DNA of 61,914 nt from a virus: positions 1-61,914 of the IMG/VR virus record IMGVR_UViG_3300046028_003292. One strand, 5' to 3'. Every line of letters begins with the position of its first letter. Position 1 is the stretch's first letter. A program made the position numbers and the translations under genes. Below the pieces are notes generated by a model. The model saw only the letters and a list, made by a program, of their open reading frames with translations, was not told the DNA's origin and did no database searches. Positions 1 to 61,914 of the stretch are shown here, in pieces.

Positions 1-1
1 A

Positions 2-10
2 GTATTTATA
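2..10 (-). promoter_or_regulatory. Late-promoter-like core (ATAAATACT)
   Basis: Read on the minus strand this is TATAAATACT, matching the T4 late core TATAAATA and the other cores in this window. It lies just past the stop of the VWA gene, so it would serve a gene beyond the window edge. It is a motif match only. Confidence 0.35.
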
Positions 11-11
11 A

Positions 12-1277
12 TCAATCAAAATATGCATGTGTCCCAAATGGAGGAACGATAGTGTCATTGCCATGAATAATCCAAGTTGTGTCTGTAAAATCTTCATCAC
101 CCCACGAACCAAATGGCATACCATCAGTAAATACAATTAATCGTTTGGTATCTTCGCCACGTTCTTTAAGATAATCAAAAATTACAGTAAAGTCAGTTCC
201 ACCACCACCCATAGGTTCATAATCACTCATAGTATCCAAGTTATCACTAGTAAAGGATTGAGGATTATAAATGTTAGTGTCAAAACAAAATACATGAATT
301 TTGAAACCATCAAACATTTGCATCATTCCCGACACTTCACCGAGAAACATTTGAGCTTGTGTATTACTAATACTACCTGACATATCAATAGCAACAACAA
401 CATCAATTTCTTCACCCGGAGTTGTTCCAGGCATAATAGCATCTAAGTGCCAACCGCGACGATTAGGACGAGAGAATGAATAATCAGTTTTAATAGATGA
501 TGTTAAATTAGTTTGAATTAATTCGCGCCATGGCATTTTTGGATTGGTGACATCATCCAATAATCGTTTAACGCCAGCTGGTAATTGTCCGGCCTCAGCA
601 CCTTTGGCGGCATTAATAATGTTTTGTTTAATTTCTTGACGAAGAGCATCACGTTCTTCCTGAGTCATTGTCTTTGGACGTCCTTTACCTTCACCTTCAC
701 CATCCGAATCATCTTCAGAATCCATATGTTCATCTAACATCTTGTCAATAAGATCATCAAGATTAATCTTAGTAACATCTTTCATTAAATCATCATAGAT
801 ATATTCTGAATATTTACCATCATATTTTGCTTCATACAAACAGGGAACACTGGTAATAAATTCACCAACTTTATGACGTTTCAAATCGGCATTGACTGCA
901 TAATCATTGGCAATGTTCCACATTTGTGGATCACGATTATCACGCCGACCCATATGATCATATACAACATGAAGTACTTCATGTCCAACAAGAAATTCAA
1001 CTTCTTTTGGTTTTAATAAACAGATAAATTTACTATTGTAATAAAAATTACGTCCATCAGTAGCTGCCGTTGAACACCATTCATCTGCATTTATTAATTT
1101 AAGACGAGTAGCCAAATTACCAAAAAATGAATGACGAATCAACAAACCAACACGAGCAGTAATCAATAGATCACGAGCACGGTCATCAATTTTTGAATCT
1201 GTAACACCAATAAGATTATCAAATTTATTAGTTTTGTTTTTACTTTTCTTTTTGGACTTATTAATTACATCACTCAT
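12..1277 (-). CDS. VWA-like / putative metallopeptidase protein (DUF2201 type)
   Basis: This 421-residue protein has a metallopeptidase-like N-terminal half with an HExxH motif (HEVLH, about residues 99-103). An acidic, low-complexity linker follows, then a von Willebrand A domain with a MIDAS motif (DMSGS, about 298-302) and a GGGGTDF segment. This two-part layout is that of the DUF2201 family, whose members usually work with MoxR-type AAA+ ATPases, and such a gene lies directly upstream at 1389-2492. The pair probably acts as a chaperone or remodelling machine in the cytoplasm; its target is unknown. I place the start at 1277 because GGAG lies 6 nt before that ATG. A longer frame would begin at a TTG that is really the -35 box of the promoter. 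Confidence 0.8.
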   Translation of the reverse strand: MSDVINKSKKKSKNKTNKFDNLIGVTDSKIDDRARDLLITARVGLLIRHSFFGNLATRLKLINADEWCSTAATDGRNFYYNSKFICLLKPKEVEFLVGHEVLHVVYDHMGRRDNRDPQMWNIANDYAVNADLKRHKVGEFITSVPCLYEAKYDGKYSEYIYDDLMKDVTKINLDDLIDKMLDEHMDSEDDSDGEGEGKGRPKTMTQEERDALRQEIKQNIINAAKGAEAGQLPAGVKRLLDDVTNPKMPWRELIQTNLTSSIKTDYSFSRPNRRGWHLDAIMPGTTPGEEIDVVVAIDMSGSISNTQAQMFLGEVSGMMQMFDGFKIHVFCFDTNIYNPQSFTSDNLDTMSDYEPMGGGGTDFTVIFDYLKERGEDTKRLIVFTDGMPFGSWGDEDFTDTTWIIHGNDTIVPPFGTHAYFD

Positions 1278-1299
1278 AAAATTCTCCAGTTTATATTGT

Positions 1300-1328
1300 A
1301 TTGTAACATATGATAGATTTATTGTCAA
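1300..1328 (-). promoter_or_regulatory. Sigma70-type promoter (TTGACA-17-TACAAT)
   Basis: The -35 TTGACA is at 1323-1328 and the -10 TACAAT at 1300-1305, with a 17-nt spacer. It drives the VWA gene. The 13 nt from the -35 onward, TTGACAATAAATC, are identical in three further promoters of this window. Confidence 0.8.
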
Positions 1329-1332
1329 GTTT

Positions 1333-1361
1333 AAAAAAAGGATAATGAAAATTCATTATCC
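1333..1361 (-). terminator. Rho-independent terminator after the AAA+ gene
   Basis: On the minus strand a perfect 9-bp stem (GGATAATGA / TCATTATCC, 1340-1361) with a 4-nt loop is followed by seven T. It sits between the AAA+ gene and the promoter of the VWA gene, so the two partners are probably separate transcription units with some read-through. Confidence 0.85.
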
Positions 1362-1388
1362 CTTAAATGGCATCATCCATTTTAAATT

Positions 1389-2492
1389 TTACTTAACGGC
1401 ATCCAATACATATTTACCAAACTTCTTGTGAAATTCCTCAAAATGTTTGAGTTTTGTTGGATCCATATCCAAGTTATATGTCTTGAGAGCAATTTTGGCG
1501 CCCAAGATAACCAATTCAGTTTCAAAGTTGGTCATCATATAAGACAGAAAATTATCAAAAATAGGATTGAAATCTTTGATCGATACTCGTTTATTATCAA
1601 TCATGTCTTTCATTTCATAACACATACTAATGGTCAATGAATACATAGCCGATACTTCTTTAATATCTAATGTTGTTACGATGCCATTCAAAATATCGGA
1701 TGGATTTGGAAGTTTACCTGAAATTTTACGATGAGCGGAAAATTTTGCGGCCAATCCCTCACCTACACAACCAGCAACCAATGTAAATAATGTATCAGTA
1801 TCACTATTGTCATCATAATCTTTCAAGATATCTGATACAAATACCCAACTACGAGGAGTAGCAAATGCATGACTAGAAGATTTTGCATCAAAATCGTACA
1901 AATCATTTTTGGCAAATGACAAATATGACACAACGTCTTTATGAATACCATTAAGAACTGCCCATGTTTGCCATGTATTAAAGTCAGACCGCATTTCAAT
2001 ATGTAAGAAACGATTGGCTAATGGCATTGGCATACGATAAGTAACACCCTTGTCTGATTCACGATTACCACCGGCAATCAGATCAACATTAGATGGCAAG
2101 ACATATTTACCAATTCGGCGATTCAAAATCAATTGATAGGCTGCCGCTTGAACCGTTGGCGGGGCACTATTCATTTCATCCATAAACAATACAATACGTT
2201 TATATTTACTAGCCATTTCTTCATCTGGCAATTCAATCGGAGGTGCCCAATCCATTTTTCCTAAATCTTTGTTATAAAACGGAATACCACGAATGTCGGT
2301 TGGTTCCATTTGAGCCATACGCAAATCAATCAAATGTCCGCCAAGTTCTTTAGTGATTTCTTCTACAATTTCTGATTTACCAATTCCTGGTGGACCCCAA
2401 ATAAATGTTGGGCGTTTGGATTTAAATGATTGTAAAATTGCTTTACGTGCCTGTACAGCGGTTACTGTATACGATTCTGGTTTTGATGCCAT
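1389..2492 (-). CDS. MoxR-type AAA+ ATPase
   Basis: This 367-residue ATPase has Walker A GPPGIGKS (residues 33-40) and Walker B VLFMDE (101-106). A GGNRESD stretch behind them fits the sensor-1 position of MoxR/dynein-branch AAA+ proteins. MoxR ATPases form hexamers that remodel proteins together with a VWA-domain partner, and that partner is the next gene downstream (12-1277). The ATG at 2492 has CGGAG 8 nt upstream. Transcription starts at a near-consensus promoter (2528-2556) and ends at the terminator at 1333-1361. The family call is firm; the client is unknown. Confidence 0.85.
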   Translation of the reverse strand: MASKPESYTVTAVQARKAILQSFKSKRPTFIWGPPGIGKSEIVEEITKELGGHLIDLRMAQMEPTDIRGIPFYNKDLGKMDWAPPIELPDEEMASKYKRIVLFMDEMNSAPPTVQAAAYQLILNRRIGKYVLPSNVDLIAGGNRESDKGVTYRMPMPLANRFLHIEMRSDFNTWQTWAVLNGIHKDVVSYLSFAKNDLYDFDAKSSSHAFATPRSWVFVSDILKDYDDNSDTDTLFTLVAGCVGEGLAAKFSAHRKISGKLPNPSDILNGIVTTLDIKEVSAMYSLTISMCYEMKDMIDNKRVSIKDFNPIFDNFLSYMMTNFETELVILGAKIALKTYNLDMDPTKLKHFEEFHKKFGKYVLDAVK

Positions 2493-2527
2493 TTGGAAAA
2501 CTCCGTTAAAATTAATATTGAAAAGAT

Positions 2528-2556
2528 AGTATAGACGATAATCGATTTATTGTCAA
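2528..2556 (-). promoter_or_regulatory. Sigma70-type promoter (TTGACA-17-TATACT)
   Basis: The -35 TTGACA is at 2551-2556 and the -10 TATACT at 2528-2533, spacer 17. It drives the AAA+ gene and starts with the shared TTGACAATAAATC block. Its -35 box overlaps the stop codon of the upstream 38-residue ORF. Confidence 0.85.
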
Positions 2557-2669
2557 GAAATAATCTGAACAATACAATAAATCATAGGTCCGATTATTAA
2601 ACTTTCAGCCACAAACATCAGTACTATAGTAACAATATCGTAACTGAGTTTTGCCGGATGAGATTTCAT
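2553..2669 (-). CDS. Small membrane protein, 38 residues, unknown
   Basis: The ATG overlaps the stop of the preceding 76-residue gene (ATGA), a usual sign of translational coupling. The product begins MKSHPAKLSY and continues with one long hydrophobic stretch (about residues 12-36), so it is probably a single-span inner-membrane peptide. It is not recognised as a known family. Its stop codon lies inside the -35 box of the AAA+ promoter. The partner upstream is also a membrane protein, so the two may act together. Confidence 0.55.
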   Translation of the reverse strand: MKSHPAKLSYDIVTIVLMFVAESLIIGPMIYCIVQIIS

Positions 2670-2896
2670 TTTTCCAATTTACCAATTAGAGTGTTTAATT
2701 TTTCTTGTACTTCACCAATTGTAAGAAAATACTTATACACTGTATGAGATATAATAGTTAGTGCCACAATCAATAAACTCATGGCAATTACCATTGGGGG
2801 TACATACATAATAATCAATGTAGTCACAAGTGAAGATACAATTGCAACACCGAATACTGCTAGAGTTTTTAAACCCGCTTTTACTTTTAAATTCAT
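2666..2896 (-). CDS. Small two-span membrane protein, unknown
   Basis: The 76-residue product has a basic N-terminus (MNLKVKAGLK) and two hydrophobic segments (about residues 12-32 and 35-56). A charged C-terminal helix (GEVQEKLNTLIGKLEK) follows. It resembles small two-span phage membrane proteins of holin-like size, but nothing specific supports a lysis role and no endolysin gene is near. AAGGA lies 6 nt before the ATG. It overlaps the next small membrane ORF by 4 nt. Confidence 0.65.
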   Translation of the reverse strand: MNLKVKAGLKTLAVFGVAIVSSLVTTLIIMYVPPMVIAMSLLIVALTIISHTVYKYFLTIGEVQEKLNTLIGKLEK

Positions 2897-2917
2897 AAAT
2901 TTCCTTATTAAGTTAAA

Positions 2918-3361
2918 TTACCAACTTGCACGATAGTAAAAATCCCAATCCTTTTGATCGGATGATAGAATCTTTTCTAAAAGTTCTTTTGTATATTCTA
3001 AATCTTGAATATAATATTCATCAATTTCGGTTGATCCGAAAAAGAATCCATCTGATGGAGGCAATAATTCGCCCGCAGTACTATTATCGGCTAACACAGT
3101 GTTTACCGTTTCTAACAATGATTCCATATTCTTACGAGTAAGATAAGTTTCTTGACATTCATCAATTCCGTTTTGACAATTAGTCACAAACCATTTATGA
3201 ATGGCATTAGCTTTTCGCCAATAACCAGCTTCCACCGACACTTCATTAACAGTGCCAAATGGACTACCAATAGAGACAGTAATTGATTCTCGCATTTCTT
3301 TAACTTCTTTGTTATATTCTGGCAAATAACGTTTTGCCGTCAAATACATATCTAAACCCAT
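2918..3361 (-). CDS. Conserved phage protein of unknown function (MGLDMYL family)
   Basis: The 147-residue protein begins MGLDMYLTAKRYLP and has a central YWRKANAIHKWFV segment. From memory, this pairing recurs in many phage and bacterial proteins without known function. Near the end it has the acidic and aromatic block FFFGSTEIDEYYIQDLEYT. No catalytic motif is evident. The start has GAGG 7 nt upstream, overlapping the end of the preceding gene, so it belongs to the run of small genes transcribed from 4178 downward. Confidence 0.6.
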   Translation of the reverse strand: MGLDMYLTAKRYLPEYNKEVKEMRESITVSIGSPFGTVNEVSVEAGYWRKANAIHKWFVTNCQNGIDECQETYLTRKNMESLLETVNTVLADNSTAGELLPPSDGFFFGSTEIDEYYIQDLEYTKELLEKILSSDQKDWDFYYRASW

Positions 3362-3363
3362 GA

Positions 3364-3645
3364 TTAATCCTCTACAGTTAACATTGAAGCTGGTACTCGG
3401 TAAATTCCAAGAGTGGTATTGACGATAACGTTTTTGACTTTGATGCCAGTAACATTACCCAAATATTTTCTACCACCACGATCAACAAAGCTGACTTTGG
3501 ATCCAATAGTTAAACTATTCTTGGTAGTTTTGGCCAATTCAGTACGGCGAAATTTAATCGCCTGTGCAACATTATTCAATTCATCATTGGTCAAATCACC
3601 AAACATAATTGATCTGACCACTTCTGACAGAGTAGTATTACTCAT
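3364..3645 (-). CDS. Small phage protein with SH3-like C-terminal half
   Basis: The 93-residue product has a helical N-terminal half (DLTNDELNNVAQAIKFRRTE) and a beta-rich half with alternating Gly and Val (IGSKVSFVDRGGRKYLGNV). The second half reads like a small KOW/SH3-type barrel ending in RVPASMLT. Similar small proteins are common in T4-like phages, but no function is known to me. The ATG at 3645 has GGGAG 8 nt upstream; a TTG two codons earlier is a less likely start. Confidence 0.6.
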   Translation of the reverse strand: MSNTTLSEVVRSIMFGDLTNDELNNVAQAIKFRRTELAKTTKNSLTIGSKVSFVDRGGRKYLGNVTGIKVKNVIVNTTLGIYRVPASMLTVED

Positions 3646-3660
3646 TGACAATTCTCCCGA

Positions 3661-3849
3661 TTATAATACAAGAACGTAACTTTTGTTCAGTGCTTTTCTA
3701 TCAGTACGAACAAGTTTAACCCCTCTACTAGCACAGGCAGTAGTAGGAATATCCATTTTATATGGCACTTCAAAAATAGTTCCAGATTTTGCAGTTAAAA
3801 ACACATACATTTTTGGAGTGATTCGTTTGAGTGATTTAGGTTTACACAT
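3661..3849 (-). CDS. Small basic protein, 62 residues, unknown
   Basis: The product begins MCKPKSLKRITPKMYVFLTA and stays Lys/Arg-rich with a beta-prone middle. It has no recognised motif. GGAGG lies 6 nt before the ATG, the strongest ribosome site in this part of the window, and the gap to the preceding gene is 2 nt. Its small size and dense packing fit an early phage accessory protein. Confidence 0.55.
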   Translation of the reverse strand: MCKPKSLKRITPKMYVFLTAKSGTIFEVPYKMDIPTTACASRGVKLVRTDRKALNKSYVLVL

Positions 3850-3851
3850 TT

Positions 3852-4178
3852 TTATTCCTCCGAAACCAATTCATCTAACGAACGGCGAGTAACGCTATCA
3901 ACTACTGATTGAGCAGATTGATACTGCCCATACTTACGAATACGTGATTCGCGATCAGTGCGACGAGTAACGAATACAACTTTTTGACCCTTGGCTTCCA
4001 TGGCTTTCATGAACACGGTCATATCAGAATCTTCTTCAAGATAAACATATTCAGTACGTTGGTACGAGAAAGATGAAATCTTATTGGCAATACCCAATTT
4101 CTTGAGCATTTTCAGAGGGACACGTAACCAAGAATGACCCGGATCCACATAGTGTAACAACTTAACGGCTTCTTTCAT
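3852..4178 (-). CDS. Small basic phage protein, 108 residues, unknown
   Basis: The product begins MKEAVKLLHYVDPGHSWLRV. The DPGHSWLRVP block looks like that of small conserved phage proteins of unknown function. The C-terminal third is rich in Arg (TRRTDRESRIRKYGQY), which could suit nucleic-acid binding. The ATG at 4178 has AAGGA 6 nt upstream. A longer frame would begin at the TTG of the -35 box, which rules it out. The gene is first in a short run (4178 down to 2918) behind its own promoter. Confidence 0.6.
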   Translation of the reverse strand: MKEAVKLLHYVDPGHSWLRVPLKMLKKLGIANKISSFSYQRTEYVYLEEDSDMTVFMKAMEAKGQKVVFVTRRTDRESRIRKYGQYQSAQSVVDSVTRRSLDELVSEE

Positions 4179-4209
4179 TTTTAATTCCTTTTTGTGAGTG
4201 TGTGTAATA

Positions 4210-4238
4210 ATTATAACTGAAATGGGATTTATTGTCAA
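4210..4238 (-). promoter_or_regulatory. Consensus sigma70 promoter (TTGACA-17-TATAAT)
   Basis: The -35 TTGACA is at 4233-4238 and the -10 TATAAT at 4210-4215, spacer 17, a perfect consensus. The spacer starts with ATAAATC as in three other promoters. The leader down to the ATG at 4178 is nearly the same as those of the promoters at 4664-4692 and 4825-4853. Confidence 0.9.
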
Positions 4239-4245
4239 CAAATTT

Positions 4246-4261
4246 GTTGTAAAAATACAAC
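4246..4261. repeat. 16-bp inverted repeat GTTGT-n6-ACAAC, copy 1
   Basis: GTTGTAAAAATACAAC sits 7 bp upstream of the -35 box at 4233-4238 and overlaps the stop codon of the preceding gene. Two sister copies have the same length and similar offset from their promoters. It has no T tract, so an operator or activator site is likelier than a terminator. Confidence 0.6.
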
Positions 4262-4632
4262 TACTGGTTATTTTTAAAATAACCGTATTCTACGCCGAGT
4301 AGAAAACAGAGATATTCCATATCCCCGCCGGCATCTTCCGCCTCACTGATCCAGCGAATAGCCATTGCACGATCTTTGGCACCCATGGTGAGTAATTCAG
4401 AAATACGAGCCTCCAACTTGCGAGCTTTGTAAGATTCTTCTTCTTTACGAGCAAGTGCGTTTGCCTTACAAACCTTGGCGAGTTCCTCAAATACCACTTC
4501 GAATTCTTCCACAGTCCAACTGGAAGTGTCCAGACGGGGGCGATACCCGTATGCGTCCTTATAAAAATCAGAGTACTCGCAAGCGAGTTGTTCTAATTCT
4601 GACATTTCTTCCCAGCTTTTGAATTCGTTCAT
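4261..4632 (-). CDS. Conserved phage protein of unknown function, 123 residues
   Basis: The product begins MNEFKSWEEMSELEQ and has the block SDFYKDAYGYRPRLD. From memory that block recurs in small T4-like phage proteins of unknown function. A charged coiled-coil-like stretch follows (ELAKVCKANALARKEEESYK), then an acidic tail. GC content is visibly higher than in neighbouring genes. The ATG at 4632 was chosen because the longer frame would begin inside the -35 box at 4687-4692. The ribosome site is weak (CGGA). Confidence 0.6.
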   Translation of the reverse strand: MNEFKSWEEMSELEQLACEYSDFYKDAYGYRPRLDTSSWTVEEFEVVFEELAKVCKANALARKEEESYKARKLEARISELLTMGAKDRAMAIRWISEAEDAGGDMEYLCFLLGVEYGYFKNNQ

Positions 4633-4663
4633 TTTCGTATCCGTTTTCTCAGTGTATGTGTAT

Positions 4664-4692
4664 ATTATATCAGATAATGGATTTATTGTCAA
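4664..4692 (-). promoter_or_regulatory. Consensus sigma70 promoter (TTGACA-17-TATAAT)
   Basis: The -35 TTGACA is at 4687-4692 and the -10 TATAAT at 4664-4669, spacer 17. It carries the shared TTGACAATAAATC block and the shared CACATACACTGA leader, and drives the 123-residue gene. Confidence 0.9.
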
Positions 4693-4700
4693 ATTATAAT

Positions 4701-4716
4701 GTTGTATTAAAACAAC
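4701..4716. repeat. 16-bp inverted repeat GTTGT-n6-ACAAC, copy 2
   Basis: GTTGTATTAAAACAAC lies 8 bp upstream of the -35 box at 4687-4692. The outer arms (GTTGT / ACAAC) match those of copies 1 and 3; the inner 6 bp differ. Confidence 0.55.
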
Positions 4717-4722
4717 AGTATT

Positions 4723-4794
4723 TTAGAAAAAAAGTTTGATTAAAACGATCTGAATTACAGCACAAATAGCGAGATAAACGATGATTTCTAACAT
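4723..4794 (-). CDS. 23-residue hydrophobic peptide
   Basis: The frame encodes a peptide beginning MLEIIVYLAICAVIQIVLIK, which is one hydrophobic helix with almost no polar ends. AAGGAAC lies 5-6 nt before the ATG, and a consensus promoter with the shared leader (4825-4853) sits directly upstream with nothing else to drive. That context argues that the peptide is real despite its size. It would insert in the inner membrane. Its function is unknown. Confidence 0.55.
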   Translation of the reverse strand: MLEIIVYLAICAVIQIVLIKLFF

Positions 4795-4824
4795 TTTTAG
4801 TTCCTTTTATCAGTGTATGTGATA

Positions 4825-4853
4825 ATTATATACTAATATTGATTAAATGTCAA
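4825..4853 (-). promoter_or_regulatory. Consensus sigma70 promoter (TTGACA-17-TATAAT)
   Basis: The -35 TTGACA is at 4848-4853 and the -10 TATAAT at 4825-4830, spacer 17. The spacer start is TTTAATC rather than ATAAATC, but the leader (TATCACATACACTGATAAAA) matches the two sister cassettes. It drives the 23-residue peptide. Confidence 0.9.
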
Positions 4854-4862
4854 GAGATTTTT

Positions 4863-4878
4863 GTTGTAATTTTACAAC
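4863..4878. repeat. 16-bp inverted repeat GTTGT-n6-ACAAC, copy 3
   Basis: GTTGTAATTTTACAAC is a perfect palindrome 9 bp upstream of the -35 box at 4848-4853, just past the stop of the lipoprotein gene. It is the third copy in 630 bp. Confidence 0.6.
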
Positions 4879-4882
4879 ACTT

Positions 4883-5095
4883 TTAACGACAAATTTTAAC
4901 GTTTCTATACGTTCTATTATATCTGTCCCATTGAGTAACCCACGTACAACGTGGTTGTATATATACTGGACGTGGTACATATACTGGTTGTGGTTGATAA
5001 TATACTGGTCGTGACTGATAATATGGATCATATGCCACGCAACCTGATAATAGAGTAATGATTCCAAATATAACTGCCAATACAACTTTTTTCAT
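4883..5095 (-). CDS. Small lipoprotein, Tyr/Pro-rich
   Basis: The 70-residue product has a type II signal peptide: a lysine start (MKKVVLAVIFGIITLL) and a lipobox SGC with Cys19 as the lipidation site. The mature part is short and rich in Tyr, Pro, Gln and Val, with repeated (R/Q)PVYxQP units. It ends in a basic stretch with two further Cys. Such phage lipoproteins often sit in the envelope and can block superinfection, but nothing here shows this directly. A second frame through the same bases (4843-5085) lacks such features. Confidence 0.75.
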   Translation of the reverse strand: MKKVVLAVIFGIITLLSGCVAYDPYYQSRPVYYQPQPVYVPRPVYIQPRCTWVTQWDRYNRTYRNVKICR

Positions 5096-5108
5096 GATTA
5101 GTATCCAA

Positions 5109-5261
5109 TTAATTGACTAAAGCCGGCCCACTTTGTAAATTGTCACCGTAGGTGTTTTTTAGTATTTGTAAGGCATTGTATGGGGTATCAGCCTGAATTG
5201 TAACTTTGATAAAGTTCCCAGTTCCAGCTTTTACAAATGCCCAATAAGTTTTCATTTCCAT
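5109..5261 (-). CDS. 50-residue conserved-looking phage protein, unknown
   Basis: The product begins MEMKTYWAFVKAGTGNFIKV and contains TIQADTPYNALQILKNTYGD. That beta-strand plus helix pattern looks familiar from very small phage proteins that modify or mimic a substrate surface; I cannot name the family. GGAG lies 9 nt before the ATG at 5261, and an internal ATG two codons on is possible. A late-type core (5280-5286) lies just upstream. The gene is closely followed by the lipoprotein gene. Confidence 0.6.
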   Translation of the reverse strand: MEMKTYWAFVKAGTGNFIKVTIQADTPYNALQILKNTYGDNLQSGPALVN

Positions 5262-5279
5262 GATGTCTTTCTCCATATG

Positions 5280-5286
5280 TATTTAT
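5280..5286 (-). promoter_or_regulatory. Late-promoter-like core (ATAAATA)
   Basis: On the minus strand ATAAATACATATGGAG precedes the 50-residue gene, so transcription would start shortly before its GGAG ribosome site. It overlaps the stop codon of the preceding gene. Confidence 0.4.
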
Positions 5287-5540
5287 TACTGGCTTAAGAT
5301 CAACATCAAGATCCATTTTTCTAGATTATTAATCGCTTGATTAATCTCACAAATTTGTGGTTCCAAATACTTAAAGTTATTGATTCTTCTGGCAGTAACT
5401 TCAGCTTTGTTTAATTCAACCACCATAACTGTAATATTATCTTTCATCTTGTAAAGATCACTATTATAATTCATTGACTTCAATTGAGTTTTTAATTCTT
5501 GTTCAATTGCCCACCAATCAGCAGAAGTTTTTATTTCCAT
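5286..5540 (-). CDS. 84-residue helical protein, unknown
   Basis: The product begins MEIKTSADWWAIEQELKTQL and is predicted almost wholly helical, with charged amphipathic stretches and a hydrophobic end (LEKWILMLILSQ). No family is recognised. There is no Shine-Dalgarno sequence. A late-type core CTAAATA (5548-5554) ends 7 nt before the ATG, so a leaderless or nearly leaderless message is possible. Confidence 0.5.
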   Translation of the reverse strand: MEIKTSADWWAIEQELKTQLKSMNYNSDLYKMKDNITVMVVELNKAEVTARRINNFKYLEPQICEINQAINNLEKWILMLILSQ

Positions 5541-5547
5541 GATTAGA

Positions 5548-5554
5548 TATTTAG
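5548..5554 (-). promoter_or_regulatory. Late-promoter-like core abutting the 5540 start
   Basis: CTAAATA on the minus strand is followed by 7 nt and then the ATG of the 84-residue gene. There is no ribosome site between them. Confidence 0.35.
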
Positions 5555-5557
5555 TGT

Positions 5558-5587
5558 TAATAAAATAGGGACCCGAAAGTCCCTATT
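5558..5587 (-). terminator. Terminator behind the tmRNA coding piece
   Basis: A perfect 9-bp stem (AATAGGGAC / GTCCCTATT, 5564-5587) with a 6-nt TTTCGG loop is followed on the minus strand by TTATT. It stands right behind the tmRNA coding piece and would end that transcript. Confidence 0.75.
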
Positions 5588-5590
5588 GGT

Positions 5591-5748
5591 ATTTTCTGTT
5601 ACGAGGTATTTCCTACCCTAAGCAACTTTTTCAAGCGGCTAATGCCCAATTTTCATCGTTAGCATTTATTGGTTGTTTAGTTTTTACGTCTATCGCTGAC
5701 GAGTTGTCCATTCCGTTACTTGTTGCCCAATCGAATCCTTTCAGCCCC
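5591..5748 (-). ncRNA. ssrA: tmRNA, coding piece of a circularly permuted ssrA
   Basis: tmRNA frees stalled ribosomes and adds a degradation tag. The piece starts GGGGCTGAAAGGATTCGA, matching the universal tmRNA 5' end (acceptor strand plus D-arm GGATTCGA). The tag frame at 5631-5663 reads ANDENWALAA then TGA, closely like the E. coli tag ANDENYALAA. A short hairpin (CGTC / GACG, 5687-5701) precedes the tag and another (GGTA / TACC, 5605-5617) follows it. The matching 3' acceptor strand is not downstream but upstream, at 5890, so the gene is permuted. GGGGCTG pairs with CAGCTCC there, and TTGGGCA (5724-5730) pairs with TGTTCAA (5922-5928) as helix P2. The exact 3' end is uncertain. Confidence 0.88.
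5631..5663 (-). other. tmRNA tag reading frame ANDENWALAA
   Basis: The codons GCT AAC GAT GAA AAT TGG GCA TTA GCC GCT TGA encode the tag. The ALAA end is what ClpXP and related proteases recognise. Trp at position 6 in place of the Tyr of the E. coli tag is unusual. The resume codon is inferred to be GCT by alignment with E. coli. Confidence 0.85.
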
Positions 5749-5877
5749 ATCATAAAGAGACTTTCTAATAGTGGCTAACATTTTATTAGCTTCTTTAAGC
5801 GACATTTTAGATACATCTTTTGTGTAATGTACTGTTCTGCCGTTTTCAAGCACTATAGTATTGTCAATGTAATTCAT
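5716..5877 (-). CDS. 53-residue ORF nested between the two tmRNA pieces
   Basis: The ATG at 5877 follows AAGGG by 5 nt, only 13 nt after the tmRNA CCA end. The product begins MNYIDNTIVLENGRTVHYTK and continues with a Lys-rich helix (SLKEANKMLATIRKSL), which looks like a real small protein. Its last 11 sense codons run through the 5' end of the tmRNA coding piece (5748 downward) and stop at 5716. Cutting at 5748 to mature the tmRNA would remove the end of the message, so the same transcript can give either complete product but not both. The family is not recognised. It could instead be a chance frame. Confidence 0.55.
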   Translation of the reverse strand: MNYIDNTIVLENGRTVHYTKDVSKMSLKEANKMLATIRKSLYDGAERIRLGNK

Positions 5878-5889
5878 GTAATCCCTTTA

Positions 5890-5970
5890 TGGTGGAGCTG
5901 GCGGTATACGATAACCGCGTCTTGAACACTTTTCTCTTTACTTCTGTCCTGATTACTCAGGGTTTACAAC
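5890..5970 (-). ncRNA. ssrA: tmRNA, acceptor piece of a circularly permuted ssrA
   Basis: The piece ends CGCCAGCTCCACCA with an encoded CCA at 5890, as in E. coli tmRNA, preceded by the conserved GACGCGG. The T-arm stem is GCGGT / ACCGC, but its 8-nt loop (TATCGTAT) is not the canonical TTCRA loop. A hairpin CCTGA-GTAA-TCAGG (5948-5961) with a GNRA tetraloop lies upstream. CAGCTCC pairs with GGGGCTG of the coding piece, with one G-U pair as in E. coli. The 5' end is a guess, bounded by the stop codon of the small ORF at 5977. Confidence 0.85.
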
Positions 5971-5976
5971 AATTCT

Positions 5977-6102
5977 TTAAAATATGTCATCGCCCATACT
6001 TTTAATATCTTCATTATGATTAGACCAATCATAAGTTATAATTTTATAACATGTGTATCCAATTATCGGAATCATAATCAATATGAGAAATAATTTATCC
6101 AT
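5977..6102 (-). CDS. 41-residue membrane peptide, unknown
   Basis: The product begins MDKLFLILIMIPIIGYTCYK, a single hydrophobic span, followed by an acidic tail (DWSNHNEDIKSMGDDIF). It lies directly upstream of the tmRNA acceptor piece. The ribosome site is weak. A 16-codon frame (6145-6095) starting TAATG at the end of the preceding gene overlaps its ATG and could couple translation. No family is recognised. Confidence 0.5.
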   Translation of the reverse strand: MDKLFLILIMIPIIGYTCYKIITYDWSNHNEDIKSMGDDIF

Positions 6103-6147
6103 TTAGTTCTGTATCCAAATACTGTCTGAAAATTGTAGTAGTCATTA

Positions 6148-6528
6148 TTAATCTTGAATTAAAACTCGTCTATAACAATTACAGTTACCATCAAATATTG
6201 TTTCGTAATGGTATCCGTAAGGAATCTGAGGATTAACGTATACAGGATCCGGCGCTACATATACTGGGTCAGGTCTCGTGACACCATAAATCATGGAACC
6301 CACGATTGCTCCACCAATAAGTGCGGGAGCTATCCAATTATTATTATACCCACGATTGTAATTATGATTATGACCACGATTATATCCATGATTATAATTA
6401 TGATTATGATTATGACCACGATTATATCCATGATCCTGTGGGTGTTTACGTCCACGTCCATCCGCTAATACTGAGGATGATAACAATAAACTTACGGTCA
6501 ATAATACTAATTTTGATTTGATAAACAT
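6148..6528 (-). CDS. Secreted His/Asn/Tyr/Gly-rich protein
   Basis: The 126-residue product has a cleavable signal peptide (MFIKSKLVLLTVSLLLSSSV, with cleavage near VLA-DG). A low-complexity region of GYNRGHNHN repeats (about residues 33-63) follows, then a Gly/Ala-rich hydrophobic segment (APALIGGAIVGSMIYGV) and a Pro/Tyr/Val-rich tail with two Cys. The layout is that of a small envelope protein, possibly metal-binding through its His run. AAAGGAG lies before the ATG and a promoter sits at 6556-6584. Similar glycine-zipper envelope proteins occur in bacteria, so a host origin is possible. Confidence 0.7.
   Translation of the reverse strand: MFIKSKLVLLTVSLLLSSSVLADGRGRKHPQDHGYNRGHNHNHNYNHGYNRGHNHNYNRGYNNNWIAPALIGGAIVGSMIYGVTRPDPVYVAPDPVYVNPQIPYGYHYETIFDGNCNCYRRVLIQD
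6366..6449. repeat. 42-bp tandem repeat in the His/Asn-rich gene
   Basis: The stretch GATTATGACCACGATTATAT begins at 6366 and again at 6408. The 42-bp period encodes 14 residues of the GYNRGHNHN type. Shorter ATTATG repeats lie inside each unit, so the length may vary between isolates. Confidence 0.7.
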
Positions 6529-6555
6529 ACGATCTCCTTTGATCGACTTTTAACT

Positions 6556-6584
6556 ATAATACTACTATTTATGTTTATAGTCAA
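6556..6584 (-). promoter_or_regulatory. Sigma70-type promoter (TTGACT-17-TATTAT)
   Basis: The -35 TTGACT is at 6579-6584 and the -10 TATTAT at 6556-6561, spacer 17. It drives the secreted protein and, by read-through, possibly the 41-residue peptide and the tmRNA. It lacks the ATAAATC block of the other cassettes. Confidence 0.75.
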
Positions 6585-6626
6585 CTAAATTCGGATTAGA
6601 TATATCTTTAATTGTTTCAATCTGTT

Positions 6627-7736
6627 TCAGTCTAAAAACTTAAAACTGTATGTTTTAACGTCCATTCTTCCGTTTCTACCTTTTCCTGACCATATGTTGT
6701 GTACGTTTCTACTGACATCTCGTAATTCCCATCGTTCATTTCTCTTTAATAAATTAGCCATACTAGCACTACTTAACTTAATTTGAACATCAAATCCTAA
6801 TTCATGTTTCATATAATCAGCGGTAATATCAGTCATTCTACCACCTAATCCAAATCCACAATAATCAGGATGAACTACAATTCTATTGGCATGCATTACC
6901 ATTGGTATACCAGCATCTTTATGTTCTTGTTTCCACATAACATAATTACTATAGGCAATAAATCCTATTTGAATATCTTCATGAAACAACCCAAACATAT
7001 AGGTTTTTCCTGGTGGTAAACTATCACTTAGATAGTGATATTTGCTAAAGACTTTCCAACTTTTTGAGTCTGTAAGCTGTCTAATCCCAAAAACAAGCTC
7101 TTCGGATCTGGTATGCCTTGGACAAAGTAACCTCCGATCAATATAGTCTTGAGTATTACAGTCAATGATCCAATCTGGGTTAAGCCAGTCTACGATATCA
7201 TAATGACAACTCAATAAAACTATTTGTTTACCTGTTTTTCTAGCATGTTTTTGAATACTATGTGACATAGCTTTAGCCACTGAACGATCCACTACCGAAG
7301 TCCATTCATCAATAACAATAAACTGTCCATCTAATCTTGCCATTTGTAAGGCACATTCAGCCCTGGCTTGTTGACCATTACTTAGAGTTTTGGCTGGTGC
7401 AATCCATGTAACTGGTGATCCTAAACCAACTCCACTTAAGAATGATACGCGTTCATCATAACTATAACTATCATCAAATTGACTGATAACAGCCTGATCC
7501 GGTTTCAATAATGTATCAAAACAATTATCACCCCAAATATGTTTGGCTAATGTGGTTTTACCTGATCCACTATTACCAATAATCAGACCAATATTATATT
7601 GACTTTCAATATCAGCACGTATTTTGATATGATGTGTCAGTTTCTTTTCTACATCTAGGTCAACACTATTGGCTGCTTTAATAACGTAAAAGTCTTCTGG
7701 AGCATCACATTTAAGTGTTAATTCATAAGTTTGCAC
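6627..7736 (-). CDS. ABC-type ATPase fused to a GNAT acetyltransferase domain
   Basis: The 369-residue protein has an ABC ATPase half: Walker A GNSGSGKT (about 54-61), signature LSNGQQ (118-123), Walker B FIVIDE (139-144) and a switch His (SCHYD, about 178). The second half (about 215-369) looks like a GNAT fold, with HANRIVVHPDYCGFGLGGRM shaped like an acetyl-CoA binding loop. No membrane segment is present, so it is a soluble enzyme, not a transporter. Phage GNAT relatives include Mom-type DNA modification enzymes, but the reaction here is unknown. The start is GTG with AGAGGA 5 nt upstream, and it overlaps the preceding frame. Confidence 0.75.
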   Translation of the reverse strand: MQTYELTLKCDAPEDFYVIKAANSVDLDVEKKLTHHIKIRADIESQYNIGLIIGNSGSGKTTLAKHIWGDNCFDTLLKPDQAVISQFDDSYSYDERVSFLSGVGLGSPVTWIAPAKTLSNGQQARAECALQMARLDGQFIVIDEWTSVVDRSVAKAMSHSIQKHARKTGKQIVLLSCHYDIVDWLNPDWIIDCNTQDYIDRRLLCPRHTRSEELVFGIRQLTDSKSWKVFSKYHYLSDSLPPGKTYMFGLFHEDIQIGFIAYSNYVMWKQEHKDAGIPMVMHANRIVVHPDYCGFGLGGRMTDITADYMKHELGFDVQIKLSSASMANLLKRNERWELRDVSRNVHNIWSGKGRNGRMDVKTYSFKFLD

Positions 7737-7903
7737 TTGAATCCTCTTTCAGTAAGTTCTTCATATATCTTCTTAAGTTTCATTTCACCATCTTTAGTTC
7801 CTGGCAATTCTAGAATTAAGATATTTCTAACATCATCAACCACTTCTTTTTTCTTTTTTGGTGGTGGTAAACCAGTAAAATCAAAAATGTTTTCTTCGCT
7901 CAT
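7718..7903 (-). CDS. 61-residue charged protein upstream of the ABC/GNAT gene
   Basis: The product begins MSEENIFDFTGLPPPKKKKE, has a lysine run and then a mixed helix-strand C-terminus (ILILELPGTKDGEMKLKKIY). It overlaps the GTG of the ABC/GNAT gene by 19 nt, so the two are translationally coupled and probably work together. No family is recognised. The -10 box of its promoter ends only 6 nt before the ATG, which predicts a leaderless message. Confidence 0.6.
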   Translation of the reverse strand: MSEENIFDFTGLPPPKKKKEVVDDVRNILILELPGTKDGEMKLKKIYEELTERGFKCKLMN

Positions 7904-7909
7904 TTAATG

Positions 7910-7938
7910 ATTATCTCATAATTATACATAACAGTCAA
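7910..7938 (-). promoter_or_regulatory. Sigma70-type promoter (TTGACT-17-GATAAT), probably leaderless
   Basis: The -35 TTGACT is at 7933-7938 and the -10 GATAAT at 7910-7915, spacer 17. Only 6 nt separate the -10 from the ATG at 7903. A second possible -10 (TATAAT, 7921-7926) would leave a short leader. Confidence 0.65.
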
Positions 7939-7948
7939 GAGATTTTGG

Positions 7949-7956
7949 ATAAATAC
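7949..7956 (+). promoter_or_regulatory. Late-promoter-like core (ATAAATAC) abutting the 7963 start
   Basis: ATAAATAC is followed by 6 nt (TATATC) and then the ATG at 7963, with no ribosome site between. It lies back to back with the minus-strand promoter at 7910-7938. Confidence 0.5.
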
Positions 7957-7962
7957 TATATC

Positions 7963-8610
7963 ATGAAAATCAATCAAATTATCAATGAAGAAAGTCACAT
8001 AGATCCAGGTATTATTGATGCTCTCAAGAAAAAAGGTTATAAACAGAAAGGTCGTGGAGATGATGCGATTGCATTCTTAGAACCAGGAACTGGACAAATT
8101 CTCAAAATATTTGGAACTGGAGACGGGGCAGATGTTGTGAAAAAGAATGGCAAACCACAGACCAATTTTAATGAACATCAAAAGATGGCATATTATTGGT
8201 CTAAGTATTGCGATATGCATTCTGATAATAAATTTCTACCAAAGTTTTCAGGCATTGAAAGTTTTCATTGGGGCAGTTCAGTCTATCTACAGATTCGTCA
8301 AGAACGATTATATGACTTGGAAAAAGATCAAAAAAGAACAATAGAATCCATGGCCATGATGGCCAGACGCAAAGTTCCGTTTGAGACAATGGACGAAAAG
8401 TACACTAATAATAATTATGCTGACACCAGAGCATCATGGAAACAAATAAAAGAGAAAATAGATGACAAAGACTTGAGATTGTTCTATCAGACAATGATAG
8501 ATATTGCCAATATTGCGAATCAAAAAAACTGGGCCTATGATCTTCACGGTGACAACATCATGATGCGTCGAGATGGCACACCAGTTATTCTTGATCCATG
8601 GGCTCTATAA
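7963..8610 (+). CDS. Small kinase-fold protein, copy 1
   Basis: The 215-residue protein has the marks of a reduced protein-kinase-like fold. A strand with a lysine (GQILKIFGT) could be the ATP-binding lysine. YDLHGDNIMMRRDG is a catalytic loop like that of aminoglycoside phosphotransferases (HGDxxxxN). DPW at the extreme end stands where DFG would be. It is far shorter than normal kinases (about 250-300 residues) and stops right after DPW. A related gene lies at 8980. The ATG at 7963 is preferred to a TTG six codons earlier because it aligns with the MKYQEF start of the relative. The substrate is unknown. Confidence 0.65.
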   Translation: MKINQIINEESHIDPGIIDALKKKGYKQKGRGDDAIAFLEPGTGQILKIFGTGDGADVVKKNGKPQTNFNEHQKMAYYWSKYCDMHSDNKFLPKFSGIESFHWGSSVYLQIRQERLYDLEKDQKRTIESMAMMARRKVPFETMDEKYTNNNYADTRASWKQIKEKIDDKDLRLFYQTMIDIANIANQKNWAYDLHGDNIMMRRDGTPVILDPWAL

Positions 8611-8650
8611 TATGAAAATAAATGAAACTTCTTTTTTAACAAAAAATTGA

Positions 8651-8657
8651 ATAAATA
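8651..8657 (+). promoter_or_regulatory. Late-promoter-like core (ATAAATA)
   Basis: ATAAATACTTGTATCA resembles the core and downstream bases before 7963 (ATAAATACTATATCA). Here a leader with AAAAGGAAA follows, so the 8685 gene has a normal ribosome site. Confidence 0.5.
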
Positions 8658-8684
8658 CTTGTATCATTTTTAAAAGGAAATAAA

Positions 8685-8978
8685 ATGGCTATCTTAGGTA
8701 CACAATCATTAACTAATGAAGTAGTTTTATCAGAAAGACAAGTAACAAATGAGTTTAGAATTCGTGAAATTCAAGAAGAAATTGAAAATCGTAAAGTTCA
8801 TGTTAGAGTTGAATTGGGACCATTTATTACCGAAGAACGTCCAAATGGAGAAACTGAAACTCGTGGGTCATCCACTCGCGGCGTAACTGTTTGGGAAAAT
8901 GATGAATATGATGCTATTCGTGATACATGGGCAAACGCCGATTTAATCGCTAAAGTAACATCAATCTTAAACGGTTAA
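8685..8978 (+). CDS. 97-residue protein between the two kinase-like genes
   Basis: The product begins MAILGTQSLTNEVVLSERQV and has a charged helix (FRIREIQEEIENRK), a strand pair (VHVRVELGPFITEERPNG) and a Trp-rich end. Its layout looks like a small virion or modifying protein. No family is recognised. AAAAGGA precedes the ATG and the gene ends 1 nt before the second kinase-like gene, so the two are coupled. Confidence 0.55.
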   Translation: MAILGTQSLTNEVVLSERQVTNEFRIREIQEEIENRKVHVRVELGPFITEERPNGETETRGSSTRGVTVWENDEYDAIRDTWANADLIAKVTSILNG

Positions 8979-8979
8979 T

Positions 8980-9621
8980 ATGAAATATCAAGAATTTATA
9001 CCCGAACAAGAACTGGAAGAATACAGTCAAACAGACGTTGGTATTAGACGTGCTCTTGAAAAGAAAGGATATAAATTCTTGAAAGCGGGTGTTGATCAAA
9101 GTGCCTACTTAGAACCAGGAACTAATATGGTTTTAAAAGTATTTGGAACACAAAAAGATAGTGATAGTTTTAGTGAAGATCATCTGATGTTTTTCAAATG
9201 GGCTAAGTTTTGCGATAAAAATAAAGACAATCCATTTTTACCAAAATTTTATGGGTATGACAGTTTCATATTTAAAGGTCATCGTTATTTACAAATACGT
9301 CAAGAATTCTTATTTCAACTTGATCAGGGAACTGGTGATTTATTAGCGGGTATGGCTGATGATGTTGAAGAAAACGGTGATTTTGAAACATTTATAAAAT
9401 TAATACCAGTAGAATATGGTTCAAATATTCAAATGGCCTTTGAAGATTTAGATAAATTAGTTGGGCCCGCGGGTGTAGATAAATTATATAAAACTATTAA
9501 AAAGTTAAATAAAATTGGAAATACCAAGGATTGGGTTTTGGATCTTCATGATCAAAACTTTATGAAAAGAGATGATGGCACTCCAGTTATCGTTGATCCT
9601 TGGGTTGTTCCTCATTTCTAA
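8980..9621 (+). CDS. Small kinase-fold protein, copy 2
   Basis: The 213-residue protein is a diverged relative of the 7963 gene. Shared blocks are (A/R)LxKKGYK, YLEPGTNMVLKVFGT, FLPKFYG, YLQIRQEFL, LDLHDQNFMKRDDGTPV and DPW. The catalytic-loop Gly-Asp of copy 1 (HGDN) is here HDQN, so the residue in the usual Asp position is changed to Gln unless the preceding Asp (LDLHD) takes its place. One copy may therefore be a pseudokinase. It starts 1 nt after the preceding stop. Confidence 0.65.
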   Translation: MKYQEFIPEQELEEYSQTDVGIRRALEKKGYKFLKAGVDQSAYLEPGTNMVLKVFGTQKDSDSFSEDHLMFFKWAKFCDKNKDNPFLPKFYGYDSFIFKGHRYLQIRQEFLFQLDQGTGDLLAGMADDVEENGDFETFIKLIPVEYGSNIQMAFEDLDKLVGPAGVDKLYKTIKKLNKIGNTKDWVLDLHDQNFMKRDDGTPVIVDPWVVPHF

Positions 9622-9624
9622 TAA

Positions 9625-12474
9625 TTAACTATACTTACTATCGTAAAGTTTTTTCAACATTGCCCAATCATAAGATTTCATTAATTCTGACAATTCACCA
9701 TTAACTGATTCATAGTACTCCATGGCATCATATGCCCCACCAGTACTCCATTGTCCATTTTTACCATCACCAACAGTTAACCAAGTATTCAAACGATCCA
9801 AGTTCTGTTGATTGTCATTGACAACACTATAATGTTTGAGTTTAATACATTCTCTAAATGCAGTTCTCCAAGTAGTCCAACTATCAGTATTATAAATAGC
9901 AACTCCAGAATTCATATCTACAACTTCATGTGCACTATCCATTGTAAAGTCTAGACCACGAACGTCAGTTAATAATGTCAATCGTTTATTGTTTGCTACA
10001 ATAGCCTGATGACCGTATTCTAAATGATTAACTGGGTTTGTTGCCATGAAGATGTAGTGTTTTGATCTCTGTAATCTATCTGGTTGCCATGAAAAATCAA
10101 ATTTTGGATTTACTTTGAGTTTACCGTTAACTAAAAAATACCAACTAGTATTACTGACATTGGCCGCGGCATGTTGACTGGCAACTCGTCCAACTACATC
10201 TTTAACTCTGACTACTCTATTAGATAAACTTTGATCTGATACTATTTTCAGTATTTGATCATAGTTTTCATCAGCATTTGGCTCTCCATTACTAAAGAAT
10301 ACAATGTCCAATGATTTGGATTCATCTAATTGTTCAGACATCTTTATGTTTGGATAATCATATACTTCAGACTGTACTATATCAATTGATATATCAGGAA
10401 CAAAAATTCGTGATGATCCCGTACTAGTAATAATTATCTGATGATCACGAGAATCCCACATATTAGGAACTACATTTTGCTTATTTTCAGAAGCAGAATT
10501 ACCATTAATTAATTCATAGTACGGCCAATTTCTATTAGAAATTTTCATAATAGCATCTGCTTGACTATCATAATCATGTTCAATAACAGGATGTTTTAAT
10601 CTGGGAACTGTTATATGTCCAATGTAATTTACAGATTTACTATAAGCTTCAAGCGAAGTTAAGTCTTCACTTTCTTTCTTGAACTCATTTATATTGATAA
10701 AGAATGTATCACCAAACTTTTGTCTTGAGTTTTCAAATTTACTTGAGAATACATGTACTTGATTAAATTGAAATGGGTCTCCTACCCAAGTAAAATCAAA
10801 ATTCTCGTAGTCACACAAACTAGAACAAACCCAAACATAATGTTCTTGTTTGATTTCATATTCTGATTTACTATTGACCCACTTGGTCAATGTCTCAATA
10901 TAACTATTATCATATGACAACACTGTTATTTGATGACCATCACATTTGTCTTGTAATTGATATAGTGAATCAGATTTATTTCCAAAATCAATATAAACAA
11001 TGTCATGTAGACATTGTGATATCTTGGCTCGTCTACGTCTAACAAAATTAATATTCTTGACATGTTCTATCTGTTTTAGATATTTGGTATCTGTCTCAAA
11101 TGATTCAGTATTAATCATATATGTATTTCCCCAATGTGACCACTGAGTACCAAATACATGAATCATGTTGCGTTGCCAATGACTTGGATAAAAATCAAAC
11201 TGAAACTCACTATAGTCTACTTCACTACTTAATATCCATATAAGTTTGGTGGATGATTTCTTTATACAACGATTGATAGTATCAATCCAGCTACTGGCAT
11301 ATCTGGTTTTTTGTAGTTGTGGGAATTGTAATTTCAATTGATCAAACTGATCTGAATTATTTCCACGATTGACATAGAACATATCTAGATCAGTAACAAT
11401 ATCAAGTTCATAGTCTATATAGTTAAGTTCTCTGAATCCTTTACTCCAAATTGGTCCATTAATATAGTATGTGGCTACATCTTTACTCAATGAAGTTCCA
11501 AATACATTTATATGTCTGAAGTTATCTGATGTTGGTTTCCAATTGAAATCAAACTTATCATAATTCAAATCACGGTTCAATGCCCAGAATACTTCTGTTG
11601 AATGTTGTTCGATCAAATCTTCTAATGTAGTTGTAACATAATATTTGGCAATAATGTCATTAGAATCTTCTCTAGTCATATAAACAATTTCAGTAGCATT
11701 TGGAACAGTATATACTGGACCATTATTTTCCCATTGATAGATTTGAGGTGGACTAAATGGATTTGGTCTCCAACTAAAATCAAAACTACTATTATCTTCT
11801 GGATTTGATACAGTCCAATTATCTTTAGTAGGTTCTAAATTGGCAACTGAATCAGTTATATACTTACGATCAGTTGCTCCAGACATATGATATTCAACTG
11901 TTGGCTCAATAGTAGCATCATTCCATTTGTTACCCCAAACATATATATATGGAGGATCATATGGATGTGGAGTCCAGTTAAAGTCAAATGTAGAATCAAC
12001 AGGAATTAATACTCTCCAACACTGAGGATCTCCAATAATTCTGGCAGAAACATCAGTGACAAATTTTCTTTCAGTGGCTCCAGTAACATGATATTCAACA
12101 GTTGGCATTTCAGATGAACTTAAATGTTGATTGCCAAATACCCAAATAAATGGAGGTTCTGTATTATCTGGATGCCAACTATAATCAAATTCTATATTAT
12201 CATCAACTAGAACTTTAAAGTTACTAGGAATTATTTTGCTTTGTATCTTTTTGGACTGTTGTTCAGTACGATATTTTATTCCTTCATATTCAGGAACTAC
12301 AAATCTTGGCCCGCCCGTGCGTTGCCATTGAGTTCCAAATTCGTGAACATATGGACGATCATACGGGTATGGACGCCAGTTAAAATCAAATTTATCGCAG
12401 TCTATATCATCTGGAATTTCCCAAAATCCTTGTTCCCACAATTTACGTCTACGTTCTAACTCATTATTATCCAT
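9625..12474 (-). CDS. Large repeat protein with possible glycosyltransferase C-terminus
   Basis: The 949-residue protein has eight diverged repeats built on FDFxWxPxPxxPPxIHVFGxxW, spaced mostly 65-130 residues apart. Repeats 2 and 3 share EPTVEYHxxGAT(E/D)RK. The last part (DIVFFSNGEPNADENYDQIL, then SQHAAANVSNTSWYFLVNGK) looks like a GT-A nucleotide-sugar transferase core. SWTTWRTAFRECIKL recalls AWRAGFREGVKM in the gene at 25029, which supports that reading. No signal peptide is seen. It probably acts in the modification island. I chose ATG 12474 because a late core ends 5 nt before it; ATG 12498 is possible. Confidence 0.6.
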   Translation of the reverse strand: MDNNELERRRKLWEQGFWEIPDDIDCDKFDFNWRPYPYDRPYVHEFGTQWQRTGGPRFVVPEYEGIKYRTEQQSKKIQSKIIPSNFKVLVDDNIEFDYSWHPDNTEPPFIWVFGNQHLSSSEMPTVEYHVTGATERKFVTDVSARIIGDPQCWRVLIPVDSTFDFNWTPHPYDPPYIYVWGNKWNDATIEPTVEYHMSGATDRKYITDSVANLEPTKDNWTVSNPEDNSSFDFSWRPNPFSPPQIYQWENNGPVYTVPNATEIVYMTREDSNDIIAKYYVTTTLEDLIEQHSTEVFWALNRDLNYDKFDFNWKPTSDNFRHINVFGTSLSKDVATYYINGPIWSKGFRELNYIDYELDIVTDLDMFYVNRGNNSDQFDQLKLQFPQLQKTRYASSWIDTINRCIKKSSTKLIWILSSEVDYSEFQFDFYPSHWQRNMIHVFGTQWSHWGNTYMINTESFETDTKYLKQIEHVKNINFVRRRRAKISQCLHDIVYIDFGNKSDSLYQLQDKCDGHQITVLSYDNSYIETLTKWVNSKSEYEIKQEHYVWVCSSLCDYENFDFTWVGDPFQFNQVHVFSSKFENSRQKFGDTFFININEFKKESEDLTSLEAYSKSVNYIGHITVPRLKHPVIEHDYDSQADAIMKISNRNWPYYELINGNSASENKQNVVPNMWDSRDHQIIITSTGSSRIFVPDISIDIVQSEVYDYPNIKMSEQLDESKSLDIVFFSNGEPNADENYDQILKIVSDQSLSNRVVRVKDVVGRVASQHAAANVSNTSWYFLVNGKLKVNPKFDFSWQPDRLQRSKHYIFMATNPVNHLEYGHQAIVANNKRLTLLTDVRGLDFTMDSAHEVVDMNSGVAIYNTDSWTTWRTAFRECIKLKHYSVVNDNQQNLDRLNTWLTVGDGKNGQWSTGGAYDAMEYYESVNGELSELMKSYDWAMLKKLYDSKYS

Positions 12475-12479
12475 GTTAA

Positions 12480-12486
12480 TATTTAC
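12480..12486 (-). promoter_or_regulatory. Late-promoter-like core abutting the 12474 start
   Basis: GTAAATA on the minus strand is followed by TTAAC and then the ATG of the repeat protein, with no ribosome site. Confidence 0.4.
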
Positions 12487-12508
12487 TTTATAATACATGT
12501 AACCAAAA

Positions 12509-12515
12509 ATAAATA
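12509..12515 (+). promoter_or_regulatory. Late-promoter-like core abutting the 12521 start
   Basis: ATAAATA is followed by 5 nt and the ATG at 12521, with no ribosome site. It is back to back with the minus-strand core at 12480-12486. Confidence 0.5.
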
Positions 12516-12520
12516 TATAT

Positions 12521-13150
12521 ATGACAAGTCAATCACTCACCATCAATACCAATGATTTGATATATTGGTTTAATGCTATTAGAAATCTACCAGACGACGA
12601 ACGTACTCGCGCTCTAGACGCTACTTGGTCCGGACAACTTCAGAGTAAAGCCTGGTTAGTAAACACATTAAAACAATATATGAATCAACCAAGTAATGTA
12701 TATATATTTGGAGGATGGATTGGAATATTGGCCAGTATGATGTTTCAACATTTGCCAGTTAAAAAGATTCGTAGCATTGATCTGGATCCATGGTGTGAGT
12801 CAATAGCAGATATGATCAATAAACCATATGAAATGGATGGGTGGAGATTCAAGGCTATTACCAATGATATGAAATCATATGATTATGATTGGGGTATTAC
12901 CAGTGATGTAGTAATCAATACTAGTAGTGAACATGTAGATCAATTTACTTATGATCACTGGTTTAACATGATCTGTCCAGGAAGTTTAATAGTGGTTCAA
13001 GGCAATAACTTTTTTGATTGTTCAGAACATATTAGATGTAGTCAAAGTTTAAATGACTTTGAGAATATGAACAATGTATATAATCCATTATTTTCAGGAC
13101 AATTTCATACTGATCAATATACCAGATACATGAGTATCTGGCGTAAGTAA
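12521..13150 (+). CDS. Class I SAM-dependent methyltransferase-like protein
   Basis: The 209-residue product has a Rossmann-type core: NVYIFGGWIGILASMMF in the SAM-loop position, then RSIDLDPWCESIAD, where the acidic Asp after the second strand fits motif II. DVVINTSSEHV fits motif IV. The glycine loop (FGGWIG) departs from the usual GxGxG. It lies alone on the plus strand between minus-strand island genes, so it may be regulated apart from them. The target (sugar, protein or small molecule) cannot be told. Confidence 0.65.
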   Translation: MTSQSLTINTNDLIYWFNAIRNLPDDERTRALDATWSGQLQSKAWLVNTLKQYMNQPSNVYIFGGWIGILASMMFQHLPVKKIRSIDLDPWCESIADMINKPYEMDGWRFKAITNDMKSYDYDWGITSDVVINTSSEHVDQFTYDHWFNMICPGSLIVVQGNNFFDCSEHIRCSQSLNDFENMNNVYNPLFSGQFHTDQYTRYMSIWRK

Positions 13151-13155
13151 AAGTT

Positions 13156-14097
13156 TTAAAGTTTGATAGTAATATGTTTAACTGAATTCCATTGATAATT
13201 ACGTATACGATTTTTAGTATGATATAATACTGAACCAATACCACTACTTTCATCACCCGGATTCGGCAATGACCATATATATTTCCACATTGGTTCTACA
13301 ATGTCTTTATTCGTTTTACTGTTCATAGCACAACCTCCCATGTAAACTAATGAATCTGCATCAGTTAACTGTTTGGCTTTTATCATAACTGATTCAATTT
13401 GAATTTCAAATACTTGTTGAACAGATGCAGCAATGTCACATTTATCTTGCAAATTTTTAATCTCGTGAGGCCAATCAGATATACCACGATGAAGATTCTT
13501 CTGAGAATGAATCAGACCATTCATATATGTTAATACGAGATTATAATATCTGGTAGAATCTCCCAATTCTGCCATGTTTTGTAATAAGTATTCGTCTTTG
13601 ATTGGTGTATGTCCCACTAACTTAGTAAATGCACTATAAAATAATCCTAAACTATGTGGATAATTGCGACTCCATACTTTATGTAATTCACCGTGTTTAG
13701 CTTGCCAAATTGTAGCACATTCAAATTCTCCTATTGCATCAAGAACCACAATTGCACAGTTACTAAATGGACTTGTATAATATCCAGCCGCCGCATGACT
13801 AGAATGATGTGAAGTATACGTAATAGGCGCTGATGTATATAGATTCATATAATTTTTTGGTAATACACTAAAATCAAATGCCCTATTATATTGACCAGCA
13901 TATATTTGCCGAGCCTTTTTTATCCAAGGATTTTCATACCAAAAAATTCGGTCAGGAGTTCCGTGTTCAAGTGCTAAATCAATGTTTAAACTTGATATTT
14001 GATCATGTTGACCAACATAATTGTCAATAAATTTATCATCTTTAAATACGGCAATACCATGTCCGTGGTTTAATGCGTTTACTCCCCAATGTATCAT
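13156..14097 (-). CDS. Carbamoyltransferase N-terminal domain (NodU/CmcH/TobZ type), C-terminus missing
   Basis: The 313-residue product matches the Kae1-like domain of NodU/CmcH O-carbamoyltransferases. It has HHSSHAAAGYYTSPF (metal/ATP-site histidines), VVLDAIGEFECATIW and PHSLGLFYSAFTKLVGHTPI. In that family this domain binds carbamoyl adenylate and a second, C-terminal domain (about 200 residues) makes the adenylate from carbamoyl phosphate. Full proteins have roughly 550-600 residues, so this one lacks the second domain. It may need a host partner or do a different reaction. Its ATG overlaps the preceding small gene's stop (ATGA). Confidence 0.75.
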   Translation of the reverse strand: MIHWGVNALNHGHGIAVFKDDKFIDNYVGQHDQISSLNIDLALEHGTPDRIFWYENPWIKKARQIYAGQYNRAFDFSVLPKNYMNLYTSAPITYTSHHSSHAAAGYYTSPFSNCAIVVLDAIGEFECATIWQAKHGELHKVWSRNYPHSLGLFYSAFTKLVGHTPIKDEYLLQNMAELGDSTRYYNLVLTYMNGLIHSQKNLHRGISDWPHEIKNLQDKCDIAASVQQVFEIQIESVMIKAKQLTDADSLVYMGGCAMNSKTNKDIVEPMWKYIWSLPNPGDESSGIGSVLYHTKNRIRNYQWNSVKHITIKL

Positions 14098-14192
14098 TTG
14101 TATATAAATGGATCTTTTTCACGTAATTCTTTTAGACGTTTTTTAAATCTATATTCTCTGATCAGACGTTTGAAAAATTTGACTATAAACAT
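14094..14192 (-). CDS. 32-residue basic peptide
   Basis: The peptide begins MFIVKFFKRLIREYRFKKRL and is a strongly basic amphipathic helix. GGAG lies 7 nt before the ATG at 14192, a late-type core lies at 14212-14218, and the stop overlaps the start of the carbamoyltransferase gene. That context supports real translation, perhaps mainly to couple the next gene. A longer frame upstream to 14288 has no ribosome site. Confidence 0.5.
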   Translation of the reverse strand: MFIVKFFKRLIREYRFKKRLKELREKDPFIYK

Positions 14193-14211
14193 AATATTAC
14201 TCCATGTGATA

Positions 14212-14218
14212 TATTTAT
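14212..14218 (-). promoter_or_regulatory. Late-promoter-like core (ATAAATA)
   Basis: AATAAATATATCAC on the minus strand precedes the GGAG of the 32-residue peptide by about 8 nt and would drive it together with the carbamoyltransferase gene. Confidence 0.45.
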
Positions 14219-14294
14219 TAATATAAATACATTCTGGAGAATCAGAATCTATCAATAGTATGAATGAACGGTAATACACAAAAGTCATTATAAT

Positions 14295-15467
14295 TCATAG
14301 TATAGTTTTATAATCAGAATTTCTGAATCGATCAGTTTCTTGAAGTTTATAAATTATCTGTTCAAATTTTATGGAATTATCTTTACTCATCATATAATTG
14401 ATCAACCCACGACAACGATCTATATAATCATAATCATGATTGTTTTCAGTTAGCCATAGTATATAACTTTCCCATCGTTCTACAATCTGATTTTTTTTAT
14501 CCAATGGTAAAACCGTGGGATCCATATTTTCTGGTTGATGAGCAATACTATACATAATATCTTTGGCGGAACATATATGTGTTGACAATAGATTCTGTCC
14601 CAAGTCAGGAAGAGACAACATACTCATTACACTAGCCACACTATTTATTTTTATTTTGACATGTGGCGTCTGTTGCTTTACTGTCAAAATATTATTAATA
14701 ACTGAATCATAATCAGATCCATATCTGATATAATCATTGACATGTTTATAACCATCCAAACTAACAATTACAGTAATATTAGTAAATTTGTTCCATAGAT
14801 CAGTCAACTGCTTATCTCTATATTGAATGTTTGTCAAATTAGTATTATAGGTTAAACTTGGATCTAATTCATGTTCTATTAAGATATTCAGTAGATTATA
14901 GTTTTCTTCAGTTATCAGTGGTTCACCACCAGCCAAATATATTTCTTTAACCTGAACTAGATCATTAAAAATTTCGTCTATAATCTCATGATCTAATCTA
15001 TGTAGAGTTTTATTTTTTCTATTATGTATTTTATTGAATTCAACCGCAATGCTACTGCTAAAAGTAGGACTGCATGTTAAACATTTTAAATTACATAAAT
15101 TTCCAAATCTTATATCCAAGTACAATGGTTCAAAATGTTCAACTGTTCCATCTTGTAGTATTTCAATTGGTTTATCAGAAGACTCAGCAATATTATTTAT
15201 TTTTTGTTTATAAGGAGTCATATTCATTTTCATCTGAGACTCACATTTGTAACAGCCTGCAGGAATTTTATGTTGTATAAATTCCGATCTAATTTGAATC
15301 ATTCTTGGATGATTCATTGATTCTAAAATTGAATGAGTATTATTTAATACTGAAAATTCATGATTCTTATCCTCATACAAACAACATGGCAATAATCTAC
15401 TATCTGGATTAACATATAAATGAGTCCAAGGAGCGTAACAAAATAGATCAGATGATTTGTTATTCAT
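14295..15467 (-). CDS. Radical SAM protein 1, with N-terminal auxiliary Cys region
   Basis: Radical SAM enzymes use a CxxxCxxC-bound 4Fe-4S cluster to split SAM into a 5'-deoxyadenosyl radical. Here the motif is CNLKCLTC (C125, C129, C132) and AGGEP follows at about 175. The first 80 residues carry five Cys (C10, C28, C29, C72, C75) in a SPASM/twitch-like pattern, placed before the core rather than after it. The 390-residue protein is the last of the eight-gene run and overlaps the preceding gene by 8 nt. Twitch/SPASM enzymes often act on peptides or sugars; the substrate here is unknown. Confidence 0.85.
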   Translation of the reverse strand: MNNKSSDLFCYAPWTHLYVNPDSRLLPCCLYEDKNHEFSVLNNTHSILESMNHPRMIQIRSEFIQHKIPAGCYKCESQMKMNMTPYKQKINNIAESSDKPIEILQDGTVEHFEPLYLDIRFGNLCNLKCLTCSPTFSSSIAVEFNKIHNRKNKTLHRLDHEIIDEIFNDLVQVKEIYLAGGEPLITEENYNLLNILIEHELDPSLTYNTNLTNIQYRDKQLTDLWNKFTNITVIVSLDGYKHVNDYIRYGSDYDSVINNILTVKQQTPHVKIKINSVASVMSMLSLPDLGQNLLSTHICSAKDIMYSIAHQPENMDPTVLPLDKKNQIVERWESYILWLTENNHDYDYIDRCRGLINYMMSKDNSIKFEQIIYKLQETDRFRNSDYKTIL

Positions 15468-16716
15468 TATTCATTAGTAATTGATTAAGTTCTGGAAATG
15501 TTTCTGAAAAGTTAGTTTTTCTAATTGTATCTAAATGTGTCACATACTCAGTAATGGCTTCAATATTAGTATTAGAAGATTCTAAAATCCAACTAAGATT
15601 GCTTTTCAGTGACGTAAAATAATATTCAGGAAATTTGTCATTGACTTCAAGTAAAAATTCCTGTATTTTCTGTTCAATTTTATTCTTAACATTTTTTGGA
15701 AGAATCTGTGGATTTAAATATGTTGGATTGTATACTCTTCCCAAAACAATAGGATATCTAGTAGTATTTTTATAGTCTAATTTCATCCACCAGCGATATA
15801 ATTCTACTAAATCTAAAACATTAAGAGCATGTATACTGGTTAAGATCATTGTTTTTGCACCACTAGCAATGCTAAGATTAACATTATGTTCTATCTCAGA
15901 CCATTGAGCAGGATATCTGACATAGTAATTTTTATCATCATATCCATCTATAGAGAACATCAATTCTATTTCTTTAAATTTTGGAATCAATGACCAAAAC
16001 GAAGTGGGTATTTGAGTTCCATTAGTATGAAATCTAATTTTAATATGTTCACTATGTCCAGTATCTACCATGTACTGTATTAAATTATTAATGCTTTTTG
16101 ATAAGAACGGTTCGCCCCCGCCAAATATTATTTCTTGTAGTTCTGGAACTAATATTTCAAATTCTTTCCAAAATTCTGGTTTTTCAACCCACGTAAACTG
16201 ACCAATGTCAATCATTGAGTTACTAGTCCATATGGATTTCAGTGATGGATTTTGACTGATTTCACTTAATAGTTTACTATCAGCCAACCATTTAGAACTT
16301 TCATTTGGACGACACATTATACATTTTAGATTACATGTATTTCCGGCTCTAATATCTAGTGTAAATGGATCAATACTACTATGTCCGAATTCATCTACTG
16401 ATTCTAAAGCTAAATCAAGTTTTTCTGAGTATTTAGATGAATAAAACTTATTTGATTTAAGTCTATGACTTTCTATACCATACTCTTCATCGAAATAGCA
16501 TTGTTTACAATTTTTAACTGGCTGATCTGCCATCATTGCCAATCGTATACTTTTCATGTCATTGCTGTTCCATGCCTGCTTTATAGTCATTGAATTTAAA
16601 TTATCAGATGTTCCGGCGGCAATACAACATGGAGTGACATTGCCATTGGTCAACGTTGCCATGTGAATAAATGGGTATACACAAAAAGTTTTAGATTCTT
16701 TTAAATTAAATTTCAT
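15460..16716 (-). CDS. Radical SAM protein 2, with N-terminal auxiliary Cys region
   Basis: The 418-residue protein has the same order as its downstream neighbour. The N-terminal Cys set is C12, C30, C31, C70 and C73 (CVYPFIHMA, TPCCIA, CKQC). The core motif is CNLKCIMC (C128, C132, C135), with GGGEPFLS after it. Its sequence is well diverged from the neighbours, which argues against a recent duplication. It overlaps the next gene by 8 nt and the previous one by 4 nt (ATGA). Confidence 0.85.
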   Translation of the reverse strand: MKFNLKESKTFCVYPFIHMATLTNGNVTPCCIAAGTSDNLNSMTIKQAWNSNDMKSIRLAMMADQPVKNCKQCYFDEEYGIESHRLKSNKFYSSKYSEKLDLALESVDEFGHSSIDPFTLDIRAGNTCNLKCIMCRPNESSKWLADSKLLSEISQNPSLKSIWTSNSMIDIGQFTWVEKPEFWKEFEILVPELQEIIFGGGEPFLSKSINNLIQYMVDTGHSEHIKIRFHTNGTQIPTSFWSLIPKFKEIELMFSIDGYDDKNYYVRYPAQWSEIEHNVNLSIASGAKTMILTSIHALNVLDLVELYRWWMKLDYKNTTRYPIVLGRVYNPTYLNPQILPKNVKNKIEQKIQEFLLEVNDKFPEYYFTSLKSNLSWILESSNTNIEAITEYVTHLDTIRKTNFSETFPELNQLLMNNE

Positions 16717-17627
16717 ATGACCTTGTTTAGTTTGGGAAAAACTATATCAAAATTAGTATTACGCTTTTTATCCATACTAATAATAAAATTACGAAGTAAT
16801 ACATTTTGTCTTTGATCTTTATGTTGCCACATAAAATCTAAACATCCTTTGAGAGAATTAATTAATAATTTGTGACAGTCATCTTGATTGCATTGGCCAA
16901 TAAAGTCCCAAATTATTTGATTTATATATTCTTTAGTATGTTGTTCAACAAATCTTACATCCATCCAAGTTGGTCTATGAACATATTTAAAAGTTAAAGG
17001 ATTATAATCCAAGTTTAAATTTAAACTGAATATCCACTTAATTATATCAGGAAAACAACTTAAGCTTAATGAATGAACCGATAGAGCGAAATATATTTTA
17101 ACATTTGAATATGACATTGATTTTTTTACATTATCAACTACGGATTCCCATCTAATTGGCCATCTAAGATATTCGGCTTGTTCTTCAGTAGCATCAATGC
17201 TGAATGTTATAATGACCTGATTAAATTTTTCTAATATTTCAAAAAACCAATCAGGAATTGACATTCCACTAGTAAATATTTTTAATGTTATCTTACTGGC
17301 ATGATCATGATTACTTAAATCTTTTATTAATTTTAATGTGTTTTCACTTTGTAATGGTTCACCACCATTCAAACTAATCTCAGTCAATTGAGTTAAATTT
17401 TGCCAAAAATTATCCCAATATACAGAATTTTTAATTTCAGATTTTTCTGTGAATGCATTTTTAGCTCTGGTTCTATAAAATGCTTTGATTACTCTATGAT
17501 CAGTAATTTGAGTTAAAGAATCAGATTCATTTCTATAGAAATCACTATATGATGGCGAGCAATGAATACACATTGCCTGACAATTTGTATCTAATGCCAA
17601 TTCTATTGATGTATTTAAATTGTTCAT
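16713..17627 (-). CDS. Radical SAM protein 3, short form without N-terminal Cys region
   Basis: At 304 residues this is the shortest family member. The core motif CQAMCIHC (C16, C20, C23) lies at the very start, so the N-terminal auxiliary region of its neighbours is missing. LNGGEPLQS follows. It may use only the one cluster or work in a complex with a longer neighbour. It overlaps both adjacent genes by 4 nt (ATGA), which suggests matched production. Confidence 0.8.
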   Translation of the reverse strand: MNNLNTSIELALDTNCQAMCIHCSPSYSDFYRNESDSLTQITDHRVIKAFYRTRAKNAFTEKSEIKNSVYWDNFWQNLTQLTEISLNGGEPLQSENTLKLIKDLSNHDHASKITLKIFTSGMSIPDWFFEILEKFNQVIITFSIDATEEQAEYLRWPIRWESVVDNVKKSMSYSNVKIYFALSVHSLSLSCFPDIIKWIFSLNLNLDYNPLTFKYVHRPTWMDVRFVEQHTKEYINQIIWDFIGQCNQDDCHKLLINSLKGCLDFMWQHKDQRQNVLLRNFIISMDKKRNTNFDIVFPKLNKVI

Positions 17628-18907
17628 AGTTTTGAAATCAATTGATATAATTCCGGATTAACAGTGTTTAAACTCTGTTCTCTATGCTGATCCAGAAGCA
17701 GTGTAAACTCTTTAAATTTTATAAGTTCTGTCTCATTATACATGTCTTTATTACATTTGTCAACTATTACATTAATTCTACCCACAAAATGAGGATTTAA
17801 TGATGATCTAGATGTTTTCAAAAACTCGTTAAGTTTAATCAATGCTCGTTGTTTCATATCATATGGGAGAATTTCAAACGTCAAGTGAGTGGGAAATGTT
17901 AATACTATAGGTAAAATGTTTACTCTATTAAATCCATATTCTTCATTTATTGAATCAATCCATTTAAAGAATTCAGTGATCTGACTGAGATTAACCGACT
18001 GAACAACTGGAGTGCAATGTATAGTTATTCTATGTGGATCCATTTTTGCCAATTTACGAATGTTGGTTTCAAATACCGACCACTTGGCTGGATATCTAAG
18101 ATACTCATGAACATTACCATATCCCTCACAACTTGCCAAAAATGTCACACTCTTAAACTGATTTATTAAATCCAAAAACTTAGGTTGAATGTTTGTCATG
18201 TTAGTACTAAAAATTAATGACACAGACTGTGATCGTCCAGTTTCAACCAATCTATTCAATATTGCATAGTTTTGTTCAATAATAGTTGGTTCACCACCAG
18301 TAAAATATAGTTGTTCTACGTTGTCTTCTTGAGATACAAAATTTTCCCAAAATTCAGATGTTTGATACCAATCATTGATATTGTCAACTTTTTTATCATT
18401 GAACAAAAAATATTTTCTTATTTCCGGATTATTAATCTGTATTTCTCTTGACTCTTTTAACAATTGTACACTATTAACAGGACCACAACTTCTACATTTT
18501 AGATTACACATATTGCCAAATCTCAAATCAAAATATTTAATATCTGGTTCAATTTGATAATCTTGTAATTCACTGTCTAGTATCTTTTGAGTTAGTTCTG
18601 GGTCTTTTTCAAACCATCCTTTAGTATATGTCTGTCGCTGACTAATACCGCCAGAAGATTCTTCATCGTAACATGTCTGACATGTAGTTGGGCGAACGTC
18701 TGTCATCATATCTTTTCTCAGTGATTTCATATAATCGCTGTTGAAAAATGTTTCAATTTTATCATACCCTAAATTATATGGCTTGCCAGTTGCATCCACA
18801 TTTCTATTTCTTGTCAGACAGCATGGTTTAATTTCCCCACCAGGATCTGCAGCCACATGAATGAATGGCAAAACACAGAAACTAGAATTTTTTATTTTAT
18901 TAGACAT
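17624..18907 (-). CDS. Radical SAM protein 4, with N-terminal auxiliary Cys region
   Basis: The 427-residue product has C11, C29, C30, C76 and C79 in the N-terminal part and the core CNLKCRSC (C134, C138, C141), then FTGGEPTI. CVLPFIHVAADPGGEIKPCC is close to the equivalent in proteins 2 and 5. It overlaps its upstream neighbour by 8 nt and its downstream one by 4 nt. Confidence 0.85.
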   Translation of the reverse strand: MSNKIKNSSFCVLPFIHVAADPGGEIKPCCLTRNRNVDATGKPYNLGYDKIETFFNSDYMKSLRKDMMTDVRPTTCQTCYDEESSGGISQRQTYTKGWFEKDPELTQKILDSELQDYQIEPDIKYFDLRFGNMCNLKCRSCGPVNSVQLLKESREIQINNPEIRKYFLFNDKKVDNINDWYQTSEFWENFVSQEDNVEQLYFTGGEPTIIEQNYAILNRLVETGRSQSVSLIFSTNMTNIQPKFLDLINQFKSVTFLASCEGYGNVHEYLRYPAKWSVFETNIRKLAKMDPHRITIHCTPVVQSVNLSQITEFFKWIDSINEEYGFNRVNILPIVLTFPTHLTFEILPYDMKQRALIKLNEFLKTSRSSLNPHFVGRINVIVDKCNKDMYNETELIKFKEFTLLLDQHREQSLNTVNPELYQLISKL

Positions 18908-20162
18908 TGATATCTTCTTGATTATAATAATTTAAATAATATTCGGCAACTTCCGGTATATTGACACGAAAATCTTGATTTCTTTCTTTATCAGTAACTT
19001 TGGTAAAATACAAAAATTCTTGAAATGTATTAACATCTGAACTAAGATTAATAGTCTCAATAATATTGGTCAATCGGCCCTTGAGCCAATGACTATTTTT
19101 AAAGTTATTAACCAAATCACTGTTCATCAATTCATTCAACCGTTTGAGAGCCTCAATTTTCATTTCATCTGGCATATTATTAACTGCTAAAAATTTTGGA
19201 TTACTAAGCATACAGAGTACTGGAGTAATATTTAATTCAGATATAGTCCATTCTAGAATTTCTTTTAAATATAACACATTTAGATTTTGAACAGTAGTAT
19301 TAGTGGTCAAGTAAAAATTTTCATTTAAATATGGACGTAATTTAATTAAATTTTCCTCAATAGTAGTCCAAGATAATCCACTTCTAATATATTCATGAAC
19401 TTGTTTATATCCATCTAAACTAATATCAATGTTAACGGTTTTAAATGTACTTAAATCTTCTAACAATTGTACAGTGATTTTAGTAAAATTAGTATTGACA
19501 TACAGATCAATATGTTTACTATGGCCAGATTTTGCTGCTTCGGATATCAAGTGATTAGTTGATTCATTTAAAAATGGTTCTCCTCCACTGAATCTTAATA
19601 CTTCAATGTTTTCAAAATTTTTAATAGTTTCTAAAAAATACTTGTCATGTATTACAGTACTACTGCCTGAGCCAAAACTTAATTTATGCCATCCTGGTTC
19701 AGTTTTTTGTATTTTGTTATACTCTTTTTCAATAAGTATACTACATGATGGGTAACACATACGACATTTTAGATTACATATGCTACCGGTTCTAACTTCA
19801 ACACTGACTGGTCCAGTCATGGTTGTTTCACTGAGATATTCATCATACATTTTCTGAAATTCTGGTCTTTTTGGACCATTATACCAATATGACAATAGAT
19901 CCAATCTCAGACTACTACCACCCTTGTCTTCCGCTTTATAACAGACTTGACACTGTGGTAATTTTACATCATTGATCATTTTTTTACGAACATTGTTAAG
20001 TTCATTACAGTTCCATACTTCAGTCATATTTGCACTGTCACTACTGAACAATTTTCCATCATTGTCTTTTATTCCGTCATTGATCAGACAACAATATTTA
20101 ATTTTACTGTCGGTGCTATTAGTCAGATATATAAATGGATTGGGACAAAATGAAGAATTCAT
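18900..20162 (-). CDS. Radical SAM protein 5, with N-terminal auxiliary Cys region
   Basis: The 420-residue product has an N-terminal Cys set (C6, C24, C25, C71, C74, plus C52) and the core CNLKCRMC (C129, C133, C136), then FSGGEPFLN. It shares the domain order of proteins 1, 2 and 4 but little direct sequence. It starts in the last base of the preceding gene's stop codon, so the two are coupled. Confidence 0.85.
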   Translation of the reverse strand: MNSSFCPNPFIYLTNSTDSKIKYCCLINDGIKDNDGKLFSSDSANMTEVWNCNELNNVRKKMINDVKLPQCQVCYKAEDKGGSSLRLDLLSYWYNGPKRPEFQKMYDEYLSETTMTGPVSVEVRTGSICNLKCRMCYPSCSILIEKEYNKIQKTEPGWHKLSFGSGSSTVIHDKYFLETIKNFENIEVLRFSGGEPFLNESTNHLISEAAKSGHSKHIDLYVNTNFTKITVQLLEDLSTFKTVNIDISLDGYKQVHEYIRSGLSWTTIEENLIKLRPYLNENFYLTTNTTVQNLNVLYLKEILEWTISELNITPVLCMLSNPKFLAVNNMPDEMKIEALKRLNELMNSDLVNNFKNSHWLKGRLTNIIETINLSSDVNTFQEFLYFTKVTDKERNQDFRVNIPEVAEYYLNYYNQEDINV

Positions 20163-21133
20163 TAATACTTACTCACTTCTATATCAACTGAACAAGCACA
20201 TCTTTCCTTATTGCAAATCACTGGATCAATAGGAAGATCAAAATCATCATCTAATAGATTTGCTATTTTACCACCCACATGACAGTAACCTCTATAAACA
20301 TCTTCAAATTCTAATATTAATCCTTCCAAGCCAATATTACATGTCAGACCATTAAATTTATTTAAATCTTTAGCGATAAGAGTCTTATAATCAAGTCTTT
20401 CAGTTGTTTGATCATCATATGTTACAGTAGCTGGCCCACGCCCAATTTTTCCACCACTTTGAGCTAGTTTATGTTTTGGTATATCATGAGATCCATAAAA
20501 ATTAGGAGGATTTGCTAAAAATTGTCTTTGCTCTTCAGTATAAGAATATAGTAGACCTTCATTAGTAGTTCCAAAATTTTGTTGAATTGGAAGATGAATT
20601 ACACCTACATTTCTCTTGAGTTTTTTAAATTCATTTGCATATCCTATTAGTTCGTCCCAATGATCTGGATCCATCATGATATCAACATTGATCCAACAGT
20701 GTTGGCTTAGATACTCAACTTTTTCATAGAACTTGTCAAATTTAGTAAATTCTGGATGATAACTGAATACCATATGAGTAAGATATGGTTCTATTTCTTT
20801 CCACCATTCTAAACCACGACCACTATTACTAGTCATAGTTACTTCACATCCATTCTCTCTGAGATATTTAACTATCTCTATGAATTCTGGATGTAATGTT
20901 GGTTCACCACCACTAAAGGCAATAATTATTTTAGTATCTGAACTCAATTTACTTTTTAAATTAGTATATAACTTTTTTACATGTTCAAATGTAATATGTC
21001 GTCTATTACCACCATTGAGTCCTGGTGGACAATAACTACATCTATAATTACAAAAATCATGCAGAGTCCAACATATAAAAAATGTTTTTCTGTTTACTGA
21101 ATCCAATTGTCTTTCTATCTTGATTACTTTCAT
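20162..21133 (-). CDS. Radical SAM protein 6, core first with C-terminal Cys cluster
   Basis: The 323-residue product differs from its neighbours. The core motif CNYRCSYC (C28, C32, C35) is near the N-terminus with FSGGEPTLHPEF behind it. Extra Cys lie at the C-terminus (CNIGLEGL, YCHVGG, CNKERCACS), which is the usual SPASM order. Its CxxxCxxC context (CSYCPPGLNGGNRR) is also of another subfamily. It probably does a different step from proteins 1-5. It starts 5 nt after the stop of the unknown gene at 21139. Confidence 0.85.
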   Translation of the reverse strand: MKVIKIERQLDSVNRKTFFICWTLHDFCNYRCSYCPPGLNGGNRRHITFEHVKKLYTNLKSKLSSDTKIIIAFSGGEPTLHPEFIEIVKYLRENGCEVTMTSNSGRGLEWWKEIEPYLTHMVFSYHPEFTKFDKFYEKVEYLSQHCWINVDIMMDPDHWDELIGYANEFKKLKRNVGVIHLPIQQNFGTTNEGLLYSYTEEQRQFLANPPNFYGSHDIPKHKLAQSGGKIGRGPATVTYDDQTTERLDYKTLIAKDLNKFNGLTCNIGLEGLILEFEDVYRGYCHVGGKIANLLDDDFDLPIDPVICNKERCACSVDIEVSKY

Positions 21134-21138
21134 TTATA

Positions 21139-22221
21139 TTAATCCGTGTTTTTACAAAATGATTTAAAAGTTTCGAATAATTCTGATTTCTGTGAAGATT
21201 CAAAATCAACTTTGTTCCAATGATAATCATATATTGATTCAATTATAGTAACATCATTATCATCAATCACTGATATTTTAAAAATATCCAAATATTTACT
21301 AAGATATTGTTCAATTTCCAGAGGAGACATGTTCGTATATGGAGTTAAATCAACCGTTGCTACATGTAACCACCCATGAGCCAAATATTTATCGTCGATT
21401 GAAAGTCCATTCAATTCTAGCCATTTAGCATATTTGTCAATATTATTTTGATGATGAAGTCTATTATCAGTTCCGGCACCAAAATCTATAGTTATTTCCC
21501 CACTAACATATCGTAAACCACTGATACCAGAATCGTGAATATCTTGATCTCCATCTACATATGCTTCCCAATGAATCTTTCCAATTTGACAATAACCTAG
21601 AAACACTCTACCAGCGCCACGTTGAAGAGTAAAATGATCATGATCTTCAGGCTCTAACAATTCTCTTGGGCCATTTATAAATGCTATAATAGCTGATGGA
21701 TTAATTCCATCTGGGTATACATTCTTTGCTCGAATCTGCTTGATTAAAATTTCCATTTCATGACAATGATTGTTTAATTGTCTGATAGCATATCTAGTTT
21801 CATTATCGGCATTTATAAACCAATCACTGATATTCCAAACTTGACCCTGAAGTATTTCAAAATGATGATGTAATTTATTAAACAAATCATGATTCACTTG
21901 AAAATCCGATGTCATAACATTTGACTCATTGAATACTTCTGTTATAATATATTTTTCTGTCCATAGACATTTTGGACTGTCATTATAATTATTAATCACA
22001 TTAATAAATTTCATAAGATTGTTCGTCAAATATTTTAAATCACGAGATCCATCTGGCCAACCTACCCAACAATAATTTTTCTCTAGTTTAAGATTCTCTG
22101 TCAGACAGTGTGTTAGTTTTTCGATCCATTTTTTACCAATTGGGGCATCTTTTGGTATAATATATACATCATGAGTTTCTGACTCATTTAATGGATTTCT
22201 TAATGTTAACTTAACTTTCAT
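21139..22221 (-). CDS. Unknown 360-residue protein inside the radical SAM run
   Basis: No known family is recognised. The protein has no CxxxCxxC and no nucleotide-binding motif. It contains His-rich blocks (FNKLHHHFEILQGQVWN, NNHCHEMEIL, DHDHFTLQRG) that could bind a metal, and the stretch FINGPRELLEPED. It lies between radical SAM proteins 6 and 7 and overlaps the latter by 4 nt (ATGA), so it belongs to the same unit. It could be a partner, a metal enzyme or a substrate carrier. ATG 22221 is chosen because AGGA lies 6 nt upstream; ATG 22236 is the alternative. Confidence 0.65.
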   Translation of the reverse strand: MKVKLTLRNPLNESETHDVYIIPKDAPIGKKWIEKLTHCLTENLKLEKNYCWVGWPDGSRDLKYLTNNLMKFINVINNYNDSPKCLWTEKYIITEVFNESNVMTSDFQVNHDLFNKLHHHFEILQGQVWNISDWFINADNETRYAIRQLNNHCHEMEILIKQIRAKNVYPDGINPSAIIAFINGPRELLEPEDHDHFTLQRGAGRVFLGYCQIGKIHWEAYVDGDQDIHDSGISGLRYVSGEITIDFGAGTDNRLHHQNNIDKYAKWLELNGLSIDDKYLAHGWLHVATVDLTPYTNMSPLEIEQYLSKYLDIFKISVIDDNDVTIIESIYDYHWNKVDFESSQKSELFETFKSFCKNTD

Positions 22222-23630
22222 GTTAGTCCTTGACATAGTTTATAAAATTCTTCATACTCTGGAAATGTTTTTAAAAAATTAGTATCTCGACGACGATCAT
22301 GTTCGTCTACGAAAATAACAAAATCTTTTCTATATATATTCAATTGATCATCTATCAATGCATCTTTATGTAACATAAATGCTTGCAATCTTTTAACTTT
22401 ATCTATTTCAAGTTGTGTGAATCCGAAAGGTACATTTTTATGTTGTTCCATATATAATTCAGTTTCTTTCAAATATTTTACAAACTCATTAGGAAGTATG
22501 TTAATACATTGATGTGGAGGATATCTCAGATATGGATTATCATATGTAACTATTTTGCCCTGAGGATGAAATTCTTTTCGTAACTCATGAAAAAATTTAA
22601 TTAAATTAGGAAAATCAGGCACTGAAAATATATTGAAAGTTACTGTGAAACCTATTCTACAGTTGTCAACAGTGTTTAAGTACTTGTAAACATTTCTTTT
22701 AAATTGTTCCCAATCAAGTCCATCTCTTCCATATTCTGCTTGTTTACCAGTAGCATCAATACTAAGAAATAATTTAAAATTTTGAATAACATTAGCATTT
22801 TCTATCTCAATTGCCGCTTCTAAAATCTTATCAATGAGTGAATCAGGTACACATAAATTACTGTTGACAACCATTTCTAAATTTTTATTTTCATGAGTTT
22901 TAACATAGTCAAGTAATTTAAAAGTATGCTTACTCATTAGCGGCTCGCCGCCAGTCACTCTGAGAACTTTAACATGAGGATACATTTTAGGTAAGTAATC
23001 CCAAAAAGCGTCAATATACGGATTGTCATCTGACTCTTTGATATATGGTAATGCTTGTCCTTTTAGACCAAAATTATTAAATTTTGTACTAGTATTATAT
23101 CCTCCATACTTCTGAATTTCTTCTAACCACTTAGAACTAACTCCTGGATTACAGTAACTACATTTTAAATTGCAGGTAGTAGAAAAACTAAGTTCAACGT
23201 GTCTAGGATAAACATTTTCATCACCTGTCATATTTTTAAAATCTGCTAAATCATACTTGGTCCATTTCTCATCGTTTCTGATAATTCTGTCACTGATGTG
23301 ACCCAAATCTTCCATGTTCCAGCAGTATTGACATTCTTTAGGTCTTTCTCCATTTAACATCAATTTTCGTTGACTCTTTTTATATTCAGTATTATGAATA
23401 GCACCAGAATCTTTTTTTAATTCTTCAAGTGGAATTTTGTGAGTCCATGGATGATAACAACTATGAGTTTCACCATGAGCCAAATGTATAGTAGTCATGT
23501 ACCATTTTGCAGCACAAAAAGTCGGACTAATTTCATTTGCCTGATCATAGCTTTTTATATCACTACTAGCCTGAATATTTTTTCTTGGAATAATATTAAT
23601 AATTTTAGATTTATTCACTAGTTTGCCCAT
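22218..23630 (-). CDS. Radical SAM protein 7, HSCxHP subgroup
   Basis: The 470-residue product has the N-terminal blocks SPTFCAAKW, GETHSCYHPWTHKIP and CQYCWNMEDLG (C39, C58, C100, C103), then the core CNLKCSYC (C153, C157, C160) and VTGGEPLMS. This N-terminal signature is shared only with the next upstream gene, so the two form a separate subgroup. From memory, related proteins occur in T4-like marine phages. It overlaps the preceding gene by 13 nt. Confidence 0.85.
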   Translation of the reverse strand: MGKLVNKSKIINIIPRKNIQASSDIKSYDQANEISPTFCAAKWYMTTIHLAHGETHSCYHPWTHKIPLEELKKDSGAIHNTEYKKSQRKLMLNGERPKECQYCWNMEDLGHISDRIIRNDEKWTKYDLADFKNMTGDENVYPRHVELSFSTTCNLKCSYCNPGVSSKWLEEIQKYGGYNTSTKFNNFGLKGQALPYIKESDDNPYIDAFWDYLPKMYPHVKVLRVTGGEPLMSKHTFKLLDYVKTHENKNLEMVVNSNLCVPDSLIDKILEAAIEIENANVIQNFKLFLSIDATGKQAEYGRDGLDWEQFKRNVYKYLNTVDNCRIGFTVTFNIFSVPDFPNLIKFFHELRKEFHPQGKIVTYDNPYLRYPPHQCINILPNEFVKYLKETELYMEQHKNVPFGFTQLEIDKVKRLQAFMLHKDALIDDQLNIYRKDFVIFVDEHDRRRDTNFLKTFPEYEEFYKLCQGLT

Positions 23631-25029
23631 AATAATTTGAGTTCATCATATATTCCAATGTAGGGAAAGTTTTAATAAAACTTGTATTTCTGCGCTGATC
23701 ACACGTATTGATAAAACTACGAAAATCATCATAATGAGTCTGACTTTCTGGTTTAGAAGTAATCATATAGTCACATAATCTTTTTATCTGATCTAACTCT
23801 TCAACATAAAACGTATGAAAACTTTCATATTCTTCTGTAATTACAAAATCTTCAACAAAACTTATCCATTCTTTAGCAAAATTTTGTTTATCTTTTAAAG
23901 ATAATAAATTTAAACTTAAAAACTGAGGCCAACGTAAATAACTGATCATAGTTCTGACTCTAAAATCATGCCGATTAAGAAAATATTTTTCTCTCCATGT
24001 TTGAATTAATTCTAAAAAATTAATAAATGTTGGAGCACTCATAAGATTAACCGTAGTCATAATATGAAGTCTAGAATTATTTGGTGTGTTTTTTAAAAAA
24101 TATTCACAATTGTCTTTGAATTGATTGTATACCATTCCACTACGAGCATATTCTGCCTGACTGTCAGTACTTTCAATACTAGTATATACATCAAAATCTT
24201 TAATTTGAGGGGCAATTATCTGTATATATTCTATTAATTTTTTGATTAAATTAACAGGAACATTCATATTAGTATTGATTGCCAGTGTCAGATCCGATCT
24301 TGGATTTTCTTTTATGTATTCCAATACAGCCCATGTATGTTTGCTAAGTAATGGTTCACCACCAGTAATTCTAAATGTATGAAGTTTAGGATAAAGAGTT
24401 GGCCACCATTCCCAAAATGCATCAATATATGGATTTGGACTGTCTCTATGTATTGGCAATTTTCCTTTTTGTTTAAGCCAAACAACGTCATGAAGTTTAT
24501 ATCCAGTTACTGAAATTGGACCATGATGACTAACTTCTTCTTGCCATCTAGAACTACTTTCTGGACTACAATATAAGCATTTAAAATTACAGGTGTTTTC
24601 AAATGCAACTTCCATATATGTAGGATCAATATTTTTTCCAATTCCGCTTTTCTTTATTTCTTCTAAATGAGGCCAGGCCCAAGAATAACTTGATTTATAA
24701 ATTCTATCACTAATATAATTATTATCTAAATTTTCAATGTTCCAACAGTAATCACATTCTTTGGTCTGTATACCATCTAACATTTCTTGTCTAGCTTTAA
24801 GTTTAACTTGAGTATTATGAATACCAGTTGGATTATCTTTAATGTCACTGAGTTGTATTTTATGACGACTTGGATGATGACAACTGTGTGTTTCTCCATT
24901 ATATAATAATATCGTACTTTGAACCCATTTTGCCGAACAAAAAGTAGGACTTACTTGATTGATAATATCTCTTTTATTTTTAATTTCTATAATGGTTCTA
25001 TCATATTTAATAGGTTGTTTATCAGTCAT
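23611..25029 (-). CDS. Radical SAM protein 8, HSCxHP subgroup
   Basis: The 472-residue product carries SPTFCSAKW, GETHSCHHPSRHKI and CDYCWNIENL, then the core CNFKCLYC (C147, C151, C154) and ITGGEPLLS. It is a clear relative of protein 7 along its length, so this pair probably arose by duplication. The start chosen is ATG 25029, within TAATG at the end of the glycosyltransferase-like gene, with AAGGA 5 nt upstream. ATG 25035 is possible. It is the first radical SAM gene in transcription order. Confidence 0.85.
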   Translation of the reverse strand: MTDKQPIKYDRTIIEIKNKRDIINQVSPTFCSAKWVQSTILLYNGETHSCHHPSRHKIQLSDIKDNPTGIHNTQVKLKARQEMLDGIQTKECDYCWNIENLDNNYISDRIYKSSYSWAWPHLEEIKKSGIGKNIDPTYMEVAFENTCNFKCLYCSPESSSRWQEEVSHHGPISVTGYKLHDVVWLKQKGKLPIHRDSPNPYIDAFWEWWPTLYPKLHTFRITGGEPLLSKHTWAVLEYIKENPRSDLTLAINTNMNVPVNLIKKLIEYIQIIAPQIKDFDVYTSIESTDSQAEYARSGMVYNQFKDNCEYFLKNTPNNSRLHIMTTVNLMSAPTFINFLELIQTWREKYFLNRHDFRVRTMISYLRWPQFLSLNLLSLKDKQNFAKEWISFVEDFVITEEYESFHTFYVEELDQIKRLCDYMITSKPESQTHYDDFRSFINTCDQRRNTSFIKTFPTLEYMMNSNYYGQTSE

Positions 25030-25973
25030 TACCATCCTTCTTGTGATCTAATTACTGACATTTCAGTAATCATTGGACCAATATTGTGCCAATTTTTACT
25101 GATATATTCTTTGAAAAATAAACTTTGTTGTTCATCAAACTCTACAATGTTAGTTCCCAAATGTGTGTTTAATTGCTTACCAATTTCAACACACTCCGCT
25201 GGTCCATCATTTTTATGTATTTCCCATAGCTCATCTAACTTATTAAAATCTCTTACGTCAGTATGATCCCATGAATCTTGTAACATAAGATAATGTGTGC
25301 CACATCTGGCCCCATGTATTGCCCAAAAACCATTATCTACATCACGTCCAATGGTATGCCATATGCTTAAATTTCGTAAGTTACTAGGCCATACCCATTT
25401 TAAAAATTCTTGTTTACTAGATGGTATTACTCCCTGTCTAGTACACATCTTAACACCTTCTCTGAATCCCGCTCTCCATGCCTGTTTTGCAGTATGATTG
25501 ATATAAGTAGTACTGTAGCAATCATGCATTGGCCAATAAAGTGGATCAAAACAAAACTCAATATTAGTCTGATCTGTACCATCAGTATTCTCGTGAGTTT
25601 TCATGCTATTAACAAATGTTCTTGTCCAACTACTCATACCACCATTACCGTAGTACAATCCATTTACATGATTCTTGGCTCTCCAACGAAATTGAGCGTT
25701 TTTGTTTTGTTCTGTAATCTCTAATGTTAAATCAAAAAATTTAGAATCTGGCATATTATCGCCATCTATTAGAATGAATCTCTCGGTATCTGATAATTCG
25801 GCTGCAGCCTTATGTGCAGCATCACTACCATAAACGCCATCTACTCGTTTTGCCCATGGTATCATGTTCTTTATTTTTACCCAAAATTGCTCTTTCTGCG
25901 GCTCATCATAACTTAGATATATACAATCTAAGTCAGCAACATCTACATATTCTATAATTTTTTCAGTATTCAT
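25029..25973 (-). CDS. Glycosyltransferase-like protein (GT-A type)
   Basis: The 314-residue product has DAAHKAAAELSDTERFILID followed by GDNMPD. That is the layout of a GT-A fold with a DxD-like metal site (DGDN). Later it has a conserved-looking block AWRAGFREGVKM that recurs as TWRTAFRECIKL in the 9625 protein. It leads directly into the radical SAM run by a TAATG overlap. A late-type core ends 6 nt before its ATG and no ribosome site is seen. The sugar donor is unknown. Confidence 0.65.
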   Translation of the reverse strand: MNTEKIIEYVDVADLDCIYLSYDEPQKEQFWVKIKNMIPWAKRVDGVYGSDAAHKAAAELSDTERFILIDGDNMPDSKFFDLTLEITEQNKNAQFRWRAKNHVNGLYYGNGGMSSWTRTFVNSMKTHENTDGTDQTNIEFCFDPLYWPMHDCYSTTYINHTAKQAWRAGFREGVKMCTRQGVIPSSKQEFLKWVWPSNLRNLSIWHTIGRDVDNGFWAIHGARCGTHYLMLQDSWDHTDVRDFNKLDELWEIHKNDGPAECVEIGKQLNTHLGTNIVEFDEQQSLFFKEYISKNWHNIGPMITEMSVIRSQEGW

Positions 25974-25979
25974 ACTGAA

Positions 25980-25986
25980 TATTTAG
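25980..25986 (-). promoter_or_regulatory. Late-promoter-like core abutting the 25973 start
   Basis: CTAAATA on the minus strand is followed by TTCAGT and the ATG at 25973. It would start a late transcript through all eight radical SAM genes. It overlaps the stop of the preceding small gene. Confidence 0.45.
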
Positions 25987-26279
25987 TTAGTGAATTTGTA
26001 GTCCCATAATTTGTATGATAAACTATTATTCACTATTATGGATATATCATCATAATCACACATTATACAGGTATCAGTTGACTCAGTTATCAATTGATAT
26101 TTGGAAATACTATTCTCATATAAAGACTTTATTTTACCATCTACTACTTTGATGTCATATCTACTAGCCTCGAAAGTTTTTTGATCTACATCAATGTAAT
26201 CTTCATCCAAATCTTCCATACTGTAGTATTTTGGTGTTCCATCTTGTTTATTATAATATAATTTATATTTTGATGTCAT
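25983..26279 (-). CDS. 98-residue acidic protein, unknown
   Basis: The product begins MTSKYKLYYNKQDGTPKYYS and is rich in Asp, Tyr and Lys, with a strand pattern typical of a small beta-sandwich. There is one CIMC motif (TDTCIMCDYDD). The family is not recognised. It overlaps the preceding glycosyltransferase-like gene by 17 nt, so it is part of the same coupled unit. Confidence 0.5.
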   Translation of the reverse strand: MTSKYKLYYNKQDGTPKYYSMEDLDEDYIDVDQKTFEASRYDIKVVDGKIKSLYENSISKYQLITESTDTCIMCDYDDISIIVNNSLSYKLWDYKFTN

Positions 26280-27030
26280 ATGCCAATTCCAAATCTGATG
26301 CTAATGATTTAATATGATAATGTACTGGGTATAATTGACTAATAGTGTTTATTCTAAAGTCCGAGTCAATTAATTCCCAAATCATTTCTTTAGTCCAATC
26401 ATCCATTAACCCATTGTGTATTCTCTGTTTCATATGAACAAATTGAATTGAACTGTTAGGTATTGTACATTGTTCTATACCAATAATATTAGCCGCTATT
26501 GCATATACTGTATCAGTATCTCCATAGGTCAACTCACTTGAATATGATAAATTATTATTTATTTCTTGCCAATTTTCAAATATTAGTTTTACAATGTCAA
26601 AGAATTGTTTTGACAATAATGATTTTTTAAAATAAGTTATTCCATTATATACATCTGGTAAATTATTTTTATCAAATACTTGACGATAATACCTAGATTT
26701 AGATACATGTTGTTTGTAATCTCTACATCCAGTTGCAATATGCAAATCACGATTTTTCATTGAATTCCACCAACTATCCAATGATCTGGTAACTATCATA
26801 TCTGCTTCTAATTTGAACGTTTCATCATATGGAGATTGTTCATATACTTGCCAATCATCTGCATATGGTCCATATGTTGCACTACTAACTTTATCATTAG
26901 ATATATCAGTCAATATCGTAACAGGTCTTATATCACCCACCGCCCTTAATGATTTAACCAATACTTGAGCACATGTTTGATAGTCTACAGTGTCGGTATT
27001 AATTGCTTGAATGATATATCCCTGTGTCAT
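26263..27030 (-). CDS. Glycosyltransferase-like protein, GT8-like core
   Basis: The 255-residue product opens with a nucleotide-sugar transferase pattern (GYIIQAINTDTVDYQTCAQV, then PVTILTD). KLEADMIV lies where the DxD motif normally stands; here it reads EAD. NGITYFKK later fits the acceptor-side strand of GT-A enzymes. It overlaps both neighbours. It resembles the next gene (27027) in fold but not closely in sequence. The donor and acceptor are unknown. Confidence 0.65.
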   Translation of the reverse strand: MTQGYIIQAINTDTVDYQTCAQVLVKSLRAVGDIRPVTILTDISNDKVSSATYGPYADDWQVYEQSPYDETFKLEADMIVTRSLDSWWNSMKNRDLHIATGCRDYKQHVSKSRYYRQVFDKNNLPDVYNGITYFKKSLLSKQFFDIVKLIFENWQEINNNLSYSSELTYGDTDTVYAIAANIIGIEQCTIPNSSIQFVHMKQRIHNGLMDDWTKEMIWELIDSDFRINTISQLYPVHYHIKSLASDLELAYDIKI

Positions 27031-27833
27031 TTATCATTCTCAATAACAGAAAACAAAGAATCTTTATTTAAAATATGCAAGTCTTGATTATATGTAGTGA
27101 TTCTGTAGTCAGCAACTTTATTGTTTACTCGTTTATTAAATTTTAATTCCCAACTATGTGAACTTTTCAGTAATACTTGTGTATTGAATTCTACATTTAT
27201 TAAACTCCACGGAATTTCTACAGTGATTGGAATAGCATGCCCATATACAGTATTTAACGCAATACTTAATGCGAAATCATTACGAAATGGATTTGATCTA
27301 AAACGATATAACTTACTGTAATGATCATAATTTTTCTGAATCATTTTCATCATATCAAATACACATTTTGACTCATTACTTTTATCAAAATATATAACCG
27401 TTGCCCAGAACATTTCTAATTCTTTTCCAAAATATTCTATCTCAGAATAGATTTGACTACCTAGATATATTCTTCGTTTATGACACAAAAATGATTGATT
27501 AATATCAAACAATTTTAGTAGTTTGTTACTATGACATATGTAATCAGTATCAATTAAAATGGTTTGATCAAACGGACTTAAGTTATATGCCTGATATCTT
27601 TCAAAATTATTCCATTGTTCTTTTATACCCGTAGATTGTTGAACACGAGATTGAGGAGTTTCTGACTTGATATTAATCACATGATCAAAGATTGAGTCTT
27701 TGATATCTTTATCGGTTACTAATGCAACTGGCAAATTTAAATGTTCTTTTATTTTTTGTGCACAATATTTTGCCATTGTGGTATATGATTTTGTTTCAGT
27801 ATCAATTGCAAATAATAATATTCCTCTGGTCAT
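27027..27833 (-). CDS. Glycosyltransferase-like protein, GT8-like core with DTD
   Basis: The 268-residue product begins MTRGILLFAIDTETKSYTTM and has FDQTILIDTDYICHS, a clear DxD metal-binding motif (DTD) of GT-A glycosyltransferases. WATVIYFDKS fits the later acceptor strand. The start is ATG 27833 within TAATG, coupled to the upstream gene; a longer frame to 27872 would overlap that gene by 40 nt for no gain. Confidence 0.7.
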   Translation of the reverse strand: MTRGILLFAIDTETKSYTTMAKYCAQKIKEHLNLPVALVTDKDIKDSIFDHVINIKSETPQSRVQQSTGIKEQWNNFERYQAYNLSPFDQTILIDTDYICHSNKLLKLFDINQSFLCHKRRIYLGSQIYSEIEYFGKELEMFWATVIYFDKSNESKCVFDMMKMIQKNYDHYSKLYRFRSNPFRNDFALSIALNTVYGHAIPITVEIPWSLINVEFNTQVLLKSSHSWELKFNKRVNNKVADYRITTYNQDLHILNKDSLFSVIENDK

Positions 27834-28141
27834 TATCGTTGTCCATTGATTTTTTCTGAACATTCGAGCCAACTTGACATAGTGGTTTTGTAGGATTCAA
27901 TACACATGTCTAATAATATTAAACGATTAACACTTACTGGATTTTCATATATGTCCAATAATATGACATTGTCTCCCATTTGTGTTATTGATAAAAAAGA
28001 TATTAATTCTGGACTTGAGCGAAATGTCCCACCAGAAATAGTCACTAATAGTTGTGACTCATGATTTTCTTTATTTGATATTTTGGCTAGACTGTGTAAG
28101 TACTTAGTTTTACTAGTCTGTTTGATAAGTTCTGTATTCAT
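27833..28141 (-). CDS. 102-residue protein leading the glycosyltransferase unit, unknown
   Basis: The product begins MNTELIKQTSKTKYLHSLAK and has LLVTISGGTFRSSPELISFL, then NVILLDIYENPVSVNRLILL. From memory, that pattern (GGxFxxxPELIxFL ... NPVxVNR) recurs in small T4-like phage proteins of unknown function. It is the first gene of the minus-strand island. A late-type core (ATAAGTA) ends 5 nt before the ATG and an 8-bp inverted repeat overlaps the start. Confidence 0.6.
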   Translation of the reverse strand: MNTELIKQTSKTKYLHSLAKISNKENHESQLLVTISGGTFRSSPELISFLSITQMGDNVILLDIYENPVSVNRLILLDMCIESYKTTMSSWLECSEKINGQR

Positions 28142-28163
28142 GCAAATACTTATTCTATTTGCA
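28141..28163. repeat. Inverted repeat over the 28141 start and its late-type core
   Basis: TGCAAATA (28141-28148) and TATTTGCA (28156-28163) form a perfect 8-bp inverted repeat around a 7-nt loop. On the minus strand it includes the late-type core ATAAGTA (28147-28153) and touches the ATG. It has no T tract. It could block the start codon in read-through mRNA, or be a protein-binding site. Confidence 0.5.
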
Positions 28164-28177
28164 TAAGATTAGAAAAT

Positions 28178-29107
28178 TTAAGCTGGTGCTGTTACTGCTA
28201 CGGTTGGAGTTCCCCAACTATTAGTAATATTAACAGTTGATGGAGGTCTTGCCACAGCAGTAACAGTTAAATTACCCGTCACAGTGTCGGCTGCTGTTCC
28301 GCTAGATACGTCTGTAAATATTACGCTGATAGTAACAATGTTTGAACTTACACTGAGATTCATCGATAGATTATCACCAGTATATACTCCAGTATTGGAA
28401 AATTGTCGAAAATATGTAGTAGGAGTACCGGTTAAATTATAATATCCATTTCTTACATAAATTGATGGGGCTGTTCCACCACCTCCGATTTTTGTAAATC
28501 CAGTGTAACTTGTACCCGCGATTGTCTGAGCAGTGCTAACTGCAGGTAATGCCAATGTGCCAATGTCAGTACATAACTGAGTCCATGCTAAATCTTGTGG
28601 GTTACCTGTTCCGGCGGATCTACTACAACTGATTCGTAATGTGCCGCCCGCATTAAAGAAATATCTAGCGGTGTCGGTAGTAGAAAATGTAATAGTAATG
28701 GTACTAGTTACCACCGGTATTGAAACCGCAGTTCCCCAGTTGGCAGTTCTGGTTGCACTGGTCGTTATATCTGTTCCAACTGCCGCGGCATTTAATCTAC
28801 CGTTATTAATGCTGGTCAAATTTGTACTTAACGCTGACAAATAAGCAATTGTATTTCCGGCTACTGGGGCGGTTATAGCAGTTATACTAGTACCTTGATG
28901 AGCCGCGGCGCTTGCCATGTTTGTTATCAAGGTGTTCCATGGATTGAATGATACTACGGTTCCAGCAGTGACTGTGCTTACAGCCGTCTGGCCCCAGCCG
29001 GAATTTCCAGATCCAATACTCCAAATATTATTAAAATTTGGAGATCCAGTGCTAACAAATCCGTTTAAGTCTGTTGATTGTATTAATCCGGCTGCTGAAT
29101 AAGTCAT
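28178..29107 (-). CDS. Virion appendage-like protein, copy 1
   Basis: The 309-residue product begins MTYSAAGLIQSTDLNGFVST and is rich in Thr, Ser, Ala and Asn with an alternating beta pattern, typical of phage fibre or surface proteins. A relative lies directly upstream (29128-30048). Shared blocks are YFFNxGGTxxxSCSR, WTQ(L/M)CTDIGTL and the C-terminal VARPPST-ITNSWGTP. From memory, similar MTY(S/E)xGGLIQ starts occur in virion proteins of marine phages. It probably forms an outer particle part. Confidence 0.65.
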   Translation of the reverse strand: MTYSAAGLIQSTDLNGFVSTGSPNFNNIWSIGSGNSGWGQTAVSTVTAGTVVSFNPWNTLITNMASAAAHQGTSITAITAPVAGNTIAYLSALSTNLTSINNGRLNAAAVGTDITTSATRTANWGTAVSIPVVTSTITITFSTTDTARYFFNAGGTLRISCSRSAGTGNPQDLAWTQLCTDIGTLALPAVSTAQTIAGTSYTGFTKIGGGGTAPSIYVRNGYYNLTGTPTTYFRQFSNTGVYTGDNLSMNLSVSSNIVTISVIFTDVSSGTAADTVTGNLTVTAVARPPSTVNITNSWGTPTVAVTAPA

Positions 29108-29127
29108 TTATCTAATGTTGTTCCTTA

Positions 29128-30048
29128 TTAGGCTGCAGCCGATACTGCTACAACCGGAGTTCCCCAACTATTAGTGATATAAGTAGTTGATGGAGGTCTT
29201 GCCACAGCAGTAACAGTTAAATTACCCGTTATATTTGTAGCATTGAGTGTGCCGTCATTGAATGTCACTGTAATTGTCACCACACTTCCGCTTAAACTAT
29301 ATTCTATATCAATATTATCACTAGTATAGTAACTTCCCGCAAATTGTCTGAATAATATTTGTGGGGTAGATGTGAGATCATAAAAACCACTTCGTATGTA
29401 AATATCTGGAGTTTCTCCAGTACCGTTAAATTGTGTTAATCCTGTATATGATGCCGCGGCAATCGATTGACTAGTACTTACTGCCGGTAATCCCAAAGTT
29501 CCTATATCGGTACACATTTGAGTCCATGTTAGATCCACTGCAGTACCATCTCCGCCAGTTCTACTACAACTAACAATAATAGTACCGCCCAAATTAAAGA
29601 AATATCTAGCCTGATCATATGATCCAAAAGTTACAGTTATTACACTACTTACTGTAGGTATAGATGCATTTGTTCCCCAATCGGCGGTTCTTGTACCGCT
29701 ATTAGTAATATCAGTTCCTACAGCCGCTGCATTTAATGAATTATTATAAACACTTGTTAAACTTGATGATAACGTACTTTCGTATGAAATTTCGGCCATT
29801 GAAGTTGGAACGTCTATGGCAGTAATTGATGTTCCTTGATGTAATGCTGAATTATTAATAGCGTTTATTAGATTTGCCCAACTTAGCGCATATACCAATG
29901 AATTTTGAGCGACCGTGGATACTGCGGTCTGACCATATCCCAAACTTTCTGAACCAGTAGACCAGAAACTATTTAAATTTGGAGACCCAGTACTAACAAA
30001 CCCGTTAAAGTCTGTTGCCTGAATTCTTCCTCCCTGTTCGTAAGTCAT
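29128..30048 (-). CDS. Virion appendage-like protein, copy 2
   Basis: The 306-residue product is a full-length relative of copy 1, beginning MTYEQGGRIQATDFNGFVST. The two differ over most of their length, but the DNA for the last 25 or so residues is nearly the same in both (28206-28279 and 29156-29229). CGGAG lies 7 nt before the ATG. Two adjacent versions could make a mixed appendage or alternate receptor tips. Confidence 0.65.
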   Translation of the reverse strand: MTYEQGGRIQATDFNGFVSTGSPNLNSFWSTGSESLGYGQTAVSTVAQNSLVYALSWANLINAINNSALHQGTSITAIDVPTSMAEISYESTLSSSLTSVYNNSLNAAAVGTDITNSGTRTADWGTNASIPTVSSVITVTFGSYDQARYFFNLGGTIIVSCSRTGGDGTAVDLTWTQMCTDIGTLGLPAVSTSQSIAAASYTGLTQFNGTGETPDIYIRSGFYDLTSTPQILFRQFAGSYYTSDNIDIEYSLSGSVVTITVTFNDGTLNATNITGNLTVTAVARPPSTTYITNSWGTPVVAVSAAA

Positions 30049-30072
30049 TTATCTGCTCCGAGTATTTTTATA

Positions 30073-31197
30073 TTAAAGTTTAGCACTTACTGCGGCCAGA
30101 ACTGTTCCTTCGCTGTTAGTTGTTTTATTTTCTAAACTACGACCTACTGTATTAAATGGTGTGGCTTCATTTTTCTTTGCTGCTCTTGCAAATCCTTGAC
30201 CGGCACTAACTAATCTATCACCCTTTTTAATTATACCACGAACTTTTACTGGAACTCTTCCTGTCATTGCAATAATTGGATGAGTTGACGATGGACCCGC
30301 TGATCCGTTCATGATCATACCAGCCGATTCACTAACAACTCCAAATATAATATCACTTAATTCATCACGAACGGCTGTAATTTCAGCGTCTCCGCCCAAT
30401 TCCATTACAGTTCCGGCATCGTATTCGGCATCTGCCTCAAAACGTTCGCCTAAGTCAGCATATGTGGCATTTAACTGACTACCAGCTGTTAGTGTCCAAT
30501 TACCAGTAATGTTGCCACCCGTTATATTTGATCCAGTGGTAATATTATCAGTAGTGAATGTTCCATTTGAAAAATTCATACTACTACCATTTGTTATCGA
30601 CCAGGCTCCAGCCATAATTCCGACTGTTACATTTGACCCAGTGGTAATATTATCAGTAGTTAATGTTCCATCTGAAAAATTCATACTACTACCATTTGTT
30701 AACGACCAGCCACCTGTCAAAGCTCCAGCCGTTATATTTGATCCAGTAGTAATATTATCAGTGATGAATGTTCCATTTGAAAAATTCATAGTACTACCAG
30801 TTGTTAACGACCATAATCCGGTGATATTTCCAGGAATAGATGCACCACCAGTAGTTATATCAGTAACCGTTAACTCTCCGGTTATGATCAAATTACCAAA
30901 AGATACGTTGGCTGATCCGGTAGTTACTAAAGTTTCCCAATTAGGAGTGGATGTTGAACTGATATTAACGTTAAATGTAACAGAATCAGAATCAAACCAT
31001 GTTTGACCAGGAATAGGATTAGCCGGTCCTGTTACTGGATAGCTAGCAAAATTTTCTAATAGAGATACTTGATTCTGATCTACTGGTTGGCCATACCCTG
31101 CATAGTTTCTACCAGGCAAGGAAAGACTTGTCTGAGTGTTAAGTGTAGTGTCAATGACAGTTATTGTGCCAATTGAATATGTTAGAGTATATGCCAT
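30073..31197 (-). CDS. Tail fibre-like protein with 35-residue repeats
   Basis: The 374-residue product starts MAYTLTYSIGTITVIDTTLN, where phage fibres attach. Residues about 125-245 hold repeats of the form TTGSNITxGxxTGxWSLTNG ending NFSxGTxTTDN. The C-terminal part (ADLGERFEADAEYDAGTVME, then ITAVRDELSDIIFGVVSESA) matches a domain common at the ends of T4-like phage fibres. AAAGGA lies before the ATG and a late-type core lies at 31230-31236. It is the best candidate host-recognition fibre in the window. Confidence 0.75.
   Translation of the reverse strand: MAYTLTYSIGTITVIDTTLNTQTSLSLPGRNYAGYGQPVDQNQVSLLENFASYPVTGPANPIPGQTWFDSDSVTFNVNISSTSTPNWETLVTTGSANVSFGNLIITGELTVTDITTGGASIPGNITGLWSLTTGSTMNFSNGTFITDNITTGSNITAGALTGGWSLTNGSSMNFSDGTLTTDNITTGSNVTVGIMAGAWSITNGSSMNFSNGTFTTDNITTGSNITGGNITGNWTLTAGSQLNATYADLGERFEADAEYDAGTVMELGGDAEITAVRDELSDIIFGVVSESAGMIMNGSAGPSSTHPIIAMTGRVPVKVRGIIKKGDRLVSAGQGFARAAKKNEATPFNTVGRSLENKTTNSEGTVLAAVSAKL
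30530..30844. repeat. 105-bp tandem repeats in the fibre gene
   Basis: The block GATCCAGTGGTAATATTATC and its variants start at 30530, 30635 and 30740, a constant 105-bp (35-codon) period. The copies differ by a few bases each. A further diverged part unit lies at each side. The period keeps frame, so the fibre could lengthen or shorten by recombination. Confidence 0.8.
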
Positions 31198-31229
31198 GAT
31201 TTAATTAATCCTTTGAGTTCTGATATCTT

Positions 31230-31236
31230 TATTTAT
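31230..31236 (-). promoter_or_regulatory. Late-promoter-like core (ATAAATA)
   Basis: GATAAATAAAGATATC on the minus strand precedes the fibre gene (start 31197) by about 30 nt and leaves room for its AAAGGA ribosome site. Confidence 0.5.
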
Positions 31237-31237
31237 C

Positions 31238-31855
31238 TTAAATTGTAACCAAATTAGTCAGCGTTTGAATTCTGACCGTGTAATCGATTTGAATTTGACG
31301 ATTTAATGATTTTTGTATTGGGGCAAAGACAACATGTGTCAATAATCTAGTAATAACATTGCCATCACCATCTAAACCATAATTAGCTAACAAACCCAAT
31401 TCGTCAAATGTATATGTACTATCCGTATCTGTACCATTATCAAATGCAGCCTGACCACTTGGCTCACCATAATCTAATAAACATTGTACTAAAATATCAG
31501 TATAAAGTTCACCTACTATGTGATTTACAGTCATATTGTTTCTGGTTGGATCATTGTTTGAAATTAATGTATCATCAACAATTTTAGCGTATGTTTGATT
31601 ATATAACGCAGCATTTTGACCAGTAGTATTGGGCGGTAGATATGTAATCAATCCAGTTGAGTCAATACTAGCAGCTCCGTTACCAAATGCCATTTGATAA
31701 ATTGTACCTCTGCCACGATCAGCCAACGTATACGCCATGGCTTCTGACATTGTTTCGTAATTTATTGCATTGTGATCGTCAAAAAATACTTCTCCAGATT
31801 TGGGATCATGTATTTTAAGAAAACCTTCAATTTCGAATGTAATATTTGTTTTCAT
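31238..31855 (-). CDS. Structural protein of the baseplate/fibre region, unknown
   Basis: The 205-residue product begins MKTNITFEIEGFLKIHDPKS and has a central TYAKIVDDTLISNNDPTRNN segment and a late FDELGLLANYG block. From memory, similar proteins lie near the fibre genes of marine T4-like phages. The N-terminal strand pair (GFLKIHDPKSGEVFFDDHN) recurs in shortened form in the next upstream gene (SMKITDPNTGKVI). ATG 31855 has CGGAT upstream; ATG 31876 would overlap the preceding gene. Confidence 0.6.
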   Translation of the reverse strand: MKTNITFEIEGFLKIHDPKSGEVFFDDHNAINYETMSEAMAYTLADRGRGTIYQMAFGNGAASIDSTGLITYLPPNTTGQNAALYNQTYAKIVDDTLISNNDPTRNNMTVNHIVGELYTDILVQCLLDYGEPSGQAAFDNGTDTDSTYTFDELGLLANYGLDGDGNVITRLLTHVVFAPIQKSLNRQIQIDYTVRIQTLTNLVTI

Positions 31856-31866
31856 AGTGATATCCG

Positions 31867-32049
31867 TTAATCGCATCTCATATGAAGTATTACTTTTCCA
31901 GTATTAGGATCAGTAATCTTCATTGAACTACTAAAGTGAAACCCTACTTGTTCGTTTGGTTTCTTAGTTGGTGAACTTTGTCTCTTATTCGAACTATGTT
32001 CGTCACTTATTTTAGATGCATTATTTGTGTTCATGTTATATTTAGTCAT
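31867..32049 (-). CDS. 60-residue short relative of the 31238 protein
   Basis: The product begins MTKYNMNTNNASKISDEHSS, a disordered polar head, and ends in HFSSSMKITDPNTGKVIL. The tail matches the N-terminal strand pair of the next gene (GFLKIHDPKSGEVF). It overlaps the end of the 4132-residue gene by 4 nt (ATGA). It could be a small adaptor that uses the same docking strand, or a broken duplicate. Confidence 0.55.
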   Translation of the reverse strand: MTKYNMNTNNASKISDEHSSNKRQSSPTKKPNEQVGFHFSSSMKITDPNTGKVILHMRCD

Positions 32050-35000
32050 GGCGCCGTTACTCTACGTAAGAAAAGTGCCGGGACTGTATTACTTTGACTT
32101 AAAGTTTGACTTACCGGTCCACTAATGTCATATTCATACCACCATTGATAGTAATATTCTTCAGGCAATTGATCTCTATTTAATACACTTTGAATTACTG
32201 TACCAGATTCAATTAATTGATTGGTAATTGAACCATTTCTACCACGTAATAGACCAGAAACAGTATTAGTTGTCAAATCAATATTAGTAAATTGAATATA
32301 TTCACTGTTGATCAACAACATATTACCTTCACTGATTGTAATCTCTACTAGTGTTGGACTAGTAATACCATTAATAGTTATCTTAATGTCATTATAATTA
32401 ACATATTCAAGCGTAAACGTATTTGGTATACTTAATATTGGATAGGAAGTCATATATCGAGCAACGTTTAATATATATGCCACACCATCACTATCAGTAG
32501 TTACTATTTCTTGTAACGTACTTACTAATTTACTAGCATCGTTAACATGTAATACATCGCTTATACTATTAGTACTGACAAAATCTTGTGTCAAATATGT
32601 TTGAGTATATGGATTGGTATTATAAACTGAAGTGACATATTCATATGTTACATATGGATATGTATTGGGATTATAAACTGAATTCTGACCAAATTGATCA
32701 ACTTGAATTCTAAAATTCAAATAATTTCCTGGGCCTAATGTATCTGGATTTGTAGTAACATTAAATTGTAAGAAATCAGTTACCAGACCAGGAATCAATT
32801 CTTCTGGTCCATATCCTTCATTGAATGATCCACCCTGAACATCATATGTAGTTGGGTTAGTCAATTGATTATAGTTAAAATCAGGAGATTGAAGATTTGT
32901 ATCAAGTTCGGCCGTTGAATTAACATCATATGATGAATATTCAAAATTAACAGAATCATACAACTGACCGTCATTATAATTAAATGGGGCGCCAATTGTA
33001 GTAGCATTTGGATAAACCACACCACTCATTAACTGTCTAAGATCACGTCCAGTCATGTTGGCAGTTGGCTCATAAAAGGCAGCAATTCTATCGGCCGCGT
33101 TCAATATTGAATTATTACTGTAAATTTGTTCCCACTTATCATAATCAAATATTGTATCATTATTACTAACTATACATTGATATAATTTTCCAGCATATGT
33201 TACTAAACTTTTACTAAATGTAAATGGCTCTTCTAAAAATAATACATCATTTGAGGTATAATTAAAGTTGGCAATTTTCACTGGAAAGTTAAATAATGGA
33301 TCATAATATATTTCTACTAATGTCGTAGTCATAACTTTGACATAGTAACTAATCGGATTAGTCCATTCAGTAGAACTCACTTCATAAGCAATAATCTTCT
33401 GCCCATTCAATTGTCCAGGAGTTACGGGTGTATACCCATAATTTAATTCTACAAGTACTGCACCATCATATGCATATGAGTTTCTCACTTGTACTATCGG
33501 AAATGATGCACCTTGAGCTGATGCTAATAAATCAGCGTCCCAATTTGTTCCAGTCCATGACAAATATTCCCATGGACTACTTGATGATGTTAACAATGTT
33601 GAACTTGCAAGTTTACCAATATCAGTAAATTCTCCTGCATAAATTTGCCCACTATTCCATTCAGTGATTAAACTACCATAACTTGTTCTATCAAATTTAA
33701 TAGTAGTCATTAATTCTCTAACTGGCTGACTTGAGGTTAATATTGCTGCTCTGGCAGTAACCGCTAATGTATTTTCAGATCCAGAACCTTGTGTTTCTAA
33801 TGAAACTCGTTCATAATCCATCAAACTAGTTTTGTCAATGTTATAAGCACCCTTAACTGAATAATAAAGAGCAATAGTATTAACATCAATTACTCTAACA
33901 TAATAGTAATTGTTATTGATCAAACCTGTTGGAGATACTGTATTCAATCCAATTGTATACTTAATTGAATCACCAGTAATAAAACTATGATTTATTATAG
34001 TGATAGTATTAAATACCGTATTAACGTCAGTACTGACAAATGTAGAGAATATTGAACTACTTTCAATTTCAATTATTGGTTGAGTAGCATAACCTGAACC
34101 TGAATTAATTACCTGAACTCCCAACAATGATTCATTTATCATAATCGGAACTAACTGAGCAACAGTTCTTGGATTTGGATAATTACTATTATTGATTACA
34201 GTAATTACTGGTGGTTCTGAATATCCGCGAGCTTTATCTAATACAATTACAGCTGGCAATATGGCACTAACTGTTGCATTTGGCATATGATCAGTTGGAG
34301 TTGAGTCAATACCACGTTGAATATCTGTCAATATATTTTGTAACTTATCGACATTACTATAAGAAATTTTCTCATCACCAATATATATAAATCCAGCATC
34401 AGGCATTCCATATGTATTTTTAACCGGAATAATTGTGGAACTTGAAGTAATATAGGCCGATAATGATGTTAGATTATAAAGTCCGCGTTCATTAGTAATA
34501 TTCAAACCATAATTTTCAAACCACTGTGTATATTCTGGATCTTGCCATACTGTACTAGTAGGTAAATATTCTGGGGAATATAAATTTGGTGTAGTATATA
34601 CTAATTGTGGAGTTTCAAATTGTCCTATACTTGGTACATATTTTGCAGGTAAATCAAAGTCAGTTACATCTCCTAAGAATGTATCTTGTCCAGGATATAC
34701 AAATAAGAAATCTTTAATCTTAACATGAAATGGCTTGATCTCATTCAAATATCCGCTTAAGAATTCTTGATTATCTCTTTGAAATTTCTTGTATGGTAAC
34801 AATTCACGAACAGTATGAGTAACATCAATCAAACTTGTTTTATTAAGCCATGTTAGATAATTTTGTTGTTCTAGTGATTCACTTTGAATATAATTAAACA
34901 TTAATATCAAACTATTATTACGTTCAATCAACAAATCTTCTATATAAGCCTCTTCATTCAACCAACGAATGATCCAATAAGTTTCTTCATATACTGTATC

Positions 35001-38000
35001 ATCATATAATCCAATATCAAATCCACCAATATCCCAATTAACTGGAGTATTATACAATGAATCTGATAATTGAATTGTTCCGTTTTGTAAACCAATTCTA
35101 TCCCATCCAGTAGCCTCATACCAGGTCCACACTTCGCTATTACCCTGTGAATTGGCTTTTACTTTGACAATAATTCCATCTTTTAATCCAATAACAATTT
35201 GTTCTGTTCCTGGAAGTATTTGATTTGGCTGAAGTGTTTGTAGATCAGTAACTGTGTTTACTTCTAATACAATTTTTGTACTACTACTATATCCAGTGGC
35301 CCACCAATCAGTATATGTCCAATAATCTCTTGTATCATATCCAACTCCAACTTTGTTTAAGAAATATAAACTACGAGTTTCGGCAATAGGGAATTTAATT
35401 AGAACTTGATTGGCATAGTTAACATAATTTTGTAAAGCCAATGGGCGATCTATAAACATACTTTGTGAATAATCAATACCATAACGAGTCAAAATTGGCA
35501 ACTTTGAATTTGGTATATATAGTCCAAGACGATTTTGTCCAGCAAAACTATCTAGATATTTTGCATATAATCCAATTGGATCTTGTTGACTTTCTGTTGG
35601 AAATCCAGTTAAGAAATCAGTTGCATTATTTTCTTGAATCAATGTCCAACTTTCATGTTTTTGATCTAATGTGTTACCAATACGATAACCAATATGTAAA
35701 GCACTAGATGAAGAATTGATACTACTTTCACAATTAAATAATCCAACAATGTTAGTAGTAATTGCTGCCAAGAAACTAATTCCACTATTAAGTGGGTTAA
35801 GTATATATTGACTTAAAGTCAACGGACTTAATGTTTTTCCTGGAGGTATAATATTATAATTCTTAACCCAGAAGAAATAATCAACAACAATTGCATTGGT
35901 TGAGCGATCTAAACTTTGAATCGTAGTATAACTATTAAAATCAACTACATATCCACTACCATTATATTGAATTGGAGGAAATGAACTACCTACCCAAGTG
36001 TATATGTCGGCCGTACTTCCTGGAAATGCCTTACCCCAATTACTAGCGTTATATGTAGCACTTGGTTGATTATAATTCAACATTCGAATACTTGTTGTAT
36101 CAAGCCACGTAGAACCAATATGTTCAAAACTCCACACGATTCCATCAGAATATGTGGCTGGATCAGTTGAACTTATATAATCTAAGTTTGTTTCAACTGC
36201 ACCTAATAATTTTCCTTGTATTGGATCAATATAATCTAGATAATCTAATGTATTATTACTAATAGTATCATAGATAGAAATATTATTTAATCGTTCAACA
36301 GAGACCATTGGTAATGGTTTCTTATCTATATACCAACTACTAGTTTGACAATAATTAACATATCCAAAAATTCTTCCAGTACCAGTACTGTACCAATTTG
36401 GAGCACCCACAACTATTACACCATCATTATCAACTACACTGGTTCCAAATTTTGGAGTGTTTGCTATTCCAGTTCTATCTATACTTTGAATATATTGACC
36501 AAATACATATTTTCCAGGATTTATAATACTTTCATCAGCCGCCGGTAGATAATCAAATTCATATACTACACCAGTGTTTGCAAATGTGTCAATAAATGCT
36601 GTAGCTCCATGATCAAAAATAGTAAAATTATTAATTGATATAATAGGATTACAGACTGTTGGGTCAACTGTATTATAATCAAATGTTGTTTCAGCATATA
36701 CTGTAGCAGTTGGGTCACTGACTACCAAACTGTCGCGAGTTCCCATAGATACTACAGTTCCAAAACTTCCAATTGTTGGTAAATTTGGATTAACCATTAC
36801 TTGTGTATTAACATACAATGTTAATCCCAAATCAGCAAGATTAGATTCTGGTCCAGTAATATCAATAATATTATTAATAGTTTCTACTGTATTGTTTATA
36901 ACCCCAATTTGAAGTATATTACCACTAGCGGCAGCTATAATATTGGTTGGAGTTTGAGTATTAATCGATTGAGCTATTTCACTAGCAGTTCCAGAATAAC
37001 TTACTTTAAATCCATCAATGAAAAAATATCCACTAACTAACCCACTAACTGATCCAACTATAGATCCATATTGTTGTCCGCCATTAGTAAAACGATAGAC
37101 TGCGCCCTGTACGTTTGATACATTGTTTACAGTCTGTAATTCACTTGGACATCCAATTACTAGTTGAGCACCATATTTGTTAGTAGATACACTAGTACCA
37201 AAATTACCACCAACTATTGGATTACTACTCAATAATTTAGTAACGAGATTCATTTCACCATAACTTACTTCAATAATACTACCATAGACTGGTATTATAT
37301 TAAATATAATTCTGCCATCGGAATAGACAATTACATCACTAGTTAATACATCATCAATTAATACATCAGCTATAGAATTAGGAATAGTTTCATTAACTGT
37401 ATAGGTATCACTGATTCCATTAGCCATGAATCTTTGTACACTTCTAGTATATATATAAACAGCGCCAGATGCAGTCAATTGAGTTGATTCACTAGTTACT
37501 AAACTTTCTAATGGGGCACCTACAATTAATTTAACTCCATCTATACTAGTAGCGATTGAGGTTCCAAATCCGATTGCCGTACTTGGACCAGTAATAGTAC
37601 TAACATAATCATAATTACCATTGGACATCAATGCCCAAACCGCTATTGTTTTATTAGTAACGTTTGAAATATATAACCACTGTCTATCTTCACTAACTGT
37701 TATTTGTCCAGTAGTTTCTTGACTAATAGTCGTATATAAAGTAATATATTTACTTGGATAAATTACTAGATATACATAAACAAGATTATTAAGTTCATCA
37801 CTAACATACAAATAATCACCTACTGCAACCATTGCTGTACCAAATGTTGAATTGGTCTGAGATATAGTTTGAGTTATTGATTGACTAGTAGTACTGTCAG
37901 TATAATAACGATAGATTGTTCCATCAATTGCACTAGCACCGACATATCCTATTTCTGTACTGTAAGCGACACTACTACCAAAATCTTGTAAATTTAATTC

Positions 38001-41000
38001 AGAAGAATCAATATTAATCTCAGTAAAGTTTGGACCACATGACCATACAGCCCATTGATTGTCTACATCTCTATCAATCCAAGATTTTTTATTATAGTAT
38101 TCACTATTAAATACTGTACTGTATACTTGATCACTTGCTTGAGTAAATCTTCTAGATACTAATTTAAAAGCTAAACCATTACCTTGTAATTGTAATACGG
38201 CAGTATCTAATACTTTTGCAATAATTACACTGGTTAATGAATTCACTGCTAAAACTTCGTAATAACCATTTATTCTGGAGTCAAAATTAACAATAGCGAT
38301 TGGATCATATTTTGCCAAATTTGGATTTTTTCCAAAGTTAACAGTAATTGTATTATTTAAATTATTAATAATACTTATTACTTGTGTATTGACTGTTTGT
38401 GGAGTAAATACATTCCAACTTCCACGATATTTGGCAATCCAAATATTATCATTACGATACAATGTATCTATGTTAGTTGTGTCAAATGTATTGTTTAAAT
38501 CAGTAAGTTCAAAGGCTTTAAATTTTACATCATTTAGATTGACATATCCGGCGCTGGGTAAACCACGCTCATATGAATAAACATCATTAAATGGCGGTAA
38601 GAAATTTGCAGAAATTGGTGGCATATTCCAGTTAATGATTTCATTCATCATTACTGTTTGTTGAACACCGCTTACAGACCCATTATCTGAGAATCCCAAT
38701 AGTGTTGGATTACCAGTTAATTCATTCTGAATCAATAAACATTCAACAAAATTACTGTTAGATACACTACCAAATACACTAGTTTTAACTGCCCAATTTT
38801 CTTTTACATTATAATCAATTTTACCTTGAGCCAAATTTGCACTCTTAAAAGCATTTGCTATTAAGTTGGTTCCTTTTTCTTTAATGATGTTTTTATAAAC
38901 ACCAATTTGAGTAATATCGCTTAATTCTGCATCAGCGAGATATTGTCTTGGTCTATAACCGATTAGACTAAATGATAATAGATCGGCATCTAGTTCAAAG
39001 TTTGCTCTAGTACTGTCATAATAATACAAACTTTCATATGCATTAGTGCTAGGATTAGGTAATAATCCAGTTTTAATTTTATCGTATGTTGTTTGAGTCC
39101 ATTGTTCATCAAAGAATTCTGATTGTGGTTGAATCAATTGATTAGCAACCCAATATTTATTTTTATAAGTTACAATTTTTCCACTGGCATACTTAATGTT
39201 TGGTAACCATTCTTGAATATTATCTTCATTAATAATAAATCCGCTGGCATTAACATAACCATTCCATTCACCAGATTTGTAACCCTGTAATAATAATCTT
39301 TGTTGACGTAATCCAGTAACTAAATCATAAATTGTATCATTGAATACGGTATAATTATCAAACACCACTGCATGTTCCATACTAGATAAATTAAGATTTG
39401 TAAGAGCAATACTATCCCCATCAGTTAATACACCAACAGTAAAACTTTCATTTTCTCTTACAATACTAGCATTTTGACTTTGTAATGGTATTAGATTTTG
39501 ATTTAAAATAAAATTATCTTGTTGAATTGTCAATGGCTGAACCACTAATCCAGGTCTATTAACAGTAGCAATTTTAGCAGATGGATTTAAATTAATAGTA
39601 CTACCAACTTCCCAACTTTGTTCTGCCCAATGCAAAAACTCACGAATCATTTGATCCCAATTATATGTAATAGTATCAATTACATAACCAAAAATCATAC
39701 CTTGATCTACTAGATATTGACCATATGCTTTAAGAAATTCACTAACTCCCTGAACAGTATAATATAAATTACCATATGGAATTGTAGTGATTTTGTCTGT
39801 ATAAAATTCATTATTAACTGTAACTGAAAGATTATTCACCGTTAATGTTTGTGTAAATCCGGCCTTGGGCACAGCCATATTAAAAAATGGATCACTTTGA
39901 CTATTACCCCAAACTGTATAACCATCACTAGTACGTTGTACAATAACTGAACTATATACAATTTTATCTTCTGATACATTGTCGTACAACAAGACGCTAT
40001 AACTATTGTCAGGAATTAATAATGTTGTATTTTGAGTATTTGGTGTTGATTTTTCAATCAAAAATTTCAAGTAATTTTTACTACTAAATCCAGCTAGATT
40101 ATATGTTAATCTGACATCTAGATTTTTTAATGTAGTAGTAACTTCAGTTGTACCATCAACACCACGTTGATTAATGTAATCAACTACCCAATTGATATAA
40201 CTAGCTTTACTTACACCATTGCCATATACTATAATATCTTGTGGATTTAAATGATAACGATCATTATACAAATATTGATTGAATTCAGTATTATATTTGT
40301 ACAAGTCACGATCAACATTTAAGTTAAAGAATTTTGCTGGTTTAGTTAATGCCAATATACGCATTAAATCAAATGGATATGAACTACTACGTAGATATGA
40401 AGTTTCAGCCGGTCCTTGATCGCCAACAATCCAATTACGATCAAATGTAAATGAATCATAGTTACCAACTACAGTTGGTAATGGTGATTGTAATGTTCCG
40501 GCCGAATTTACTGGCAATACTCTTAATAATTCTGGTCTAACTTTCAATGGATTAATATAACTATCACCATTGTTCCATACATAACCTTCACTAATTTCTT
40601 GCCACATATATGTATTATCACTAGTATATGGGGCGGCACCATATCTATCAGTCCACCAACTTGGTTCACTGGTCAATCCTAACATTTCCCATGGGGCATC
40701 TGCTGGATTACTAGTATCATAGAACCAATTATATACACCTCTCCAATAACCTTGTTTTAATATTTCACTGTTAAGTATGTTTGTACTTTGATTGTAGTTA
40801 TATGAAAACTGATTTGATCTATTATATTGTTGTGTTTTATAATCAATACGATTTAAACCAACCCATTTTAAGAAATTGGTTCTATATATATCTAAAATTT
40901 CACTCTGTGAATATTCAGTGGTTCTAAATTGTCCTGGAATAACTTCATCAGCTGGTAATGGTATATCACCAACAACTTTTAAGTTATTATAAATTCTAGT

Positions 41001-44000
41001 TTCAAATTCTAATAAAACTTTATCACGAAAATCAGATAATTCTTCATCAATATAATCACCATAAAGTTTTGTATAACTACCATCGTGTCCTAAAATAAAA
41101 TAGGTTGGTGTAGTATAAGTATTGTCTAAAATAACACTCGGAATAAAACTTGGGTATAATCCTAATTTAGTTGGTGTATTGGGACAATATGTTCCATATG
41201 TTTGATTATATTCATTAATTGTAATAGTATCACCAACAACAATATCATATGTTATTGTTAAATTTGGACTAATATCACTAACAATATAATCCACACCACG
41301 TATTAATTGATTAGTTACTGTCTGACCATTAACTGTTGTAGTAATATAAACACCCAACCCATAATAGTTGGCTGATGTAAAATCATATGTTCTATACGTT
41401 GGTAAAGTAATAGTAGATAATGTAACATTAAATGGATAACTATTAGTTCTATATGGACTACCAGTATATAACATGTCACTCCAGAAGAATGCATTTGTAC
41501 TGTTTCTGGTACTTGAAATTTGATAAAGAATTGTATCCAACATTGTAGATGGAGTGGTATATACTGTAAAATCGTTTTGATCAGTTAAATTAATCAACAA
41601 TGTTTTAAAATTTGTATATTGATCACTGTTGAATTGTAATGCTTCAAATATATTATATCCAGGTTTACGTAAAAATACACCAGGTAATATCAAACTGGCA
41701 CTATTTTGAATAATTGCCGTACCGTATCTGTTTAAGTTTCCTAGGTTATAAACATTATTAGGACCAAATACTGGTCCAATTACGCCAAACGTATTTTGAA
41801 CTATTGAATCATATTGATTTTTAATATCACCAACGTTAACTGTGGTAATATTTGAATTGAATGGATTATTTTGTAAATTACTTGGAATTTCATAATACCC
41901 AGTTTTACTAACTTGATCACTAAGCAATGTAATGGTAATTTTATCACCACTGACTGCCGCAGTTGTCAATGTAACGGTTGTTGTATTATTAAAACTATTA
42001 GTAGTAAAAGTATATTCAGAATCATCACTCAGTTCAACATCATTGACATATACATGATGTGGATCAACAATTGAATCAGTTTTTACTAACACATCACATT
42101 GAAAGGAACTTTGTGTTGGTTGAGTAACTGTAAATTGAAATACTTGATATTGAGAACTTTCAGTATATGCGGTTACCCATCCAGTTTTTTTAGTTGGTAT
42201 ATCAGCAGTGATATAGTCATATACATAACCAATATTAATGTTTGATTCAATAATATTATCGTTTTGTTGATAGCTAAATGTATCTTCATTTAGATTGACA
42301 GTGAAATTAATGTCACCAATACTAACCGAGCTTGAATAACTAATTGGAAAACCTAATATTGGATCATTTGGTCCTGTACCAACAGTGTACGAAAATAATT
42401 TTGTTCCCGCAAATGTTGAACCATTATAGTATAATTGATCACTAAGTGATATGTCATTTATATCATATATGTTAAATAATGGGGCCTGATTAACTGTTGA
42501 TTTTTGTTGACATTGAATCCATCTAGAATCTACAGAATTAAATCTCCAACTTGTTGATTTCCATAATGTACCAGATATGATAGTAACTTGATTTTTATCT
42601 TGTGCAGTTTCTACAATATTAAGTGCAATTACATTTGAATTTCCTGTACCAACTGGTGCAAAAGAAACTTCATATATGTTTTGACGAACTAAATTATTAG
42701 TATCATGATTAAAAATAATTGTTTGACCAGAAACTAATGGTTGACCATCAATAGTATATGATGATTGTCCAACTATTTGAGTAAAGGCATCAGTTGTTGT
42801 ATTATCAAATAATGAAACGAAACCTAAAGATTTTGTTCCACTATTATAAAGACCAAGATTCCCATAAAATTCAATAATAGGACGTTGAGCACGAGTACTA
42901 GTATTTCCAGATATTAATGTTAATGTACCATTATAAGCGATAGTGGCATTAATAACTTGAATATTAAACCAACGATTACTTCTAGACCAGGCATTTAAAT
43001 CACGACTATTTCTATTGATTGTTATATAATCCGGATATAATGGTACCTCATTTGATTGATCCCATTCTTTATCGTCCCAATTATAATAATCCCAAGGATA
43101 ATATGATCCTGGATCATCGCTTTCTACACTACGAAAATCATTAACTAATAATAGATTGATTGCAGTACCTACACCTTCAACATAATATTCATTATTTTGA
43201 TATGTTGATGGGACTGTAGATCCTTCAAATATAACTTTAAGACCATTGATAAATGTAACACCATTTGGACTTGTATAATTTGTCTTACCTAAAATTTGAT
43301 CAATGTTAATACTATTAGTAGTATTATTTTCTATTAAATTAATAACACCAACATTAAGTGGATTTGACCCATCTTGATAATATAATGTATCTAATACTGC
43401 CGAAAGATATGGTATCAATTGAATTGTACCGGTACCATCACGATAGAATGTTCTACCAACATATGTAGTACCGCTAGTTACTGTAATTTTTTGAGAATCT
43501 GGAATTCCAGTACTTAATGTTAATGTAACGATATCAGTTATTGAATTTACTGATATTGAATAAAAATTAATTTGTGAACTTGATTCACCATTATCATAGA
43601 ACATTAATGTTCTACCATTTAACTGAGTTACACCATCAATATTTCCAATTGATGTCGATGTTTGACCGTTAATTTCTGCATATGTTAGTGTAGAAACAAT
43701 ATCAACTGTATTGTTTCCGGGCAAATCATATTGTGATTGAGCATCTTTTAATGGAACTTCAAACGTAACAGTGCCAATGGAATCTCCATTATTTAATACT
43801 CCTAATACATCTCTAGTACTAGTATTAGAACTTGCACCATATCCAGAAGTTCCTGGAACACCTTGAATCCAGAATTGTGATGATTGATTTACTTCAAATG
43901 TATATGTACCACCACGTAACAATGTTATAGATGGATTTTTTTGTACTGAATCATTAATTGTATATCCAGTATCACTGTAGGATACAATATAATTGTCTGA

Positions 44001-44444
44001 TAGATAAATTGTGTTGGTTGATACAGTTACGGCATCTGGACCATATGGTAACCAATAATATTGACTATAGTTAACAATCTTATCTAGATCAGCAAAACTA
44101 TCCCAACTATAATATTCACTTTCAAATAATCTATTATTATTATCGGTAATTGCCCCATTATTTTGTAAAGCATTTAACATACCAGGATAATTAATAAAAT
44201 CTTTTGCAGTTTGAGTATCAGTTTTTAAGAATACAACACTTGGATTCAATTGATAATCATAGCGGATTTTTGATGGTTCAACTACATAACGATCAGTTGG
44301 GTTAATTTGACCAATAAATCCTTCAACTCTACGTAGATCAGGTTGTTGTACCAACTGATCTAATGTTGCGGCAAGAAACTGAGCATTACTGTCAGTTCTA
44401 AAAACTTCAGGAAGAAAATCAAGTGACCGAATTTTTGTTGCCAT
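32046..44444 (-). CDS. Giant tail/baseplate protein, 4132 residues, with FG-GAP propeller
   Basis: The protein opens MATKIRSLDFLPEVFRTDSN, then FLAATLDQLVQQPDLRRVEG. From memory, that start marks very large baseplate-region proteins of marine T4-like phages. It lies where T4 has genes 7-10, next to gp6. Residues about 2140-2690 hold FG-GAP-type propeller repeats (FGTSIATSIDGVKLIVGAPL, FGTSVSTNKYGAQLVIGCPS, FGTVVSMGT, FGTSVVDNDGVIVVGAP). Near 3330 it has LLPYKKFQRDNQEFLSGYLN. Later, IYIGDEKISYSN and MLLINSEYIQFTN mark similar small beta units, the second with GLLRGRNGS. T4 gp7 has 1032 residues, so this is about four times larger. A late-type core precedes it at 44473. Confidence 0.75.
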   Translation of the reverse strand: MATKIRSLDFLPEVFRTDSNAQFLAATLDQLVQQPDLRRVEGFIGQINPTDRYVVEPSKIRYDYQLNPSVVFLKTDTQTAKDFINYPGMLNALQNNGAITDNNNRLFESEYYSWDSFADLDKIVNYSQYYWLPYGPDAVTVSTNTIYLSDNYIVSYSDTGYTINDSVQKNPSITLLRGGTYTFEVNQSSQFWIQGVPGTSGYGASSNTSTRDVLGVLNNGDSIGTVTFEVPLKDAQSQYDLPGNNTVDIVSTLTYAEINGQTSTSIGNIDGVTQLNGRTLMFYDNGESSSQINFYSISVNSITDIVTLTLSTGIPDSQKITVTSGTTYVGRTFYRDGTGTIQLIPYLSAVLDTLYYQDGSNPLNVGVINLIENNTTNSINIDQILGKTNYTSPNGVTFINGLKVIFEGSTVPSTYQNNEYYVEGVGTAINLLLVNDFRSVESDDPGSYYPWDYYNWDDKEWDQSNEVPLYPDYITINRNSRDLNAWSRSNRWFNIQVINATIAYNGTLTLISGNTSTRAQRPIIEFYGNLGLYNSGTKSLGFVSLFDNTTTDAFTQIVGQSSYTIDGQPLVSGQTIIFNHDTNNLVRQNIYEVSFAPVGTGNSNVIALNIVETAQDKNQVTIISGTLWKSTSWRFNSVDSRWIQCQQKSTVNQAPLFNIYDINDISLSDQLYYNGSTFAGTKLFSYTVGTGPNDPILGFPISYSSSVSIGDINFTVNLNEDTFSYQQNDNIIESNINIGYVYDYITADIPTKKTGWVTAYTESSQYQVFQFTVTQPTQSSFQCDVLVKTDSIVDPHHVYVNDVELSDDSEYTFTTNSFNNTTTVTLTTAAVSGDKITITLLSDQVSKTGYYEIPSNLQNNPFNSNITTVNVGDIKNQYDSIVQNTFGVIGPVFGPNNVYNLGNLNRYGTAIIQNSASLILPGVFLRKPGYNIFEALQFNSDQYTNFKTLLINLTDQNDFTVYTTPSTMLDTILYQISSTRNSTNAFFWSDMLYTGSPYRTNSYPFNVTLSTITLPTYRTYDFTSANYYGLGVYITTTVNGQTVTNQLIRGVDYIVSDISPNLTITYDIVVGDTITINEYNQTYGTYCPNTPTKLGLYPSFIPSVILDNTYTTPTYFILGHDGSYTKLYGDYIDEELSDFRDKVLLEFETRIYNNLKVVGDIPLPADEVIPGQFRTTEYSQSEILDIYRTNFLKWVGLNRIDYKTQQYNRSNQFSYNYNQSTNILNSEILKQGYWRGVYNWFYDTSNPADAPWEMLGLTSEPSWWTDRYGAAPYTSDNTYMWQEISEGYVWNNGDSYINPLKVRPELLRVLPVNSAGTLQSPLPTVVGNYDSFTFDRNWIVGDQGPAETSYLRSSSYPFDLMRILALTKPAKFFNLNVDRDLYKYNTEFNQYLYNDRYHLNPQDIIVYGNGVSKASYINWVVDYINQRGVDGTTEVTTTLKNLDVRLTYNLAGFSSKNYLKFLIEKSTPNTQNTTLLIPDNSYSVLLYDNVSEDKIVYSSVIVQRTSDGYTVWGNSQSDPFFNMAVPKAGFTQTLTVNNLSVTVNNEFYTDKITTIPYGNLYYTVQGVSEFLKAYGQYLVDQGMIFGYVIDTITYNWDQMIREFLHWAEQSWEVGSTINLNPSAKIATVNRPGLVVQPLTIQQDNFILNQNLIPLQSQNASIVRENESFTVGVLTDGDSIALTNLNLSSMEHAVVFDNYTVFNDTIYDLVTGLRQQRLLLQGYKSGEWNGYVNASGFIINEDNIQEWLPNIKYASGKIVTYKNKYWVANQLIQPQSEFFDEQWTQTTYDKIKTGLLPNPSTNAYESLYYYDSTRANFELDADLLSFSLIGYRPRQYLADAELSDITQIGVYKNIIKEKGTNLIANAFKSANLAQGKIDYNVKENWAVKTSVFGSVSNSNFVECLLIQNELTGNPTLLGFSDNGSVSGVQQTVMMNEIINWNMPPISANFLPPFNDVYSYERGLPSAGYVNLNDVKFKAFELTDLNNTFDTTNIDTLYRNDNIWIAKYRGSWNVFTPQTVNTQVISIINNLNNTITVNFGKNPNLAKYDPIAIVNFDSRINGYYEVLAVNSLTSVIIAKVLDTAVLQLQGNGLAFKLVSRRFTQASDQVYSTVFNSEYYNKKSWIDRDVDNQWAVWSCGPNFTEINIDSSELNLQDFGSSVAYSTEIGYVGASAIDGTIYRYYTDSTTSQSITQTISQTNSTFGTAMVAVGDYLYVSDELNNLVYVYLVIYPSKYITLYTTISQETTGQITVSEDRQWLYISNVTNKTIAVWALMSNGNYDYVSTITGPSTAIGFGTSIATSIDGVKLIVGAPLESLVTSESTQLTASGAVYIYTRSVQRFMANGISDTYTVNETIPNSIADVLIDDVLTSDVIVYSDGRIIFNIIPVYGSIIEVSYGEMNLVTKLLSSNPIVGGNFGTSVSTNKYGAQLVIGCPSELQTVNNVSNVQGAVYRFTNGGQQYGSIVGSVSGLVSGYFFIDGFKVSYSGTASEIAQSINTQTPTNIIAAASGNILQIGVINNTVETINNIIDITGPESNLADLGLTLYVNTQVMVNPNLPTIGSFGTVVSMGTRDSLVVSDPTATVYAETTFDYNTVDPTVCNPIISINNFTIFDHGATAFIDTFANTGVVYEFDYLPAADESIINPGKYVFGQYIQSIDRTGIANTPKFGTSVVDNDGVIVVGAPNWYSTGTGRIFGYVNYCQTSSWYIDKKPLPMVSVERLNNISIYDTISNNTLDYLDYIDPIQGKLLGAVETNLDYISSTDPATYSDGIVWSFEHIGSTWLDTTSIRMLNYNQPSATYNASNWGKAFPGSTADIYTWVGSSFPPIQYNGSGYVVDFNSYTTIQSLDRSTNAIVVDYFFWVKNYNIIPPGKTLSPLTLSQYILNPLNSGISFLAAITTNIVGLFNCESSINSSSSALHIGYRIGNTLDQKHESWTLIQENNATDFLTGFPTESQQDPIGLYAKYLDSFAGQNRLGLYIPNSKLPILTRYGIDYSQSMFIDRPLALQNYVNYANQVLIKFPIAETRSLYFLNKVGVGYDTRDYWTYTDWWATGYSSSTKIVLEVNTVTDLQTLQPNQILPGTEQIVIGLKDGIIVKVKANSQGNSEVWTWYEATGWDRIGLQNGTIQLSDSLYNTPVNWDIGGFDIGLYDDTVYEETYWIIRWLNEEAYIEDLLIERNNSLILMFNYIQSESLEQQNYLTWLNKTSLIDVTHTVRELLPYKKFQRDNQEFLSGYLNEIKPFHVKIKDFLFVYPGQDTFLGDVTDFDLPAKYVPSIGQFETPQLVYTTPNLYSPEYLPTSTVWQDPEYTQWFENYGLNITNERGLYNLTSLSAYITSSSTIIPVKNTYGMPDAGFIYIGDEKISYSNVDKLQNILTDIQRGIDSTPTDHMPNATVSAILPAVIVLDKARGYSEPPVITVINNSNYPNPRTVAQLVPIMINESLLGVQVINSGSGYATQPIIEIESSSIFSTFVSTDVNTVFNTITIINHSFITGDSIKYTIGLNTVSPTGLINNNYYYVRVIDVNTIALYYSVKGAYNIDKTSLMDYERVSLETQGSGSENTLAVTARAAILTSSQPVRELMTTIKFDRTSYGSLITEWNSGQIYAGEFTDIGKLASSTLLTSSSSPWEYLSWTGTNWDADLLASAQGASFPIVQVRNSYAYDGAVLVELNYGYTPVTPGQLNGQKIIAYEVSSTEWTNPISYYVKVMTTTLVEIYYDPLFNFPVKIANFNYTSNDVLFLEEPFTFSKSLVTYAGKLYQCIVSNNDTIFDYDKWEQIYSNNSILNAADRIAAFYEPTANMTGRDLRQLMSGVVYPNATTIGAPFNYNDGQLYDSVNFEYSSYDVNSTAELDTNLQSPDFNYNQLTNPTTYDVQGGSFNEGYGPEELIPGLVTDFLQFNVTTNPDTLGPGNYLNFRIQVDQFGQNSVYNPNTYPYVTYEYVTSVYNTNPYTQTYLTQDFVSTNSISDVLHVNDASKLVSTLQEIVTTDSDGVAYILNVARYMTSYPILSIPNTFTLEYVNYNDIKITINGITSPTLVEITISEGNMLLINSEYIQFTNIDLTTNTVSGLLRGRNGSITNQLIESGTVIQSVLNRDQLPEEYYYQWWYEYDISGPVSQTLSQSNTVPALFLRRVTAP

Positions 44445-44472
44445 TTTTTATATTATCCATTACTGTATCTAC

Positions 44473-44479
44473 TATTTAT
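44473..44479 (-). promoter_or_regulatory. Late-promoter-like core (GATAAATAGTAGATA)
   Basis: ATAAATA on the minus strand lies 28 nt before the ATG of the giant tail gene, directly behind the gp6 terminator. The following GTAG is shared with the core before the 57066 gene. Confidence 0.6.
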
Positions 44480-44484
44480 CACTA

Positions 44485-44514
44485 CAAAAAACGACTAATT
44501 TATCTATATCAGTC
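44485..44514 (-). terminator. Terminator after the gp6-like gene
   Basis: On the minus strand GACTGAT pairs with ATTAGTC (44493-44514, one G-U pair, 8-nt loop), and GTTTTTTG follows. It separates the gp6-like unit from the late core of the giant tail gene. Confidence 0.65.
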
Positions 44515-44527
44515 AGAAAAATTTAAA

Positions 44528-47500
44528 TTACATTGTTCTTTGTAAAGCCGATGGAGTCAATGCACTAATTACAATAATATCATTAGCCGTGGCACCGTTA
44601 CAGAAAATTTCGCTTGGGCCGCTTAAAATCTCATATAAATCACCAAATGATTGATTAGGATTAGCAGGTACTAATACTACTGAACTAATTAATGATCCCA
44701 ATTGAACATGTAGATAGGCCGTAAGTTCACTGAAGTAGAAAGTATCACCAAAATCCCAATTATTAATTGTAAAATAACTATTAAGCGCAGCCAAAACACT
44801 ACTACGAATTTGACTATCACTAACAGTTGTTGTAGGATTTTTAATAACTTTAATTGTTCCTCGTAATGCAGGAGCAGCTTTTGTTCCAAATAATGGTTTG
44901 AAGTTTACACTATTTAAAATCACACTATCACTGATCATTTTATAACTATCTAATTCTCCATAAGCCTGTTGAAGTTCTTGAATAGTTGGTTTAGGTGGTA
45001 AAGGAACAGTTCCAGTACTATCATTAAGCCAATTTTGAAACTGAGTATAATATGATTGTGTAACCAAATACAAATCAATGATGTTTGTAGTGGCCGGATC
45101 AATTCTTGTAGTATTGTCACTATTATGACGATATTGAAAGTTAATTCCACCACGTCCTCTAGTAACCGTATATGATGAACTAACATCATTTAAAATGAGA
45201 ACTGGAGGTTGTGTTCCAGGAACAACAACAGATTGATAGAAAGTTGGAACTGGATTAGTAATGCTTCCATTGATGCAATAGAATAATGTTTCAGTAGGAT
45301 ATTCATATATTACATTTAAAACTTGATTTTGAGTTGAATAGGCATATATCACTGAACCAACTGGTAAAACTTGAGTTCTATATAAATCATTAATATCGGA
45401 AAATATTTTAAAAAATACATAAGCAGTTGAACTTGAACCAACTATAGTATTAAAAAAATCAGGATCATATGTGTAACCACTAATTAAATTAATACTACTT
45501 ACTGTAATTTGATAATCATCTGGCATTCCATCACTTTGTGCTGGTTGTCCAGTGACATTTAAAATGTAATCTTCACCTAGTGTACTGGTATTAGTAGAAT
45601 TGGAATTTGTTTTAAATATATTTACAAAATCAGAAAATACTTGACCACTACGTTGATCATATACTCGTTGTGTTCCATCGAATGTAAATCTAACTTGATC
45701 TACAGATGCAAAATAATAGTTAACATTTTTAATAGTGACAAGATATGAATTATTAATACTATCACTAACAAATTTAACAAAGTAATCAGTTGAAGTTGGA
45801 TTAGTAGGTATTGGTTGTACAATAGACCAACGTTCTTGATTAATTAAAATACTATTATCATAGTTAAGTGCAAAATCTTGTTTGAGATTTATCAAATCAA
45901 GAATTTGTGTAGTCAAAACAGTGTTGAAAGTATTATCAAATTGAGGAATTATTCCAGTTGGTATTGATTGATCCGGATCTAAATATGCTCCCGTTGGTAT
46001 ATATGAATTTAATGTAACTGGTCCAATGCCCGTAGACAAATTACCATCTCCAAAATTATAACCATCTCCTATAACTCCATTTACACCAACCCATATACTG
46101 GTATGATCACCGTTGTTGTAATTTGGAATACCTTGTTGTAATCTGTTATTAACATCAAAATAAAATCCTGGTGGACTTACAAATTTAAGTTGTGCACCCT
46201 GAGTAATATATCTCATTGAATATGTACTGTAAGTTCCCAAAGATATTGGTATATTAACACCAGATGATAATTTTACGTAAAAATATCCAGTTACATTTGA
46301 TCCATCAAGTGTAGTTTCATTCCAATAACATCTATGATCATCTGATTCTGGTCCTGGATAATATCCAGTATATCTTGGATAATATTCTTGATAATATTGA
46401 ATAGTTGGTGAACTGCTTAAAAATGATGGTAAAGTTATTGATAGAAATTCAATTGCAAAATTAATATTTTGAGTTGAGAATGTCACATTTTTATCTAATT
46501 GATCAGTATATAATGCACCATCATCAGCAAATACGTTAGTACTACTATATTTTCCAGTTGGATCTAATAGATCAATATTTCTACTTACACCAATACTACT
46601 ACGATTAAGAGCCGAACTTTTGATAATACTATTGTATAAAGTAAATGGGAAATTACTATAATCTTCTCCATTAACCATACGATTTTGAGTATAATAACGT
46701 GCTGGTGCACGTTCTTTAATATTAAGTATACTTTCACGAGCTTGAGCCGTACTATTAACTGTTTGTAAACTAAATGTTATTGTTAATATTTCATTTGTAT
46801 TTTGACGACTTACATATGGAATATTAACTACAATTCCATTCATTTCACTTGGATCAATACTATAGGTTAATGAATTTCCAGCTCTTACATAAGCTCTATA
46901 ATTGCCAACTGGAATTTCTCCAAATACACCATCTCCAAATACATAACTTACTTGATCATTGGTTCTTGATACTACACTGAATATTGAATTTAAACTATTT
47001 ACTTGACTATTGTAATTAGTTGTAAAAATATTATCAACTAAATTCCATTGATCACCGTTGGTACCATCATTGTTTACTTTATATAACCAGGTATCAGTAT
47101 TATTAATACCAGGTATATCTACGTTTTGAAAATTATTTTGAATTTTTTCAGCAAAATAAAAATCATAACTTTGTAATGTACCTTGTTTAAAATAGAAGAA
47201 AAATCCAGTATTTGGACTACCATATCCTAACTTATCATTACGATATACCATATTAAATTGACCATTTGGGGCTGGTGATAATTCATATAGATAATCTTTA
47301 TTGATGCTAGTGACACTAACTAATTCAAAATTAGTTAATACTCCGTTTACTTGAGTTATATATGGAACCACTGGATTTTGATTTGGTATAATATTTACAG
47401 TATATTCTTCTGTTTGAATTCCAAGAATATCTTGACTATTTCCTGGACGACCAACACGTTGACTATTAACATATGTAGCATTTAAAATAGTATTAAATTG

Positions 47501-47962
47501 TTCTTGCCAGTTGGAATTTGCCGAGTCATTCCACAATACAGTATTATTTCCTAAACTAACTCCATTGATATCAAATATACTTTCTGTAGTACTAACGGCA
47601 GTTAGTTTCACTAAACCATTGGCTTCTGTATTACGTTTTGGGTTATAACTAACTAAGTTTGCTAATTTTATAACAGAATCTCTACGTTCTGCCGTATCAA
47701 TAAAGTTTTCACGAGTGTTTAAATCGTCACGAAACGCTAATCCTTGACCCATAAAGGCCATAACATCCAATAGTGCAACAAATTCACTGGATTCAATGTA
47801 ATCGTTAAACGTTTCTGGATAATATATAGTCAGATAATCAATGAAGCTTTTTCGTAATGTTTCATAATCATATGATGAAAAGTCAGCCTGTCTATAAGTC
47901 TGATAGAATCTTTTCCAATCAGCCAATCCAAAAAGCGCGCTTTGGCGAGATGATGTTGCCAT
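44528..47962 (-). CDS. 6: Baseplate wedge protein, gp6-like (baseplate J family)
   Basis: The 1144-residue product begins MATSSRQSALFGLADWKRFY and has SFIDYLTIYYPETFNDYIES and LLDVMAFMGQGLAFRDDLNT, the typical N-terminal pattern of T4 gp6 and the baseplate J family. gp6 dimers form the ring that holds the wedges of the contractile-tail baseplate together. T4 gp6 has 660 residues; the extra length here lies in the middle (about 500-850). The C-terminal part has the baseplate-J-like end (SDSQIRSSVLAALNSYFTIN). It follows gp25 in T4 order. The ribosome site (AGGACGGAAG) lies inside the end of the small GIY-YIG frame. Confidence 0.9.
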   Translation of the reverse strand: MATSSRQSALFGLADWKRFYQTYRQADFSSYDYETLRKSFIDYLTIYYPETFNDYIESSEFVALLDVMAFMGQGLAFRDDLNTRENFIDTAERRDSVIKLANLVSYNPKRNTEANGLVKLTAVSTTESIFDINGVSLGNNTVLWNDSANSNWQEQFNTILNATYVNSQRVGRPGNSQDILGIQTEEYTVNIIPNQNPVVPYITQVNGVLTNFELVSVTSINKDYLYELSPAPNGQFNMVYRNDKLGYGSPNTGFFFYFKQGTLQSYDFYFAEKIQNNFQNVDIPGINNTDTWLYKVNNDGTNGDQWNLVDNIFTTNYNSQVNSLNSIFSVVSRTNDQVSYVFGDGVFGEIPVGNYRAYVRAGNSLTYSIDPSEMNGIVVNIPYVSRQNTNEILTITFSLQTVNSTAQARESILNIKERAPARYYTQNRMVNGEDYSNFPFTLYNSIIKSSALNRSSIGVSRNIDLLDPTGKYSSTNVFADDGALYTDQLDKNVTFSTQNINFAIEFLSITLPSFLSSSPTIQYYQEYYPRYTGYYPGPESDDHRCYWNETTLDGSNVTGYFYVKLSSGVNIPISLGTYSTYSMRYITQGAQLKFVSPPGFYFDVNNRLQQGIPNYNNGDHTSIWVGVNGVIGDGYNFGDGNLSTGIGPVTLNSYIPTGAYLDPDQSIPTGIIPQFDNTFNTVLTTQILDLINLKQDFALNYDNSILINQERWSIVQPIPTNPTSTDYFVKFVSDSINNSYLVTIKNVNYYFASVDQVRFTFDGTQRVYDQRSGQVFSDFVNIFKTNSNSTNTSTLGEDYILNVTGQPAQSDGMPDDYQITVSSINLISGYTYDPDFFNTIVGSSSTAYVFFKIFSDINDLYRTQVLPVGSVIYAYSTQNQVLNVIYEYPTETLFYCINGSITNPVPTFYQSVVVPGTQPPVLILNDVSSSYTVTRGRGGINFQYRHNSDNTTRIDPATTNIIDLYLVTQSYYTQFQNWLNDSTGTVPLPPKPTIQELQQAYGELDSYKMISDSVILNSVNFKPLFGTKAAPALRGTIKVIKNPTTTVSDSQIRSSVLAALNSYFTINNWDFGDTFYFSELTAYLHVQLGSLISSVVLVPANPNQSFGDLYEILSGPSEIFCNGATANDIIVISALTPSALQRTM

Positions 47963-47963
47963 G

Positions 47964-48095
47964 TTATTCTTCCGTCCTTAAAATTTTCCATGAACGTTCA
48001 TCTAAAGTCAATGAAGTAAATCCTATATAAACTTTATTATTTACAATATTAGTTGCTTTATAGATCGTGTAAACACACATTATATTAATGTCCAT
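47964..48095 (-). CDS. Truncated GIY-YIG endonuclease fragment, 43 residues
   Basis: The product begins MDINIMCVYTIYKATNIVNN and continues KVYIGFTSLTLDERSWKILR. VYTIYKATN, then VYIGFTS, is a clear GIY-YIG start, and the Arg nine residues after YIG sits in the catalytic Arg position. The frame stops after 43 residues, whereas a full domain needs about 90, so the catalytic Glu is missing. It stops 1 nt before the gp6 ATG and supplies its ribosome site. It is probably the rest of a homing endonuclease gene, kept because it fits the gp6 start. Confidence 0.6.
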   Translation of the reverse strand: MDINIMCVYTIYKATNIVNNKVYIGFTSLTLDERSWKILRTEE

Positions 48096-48106
48096 GGAAT
48101 ATCATA

Positions 48107-48113
48107 TATTTAT
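48107..48113 (-). promoter_or_regulatory. Late-promoter-like core (GATAAATATATG)
   Basis: ATAAATA on the minus strand lies 11 nt before the GIY-YIG ATG and about 145 nt before gp6. It could drive both. It follows the stop of the gp25-like gene. Confidence 0.45.
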
Positions 48114-48132
48114 CACAAAAAAATATCATCAG

Positions 48133-48585
48133 TTATTGAGCCAGTTGCTGAATAGACCCATCATATCGATTTAAGAAAAAATCAACTTGAGTTGCCACAT
48201 TAAATGGATTAAACGCCATTTCAATTTGTAATAATACACCATTCTCTTGAACATATACACCAACACTGTTCAAGATGATTCTAGGATCTAAATTTATAAC
48301 TCTACGAACTTCATCTTCAATTGCCTGTTGAGTGTCTTGTGTACTTGATTCAAACAAATAAGACCATAATGTTGTACCATAAGTTGGTTGTCCTACTTTA
48401 TCCCCTTGTTTAATACTTAGAGCATTAAGTAAATCTCTAATTACTAAATTTTGATCTGAAAGCGCAAACTTTTTACCTATTCTCGGTTGAACAGTTATGG
48501 ATCCCACTCCGCCATATACACCAGCTCTAACTAATGATAATGGTTGATTAACGTTTTGTGTTGAAAATCCCTTATATGTTGGCAT
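48133..48585 (-). CDS. 25: Baseplate wedge protein, gp25-like
   Basis: The 150-residue product has the gp25/GPW pattern: RIGKKFALSDQNLVIRDLLN, GEYPYGTTLW-like QPTYGTTLWSYLFE, then EVRRVINLDPRIILNSVGVY. gp25 is the sheath-like wedge part that primes sheath contraction in T4-like phages and related secretion systems. Length fits T4 gp25 (132 residues). It lies between the gp5-like and gp6-like genes, as in T4. Confidence 0.88.
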   Translation of the reverse strand: MPTYKGFSTQNVNQPLSLVRAGVYGGVGSITVQPRIGKKFALSDQNLVIRDLLNALSIKQGDKVGQPTYGTTLWSYLFESSTQDTQQAIEDEVRRVINLDPRIILNSVGVYVQENGVLLQIEMAFNPFNVATQVDFFLNRYDGSIQQLAQ

Positions 48586-48599
48586 TTTATTTCCTTATT

Positions 48600-51500
48600 T
48601 TATTTGTTACCATATCTAGCATTAAATTGTTCTGGCGTAAGATTTACTACTGCCCCTTTACCATCTGCAAATATTGACGTTTTAGAAGAACTAACATTCC
48701 ATCCATTTGGTGTAACTTCTGATGTAGCAGTCACTGGAGGTGGGTCCGCTGGTGGCGCTTGATTCTGATTAGATACTAACGCTTGATATTCTTTATTGGC
48801 TTTTTCTAAATCTCTTTCTAAACTTTCTATTTTATTTAAAGTAGATAGTTTAGTAAGAAAACCAGCATCTTCTCTATTTTCTTGACGAATCTTGGCGCGA
48901 GTCTGACTTATTTGTGATTTAATATCGTTTATTTTTTGTAATAATTTAGCCTGTTGATCTAATGCTGAATCATTTGCAGTTGTTCCTTGATCTCTCACTT
49001 CCGGAGATGAAGATTTAGTAAGTGTTAGTGGGATTGGTATTCTTGGATCTCCCATATTAACCCCAATTTTTGATGTCATATCAGTTTTACTAAAAGTTTC
49101 AACAGCCTGAATTGCCGACTTGATTTGCCCGCCCATGTTACCAAAACTTGCTATAGCAGTTTGAATACTACTTAATATTCCATTTGCTGTTGCAGTGATT
49201 GACTTGACAATTGCGCCTGGTAGAGCAAGAACTCCATTTACTAAACCTACCGCGGCGTTCACTGTTCCCGTTACTAAATTTGTTGCTGTATTTATAACTC
49301 CAGTAACAAGTCCAGTGGCTGTATTAACAACTCCGCCTACAACACCAGTAACGACATTAGTAGTATTATTAACTAAGTTTCCAACTAACCCAGTTGGATT
49401 AGATAATGAATTTGATGCTGTTGTAGAACCAGTTACTGTACTAGCGGAAGAAGTAATACTATTCTTAACATTGTTGACAACATTTGTATTACCTTCACTG
49501 ACAGTATTAACGATTGATCCAGAACCCCCAGGTAATGAGTTTATTCCGCTATTAAGTGTTGTTGCAGGACCCGTAAATATATTTGAAATAGTAGATGTGG
49601 CAGATTTAACTGCATTACTAACTCCAGATATAACAGAATCTACTCCACCAGTTATAATTCCTAATGATGCACTAGCCGCTTTCTTTCTAGCGTCAGATAA
49701 TTCTGATTCAGCAGAACTTAATACAATTGAGTTTATATCATCTGGATTATTTCTATATGCAGCTCTAGCATCATCATATTTAGATTGTGCTAAATCCAAT
49801 GCAGCCTGTGAGGATTCATATTTCGCGCCGGGAGTTGTCAAATCAGTAACACTACTAGCATTACCTTTTCCGCCTAATATATTTGGAGTATTAGCAGTAA
49901 GATTCTTAAATGATGCTTCTACCGTTTTGAAGGCACCTCTTAATGTACTTTCTAGTCCAGTTACTAAACCAGATAAACTTTTTCCTAAATTATCAACACT
50001 AGTTGAAATGGCTCCAGAGACACTATTAGCTAATCCAGTAACTCCATTACTAATACTATCACTTAATTGTCCGGCAAATTTACCTCCAGCCATCATATCT
50101 GATATTTTACTGGAGGCCGTTGAAATTCCACCAGCAATAGCGGTTACTGTCCCAATTGTTCCAGTTATAACATTGGTAACTCCCTGTGCAATTCCAGTAA
50201 CTGTTCCTACAGTACCATTAACTATTCCGGTAACAGCGTTAACACCAAAATTAGAAGAGGCTAATACTAATCCTCCAGCCTGACCAGCACTTTCTGTACC
50301 AGTTAATATTCCAGAATTTACTAAACTTGTAGCAGAATTATTGATACTACCAGCAATAATTTGAGTTTGAACTTTAACATTAGTTAATAATTTATAAGCG
50401 TCAGTGGCACCAAGATTACCAGTTACTAAACCTTGTATTGCTTTATCCATTGGCATACCTTGAGCAAGTCTAGTTTGAAGTAATTCTTGCGAACCAGGTT
50501 TTATTGCCATACCAGGACCACATGCTTGTTCTAACGTTAAACCCCCTGGTCCATCAAGAACTCCATTTGCTCGTTTAGAATTTGATGAAGGTTCAAAAGG
50601 AGAAACTGACTGGCCATTTTCAGTTATTGTTTCATTTAATACAAACATTAATGGCATTAATGTAACTGGAGAGACAACTGCTGATGTTCCGGTTCCTTTA
50701 ATTGCTTTTGCCGGAGGTGCACCACTAGGTAATGTACTGTTAGAGGCAGCATTTTGTCCAGTAAGAGCAGTAACTGCCGATCCATTAAGATCAGGTATGA
50801 TGCTTCCCTTTTGTGGTGGTACCGTACTAGTAATAGCAGCATTTGTAGGACTTTTTGGCACACTAGGAGTGTTATTATTTACTTGAGCAACCGCTGGAGT
50901 GGTTGTCGAAGTACTACTATTAGTACTGCTAGAAACACTAACATCAACACCTTTTCCACTTGCAATCCAAGGCATATGAGTTGGTGCTCTACTGGTAACC
51001 GATAGTAAAGCATTTGGACTTGGATACATCCATCCTTTTTCTGTACTATACGTTGTATCTGGGTGATTAACTTTTGGTATTACTGGAACTTCAGCTGGTG
51101 TTGTACCACCATTTCCGCTGTTTAAATATATCTTTTTTCCATTTACATACGTAGATCCACTACCAGCTAAACTAGTAGAACCGCCACCAAACAATGCCAG
51201 ATCACTACCACTTTTAACTGTATAATTTGAACTAGCATATTGACTAAAATTGGCACCGCTTCTGATATTCATATCATTATCAGATTCCATGTTTAGATTT
51301 TTACCATATAATGTAAAGTTTCTATTGGCATGTAAATTCAAATCACGATCTGCATGTAAGTTAAGATCACCTTGAGTTCTAATGTTAACTGAGTTAGAGG
51401 CATACATATCAACCGTACCTTCTTTACCCAATTCTACCCAACTTTGACCATTAGCGTGAATGATAAACAATGATTGAGAACTATCATTCATCATTATCAT

Positions 51501-52373
51501 ATGACCACTGGCGGTTCTAATTCTTGTTAATTGATCTTGTCCCTGTAAATCACCATCGTCCATAACAAAACTATGACCGCCGGTTCTACCAATCACATCT
51601 AATTTTGTTGGATTAGATGACTCGGTGGCTGCAGTTTTGATAGTACTGTTATTATATCCACCTTCATATATTGGCCCGCCGGGAGTACTGATGCCAAATA
51701 CTTTACTAGGTGTTTCTCGTTGAGCACTACTACTGATAACTCCACGCGCATTGTCTCTAATTAGACCCTGTTGAAATAATATTGCTGCTTGATAACTATG
51801 CACTGGTTTTGGATCAGTTACTATAGTACCACTATTCTTAATATTAGGATTAGTTGTGTTTACTTCTCCGGCCGGTAATCTATCCGCCCCACCATATGTT
51901 TTAGCTTCTCCGTCATTAGGGACAATTACTTTACTACTACCAAGTGCTGGTGTCATACTAAGTAAACCGGCCTGAGGAACACAACCCAAATAAAATCCGT
52001 TTTGAGTATCACCATCAACAAATATACAAAGAACTTGAGTGCCAATTTCTGGTGCACCTGACCAAAATCCAAAACTTTGAGGATTACCAACAAACTTTCC
52101 GTAACCTTCTGCTGACCCGCCTTCTGCTGGATTATTTCCTGGTCCCGATACTCCATAAAATGGACTCAAATAACTAACTGTAATCCAACTTTTATTGTCA
52201 TTAGGATCACTACCACCAAATTTTGCAATATATACTTGAACTCTTCCGCTATGTGATGGGTCAACGTTATTTTTAACTATTCCAATAACTGCCTCGGAAA
52301 TAAGTGTGGCGCCGCCACGATCACTTTGATAATTATTAGGGGACCCTGTTCGTTGTTGGGTATCTTGTGCCAT
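48600..52373 (-). CDS. 5: Baseplate hub / spike protein, gp5-like
   Basis: The 1257-residue product opens with an OB-fold pattern of T4 gp5 and VgrG (AVIGIVKNNVDPSHSGRVQV, then SWITVSYLSPFYG and GTQVLCIFVDGD). At about 320-420 it has a repeat-like beta-helix section (VNIRTQGDLNLHADRDLNLH and on), which is the spike shaft. No lysozyme domain is evident. The second half is low-complexity, with Gly, Val, Thr, Ser and Asn repeats (VTGVVGGVVNTATGLVTGVI) and a charged helix near the end (KLLQKINDIKSQISQTRAKI). T4 gp5 has 575 residues, so the tail of this protein is an addition. An open frame on the opposite strand across the low-complexity part is a shadow. Confidence 0.8.
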   Translation of the reverse strand: MAQDTQQRTGSPNNYQSDRGGATLISEAVIGIVKNNVDPSHSGRVQVYIAKFGGSDPNDNKSWITVSYLSPFYGVSGPGNNPAEGGSAEGYGKFVGNPQSFGFWSGAPEIGTQVLCIFVDGDTQNGFYLGCVPQAGLLSMTPALGSSKVIVPNDGEAKTYGGADRLPAGEVNTTNPNIKNSGTIVTDPKPVHSYQAAILFQQGLIRDNARGVISSSAQRETPSKVFGISTPGGPIYEGGYNNSTIKTAATESSNPTKLDVIGRTGGHSFVMDDGDLQGQDQLTRIRTASGHMIMMNDSSQSLFIIHANGQSWVELGKEGTVDMYASNSVNIRTQGDLNLHADRDLNLHANRNFTLYGKNLNMESDNDMNIRSGANFSQYASSNYTVKSGSDLALFGGGSTSLAGSGSTYVNGKKIYLNSGNGGTTPAEVPVIPKVNHPDTTYSTEKGWMYPSPNALLSVTSRAPTHMPWIASGKGVDVSVSSSTNSSTSTTTPAVAQVNNNTPSVPKSPTNAAITSTVPPQKGSIIPDLNGSAVTALTGQNAASNSTLPSGAPPAKAIKGTGTSAVVSPVTLMPLMFVLNETITENGQSVSPFEPSSNSKRANGVLDGPGGLTLEQACGPGMAIKPGSQELLQTRLAQGMPMDKAIQGLVTGNLGATDAYKLLTNVKVQTQIIAGSINNSATSLVNSGILTGTESAGQAGGLVLASSNFGVNAVTGIVNGTVGTVTGIAQGVTNVITGTIGTVTAIAGGISTASSKISDMMAGGKFAGQLSDSISNGVTGLANSVSGAISTSVDNLGKSLSGLVTGLESTLRGAFKTVEASFKNLTANTPNILGGKGNASSVTDLTTPGAKYESSQAALDLAQSKYDDARAAYRNNPDDINSIVLSSAESELSDARKKAASASLGIITGGVDSVISGVSNAVKSATSTISNIFTGPATTLNSGINSLPGGSGSIVNTVSEGNTNVVNNVKNSITSSASTVTGSTTASNSLSNPTGLVGNLVNNTTNVVTGVVGGVVNTATGLVTGVINTATNLVTGTVNAAVGLVNGVLALPGAIVKSITATANGILSSIQTAIASFGNMGGQIKSAIQAVETFSKTDMTSKIGVNMGDPRIPIPLTLTKSSSPEVRDQGTTANDSALDQQAKLLQKINDIKSQISQTRAKIRQENREDAGFLTKLSTLNKIESLERDLEKANKEYQALVSNQNQAPPADPPPVTATSEVTPNGWNVSSSKTSIFADGKGAVVNLTPEQFNARYGNK

Positions 52374-52374
52374 G

Positions 52375-54906
52375 TTATTCCTCTGCCTGTTGTCCAGGTG
52401 CCAATGTTTGTCTATTTCTTACTACTTTTCTACTAAAAGAAAATGCTGCTCCTCCCGCATTTGTACCAAACGCGTTTACTGATTCGTTACCAAAAACTTC
52501 TCTAGCAGTATCTTCAACTATTCCTCCAGTTTGTATTTGTTTATTTGCCACTGTTATCTTATCATCATCCGCGCCTGGTAATTCTTTTTCAAAATTTTGT
52601 ACTTGAGAAATGGTTTCTTGATTTGTTATGGCGGCGCCTAAGTCTGCATCTTCTTGATCCGCGGCTGTTAAATTACCTTCTCTAGCAGTTCCACTGCCGG
52701 CGCCCGTAGTATCAGTAGTTCTTTCTACTGTTTTTTTATCTTCATCTTGTAATAATTGACTGGCTTCTACGATTGACAAATCAAGAACTTGAGTAAAAGA
52801 CCCTTTACTAAAATTACTCTCAACTCTATTTACTTTGTACACTATACCTTTAATTCCAGAATCTGCAACTGCAGAGGTATCATAAAATTGAATTTTATCG
52901 CTAATATCCATGACGCCATTATTCTGATAATCAGTAGTAAGATTAAACATAATTTGTATAAACACTTGACCAGTAAAAGGATTAATACTATTATCTGCTC
53001 CATAATGCATTAATTTAATTGCTGATTCGGCAGATGTTTTTCCTATTGCTTGAGCAGTTTGATTACAACCAATGATACTCATTATATAATCAGGATCGCC
53101 TAATATTTTAATTTTTGCCTGTGCTCTGTCTCCAGGACTAAACAATGACGCACGAACACTTTCATTTATTTCACTACCTTGAAATAATTTACCACCAACA
53201 GGACTACTGGTAGATGGCTGAGATAGTAAAGGTACATTTGTGTTTTTAACATTAGTAGGAGATATTTCCGCATCATTTGTAGTTTTACCAGCAGTTATGG
53301 CATACAAATTATTATATGTCTGTTCATATTCTAATATTTCTGTATTTTCTCCAGTAAGATAATATCCATAATATTTAAATGGCCCTGGATATTTGACTCT
53401 TGACCCAACATAAGGACTTCTTGCATATGGTACATCATACGTACCAATTTGATATGTAATTTTATATGCCCATTTATTCGTTTTTGAATCCATTCCTTTG
53501 ACAGTAACAACTGGATTAATACTATACCATTGTAGTGGTCTAGTAGGTGGTGAAGTGACTGTTTTTGATTCGGGTGCACTAGTGTTTACTTTAGTAAGAG
53601 CTCCAGTTATAAAATCACTTTTAATAATAATATTATCGATTGCTTGTACAATTGGAGTTCCAGCCGCAATACTTAAACTTCTGGCCGTTGTATTTACGGT
53701 AACTGCTTTGAAACTAGCACTAATGTTTGATGCATCTGTTCTTGATACAGAACTCATCTTAGATGTTCTTGAATCAAAACTTTTATCATCAAGTAAATTT
53801 GATTTGGCAATTGGATTGTTTTTTCCAATAAATTCTATTGTATATTCATTAGGTATTTCAACTATTTTATTTTTATCTTTTTTATCTTTATTTACATTGT
53901 TGATAACTTGAAGTAATCCAACAGCCCCACCAGTACCACCTAATAAAACATCTTGTACTGTACTACCAGAAACGCTGGTTTGTTGTTCTACAATACCAGT
54001 AGATTTTGCAAAACCCGCCTGTTCTCCGGAGTTCAATGCTTCACATGAATATGTAGTTGCCTTATCGTCAAGTTTAAACTTAATATTACGAATGGTAATG
54101 GGAATATGTCTTTCTGCTGCAGCCGATGAATCAGAAAAATTAGTTTTATCGGTGGTTGATTGCATTAAACTGCCGGAAGAATCATATCCATAATATCTTA
54201 TTGATATAATATAATGTTGTGCTGCAGCTGTTGGTTTAGTGGTTGAAGATTTTGATATTTGACTTATTTTATTTAAATTATTTGACGCAATAGTTAAATC
54301 TTGTAAAAAAGTAAATCCATTTGGTTCAACAATTTTAAAGTATATTTCACTAGCAGTAGTTTGTCCTTGAGGGCCTCCTGGCATCGCGGCTGTAAATGTA
54401 AGATCATCAATAAAATAATCAAGTCCTTGTTGGTTTTTACCCAACGTTTTACTTAAAGTTATTGCTCTATCATCTACATTAGTATTTACACCCCCACTTT
54501 GAGCCACTACAAATACTTGATTAGTGCCTCCACGTTTTGCCAACAATGCACCAGATGCAGGTCCATTGGTGAACTCATTAGCAAATTCAGGTGTAACCAT
54601 ATACAATGTTAATGAATATGTATAACTACTATAATAACTTAATGGATTATCTTTTCTTTTGCCGGGAAAATTTTGATCAACTAAACTTTTTCCTGTTTTT
54701 TGTCCAGAATTAATAGGTGTAGAAATGTTTACTGTTGATGGACTTTTAGCACTAGCATTAGGAGTACCAGAATTTACATTATCATCCAAGTTAAGATTCT
54801 TTAATCTTTCAGCTTCAGCCAAATTGGCCGCGGCCGCAGACTTTCTAGCCCATTCTGCTTCACCCGGCAAATAAGCGTTAGACGTTTGATTTGGATCAAA
54901 TGCCAT
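52375..54906 (-). CDS. Baseplate hub-like structural protein
   Basis: The 843-residue product begins MAFDPNQTSNAYLPGEAEWA and has an Ala/Lys/Glu-rich head. YSSYTYSLTLYMVTPEFANE follows, then YYIS-type beta blocks (QHYIISIRYYGYDSSG) and a late KIKILGDPDYIMSIIGCNQT. The end (GIVYKVNRVESNFSKGSFTQ, then VLDLSIVEA) looks like tail-hub proteins of the gp27/D type. It lies between the gp53- and gp5-like genes, where T4-like phages keep hub genes. It starts 2 nt after the gp53-like gene ends. Confidence 0.6.
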   Translation of the reverse strand: MAFDPNQTSNAYLPGEAEWARKSAAAANLAEAERLKNLNLDDNVNSGTPNASAKSPSTVNISTPINSGQKTGKSLVDQNFPGKRKDNPLSYYSSYTYSLTLYMVTPEFANEFTNGPASGALLAKRGGTNQVFVVAQSGGVNTNVDDRAITLSKTLGKNQQGLDYFIDDLTFTAAMPGGPQGQTTASEIYFKIVEPNGFTFLQDLTIASNNLNKISQISKSSTTKPTAAAQHYIISIRYYGYDSSGSLMQSTTDKTNFSDSSAAAERHIPITIRNIKFKLDDKATTYSCEALNSGEQAGFAKSTGIVEQQTSVSGSTVQDVLLGGTGGAVGLLQVINNVNKDKKDKNKIVEIPNEYTIEFIGKNNPIAKSNLLDDKSFDSRTSKMSSVSRTDASNISASFKAVTVNTTARSLSIAAGTPIVQAIDNIIIKSDFITGALTKVNTSAPESKTVTSPPTRPLQWYSINPVVTVKGMDSKTNKWAYKITYQIGTYDVPYARSPYVGSRVKYPGPFKYYGYYLTGENTEILEYEQTYNNLYAITAGKTTNDAEISPTNVKNTNVPLLSQPSTSSPVGGKLFQGSEINESVRASLFSPGDRAQAKIKILGDPDYIMSIIGCNQTAQAIGKTSAESAIKLMHYGADNSINPFTGQVFIQIMFNLTTDYQNNGVMDISDKIQFYDTSAVADSGIKGIVYKVNRVESNFSKGSFTQVLDLSIVEASQLLQDEDKKTVERTTDTTGAGSGTAREGNLTAADQEDADLGAAITNQETISQVQNFEKELPGADDDKITVANKQIQTGGIVEDTAREVFGNESVNAFGTNAGGAAFSFSRKVVRNRQTLAPGQQAEE

Positions 54907-54907
54907 A

Positions 54908-55207
54908 TTATATTCCCAATGATGCTTTCAAAGCATCTAATGTTGGTATATAAATATTAACACCATTTACAAAATCAAACAATGGATCTTTTAATTTGTT
55001 TGGATTTCGTTGAGCAAATACCCACCATAATCTACTGTCATTATATAAGTCACTAGCTAACAAATCTGGTCTAAGATTATATGTTGCCGTTATTTCCCAA
55101 TACACATCAGTTGGATCACTAAAAATTGGTCTATTTGTCATAATATCTAAATAAACGTTATTGACAACGGGTGTCAAATAATAAGGACTGCTTGTTGGGT
55201 AACTCAT
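54908..55207 (-). CDS. 53: Baseplate wedge protein, gp53-like
   Basis: The 99-residue product begins MSYPTSSPYYLTPVVNNVYL and has DLYNDSRLWWVFAQRNPNKL followed by KDPLFDFVNG, the block typical of T4 gp53 and LysM-like wedge proteins. gp53 closes the wedge ring around the hub. T4 gp53 has 196 residues, so this is a short form. ATG 55207 lies in TAATG with GGAGG 9 nt upstream; a TTG two codons earlier is the less likely start. Confidence 0.75.
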   Translation of the reverse strand: MSYPTSSPYYLTPVVNNVYLDIMTNRPIFSDPTDVYWEITATYNLRPDLLASDLYNDSRLWWVFAQRNPNKLKDPLFDFVNGVNIYIPTLDALKASLGI

Positions 55208-57066
55208 TACCAAATACCTCCGCCTGTTTTTCCGAAATTTACACTTCCTCTCATCAATTCCCCACTAGCATATTTTTGCAAACTAAATGCATTGGACATG
55301 GCTTGTCTTGTTATTATTGGCAAACATGTCAACTGAATGGTAATTTTTGCAGGCACCCTAGTTACTTCATTAATATTCTTACTATTAATAAATGTTGGTG
55401 GTGGTGCTCTACCTCCAGGTACAATGTTGCTAGCCAATGTTCTTAGTCTATCCAATGGACTAAAGAAGGTTGCAATTTGAGGCATATATGGAGCCATGTT
55501 TTGTCCACCTATTGAGACACTATTATTAGTAGGATAAGCATTGACATAATCCACATCAGCCGGAAATGTATGTGTAAAACTTGTAACAACAACTGGATGC
55601 ATATCAAATTGATATTGCCCAAACCCACTTAAATACACTAATGGAGGAGGAGTACCTCTTGGAGGATTTTGATCTTGTCCATAAAACATTTTAGTTACAC
55701 TTTTAAAGAAATGTATAACCGCCAATACATAATTGGCTTCAGCACTATCTTGACATGTAAACTCTCCAGTAATACCGATAGACTCAATACTACTGTTTTT
55801 ATAGTTATATATTTTGTAATTAGTATGTACTAGATCAGAAGAACTATAACTTGCATTATAAGATACATTTATTTGTGGACTATACGGGAAAATAACTCCA
55901 TTAGTTGCCAGTAATGGTTTTAAAATTCCAGGAGTTGCGGCTTTGTATAGATAATTTGCACTAGGTGCCAAACTCATTCTAAAACGCCAATCTTTAGGTG
56001 ATCCTATACCAGATTGTTGATTTCTATTAGGTAATGTAGATGTTGCAGAGAGAAGACTATTATTTTCTGTACTATCAGTTGTTGGTATTAAAATTGAACT
56101 AGATGTATTACCATCAGTATCAGTAGTAATTGTTTCACCTGTATTGGGATCATAATACAAACTACTACCATCATCATATATGATAGTACCAGGACGAATG
56201 TTTGGGTCAGATCCAGGATTAATTGTTTCTGCATCATATGTTGTTCCAGATATCAGATCAACAGTCTTAATACCTTCTGTAGTAACATTAACTACTAGTT
56301 GATCTTGTGATGCTTGAGCATCAGCCGCTTGAAAATTGCCAATTTCTCCATCTGTCGTGACATCACGTTGATTTTCTTGTATTATATTTTCAGCATCTTT
56401 ACGTAATAAATTACGTACTTCGTCATTTGATACGGTCTTGATATCCTCTCGTGATGTAGTTACATTTGGATCAAACGCCCCTATATCAACTATTCCGGTA
56501 ACTTGGTTAGATGGAGAAGAGTTATTAGTTGTTGATTCTGAACGAATTTCTTGAGTTATAGGAGTAGGAATATTAGGGTCAAAATCCGCTAAATTCTGAA
56601 CAGGTTCAAGAACAGGCGGAGGATTTGGGGACGCCTGAGAGGCCGCAATCTTACCTGCCTCAGTGGCAGCTGCCTGATCTTGAGCAAGTGTTGGCGCTGG
56701 AGAAGTAGTTTGAGTTGCCGCGGTTCTATCAACAGAAGATTGATATGATGCGGCGTCCGCCAATAAATTATTGGCCTGAGCAGTCATTTCTGTAAGTGAT
56801 TGAGTTAGAGATGTTCGAACATCACTAGCAGCATTATATGCCGCTTTAGCAGACGCTATTTGTTCAGGAGTAGTACTTCTATTAGCTAATGTTTCTGCAT
56901 ACACTGCTGCTGCAGTTTCTGCCGTTTTATTTGCACGATCAAGTAATTCTGCGGTCTGAGTATACTTGGGACTGTTTATAATGGTATTTGCCGCATTAAT
57001 AGCCTCACCTTGATTGGTTTTTAAAGCAGCTATTTCGCTCGCAGTTTTTTGTGTAAGATTGCCCAT
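55207..57066 (-). CDS. Baseplate tail-tube cap protein, gp48-like
   Basis: The 619-residue product has an Ala-rich coiled-coil head (about 1-120), a disordered Thr/Asp-rich middle and a structured C-terminal domain from about 345. That domain has KDWRFRMSLAPSANYLYKAA, YKNSSIESIGITGEFTCQDS and HFFKSVTKMFYGQDQNPPRG. From memory, this matches cyanophage-type gp48 or gp54 tail-tube base proteins; I cannot tell which. GGAG lies 8 nt before the ATG, and a late-type core lies at 57110-57116. It is the first gene of the minus-strand structural block. Confidence 0.55.
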   Translation of the reverse strand: MGNLTQKTASEIAALKTNQGEAINAANTIINSPKYTQTAELLDRANKTAETAAAVYAETLANRSTTPEQIASAKAAYNAASDVRTSLTQSLTEMTAQANNLLADAASYQSSVDRTAATQTTSPAPTLAQDQAAATEAGKIAASQASPNPPPVLEPVQNLADFDPNIPTPITQEIRSESTTNNSSPSNQVTGIVDIGAFDPNVTTSREDIKTVSNDEVRNLLRKDAENIIQENQRDVTTDGEIGNFQAADAQASQDQLVVNVTTEGIKTVDLISGTTYDAETINPGSDPNIRPGTIIYDDGSSLYYDPNTGETITTDTDGNTSSSILIPTTDSTENNSLLSATSTLPNRNQQSGIGSPKDWRFRMSLAPSANYLYKAATPGILKPLLATNGVIFPYSPQINVSYNASYSSSDLVHTNYKIYNYKNSSIESIGITGEFTCQDSAEANYVLAVIHFFKSVTKMFYGQDQNPPRGTPPPLVYLSGFGQYQFDMHPVVVTSFTHTFPADVDYVNAYPTNNSVSIGGQNMAPYMPQIATFFSPLDRLRTLASNIVPGGRAPPPTFINSKNINEVTRVPAKITIQLTCLPIITRQAMSNAFSLQKYASGELMRGSVNFGKTGGGIW

Positions 57067-57109
57067 ATAGTTGTCTCCGGTATTACCCTAAATAGAATAC
57101 CTCTACTAC

Positions 57110-57116
57110 TATTTAG
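57110..57116 (-). promoter_or_regulatory. Late-promoter-like core (GCTAAATAGTAGTAG)
   Basis: CTAAATA on the minus strand lies 43 nt before the ATG of the gp48-like gene. TAAATAGTAG is shared with the core at 44473. It would start the late transcript of the baseplate block. Confidence 0.55.
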
Positions 57117-57159
57117 CGCAAAATAATAGTCGTATTTTTTCACCAATCTTCCAATTCAC

Positions 57160-57188
57160 TTGACTTACACAACCTTGTGTTGTATAAT
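57160..57188 (+). promoter_or_regulatory. Sigma70-type promoter (TTGACT-17-TATAAT) with operator-like repeat
   Basis: The -35 TTGACT is at 57160-57165 and the -10 TATAAT at 57183-57188, spacer 17. It drives the late sigma factor gene. The spacer holds a perfect inverted repeat ACACAA-CC-TTGTGT (57167-57180). GTTGTATAATTGCAAC (57179-57194) overlaps the -10 and resembles the GTTGT-n6-ACAAC sites near 4.2-4.9 kb. Confidence 0.85.
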
Positions 57189-57213
57189 TGCAACATATTA
57201 ACCTAAAGAGCAT

Positions 57214-58155
57214 ATGATCACAACAAAAATTCCAGCAAAAAAGAACTATCTAAACAATAAAGATATTTTAAAAGAAATACATGCAAGTAAAAATTCATAT
57301 TGTAAATTTGAAACTCTAGATGATCATCAATATGACTTTATTGTAGATTATGAAGATAATAATAATCTAGAACGTAGTTTGGAATATACCAGTAAACCAG
57401 AAACTATTCAAAAAGCTAAAGAAAATCGAGCGGCTAGATTGAGTCAAGTAGTTGGTCCAGATGGTGTAAAAATCAAAACAGAAAAAATTGACCCAGAAAC
57501 CATTAAAAATACAGATTTGGTTTTTAGAGTCATGACTTGGGATCATATACCAGTTGCTCCAAAACAACCAAGAAAGAATTCCAAACCAAAATCAGCAAAA
57601 GAAATCTTTGACTTTGAACCAACAGAAGATATTCTATTTGAAGATTTGGAAGACAAAGGATTAGCAAAAGAAATGGGTCTAGATAATATGGTTCACGTTC
57701 GTTTAAACTTCCCTCCATTTCAACATTTCAAAATTAATGATAAAAATTCACTAGTTTGTGTTGGTAAAAGTCATTGGGTTGGTGATTTGAAAACTGGAGA
57801 TTTTTCAAAAGATCATGGTCAAATTACAAATAAGTTGGCTAACATGTACTTGAAACTATGTGAAAAGTATTCATTAAGATTCAATTGGCGTGGTTATACT
57901 TACGTGGATGAGATGAGAGGTGCAGCCATTTTACAATTGACATACGTTGGTTTACGTTTCAATGAAGCTAAATCACAAAATCCATTTGCCTACTATACAG
58001 CCGCTATTACCAATAGTTTCTGTCGTGTTCTTAATACAGAAAAACGTGTTCAAAACATTAGAGATGATATTTTGGAATCTAATGGGTTAAATCCCAGTTT
58101 CACTCGTCAACATAGTTTAGATAGCGAAAGAGAAAAAAGACGTAATATTGGTTAA
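57214..58155 (+). CDS. 55: Late transcription sigma factor, gp55-like
   Basis: The 313-residue product has a sigma-70 family core at the end: KYSLRFNWRGYTYVDEMRGA, then NPFAYYTAAITNSFCRVLNT and EKRVQNIRDD. T4 gp55 has the matching region-2 pattern (NPFAYFT). gp55 binds host RNA polymerase core and reads TATAAATA late promoters, and such cores are found throughout this window. T4 gp55 has 185 residues; the extra here is an N-terminal, Lys-rich part (about 1-150). AAAGAG precedes the ATG. The gene has its own sigma70 promoter, as expected for an early or middle gene. Confidence 0.82.
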   Translation: MITTKIPAKKNYLNNKDILKEIHASKNSYCKFETLDDHQYDFIVDYEDNNNLERSLEYTSKPETIQKAKENRAARLSQVVGPDGVKIKTEKIDPETIKNTDLVFRVMTWDHIPVAPKQPRKNSKPKSAKEIFDFEPTEDILFEDLEDKGLAKEMGLDNMVHVRLNFPPFQHFKINDKNSLVCVGKSHWVGDLKTGDFSKDHGQITNKLANMYLKLCEKYSLRFNWRGYTYVDEMRGAAILQLTYVGLRFNEAKSQNPFAYYTAAITNSFCRVLNTEKRVQNIRDDILESNGLNPSFTRQHSLDSEREKRRNIG

Positions 58156-58169
58156 TCACTCCGAAAATA

Positions 58170-58198
58170 TTGATTAATCAATTTTCATACTGTATAAT
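58170..58198 (+). promoter_or_regulatory. Sigma70-type promoter (TTGATT-17-TATAAT), leaderless
   Basis: The -35 TTGATT is at 58170-58175 and the -10 TATAAT at 58193-58198, spacer 17. Only 6 nt separate the -10 from the ATG at 58205, so the message would have no leader. The perfect palindrome TTGATTAATCAA (58170-58181) covers the -35 box. Confidence 0.75.
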
Positions 58199-58204
58199 CA
58201 CTAG

Positions 58205-59221
58205 ATGACAAATTTATTCAAAAAAGCAGCAACATTCACTGATATTCATTGGGGTTTGAAAAACAATTCAATACAACATAATACGGATTGTACAAATTTC
58301 GTTGATTGGTTTATTGAAACTGCTAAAAAACAAAACTGTGAAACTTGTTTCTTTCTAGGAGATTGGCATCATAATCGTGCCGCTATTAATATTCAAACTC
58401 TACAGTTTAGTCTTAGAGGTCTTGAAAAGTTAAGTGCGGCATTTGATAAAATATACTTTATCGTGGGTAATCACGATATGTTTTATAGAGATAAAAGAGA
58501 TACTCATTCAGTAGAATGGGCAAAACATCTTCCAAATGTCATTATAATAGATGAATGGTTCACACAGGGAGATGTAACTATCATTCCGTGGATCGTTGGA
58601 GATGAATGGAAACGTCTTAAAAAGATGAAAGGGAAATATGTATTCTCTCATCTAGAACTTCCAAATTTCTTTATGAATGCCATGATTCAAATGCCAGATT
58701 ATAAAGAAATTCAAAGTGAACATTTAAATGGATATGAAGCCGTATTTAGTGGTCATTTTCACAAACGTCAAAAGAAAAATAACATTACCTATATTGGAAA
58801 TGCCTTCCCTCATAACTATGCCGATGCTGGTGATGATAAACGTGGCATGATGGTATTAGAATGGGACAAAGAACCCATGTATTTTGGTTGGCCTAATGCC
58901 CCTAAGTATCGTGTATATAATTTAAGTGATGTATTGGATGATCCAAGTGGCTTGTTATTGTCTGATAGTTATGTTAGAATCAATCTAGATATTGATATCT
59001 CGTTTGAAGAGGCAAGTTTCATTCGTGAAAAACTCATGCCAGAACATCATCTTAGAGAACTTACATTGATTCCTATCAAACGAGATTTCACAGACAATAA
59101 TCCAGATAATTCAGATACTCAATTTGAAAGCGTGGATACAATTATTCAAACACAAATTGAAAGTTTGGAACAAGGAACATTTGACAAGAAGTTATTGTTG
59201 GATATTTATAGGAACATATGA
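58205..59221 (+). CDS. 47: Recombination nuclease subunit, gp47-like (Mre11/SbcD family)
   Basis: The 338-residue protein has the five phosphoesterase motifs of Mre11/SbcD in order: TDIHWG (D13, H15), GDWHHNR (from G52), GNHD (88-91), SHLE and GHFHKRQ. With gp46 it forms the T4 nuclease complex that processes DNA ends for recombination-dependent replication. T4 gp47 has 339 residues. Its stop overlaps the gp46 start (ATGA), so the subunits are translationally coupled. Confidence 0.93.
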   Translation: MTNLFKKAATFTDIHWGLKNNSIQHNTDCTNFVDWFIETAKKQNCETCFFLGDWHHNRAAINIQTLQFSLRGLEKLSAAFDKIYFIVGNHDMFYRDKRDTHSVEWAKHLPNVIIIDEWFTQGDVTIIPWIVGDEWKRLKKMKGKYVFSHLELPNFFMNAMIQMPDYKEIQSEHLNGYEAVFSGHFHKRQKKNNITYIGNAFPHNYADAGDDKRGMMVLEWDKEPMYFGWPNAPKYRVYNLSDVLDDPSGLLLSDSYVRINLDIDISFEEASFIREKLMPEHHLRELTLIPIKRDFTDNNPDNSDTQFESVDTIIQTQIESLEQGTFDKKLLLDIYRNI

Positions 59222-61305
59222 TTACACTTGGTATTTTAACTCTTAAGAACTTTCTATCTATTGGCGCTGTTAGTCAAACAGTCGATTTCAACAATCAAGA
59301 CCTAACGTTAATTCTAGGTGAAAATCTAGATTTAGGTGGTGATGGGGCTAAAAATGGTACCGGTAAAACTAGTATTTTGCAAGGATTATCTTATGCTCTT
59401 TTTGGTGGTGGTATCAACAACATCAAAAAAGACAATCTTATAAATAGAACCAATGGTAAAGCCATGGTTGTAACACTATCATTCTCAGTAGATGATATTG
59501 AATACCGAATTGAACGTGGACGTAAACCTACATTTTTGAAATTTTATGTAAATGATCAAGAAATGGCTAGTGAAGAGACCAATGACAGTCAAGGTGACAG
59601 TCGTGAAACTCAGGACGCTATTGAAAAGGTCTTACACATGAGTAGTGATATGTTCAGACACATTGTTGGTCTGAATACTTACAACGAACCATTTCTATCA
59701 CTTAAAGCCAATGATCAACGTGTTATCATTGAACAGTTATTGGGTGTTACTATCTTATCTGAAAAAGCTGATGCCATTAAGATACTGAACAAACAGACCA
59801 AAGATGATATTCAACAGGAAGAGTATCGTATACGTGCGCTTGAAGAAGCCAATAAACGTATTGGTGAACAGATTGAGAATCTCAAACGTCGTCAACGTTT
59901 ATGGAAAACAAAACATGATGAAGATTTAACTAAACTAGTTAACGAATATGATGAGTTGAGTAAGATTGACATTAATCTAGAACTCAAGTCACACAAAGAC
60001 CTATCCATTTATAATGATTGTCTAGAAAAGAAAAATCGTTATGATAGTTTAGTCGCTAGACAAACAAGTTGGAAACAATCACGATCCAATGATATCAAAT
60101 CATTGAGTGAAAAACTTGAGAAACTCAATTCAATTAATATTGATGCTGAATTGCAGGCTCATAAAGACTTAGCCGTATACAATCAACAAGTTGTTGATCA
60201 GAATACTATAAAAAAAGATATTGTTAGAGTTAAACTTGAACTAGATAAAGAAACCAAAAACTCTGAGAAGATAGAAAATGAAATAAAAACTCTAAAAGAA
60301 AACAAATGTTATGCATGTGGACAAGATTTTCATGATCATAATCATGAATCAGTCTTAAAATTAAAGAATGAATCATTGGATTTATCGTTAGTCAGAATAT
60401 TTGATCTTAACAGTCAACTTGAATTACTTAATGATTCGGTGATTGTTATAAATATTACGCCAGTAACACATTATAAGAATGAAAGTGATGCCATTAAACA
60501 TGGTTATACTGTATTGAATTTACAAATAGAAATTGAGAACAAACGTCAGGAACAAGACCCATACGATCTACAGATAATTGATATTAGTGCTGACGAGATT
60601 GTATGTGGTGAGTTACCTGTAACTCATTATGATACAGAAGATCAGGCAATTAAACATTCATCTAGAGTTAGTTCATTATTGGATCAAATTGCCAATAAAC
60701 ATGATGAAACTGATCCATATATAGATCAAATCGCCGAAATGGAACGTGAAGCCATTCAAACTGTATCATTTGATCATATCAATCAACTAACAAGAGTCAT
60801 GCAACATCAAGAATACTTGTTAGATTTGTTGACAAACAAAAAATCTTTCGTTCGTAAAAAGATTATTGAACAAAATTTAACTTATTTGAACAGTCGTCTG
60901 TCTTTCTATTTGGATGCCATGGGGTTACCACACACAGTTGTATTTCAGAATGATTTAACAGTTGAAATCACTGAGCTAGGTCGTGAGCTAGACTTTGATA
61001 ATCTAAGTCGTGGTGAGCGTAATAGACTGATCCTTGGGCTATCTTTTTCATTTAGAGATGTATATGAATCACTATATAGTCCTATCAATGTATTATTTGT
61101 TGATGAGTTGATTGATAATGGTTTAGATACTATTGGAGTTGAAAATAGTATTGCTCTACTAAAAGATATGTCACGTAGACGTAACAAATCAGTATGGCTT
61201 GTCTCACACAGAGATGAACTAACAAATCGTGTATCCAGTGTTCTAAAAGTTATTAAAGAGGGCGGATTCACATCATATGAAACTACCATGGAGACTCAGG
61301 TATGA
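59218..61305 (+). CDS. 46: Recombination nuclease subunit, gp46-like (Rad50/SbcC family)
   Basis: The 695-residue ATPase has Walker A GAKNGTGKT (43-51) and a long coiled coil split by a zinc hook CYAC (C364, C367). The signature is LSRGERNRL (about 596) and Walker B is NVLFVDEL (about 618). T4 gp46 has 560 residues; the extra length lies in the coiled-coil arms. It partners gp47 just upstream. In the C-terminal arm two units begin (V/L)PVTHYxxExxAIKH or similar, which suggests an internal repeat. Confidence 0.93.
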   Translation: MITLGILTLKNFLSIGAVSQTVDFNNQDLTLILGENLDLGGDGAKNGTGKTSILQGLSYALFGGGINNIKKDNLINRTNGKAMVVTLSFSVDDIEYRIERGRKPTFLKFYVNDQEMASEETNDSQGDSRETQDAIEKVLHMSSDMFRHIVGLNTYNEPFLSLKANDQRVIIEQLLGVTILSEKADAIKILNKQTKDDIQQEEYRIRALEEANKRIGEQIENLKRRQRLWKTKHDEDLTKLVNEYDELSKIDINLELKSHKDLSIYNDCLEKKNRYDSLVARQTSWKQSRSNDIKSLSEKLEKLNSINIDAELQAHKDLAVYNQQVVDQNTIKKDIVRVKLELDKETKNSEKIENEIKTLKENKCYACGQDFHDHNHESVLKLKNESLDLSLVRIFDLNSQLELLNDSVIVINITPVTHYKNESDAIKHGYTVLNLQIEIENKRQEQDPYDLQIIDISADEIVCGELPVTHYDTEDQAIKHSSRVSSLLDQIANKHDETDPYIDQIAEMEREAIQTVSFDHINQLTRVMQHQEYLLDLLTNKKSFVRKKIIEQNLTYLNSRLSFYLDAMGLPHTVVFQNDLTVEITELGRELDFDNLSRGERNRLILGLSFSFRDVYESLYSPINVLFVDELIDNGLDTIGVENSIALLKDMSRRRNKSVWLVSHRDELTNRVSSVLKVIKEGGFTSYETTMETQV

Positions 61306-61541
61306 AAATAAATTATGAAAAAATTAAAATAAGTAAGTTATCACGAAATTTATATGTTATAAATTTTAATACTGATAATGAATTAATCGTCAACATTGTT
61401 CATGTTGGACCAAATTGGAAAGATATTGAATCATGGTTGACTGATCATAATTGTACGGCAGAACACCAAACTGATTTTGTATCACGTTGGTTATTTCCCA
61501 ATGTAGAAGTCAAAGATCAGTTTATAACTGACTGGACATAA
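61302..61541 (+). CDS. 79-residue protein after gp46, unknown
   Basis: The product begins MKINYEKIKISKLSRNLYVI and has a beta-strand pattern with WKDIESWLTDHNC and a Trp-rich acidic end. Its ATG overlaps the gp46 stop (ATGA), so it is coupled to the nuclease genes and may act in recombination or replication. No family is recognised. Confidence 0.6.
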   Translation: MKINYEKIKISKLSRNLYVINFNTDNELIVNIVHVGPNWKDIESWLTDHNCTAEHQTDFVSRWLFPNVEVKDQFITDWT

Positions 61542-61566
61542 AATTTTTAAATTTAACAATCAAGAG

Positions 61567-61573
61567 ATAAGTA
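61567..61573 (+). promoter_or_regulatory. Late-promoter-like core abutting the 61579 start
   Basis: ATAAGTA is followed by TTACC and the ATG at 61579. The core and spacing match the one at 28147-28153 (ATAAGTA). AAGAGA nearby may instead be a weak ribosome site. Confidence 0.35.
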
Positions 61574-61578
61574 TTACC

Positions 61579-61914
61579 ATGCCAAGTAAAAGTAAAAACA
61601 AAGGAAGTGGGTTTGAACGTGAAGTTTCCAAATTTCTATCAGAGTTATATGGAGAAAATTTCATGAGAGCACCTGGTTCTGGTGCTTATACTGGTGGTAC
61701 TAATAGTCATCGTAAACAAATATTACATGAGGGACAAATTAGAAACTTTAAAGGGGATATTATTCCTGGTCAAAGTTTTCCATTGTTTAATTGTGAATGT
61801 AAGTTTTATGCTGATTTTCAATTTCATCAACTATTTGACGAATCTAAGCAATTGGAAACGTGGATAGATCAATTGATGACCGCTAGTGATCCTGGTGACT
61901 TCAATATCTTATTA
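61579..61914 (+). CDS. PD-(D/E)XK nuclease, resolvase-like, cut by the window end
   Basis: The first 112 codons are present and open to the last base. The product begins MPSKSKNKGSGFEREVSKFL. FERE, then FKGDIIPG and NCECKFYADF give the E, D and ExK of a PD-(D/E)XK nuclease, in the layout of Holliday-junction resolvases and related phage endonucleases. It follows the gp47/gp46 genes, so a role in DNA processing is likely. The C-terminus is not seen. Confidence 0.7.
   Translation, partial: MPSKSKNKGSGFEREVSKFLSELYGENFMRAPGSGAYTGGTNSHRKQILHEGQIRNFKGDIIPGQSFPLFNCECKFYADFQFHQLFDESKQLETWIDQLMTASDPGDFNILL

Follow-up and report, generated by a model that had tools for sequence, protein, structure and literature searches.

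The minus strand of a virus contig from IMG/VR (record IMGVR_UViG_3300046028_003292, all 61,914 nucleotides of which were analyzed and are termed here the window) carries at 5561-5994 a circularly permuted tmRNA gene, as recognized by Rfam models at their gathering thresholds. The beta_tmRNA model RF01850 matches 5561-5994 (-) with 86.0 bits against a cut-off of 84 (E 1.6e-24, model positions 1-331 of 331), and the tmRNA_permuted model RF04321 matches 5631-5949 (-) with 78.7 bits against a cut-off of 47 (E 2e-13, 1-213 of 213). These are the only two Rfam matches in the window, and both lie at this locus, span the full model and follow the permuted order; a tmRNA of normal order was not among the matches of the window at these thresholds. 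Beta is the best of the lineage models, by a narrow margin of 2 bits above the cut-off from which the host is not read. Together with the viral nature of the contig and the phage genes around the locus, these matches bear out the original prediction of a phage-borne, permuted tmRNA gene of the two-piece type, for which it had proposed the covariance-model search as a check. The neighboring genes code for a baseplate hub/tail lysozyme-like protein, virion proteins, an SbcC-like gp46 and gp25, and among phages the gp46 protein is best matched (42%) in Pseudomonas jumbo phages such as PA5oct and Paride.

Two other regions of the window deserve a brief description. A run of nine ORFs at 14295-25035 (-) shows the Pfam Radical_SAM domain in eight, with the match at 16713-17627 being below the cut-off, and SPASM also in two; this run, a seemingly unusual phage cargo, adjoins a carbamoyltransferase gene at 13156-14097. 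Further along, 32046-44444 (-) is taken up by one ORF of 4132 codons, for which the Pfam matches (FG-GAP_2 and CBM_5_12) all fall below threshold.

Within the tmRNA gene the acceptor (3') piece comes first, at 5890..5949 (-), with its 5' limit taken from the RF04321 match and its end, CAGCTCCACCA, including an encoded CCA at 5892-5890. It is followed by an intervening spacer of 141 nt at 5749..5889 (-), between the CCA and the GGGG, and then by the coding (5') piece at 5600..5748 (-), defined from the sequence and Rfam with an approximate 3' limit. The first base of the latter, 5748 (-), is the predicted RNase P site, as inferred from the pairing of GGGGCTG with CAGCTCC; the order in which a CCA ending at 5890 precedes a GGGGCTG start at 5748 is thus present on the minus strand as had been claimed. 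The other proposed elements were likewise recovered. The acceptor stem GGGGCTG/CAGCTCC forms seven of seven pairs with G3.U70, and is followed by ACCA; a second pairing, of TTGGGCA (5730-5724) with TGTTCAA (5928-5922), is possible with two of its seven pairs being G-U; and the tag frame ANDENWALAA-stop, seen in the sequence and in the Rfam match, lies at 5631..5663 (-), where it ends an ORF at 5631-5753. A terminator-like hairpin, AATAGGGAC-TTTCGG-GTCCCTATT with a short T run, is seen at about 5562..5587 (-) and is paired in the RF01850 alignment.

Neither of the two features with which the remainder of this work is concerned, a non-canonical T-loop and a spacer with an open frame, figured in the original prediction. 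The T-arm, at 5901..5918 (-), has the stem GCGGT (5918-5914)/ACCGC (5905-5901) and the loop TATCGTAT (5913-5906). The loop is thus an 8-nt UAUCGUAU on an intact 5-bp stem, and the usual 7-nt TTCGANT, this being the consensus of the domains surveyed here, is absent. For this survey tmRNAs were collected from IMG/VR with a pattern blind to the T-arm, which gave at least 120 loci; among the first 80 of these the script labeled 27 as permuted, 42 as standard (a loose label) and 11 as neither. With L098 dropped as spurious, 26 permuted loci were left in these first 80, with a 7-nt T-loop in 25 and a 6-nt one in L101. A set of 52 domains among the matches listed, three of which (L184, L029 and L002) were added by hand, has a 7-nt T-loop in 50 and UAUCGUAU in no other member; the tally is TTCGACT 27, TTCGATT 18, TGCAAAT 2 and TTCAATT 2, with single copies of TATCGTAT (window), GGCAGTG (L029) and TTCGAA (L101). 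The T-arm finder accepted stems with at least four of five pairs and loops of 6-9 nt, such that odder arms would escape it. A scan for exact copies of the window T-arm yielded just two near-identical IMG/VR contigs, of 51,428 and 120,921 bp. Since these contigs (L006, with 11,536 bp compared, and L007, with 6,797 bp) show 99.98-99.99% identity to the window and 100% over the tmRNA gene, the odd T-loop is not an error of a single assembly. ARAGORN reported no tmRNA in the window but does find the gene of a close relative, L003, and its silence is probably due to the non-canonical T-loop. The idea that this loop marks an integration or homing site was set aside as no more than a lead, there being no tie between the GIY-YIG-like ORF of contig L029 and the window. 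That ORF, at 7623-8303 (+) of L029 (20.6 bits, below the Pfam cut-off of 27), lies directly before a permuted tmRNA with a T-loop that is also odd, GGCAGTG, and one stem mismatch.

We then looked for syntenic phages by means of the gene just upstream, which codes for a 369-aa ATPase/acetyltransferase-like protein, and obtained 25 loci. RF04321 matched two of the 22 records searched, L029 (264,637 bp) and L030 (159,889 bp), this search having left out L027 (the same phage), L048 and L051. A permuted tmRNA is present too in L048, an 89,795-bp contig equivalent to L003. No RF04321 match was found in the 101,735-bp record of L028, in which the upstream gene is 83% identical; many of the other syntenic records are short fragments, in which absence says little. 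The best relatives found are the virus contigs L048, L030 and L029, in each of which this gene is followed downstream by a permuted tmRNA, and this suggests long residence and exchange among phages. Comparison of the window, L048 and L030 revealed compensated changes in the T-stem (GCGGT/ACCGC versus GAGGG/CCCTC), in the inner part of the acceptor stem (CTG/CAG versus AAG/CTT) and in a hairpin pair (CGTC/GACG versus CGAC/GTCG), which are good evidence that the RNA has been kept as a folded molecule. Acceptor pairing in the wider survey carries no weight here, since seven of seven pairs and G3.U70 were conditions of the finder.

These changes bear on whether the gene works. The tRNA-like fold could suffer from the odd T-loop, and one might picture a decaying or decoy tmRNA, in which the altered loop blocks charging or the binding of SmpB/EF-Tu and the RNA persists as a relic or as a competitor of the host tmRNA. 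The singularity of the 8-nt loop among the 52 domains listed and the silence of ARAGORN would fit such a state, as would a form from phage DS6A that lacks the CDS and inhibits the endogenous tmRNA in E. coli, as cited in the available text of PMC11915505. Nevertheless, where the T-stem and the hairpin depart from those of L048 the changes compensate each other; the CCA, G3.U70, tag frame, stop and terminator-like hairpin are all intact, and we hold this alternative to be improbable.

The relatives also hint at a modular history. L030, L188 and L189 are identical in T-arm, acceptor strands and D-side segments (17/17, 11/11, 7/7 and 18/18), and their spacers of 74, 111 and 97 nt agree in about half of the columns of a forced alignment. 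Similarly, L048 and L030 have the T-arm and D side in common and differ in the spacer (62/143 columns), whereas the window and L048 agree in 138/141 columns of the spacer and in merely 10/18 of the T-arm. Thus, spacers, and in the window the T-arm, seem to have been replaced on their own. An exact scan of a genome collection for the signature AAATGC-ANDENWAL (upstream stretch plus tag) gave no match. Capture from a host, as had been proposed, is a possible origin, and no host is claimed here.

The spacer itself contains an ORF at 5716..5877 (-) with its ATG 12 nt past the CCA. Up to the predicted RNase P site it comprises 43 codons, or 91% of the spacer, and in an uncut transcript it would run on to a stop 10 codons further in the window (53 aa in all) and 19 codons further in L048. 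Comparable arrangements were observed in three other virus contigs, with L139 having been found by a general pattern and L184 and L188 by patterns built on the window tmRNA rather than on its ORF. In L139 (222,825 bp) a 200-nt spacer bears a 62-codon ORF with its ATG 10 nt past the CCA and its stop 1 nt before the GGGG; in L184 a 209-nt spacer is filled by a 61-codon ORF with its ATG 11 nt past the CCA and its stop within the spacer; and in L188 a 111-nt spacer has a 32-codon ORF with its ATG 11 nt past the CCA and its stop 1 nt before the GGGG. The three tmRNAs score 147.3, 66.2 and 127.1 bits, respectively, with RF04321, all above the cut-off, and their spacer ORFs are unrelated to that of the window and to each other.

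To assess these frames, the ATG frames of 52 distinct spacers were set against those of 2000 dinucleotide shuffles of each, after removal of duplicates and of a spurious 452-nt hit in L093 and with L184, L187, L029 and L002 added by hand. Among the matches listed, p<0.01 was obtained for 4 of the 52 (L184, L139, L003 and the window, representing three independent lineages) against 0.5 expected, and p<0.05 for 5 (with L188 added) against 2.6 expected, the latter being only about twice chance. The individual values are 0.0035 for both L139 and L003, the homologue of the window, and 0.03 for L188, while none of the 2000 shuffles equaled L184; for the window, the value of 0.005 means that an ATG near the spacer start, followed by a frame that stays open through the spacer, is more than chance would give. 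L109 (p 0.0525) and L130 (p 0.071) are borderline.

It is nonetheless possible, though we would put it somewhat short of an even chance, that this is an ordinary phage permuted tmRNA, the spacer being a folded rod that joins the acceptor strands and its frame being open by chance. Several observations favor such a reading. L078, L089, L095, L124 and L131 likewise have GTG/TTG frames of 55-66 codons that begin in the spacer and extend into the coding piece, and in L109 a 32-codon ATG frame fills a 101-nt spacer at the above borderline value, with its ATG 1 nt past the CCA. Furthermore, the codon signal of the spacer ORFs is weak: a pooled codon model (37,523 codons) ranks the ORF frame best of six in the window, L003, L139, L184 and L188, but it discriminates poorly, as 19-33% of open wrong-frame stretches equal these ORFs. 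With a model from the genes of the window alone, 92% of gene stretches outscore the window ORF, and 24% of the stretches open in a wrong frame score at least as high as it does; the L188 spacer has two further open frames. On the other side stand the lengths and the anatomy. The 209-, 200- and 141-nt spacers are the three longest classes among the matches listed, and all are ORF-bearing; and among the same matches, four of the eight distinct spacers of at least 105 nt (the window and L003 being taken as one) are filled by an ATG ORF that starts 10-12 nt past the CCA. By anatomy and statistics, we consider on balance that the spacer probably codes for a protein.

Two further lines of argument were tried and rejected. 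The AAAGG before the ORF is not independent evidence of ribosome binding, an AAAG start being common to many spacers without such ORFs; the AAAG before the window ATG is moreover paired in the predicted fold. Neither does the spacer shared by the window and L048 prove a coding constraint, for the whole cassette is far more alike than its neighbors (138/141 identical columns in the spacer versus 861/1127 in the gene for the 369-aa protein and 172/269 in that for an 84-aa protein), and recent exchange also explains such likeness. The two spacers differ at three positions, two of them silent, which are too few for a test of selection.

Searches with the predicted proteins were largely negative. 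No homologue of the window ORF was found in phages or plasmids, nor in viral contigs beyond the same phage and L026, which is equivalent to L003; in a close-relative search of genome contigs 182 stretches fit the peptide pattern and none was confirmed. Compared with 14 records, it matched six at E<=10; five of these matches are to the same spacer, and the other, in G007, is 33% identical (E 0.05) with an internal stop. The ORFs of L184, L139 and L188 gave no tblastn match in phages, and in the collections searched none of the four spacer ORFs turned out to have a homologue standing on its own. Pfam (window ORF only) and PHROGs (all four) returned weak matches only, with best E values of 0.096 and 0.13. 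AlphaFold, from an alignment of only two sequences, models the window protein as a hairpin and a helix over residues 3-42 (mean pLDDT 78.1, with the five models at 69-78) and without secondary structure past residue 42; the L139 protein is modeled as all-strand, with a pLDDT of 77.8 in the best model and 44-56 in the other four. Fold searches with the L139 model (viral structures and PDB) and the window model (viral structures only) found nothing at E<=0.001.

In the window and L048, a 12-bp helix formed by the ends of the spacer and the last two bases of the CCA is predicted to prolong the acceptor stem. The window spacer folds better than its shuffles (z -2.95, -3.09 (two stretches) and -3.97), and so do most of the other surveyed spacers, the ORF-bearing ones included, as would suit a spacer with a purely structural role. 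In the predicted folds of L139, L184 and L188 the ORF leader pairs with the spacer end, and a pairing of leader and end is predicted too for spacers without such ORFs (L078, L174). The folded precursor would therefore cover the stretch before the ATG, and translation would have to start on the nascent strand.

We accordingly favor, with moderate confidence, the proposal that the locus codes for a working two-piece tmRNA of a large tailed phage, the spacer of which doubles as a mini-mRNA. To the gene order, pairings, compensated changes, tag, ORF and the anatomy common to unrelated spacer ORFs, all of them observed directly, this proposal adds processing, charging, tagging and spacer translation, which we infer would proceed as follows. 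The transcript would fold such that its two distant halves build one tRNA-like domain; RNase P would cut before the GGGG and a 3'-end nuclease after the CCA to yield the two-piece tmRNA, which would be charged with alanine via G3.U70 and tag stalled products with ANDENWALAA. The excised spacer would then serve, beyond scaffolding, as a small mRNA: ribosomes may load near the ATG while the transcript is still growing and the 3' strand of the spacer helix, which would cover the stretch preceding the ATG, is yet to be made, and translate a 43-residue protein.

The window ORF reaches the predicted RNase P site on a codon boundary, between codons 43 and 44 (a one-in-three chance). This raises the unlikely scenario of a self-monitoring message, in which the cut leaves no stop, a ribosome translating the spacer stalls at its end, and the tmRNA from the same transcript rescues that ribosome and tags the product for destruction. 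The 43-residue protein might then, just as doubtfully, accumulate only if trans-translation fails, as an arfA-like fail-safe inside the tmRNA gene. The spacers of L139, L184 and L188, in which the ORF stops are kept, would under such a scheme be plain mini-mRNAs. The parallel with E. coli arfA, which in the available text of PMC11721466 is a small ORF cut by an RNase to give a non-stop message with a tmRNA-tagged product, is one of analogy only: RNase P would be the cleaving enzyme in the window, where the ORF is itself part of the tmRNA gene, and no sequence relation is claimed.

The tmRNA gene as such is real and of a known kind, phage-borne permuted tmRNAs being already in print (PMC9004378). 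According to the portions of that report available, 402 of 18,146 phage genomes have 133 unique tmRNA structures, of which ARAGORN suggested 53 to be two-piece. The ssrA gene of the Methylophilales phage Melnitz described there is, like that of the window, phage-borne, permuted and two-piece; it differs in being of the alphaproteobacterial type, with a glutamine riboswitch, whereas the best lineage model for the window is beta. The window further differs in its altered T-loop and open-frame spacer, and the available text does not mention a spacer ORF in Melnitz. Relative to the RF04321 and RF01850 models, the window gene is alike in piece order, acceptor and T pairing and tag frame, and departs in the T-loop. 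A tmRNA survey (PMC11915505), in its accessible sections, puts the number of unique bacteriophage sequences at 79 and that of permuted ones at 11,946, and describes a tRNA-Ala gene in one spacer and a repetitive element also inside spacers; those sections do not mention a protein-coding spacer, in contrast to the open frame of the window. The accessible part of PMC3985003 describes the processing into two pieces, for which RNase P and tRNase Z are probably responsible. No report of a protein-coding spacer in a permuted tmRNA was found among the open-licence PMC titles and abstract beginnings listed, supplements aside, which is not proof of absence. New here are thus the altered T-loop and the putatively coding spacer; the coding point draws on anatomy and statistics, with translation being a prediction.

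Some other permuted tmRNAs came to light in the course of this survey. In contig L124 the 78-nt spacer at 6919-6996 (+) resembles, as judged by eye, a complete tRNA-Asn (GTT) gene. At 1100-1760 (+) of L181, a contig of 177,097 bp, the acceptor piece is present a second time, in imperfect form, ahead of a gene for an 81-aa protein (1229-1471), which precedes an intact permuted tmRNA and has a homologue at 3738-3971 in L180. Synechococcus phage BUCT-ZZ01 (L009) has a permuted tmRNA at 1286-1704 (+) with the tag ANDETFSMALAA, and the feature table of its record shows no tmRNA.

On the basis of known tmRNA function, the gene has been proposed to protect phage translation or to change protein turnover. 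Its altered T-loop amounts to a natural experiment on the extent to which trans-translation depends on the tRNA-like elbow. If spacers of this kind do code for proteins, then a rescue RNA and an mRNA would both come from one transcript, and the long spacers in tmRNA databases would be worth translating; coding spacers would, if true, explain why some phages have such long spacers, and would provide a ready reporter of tmRNA processing.
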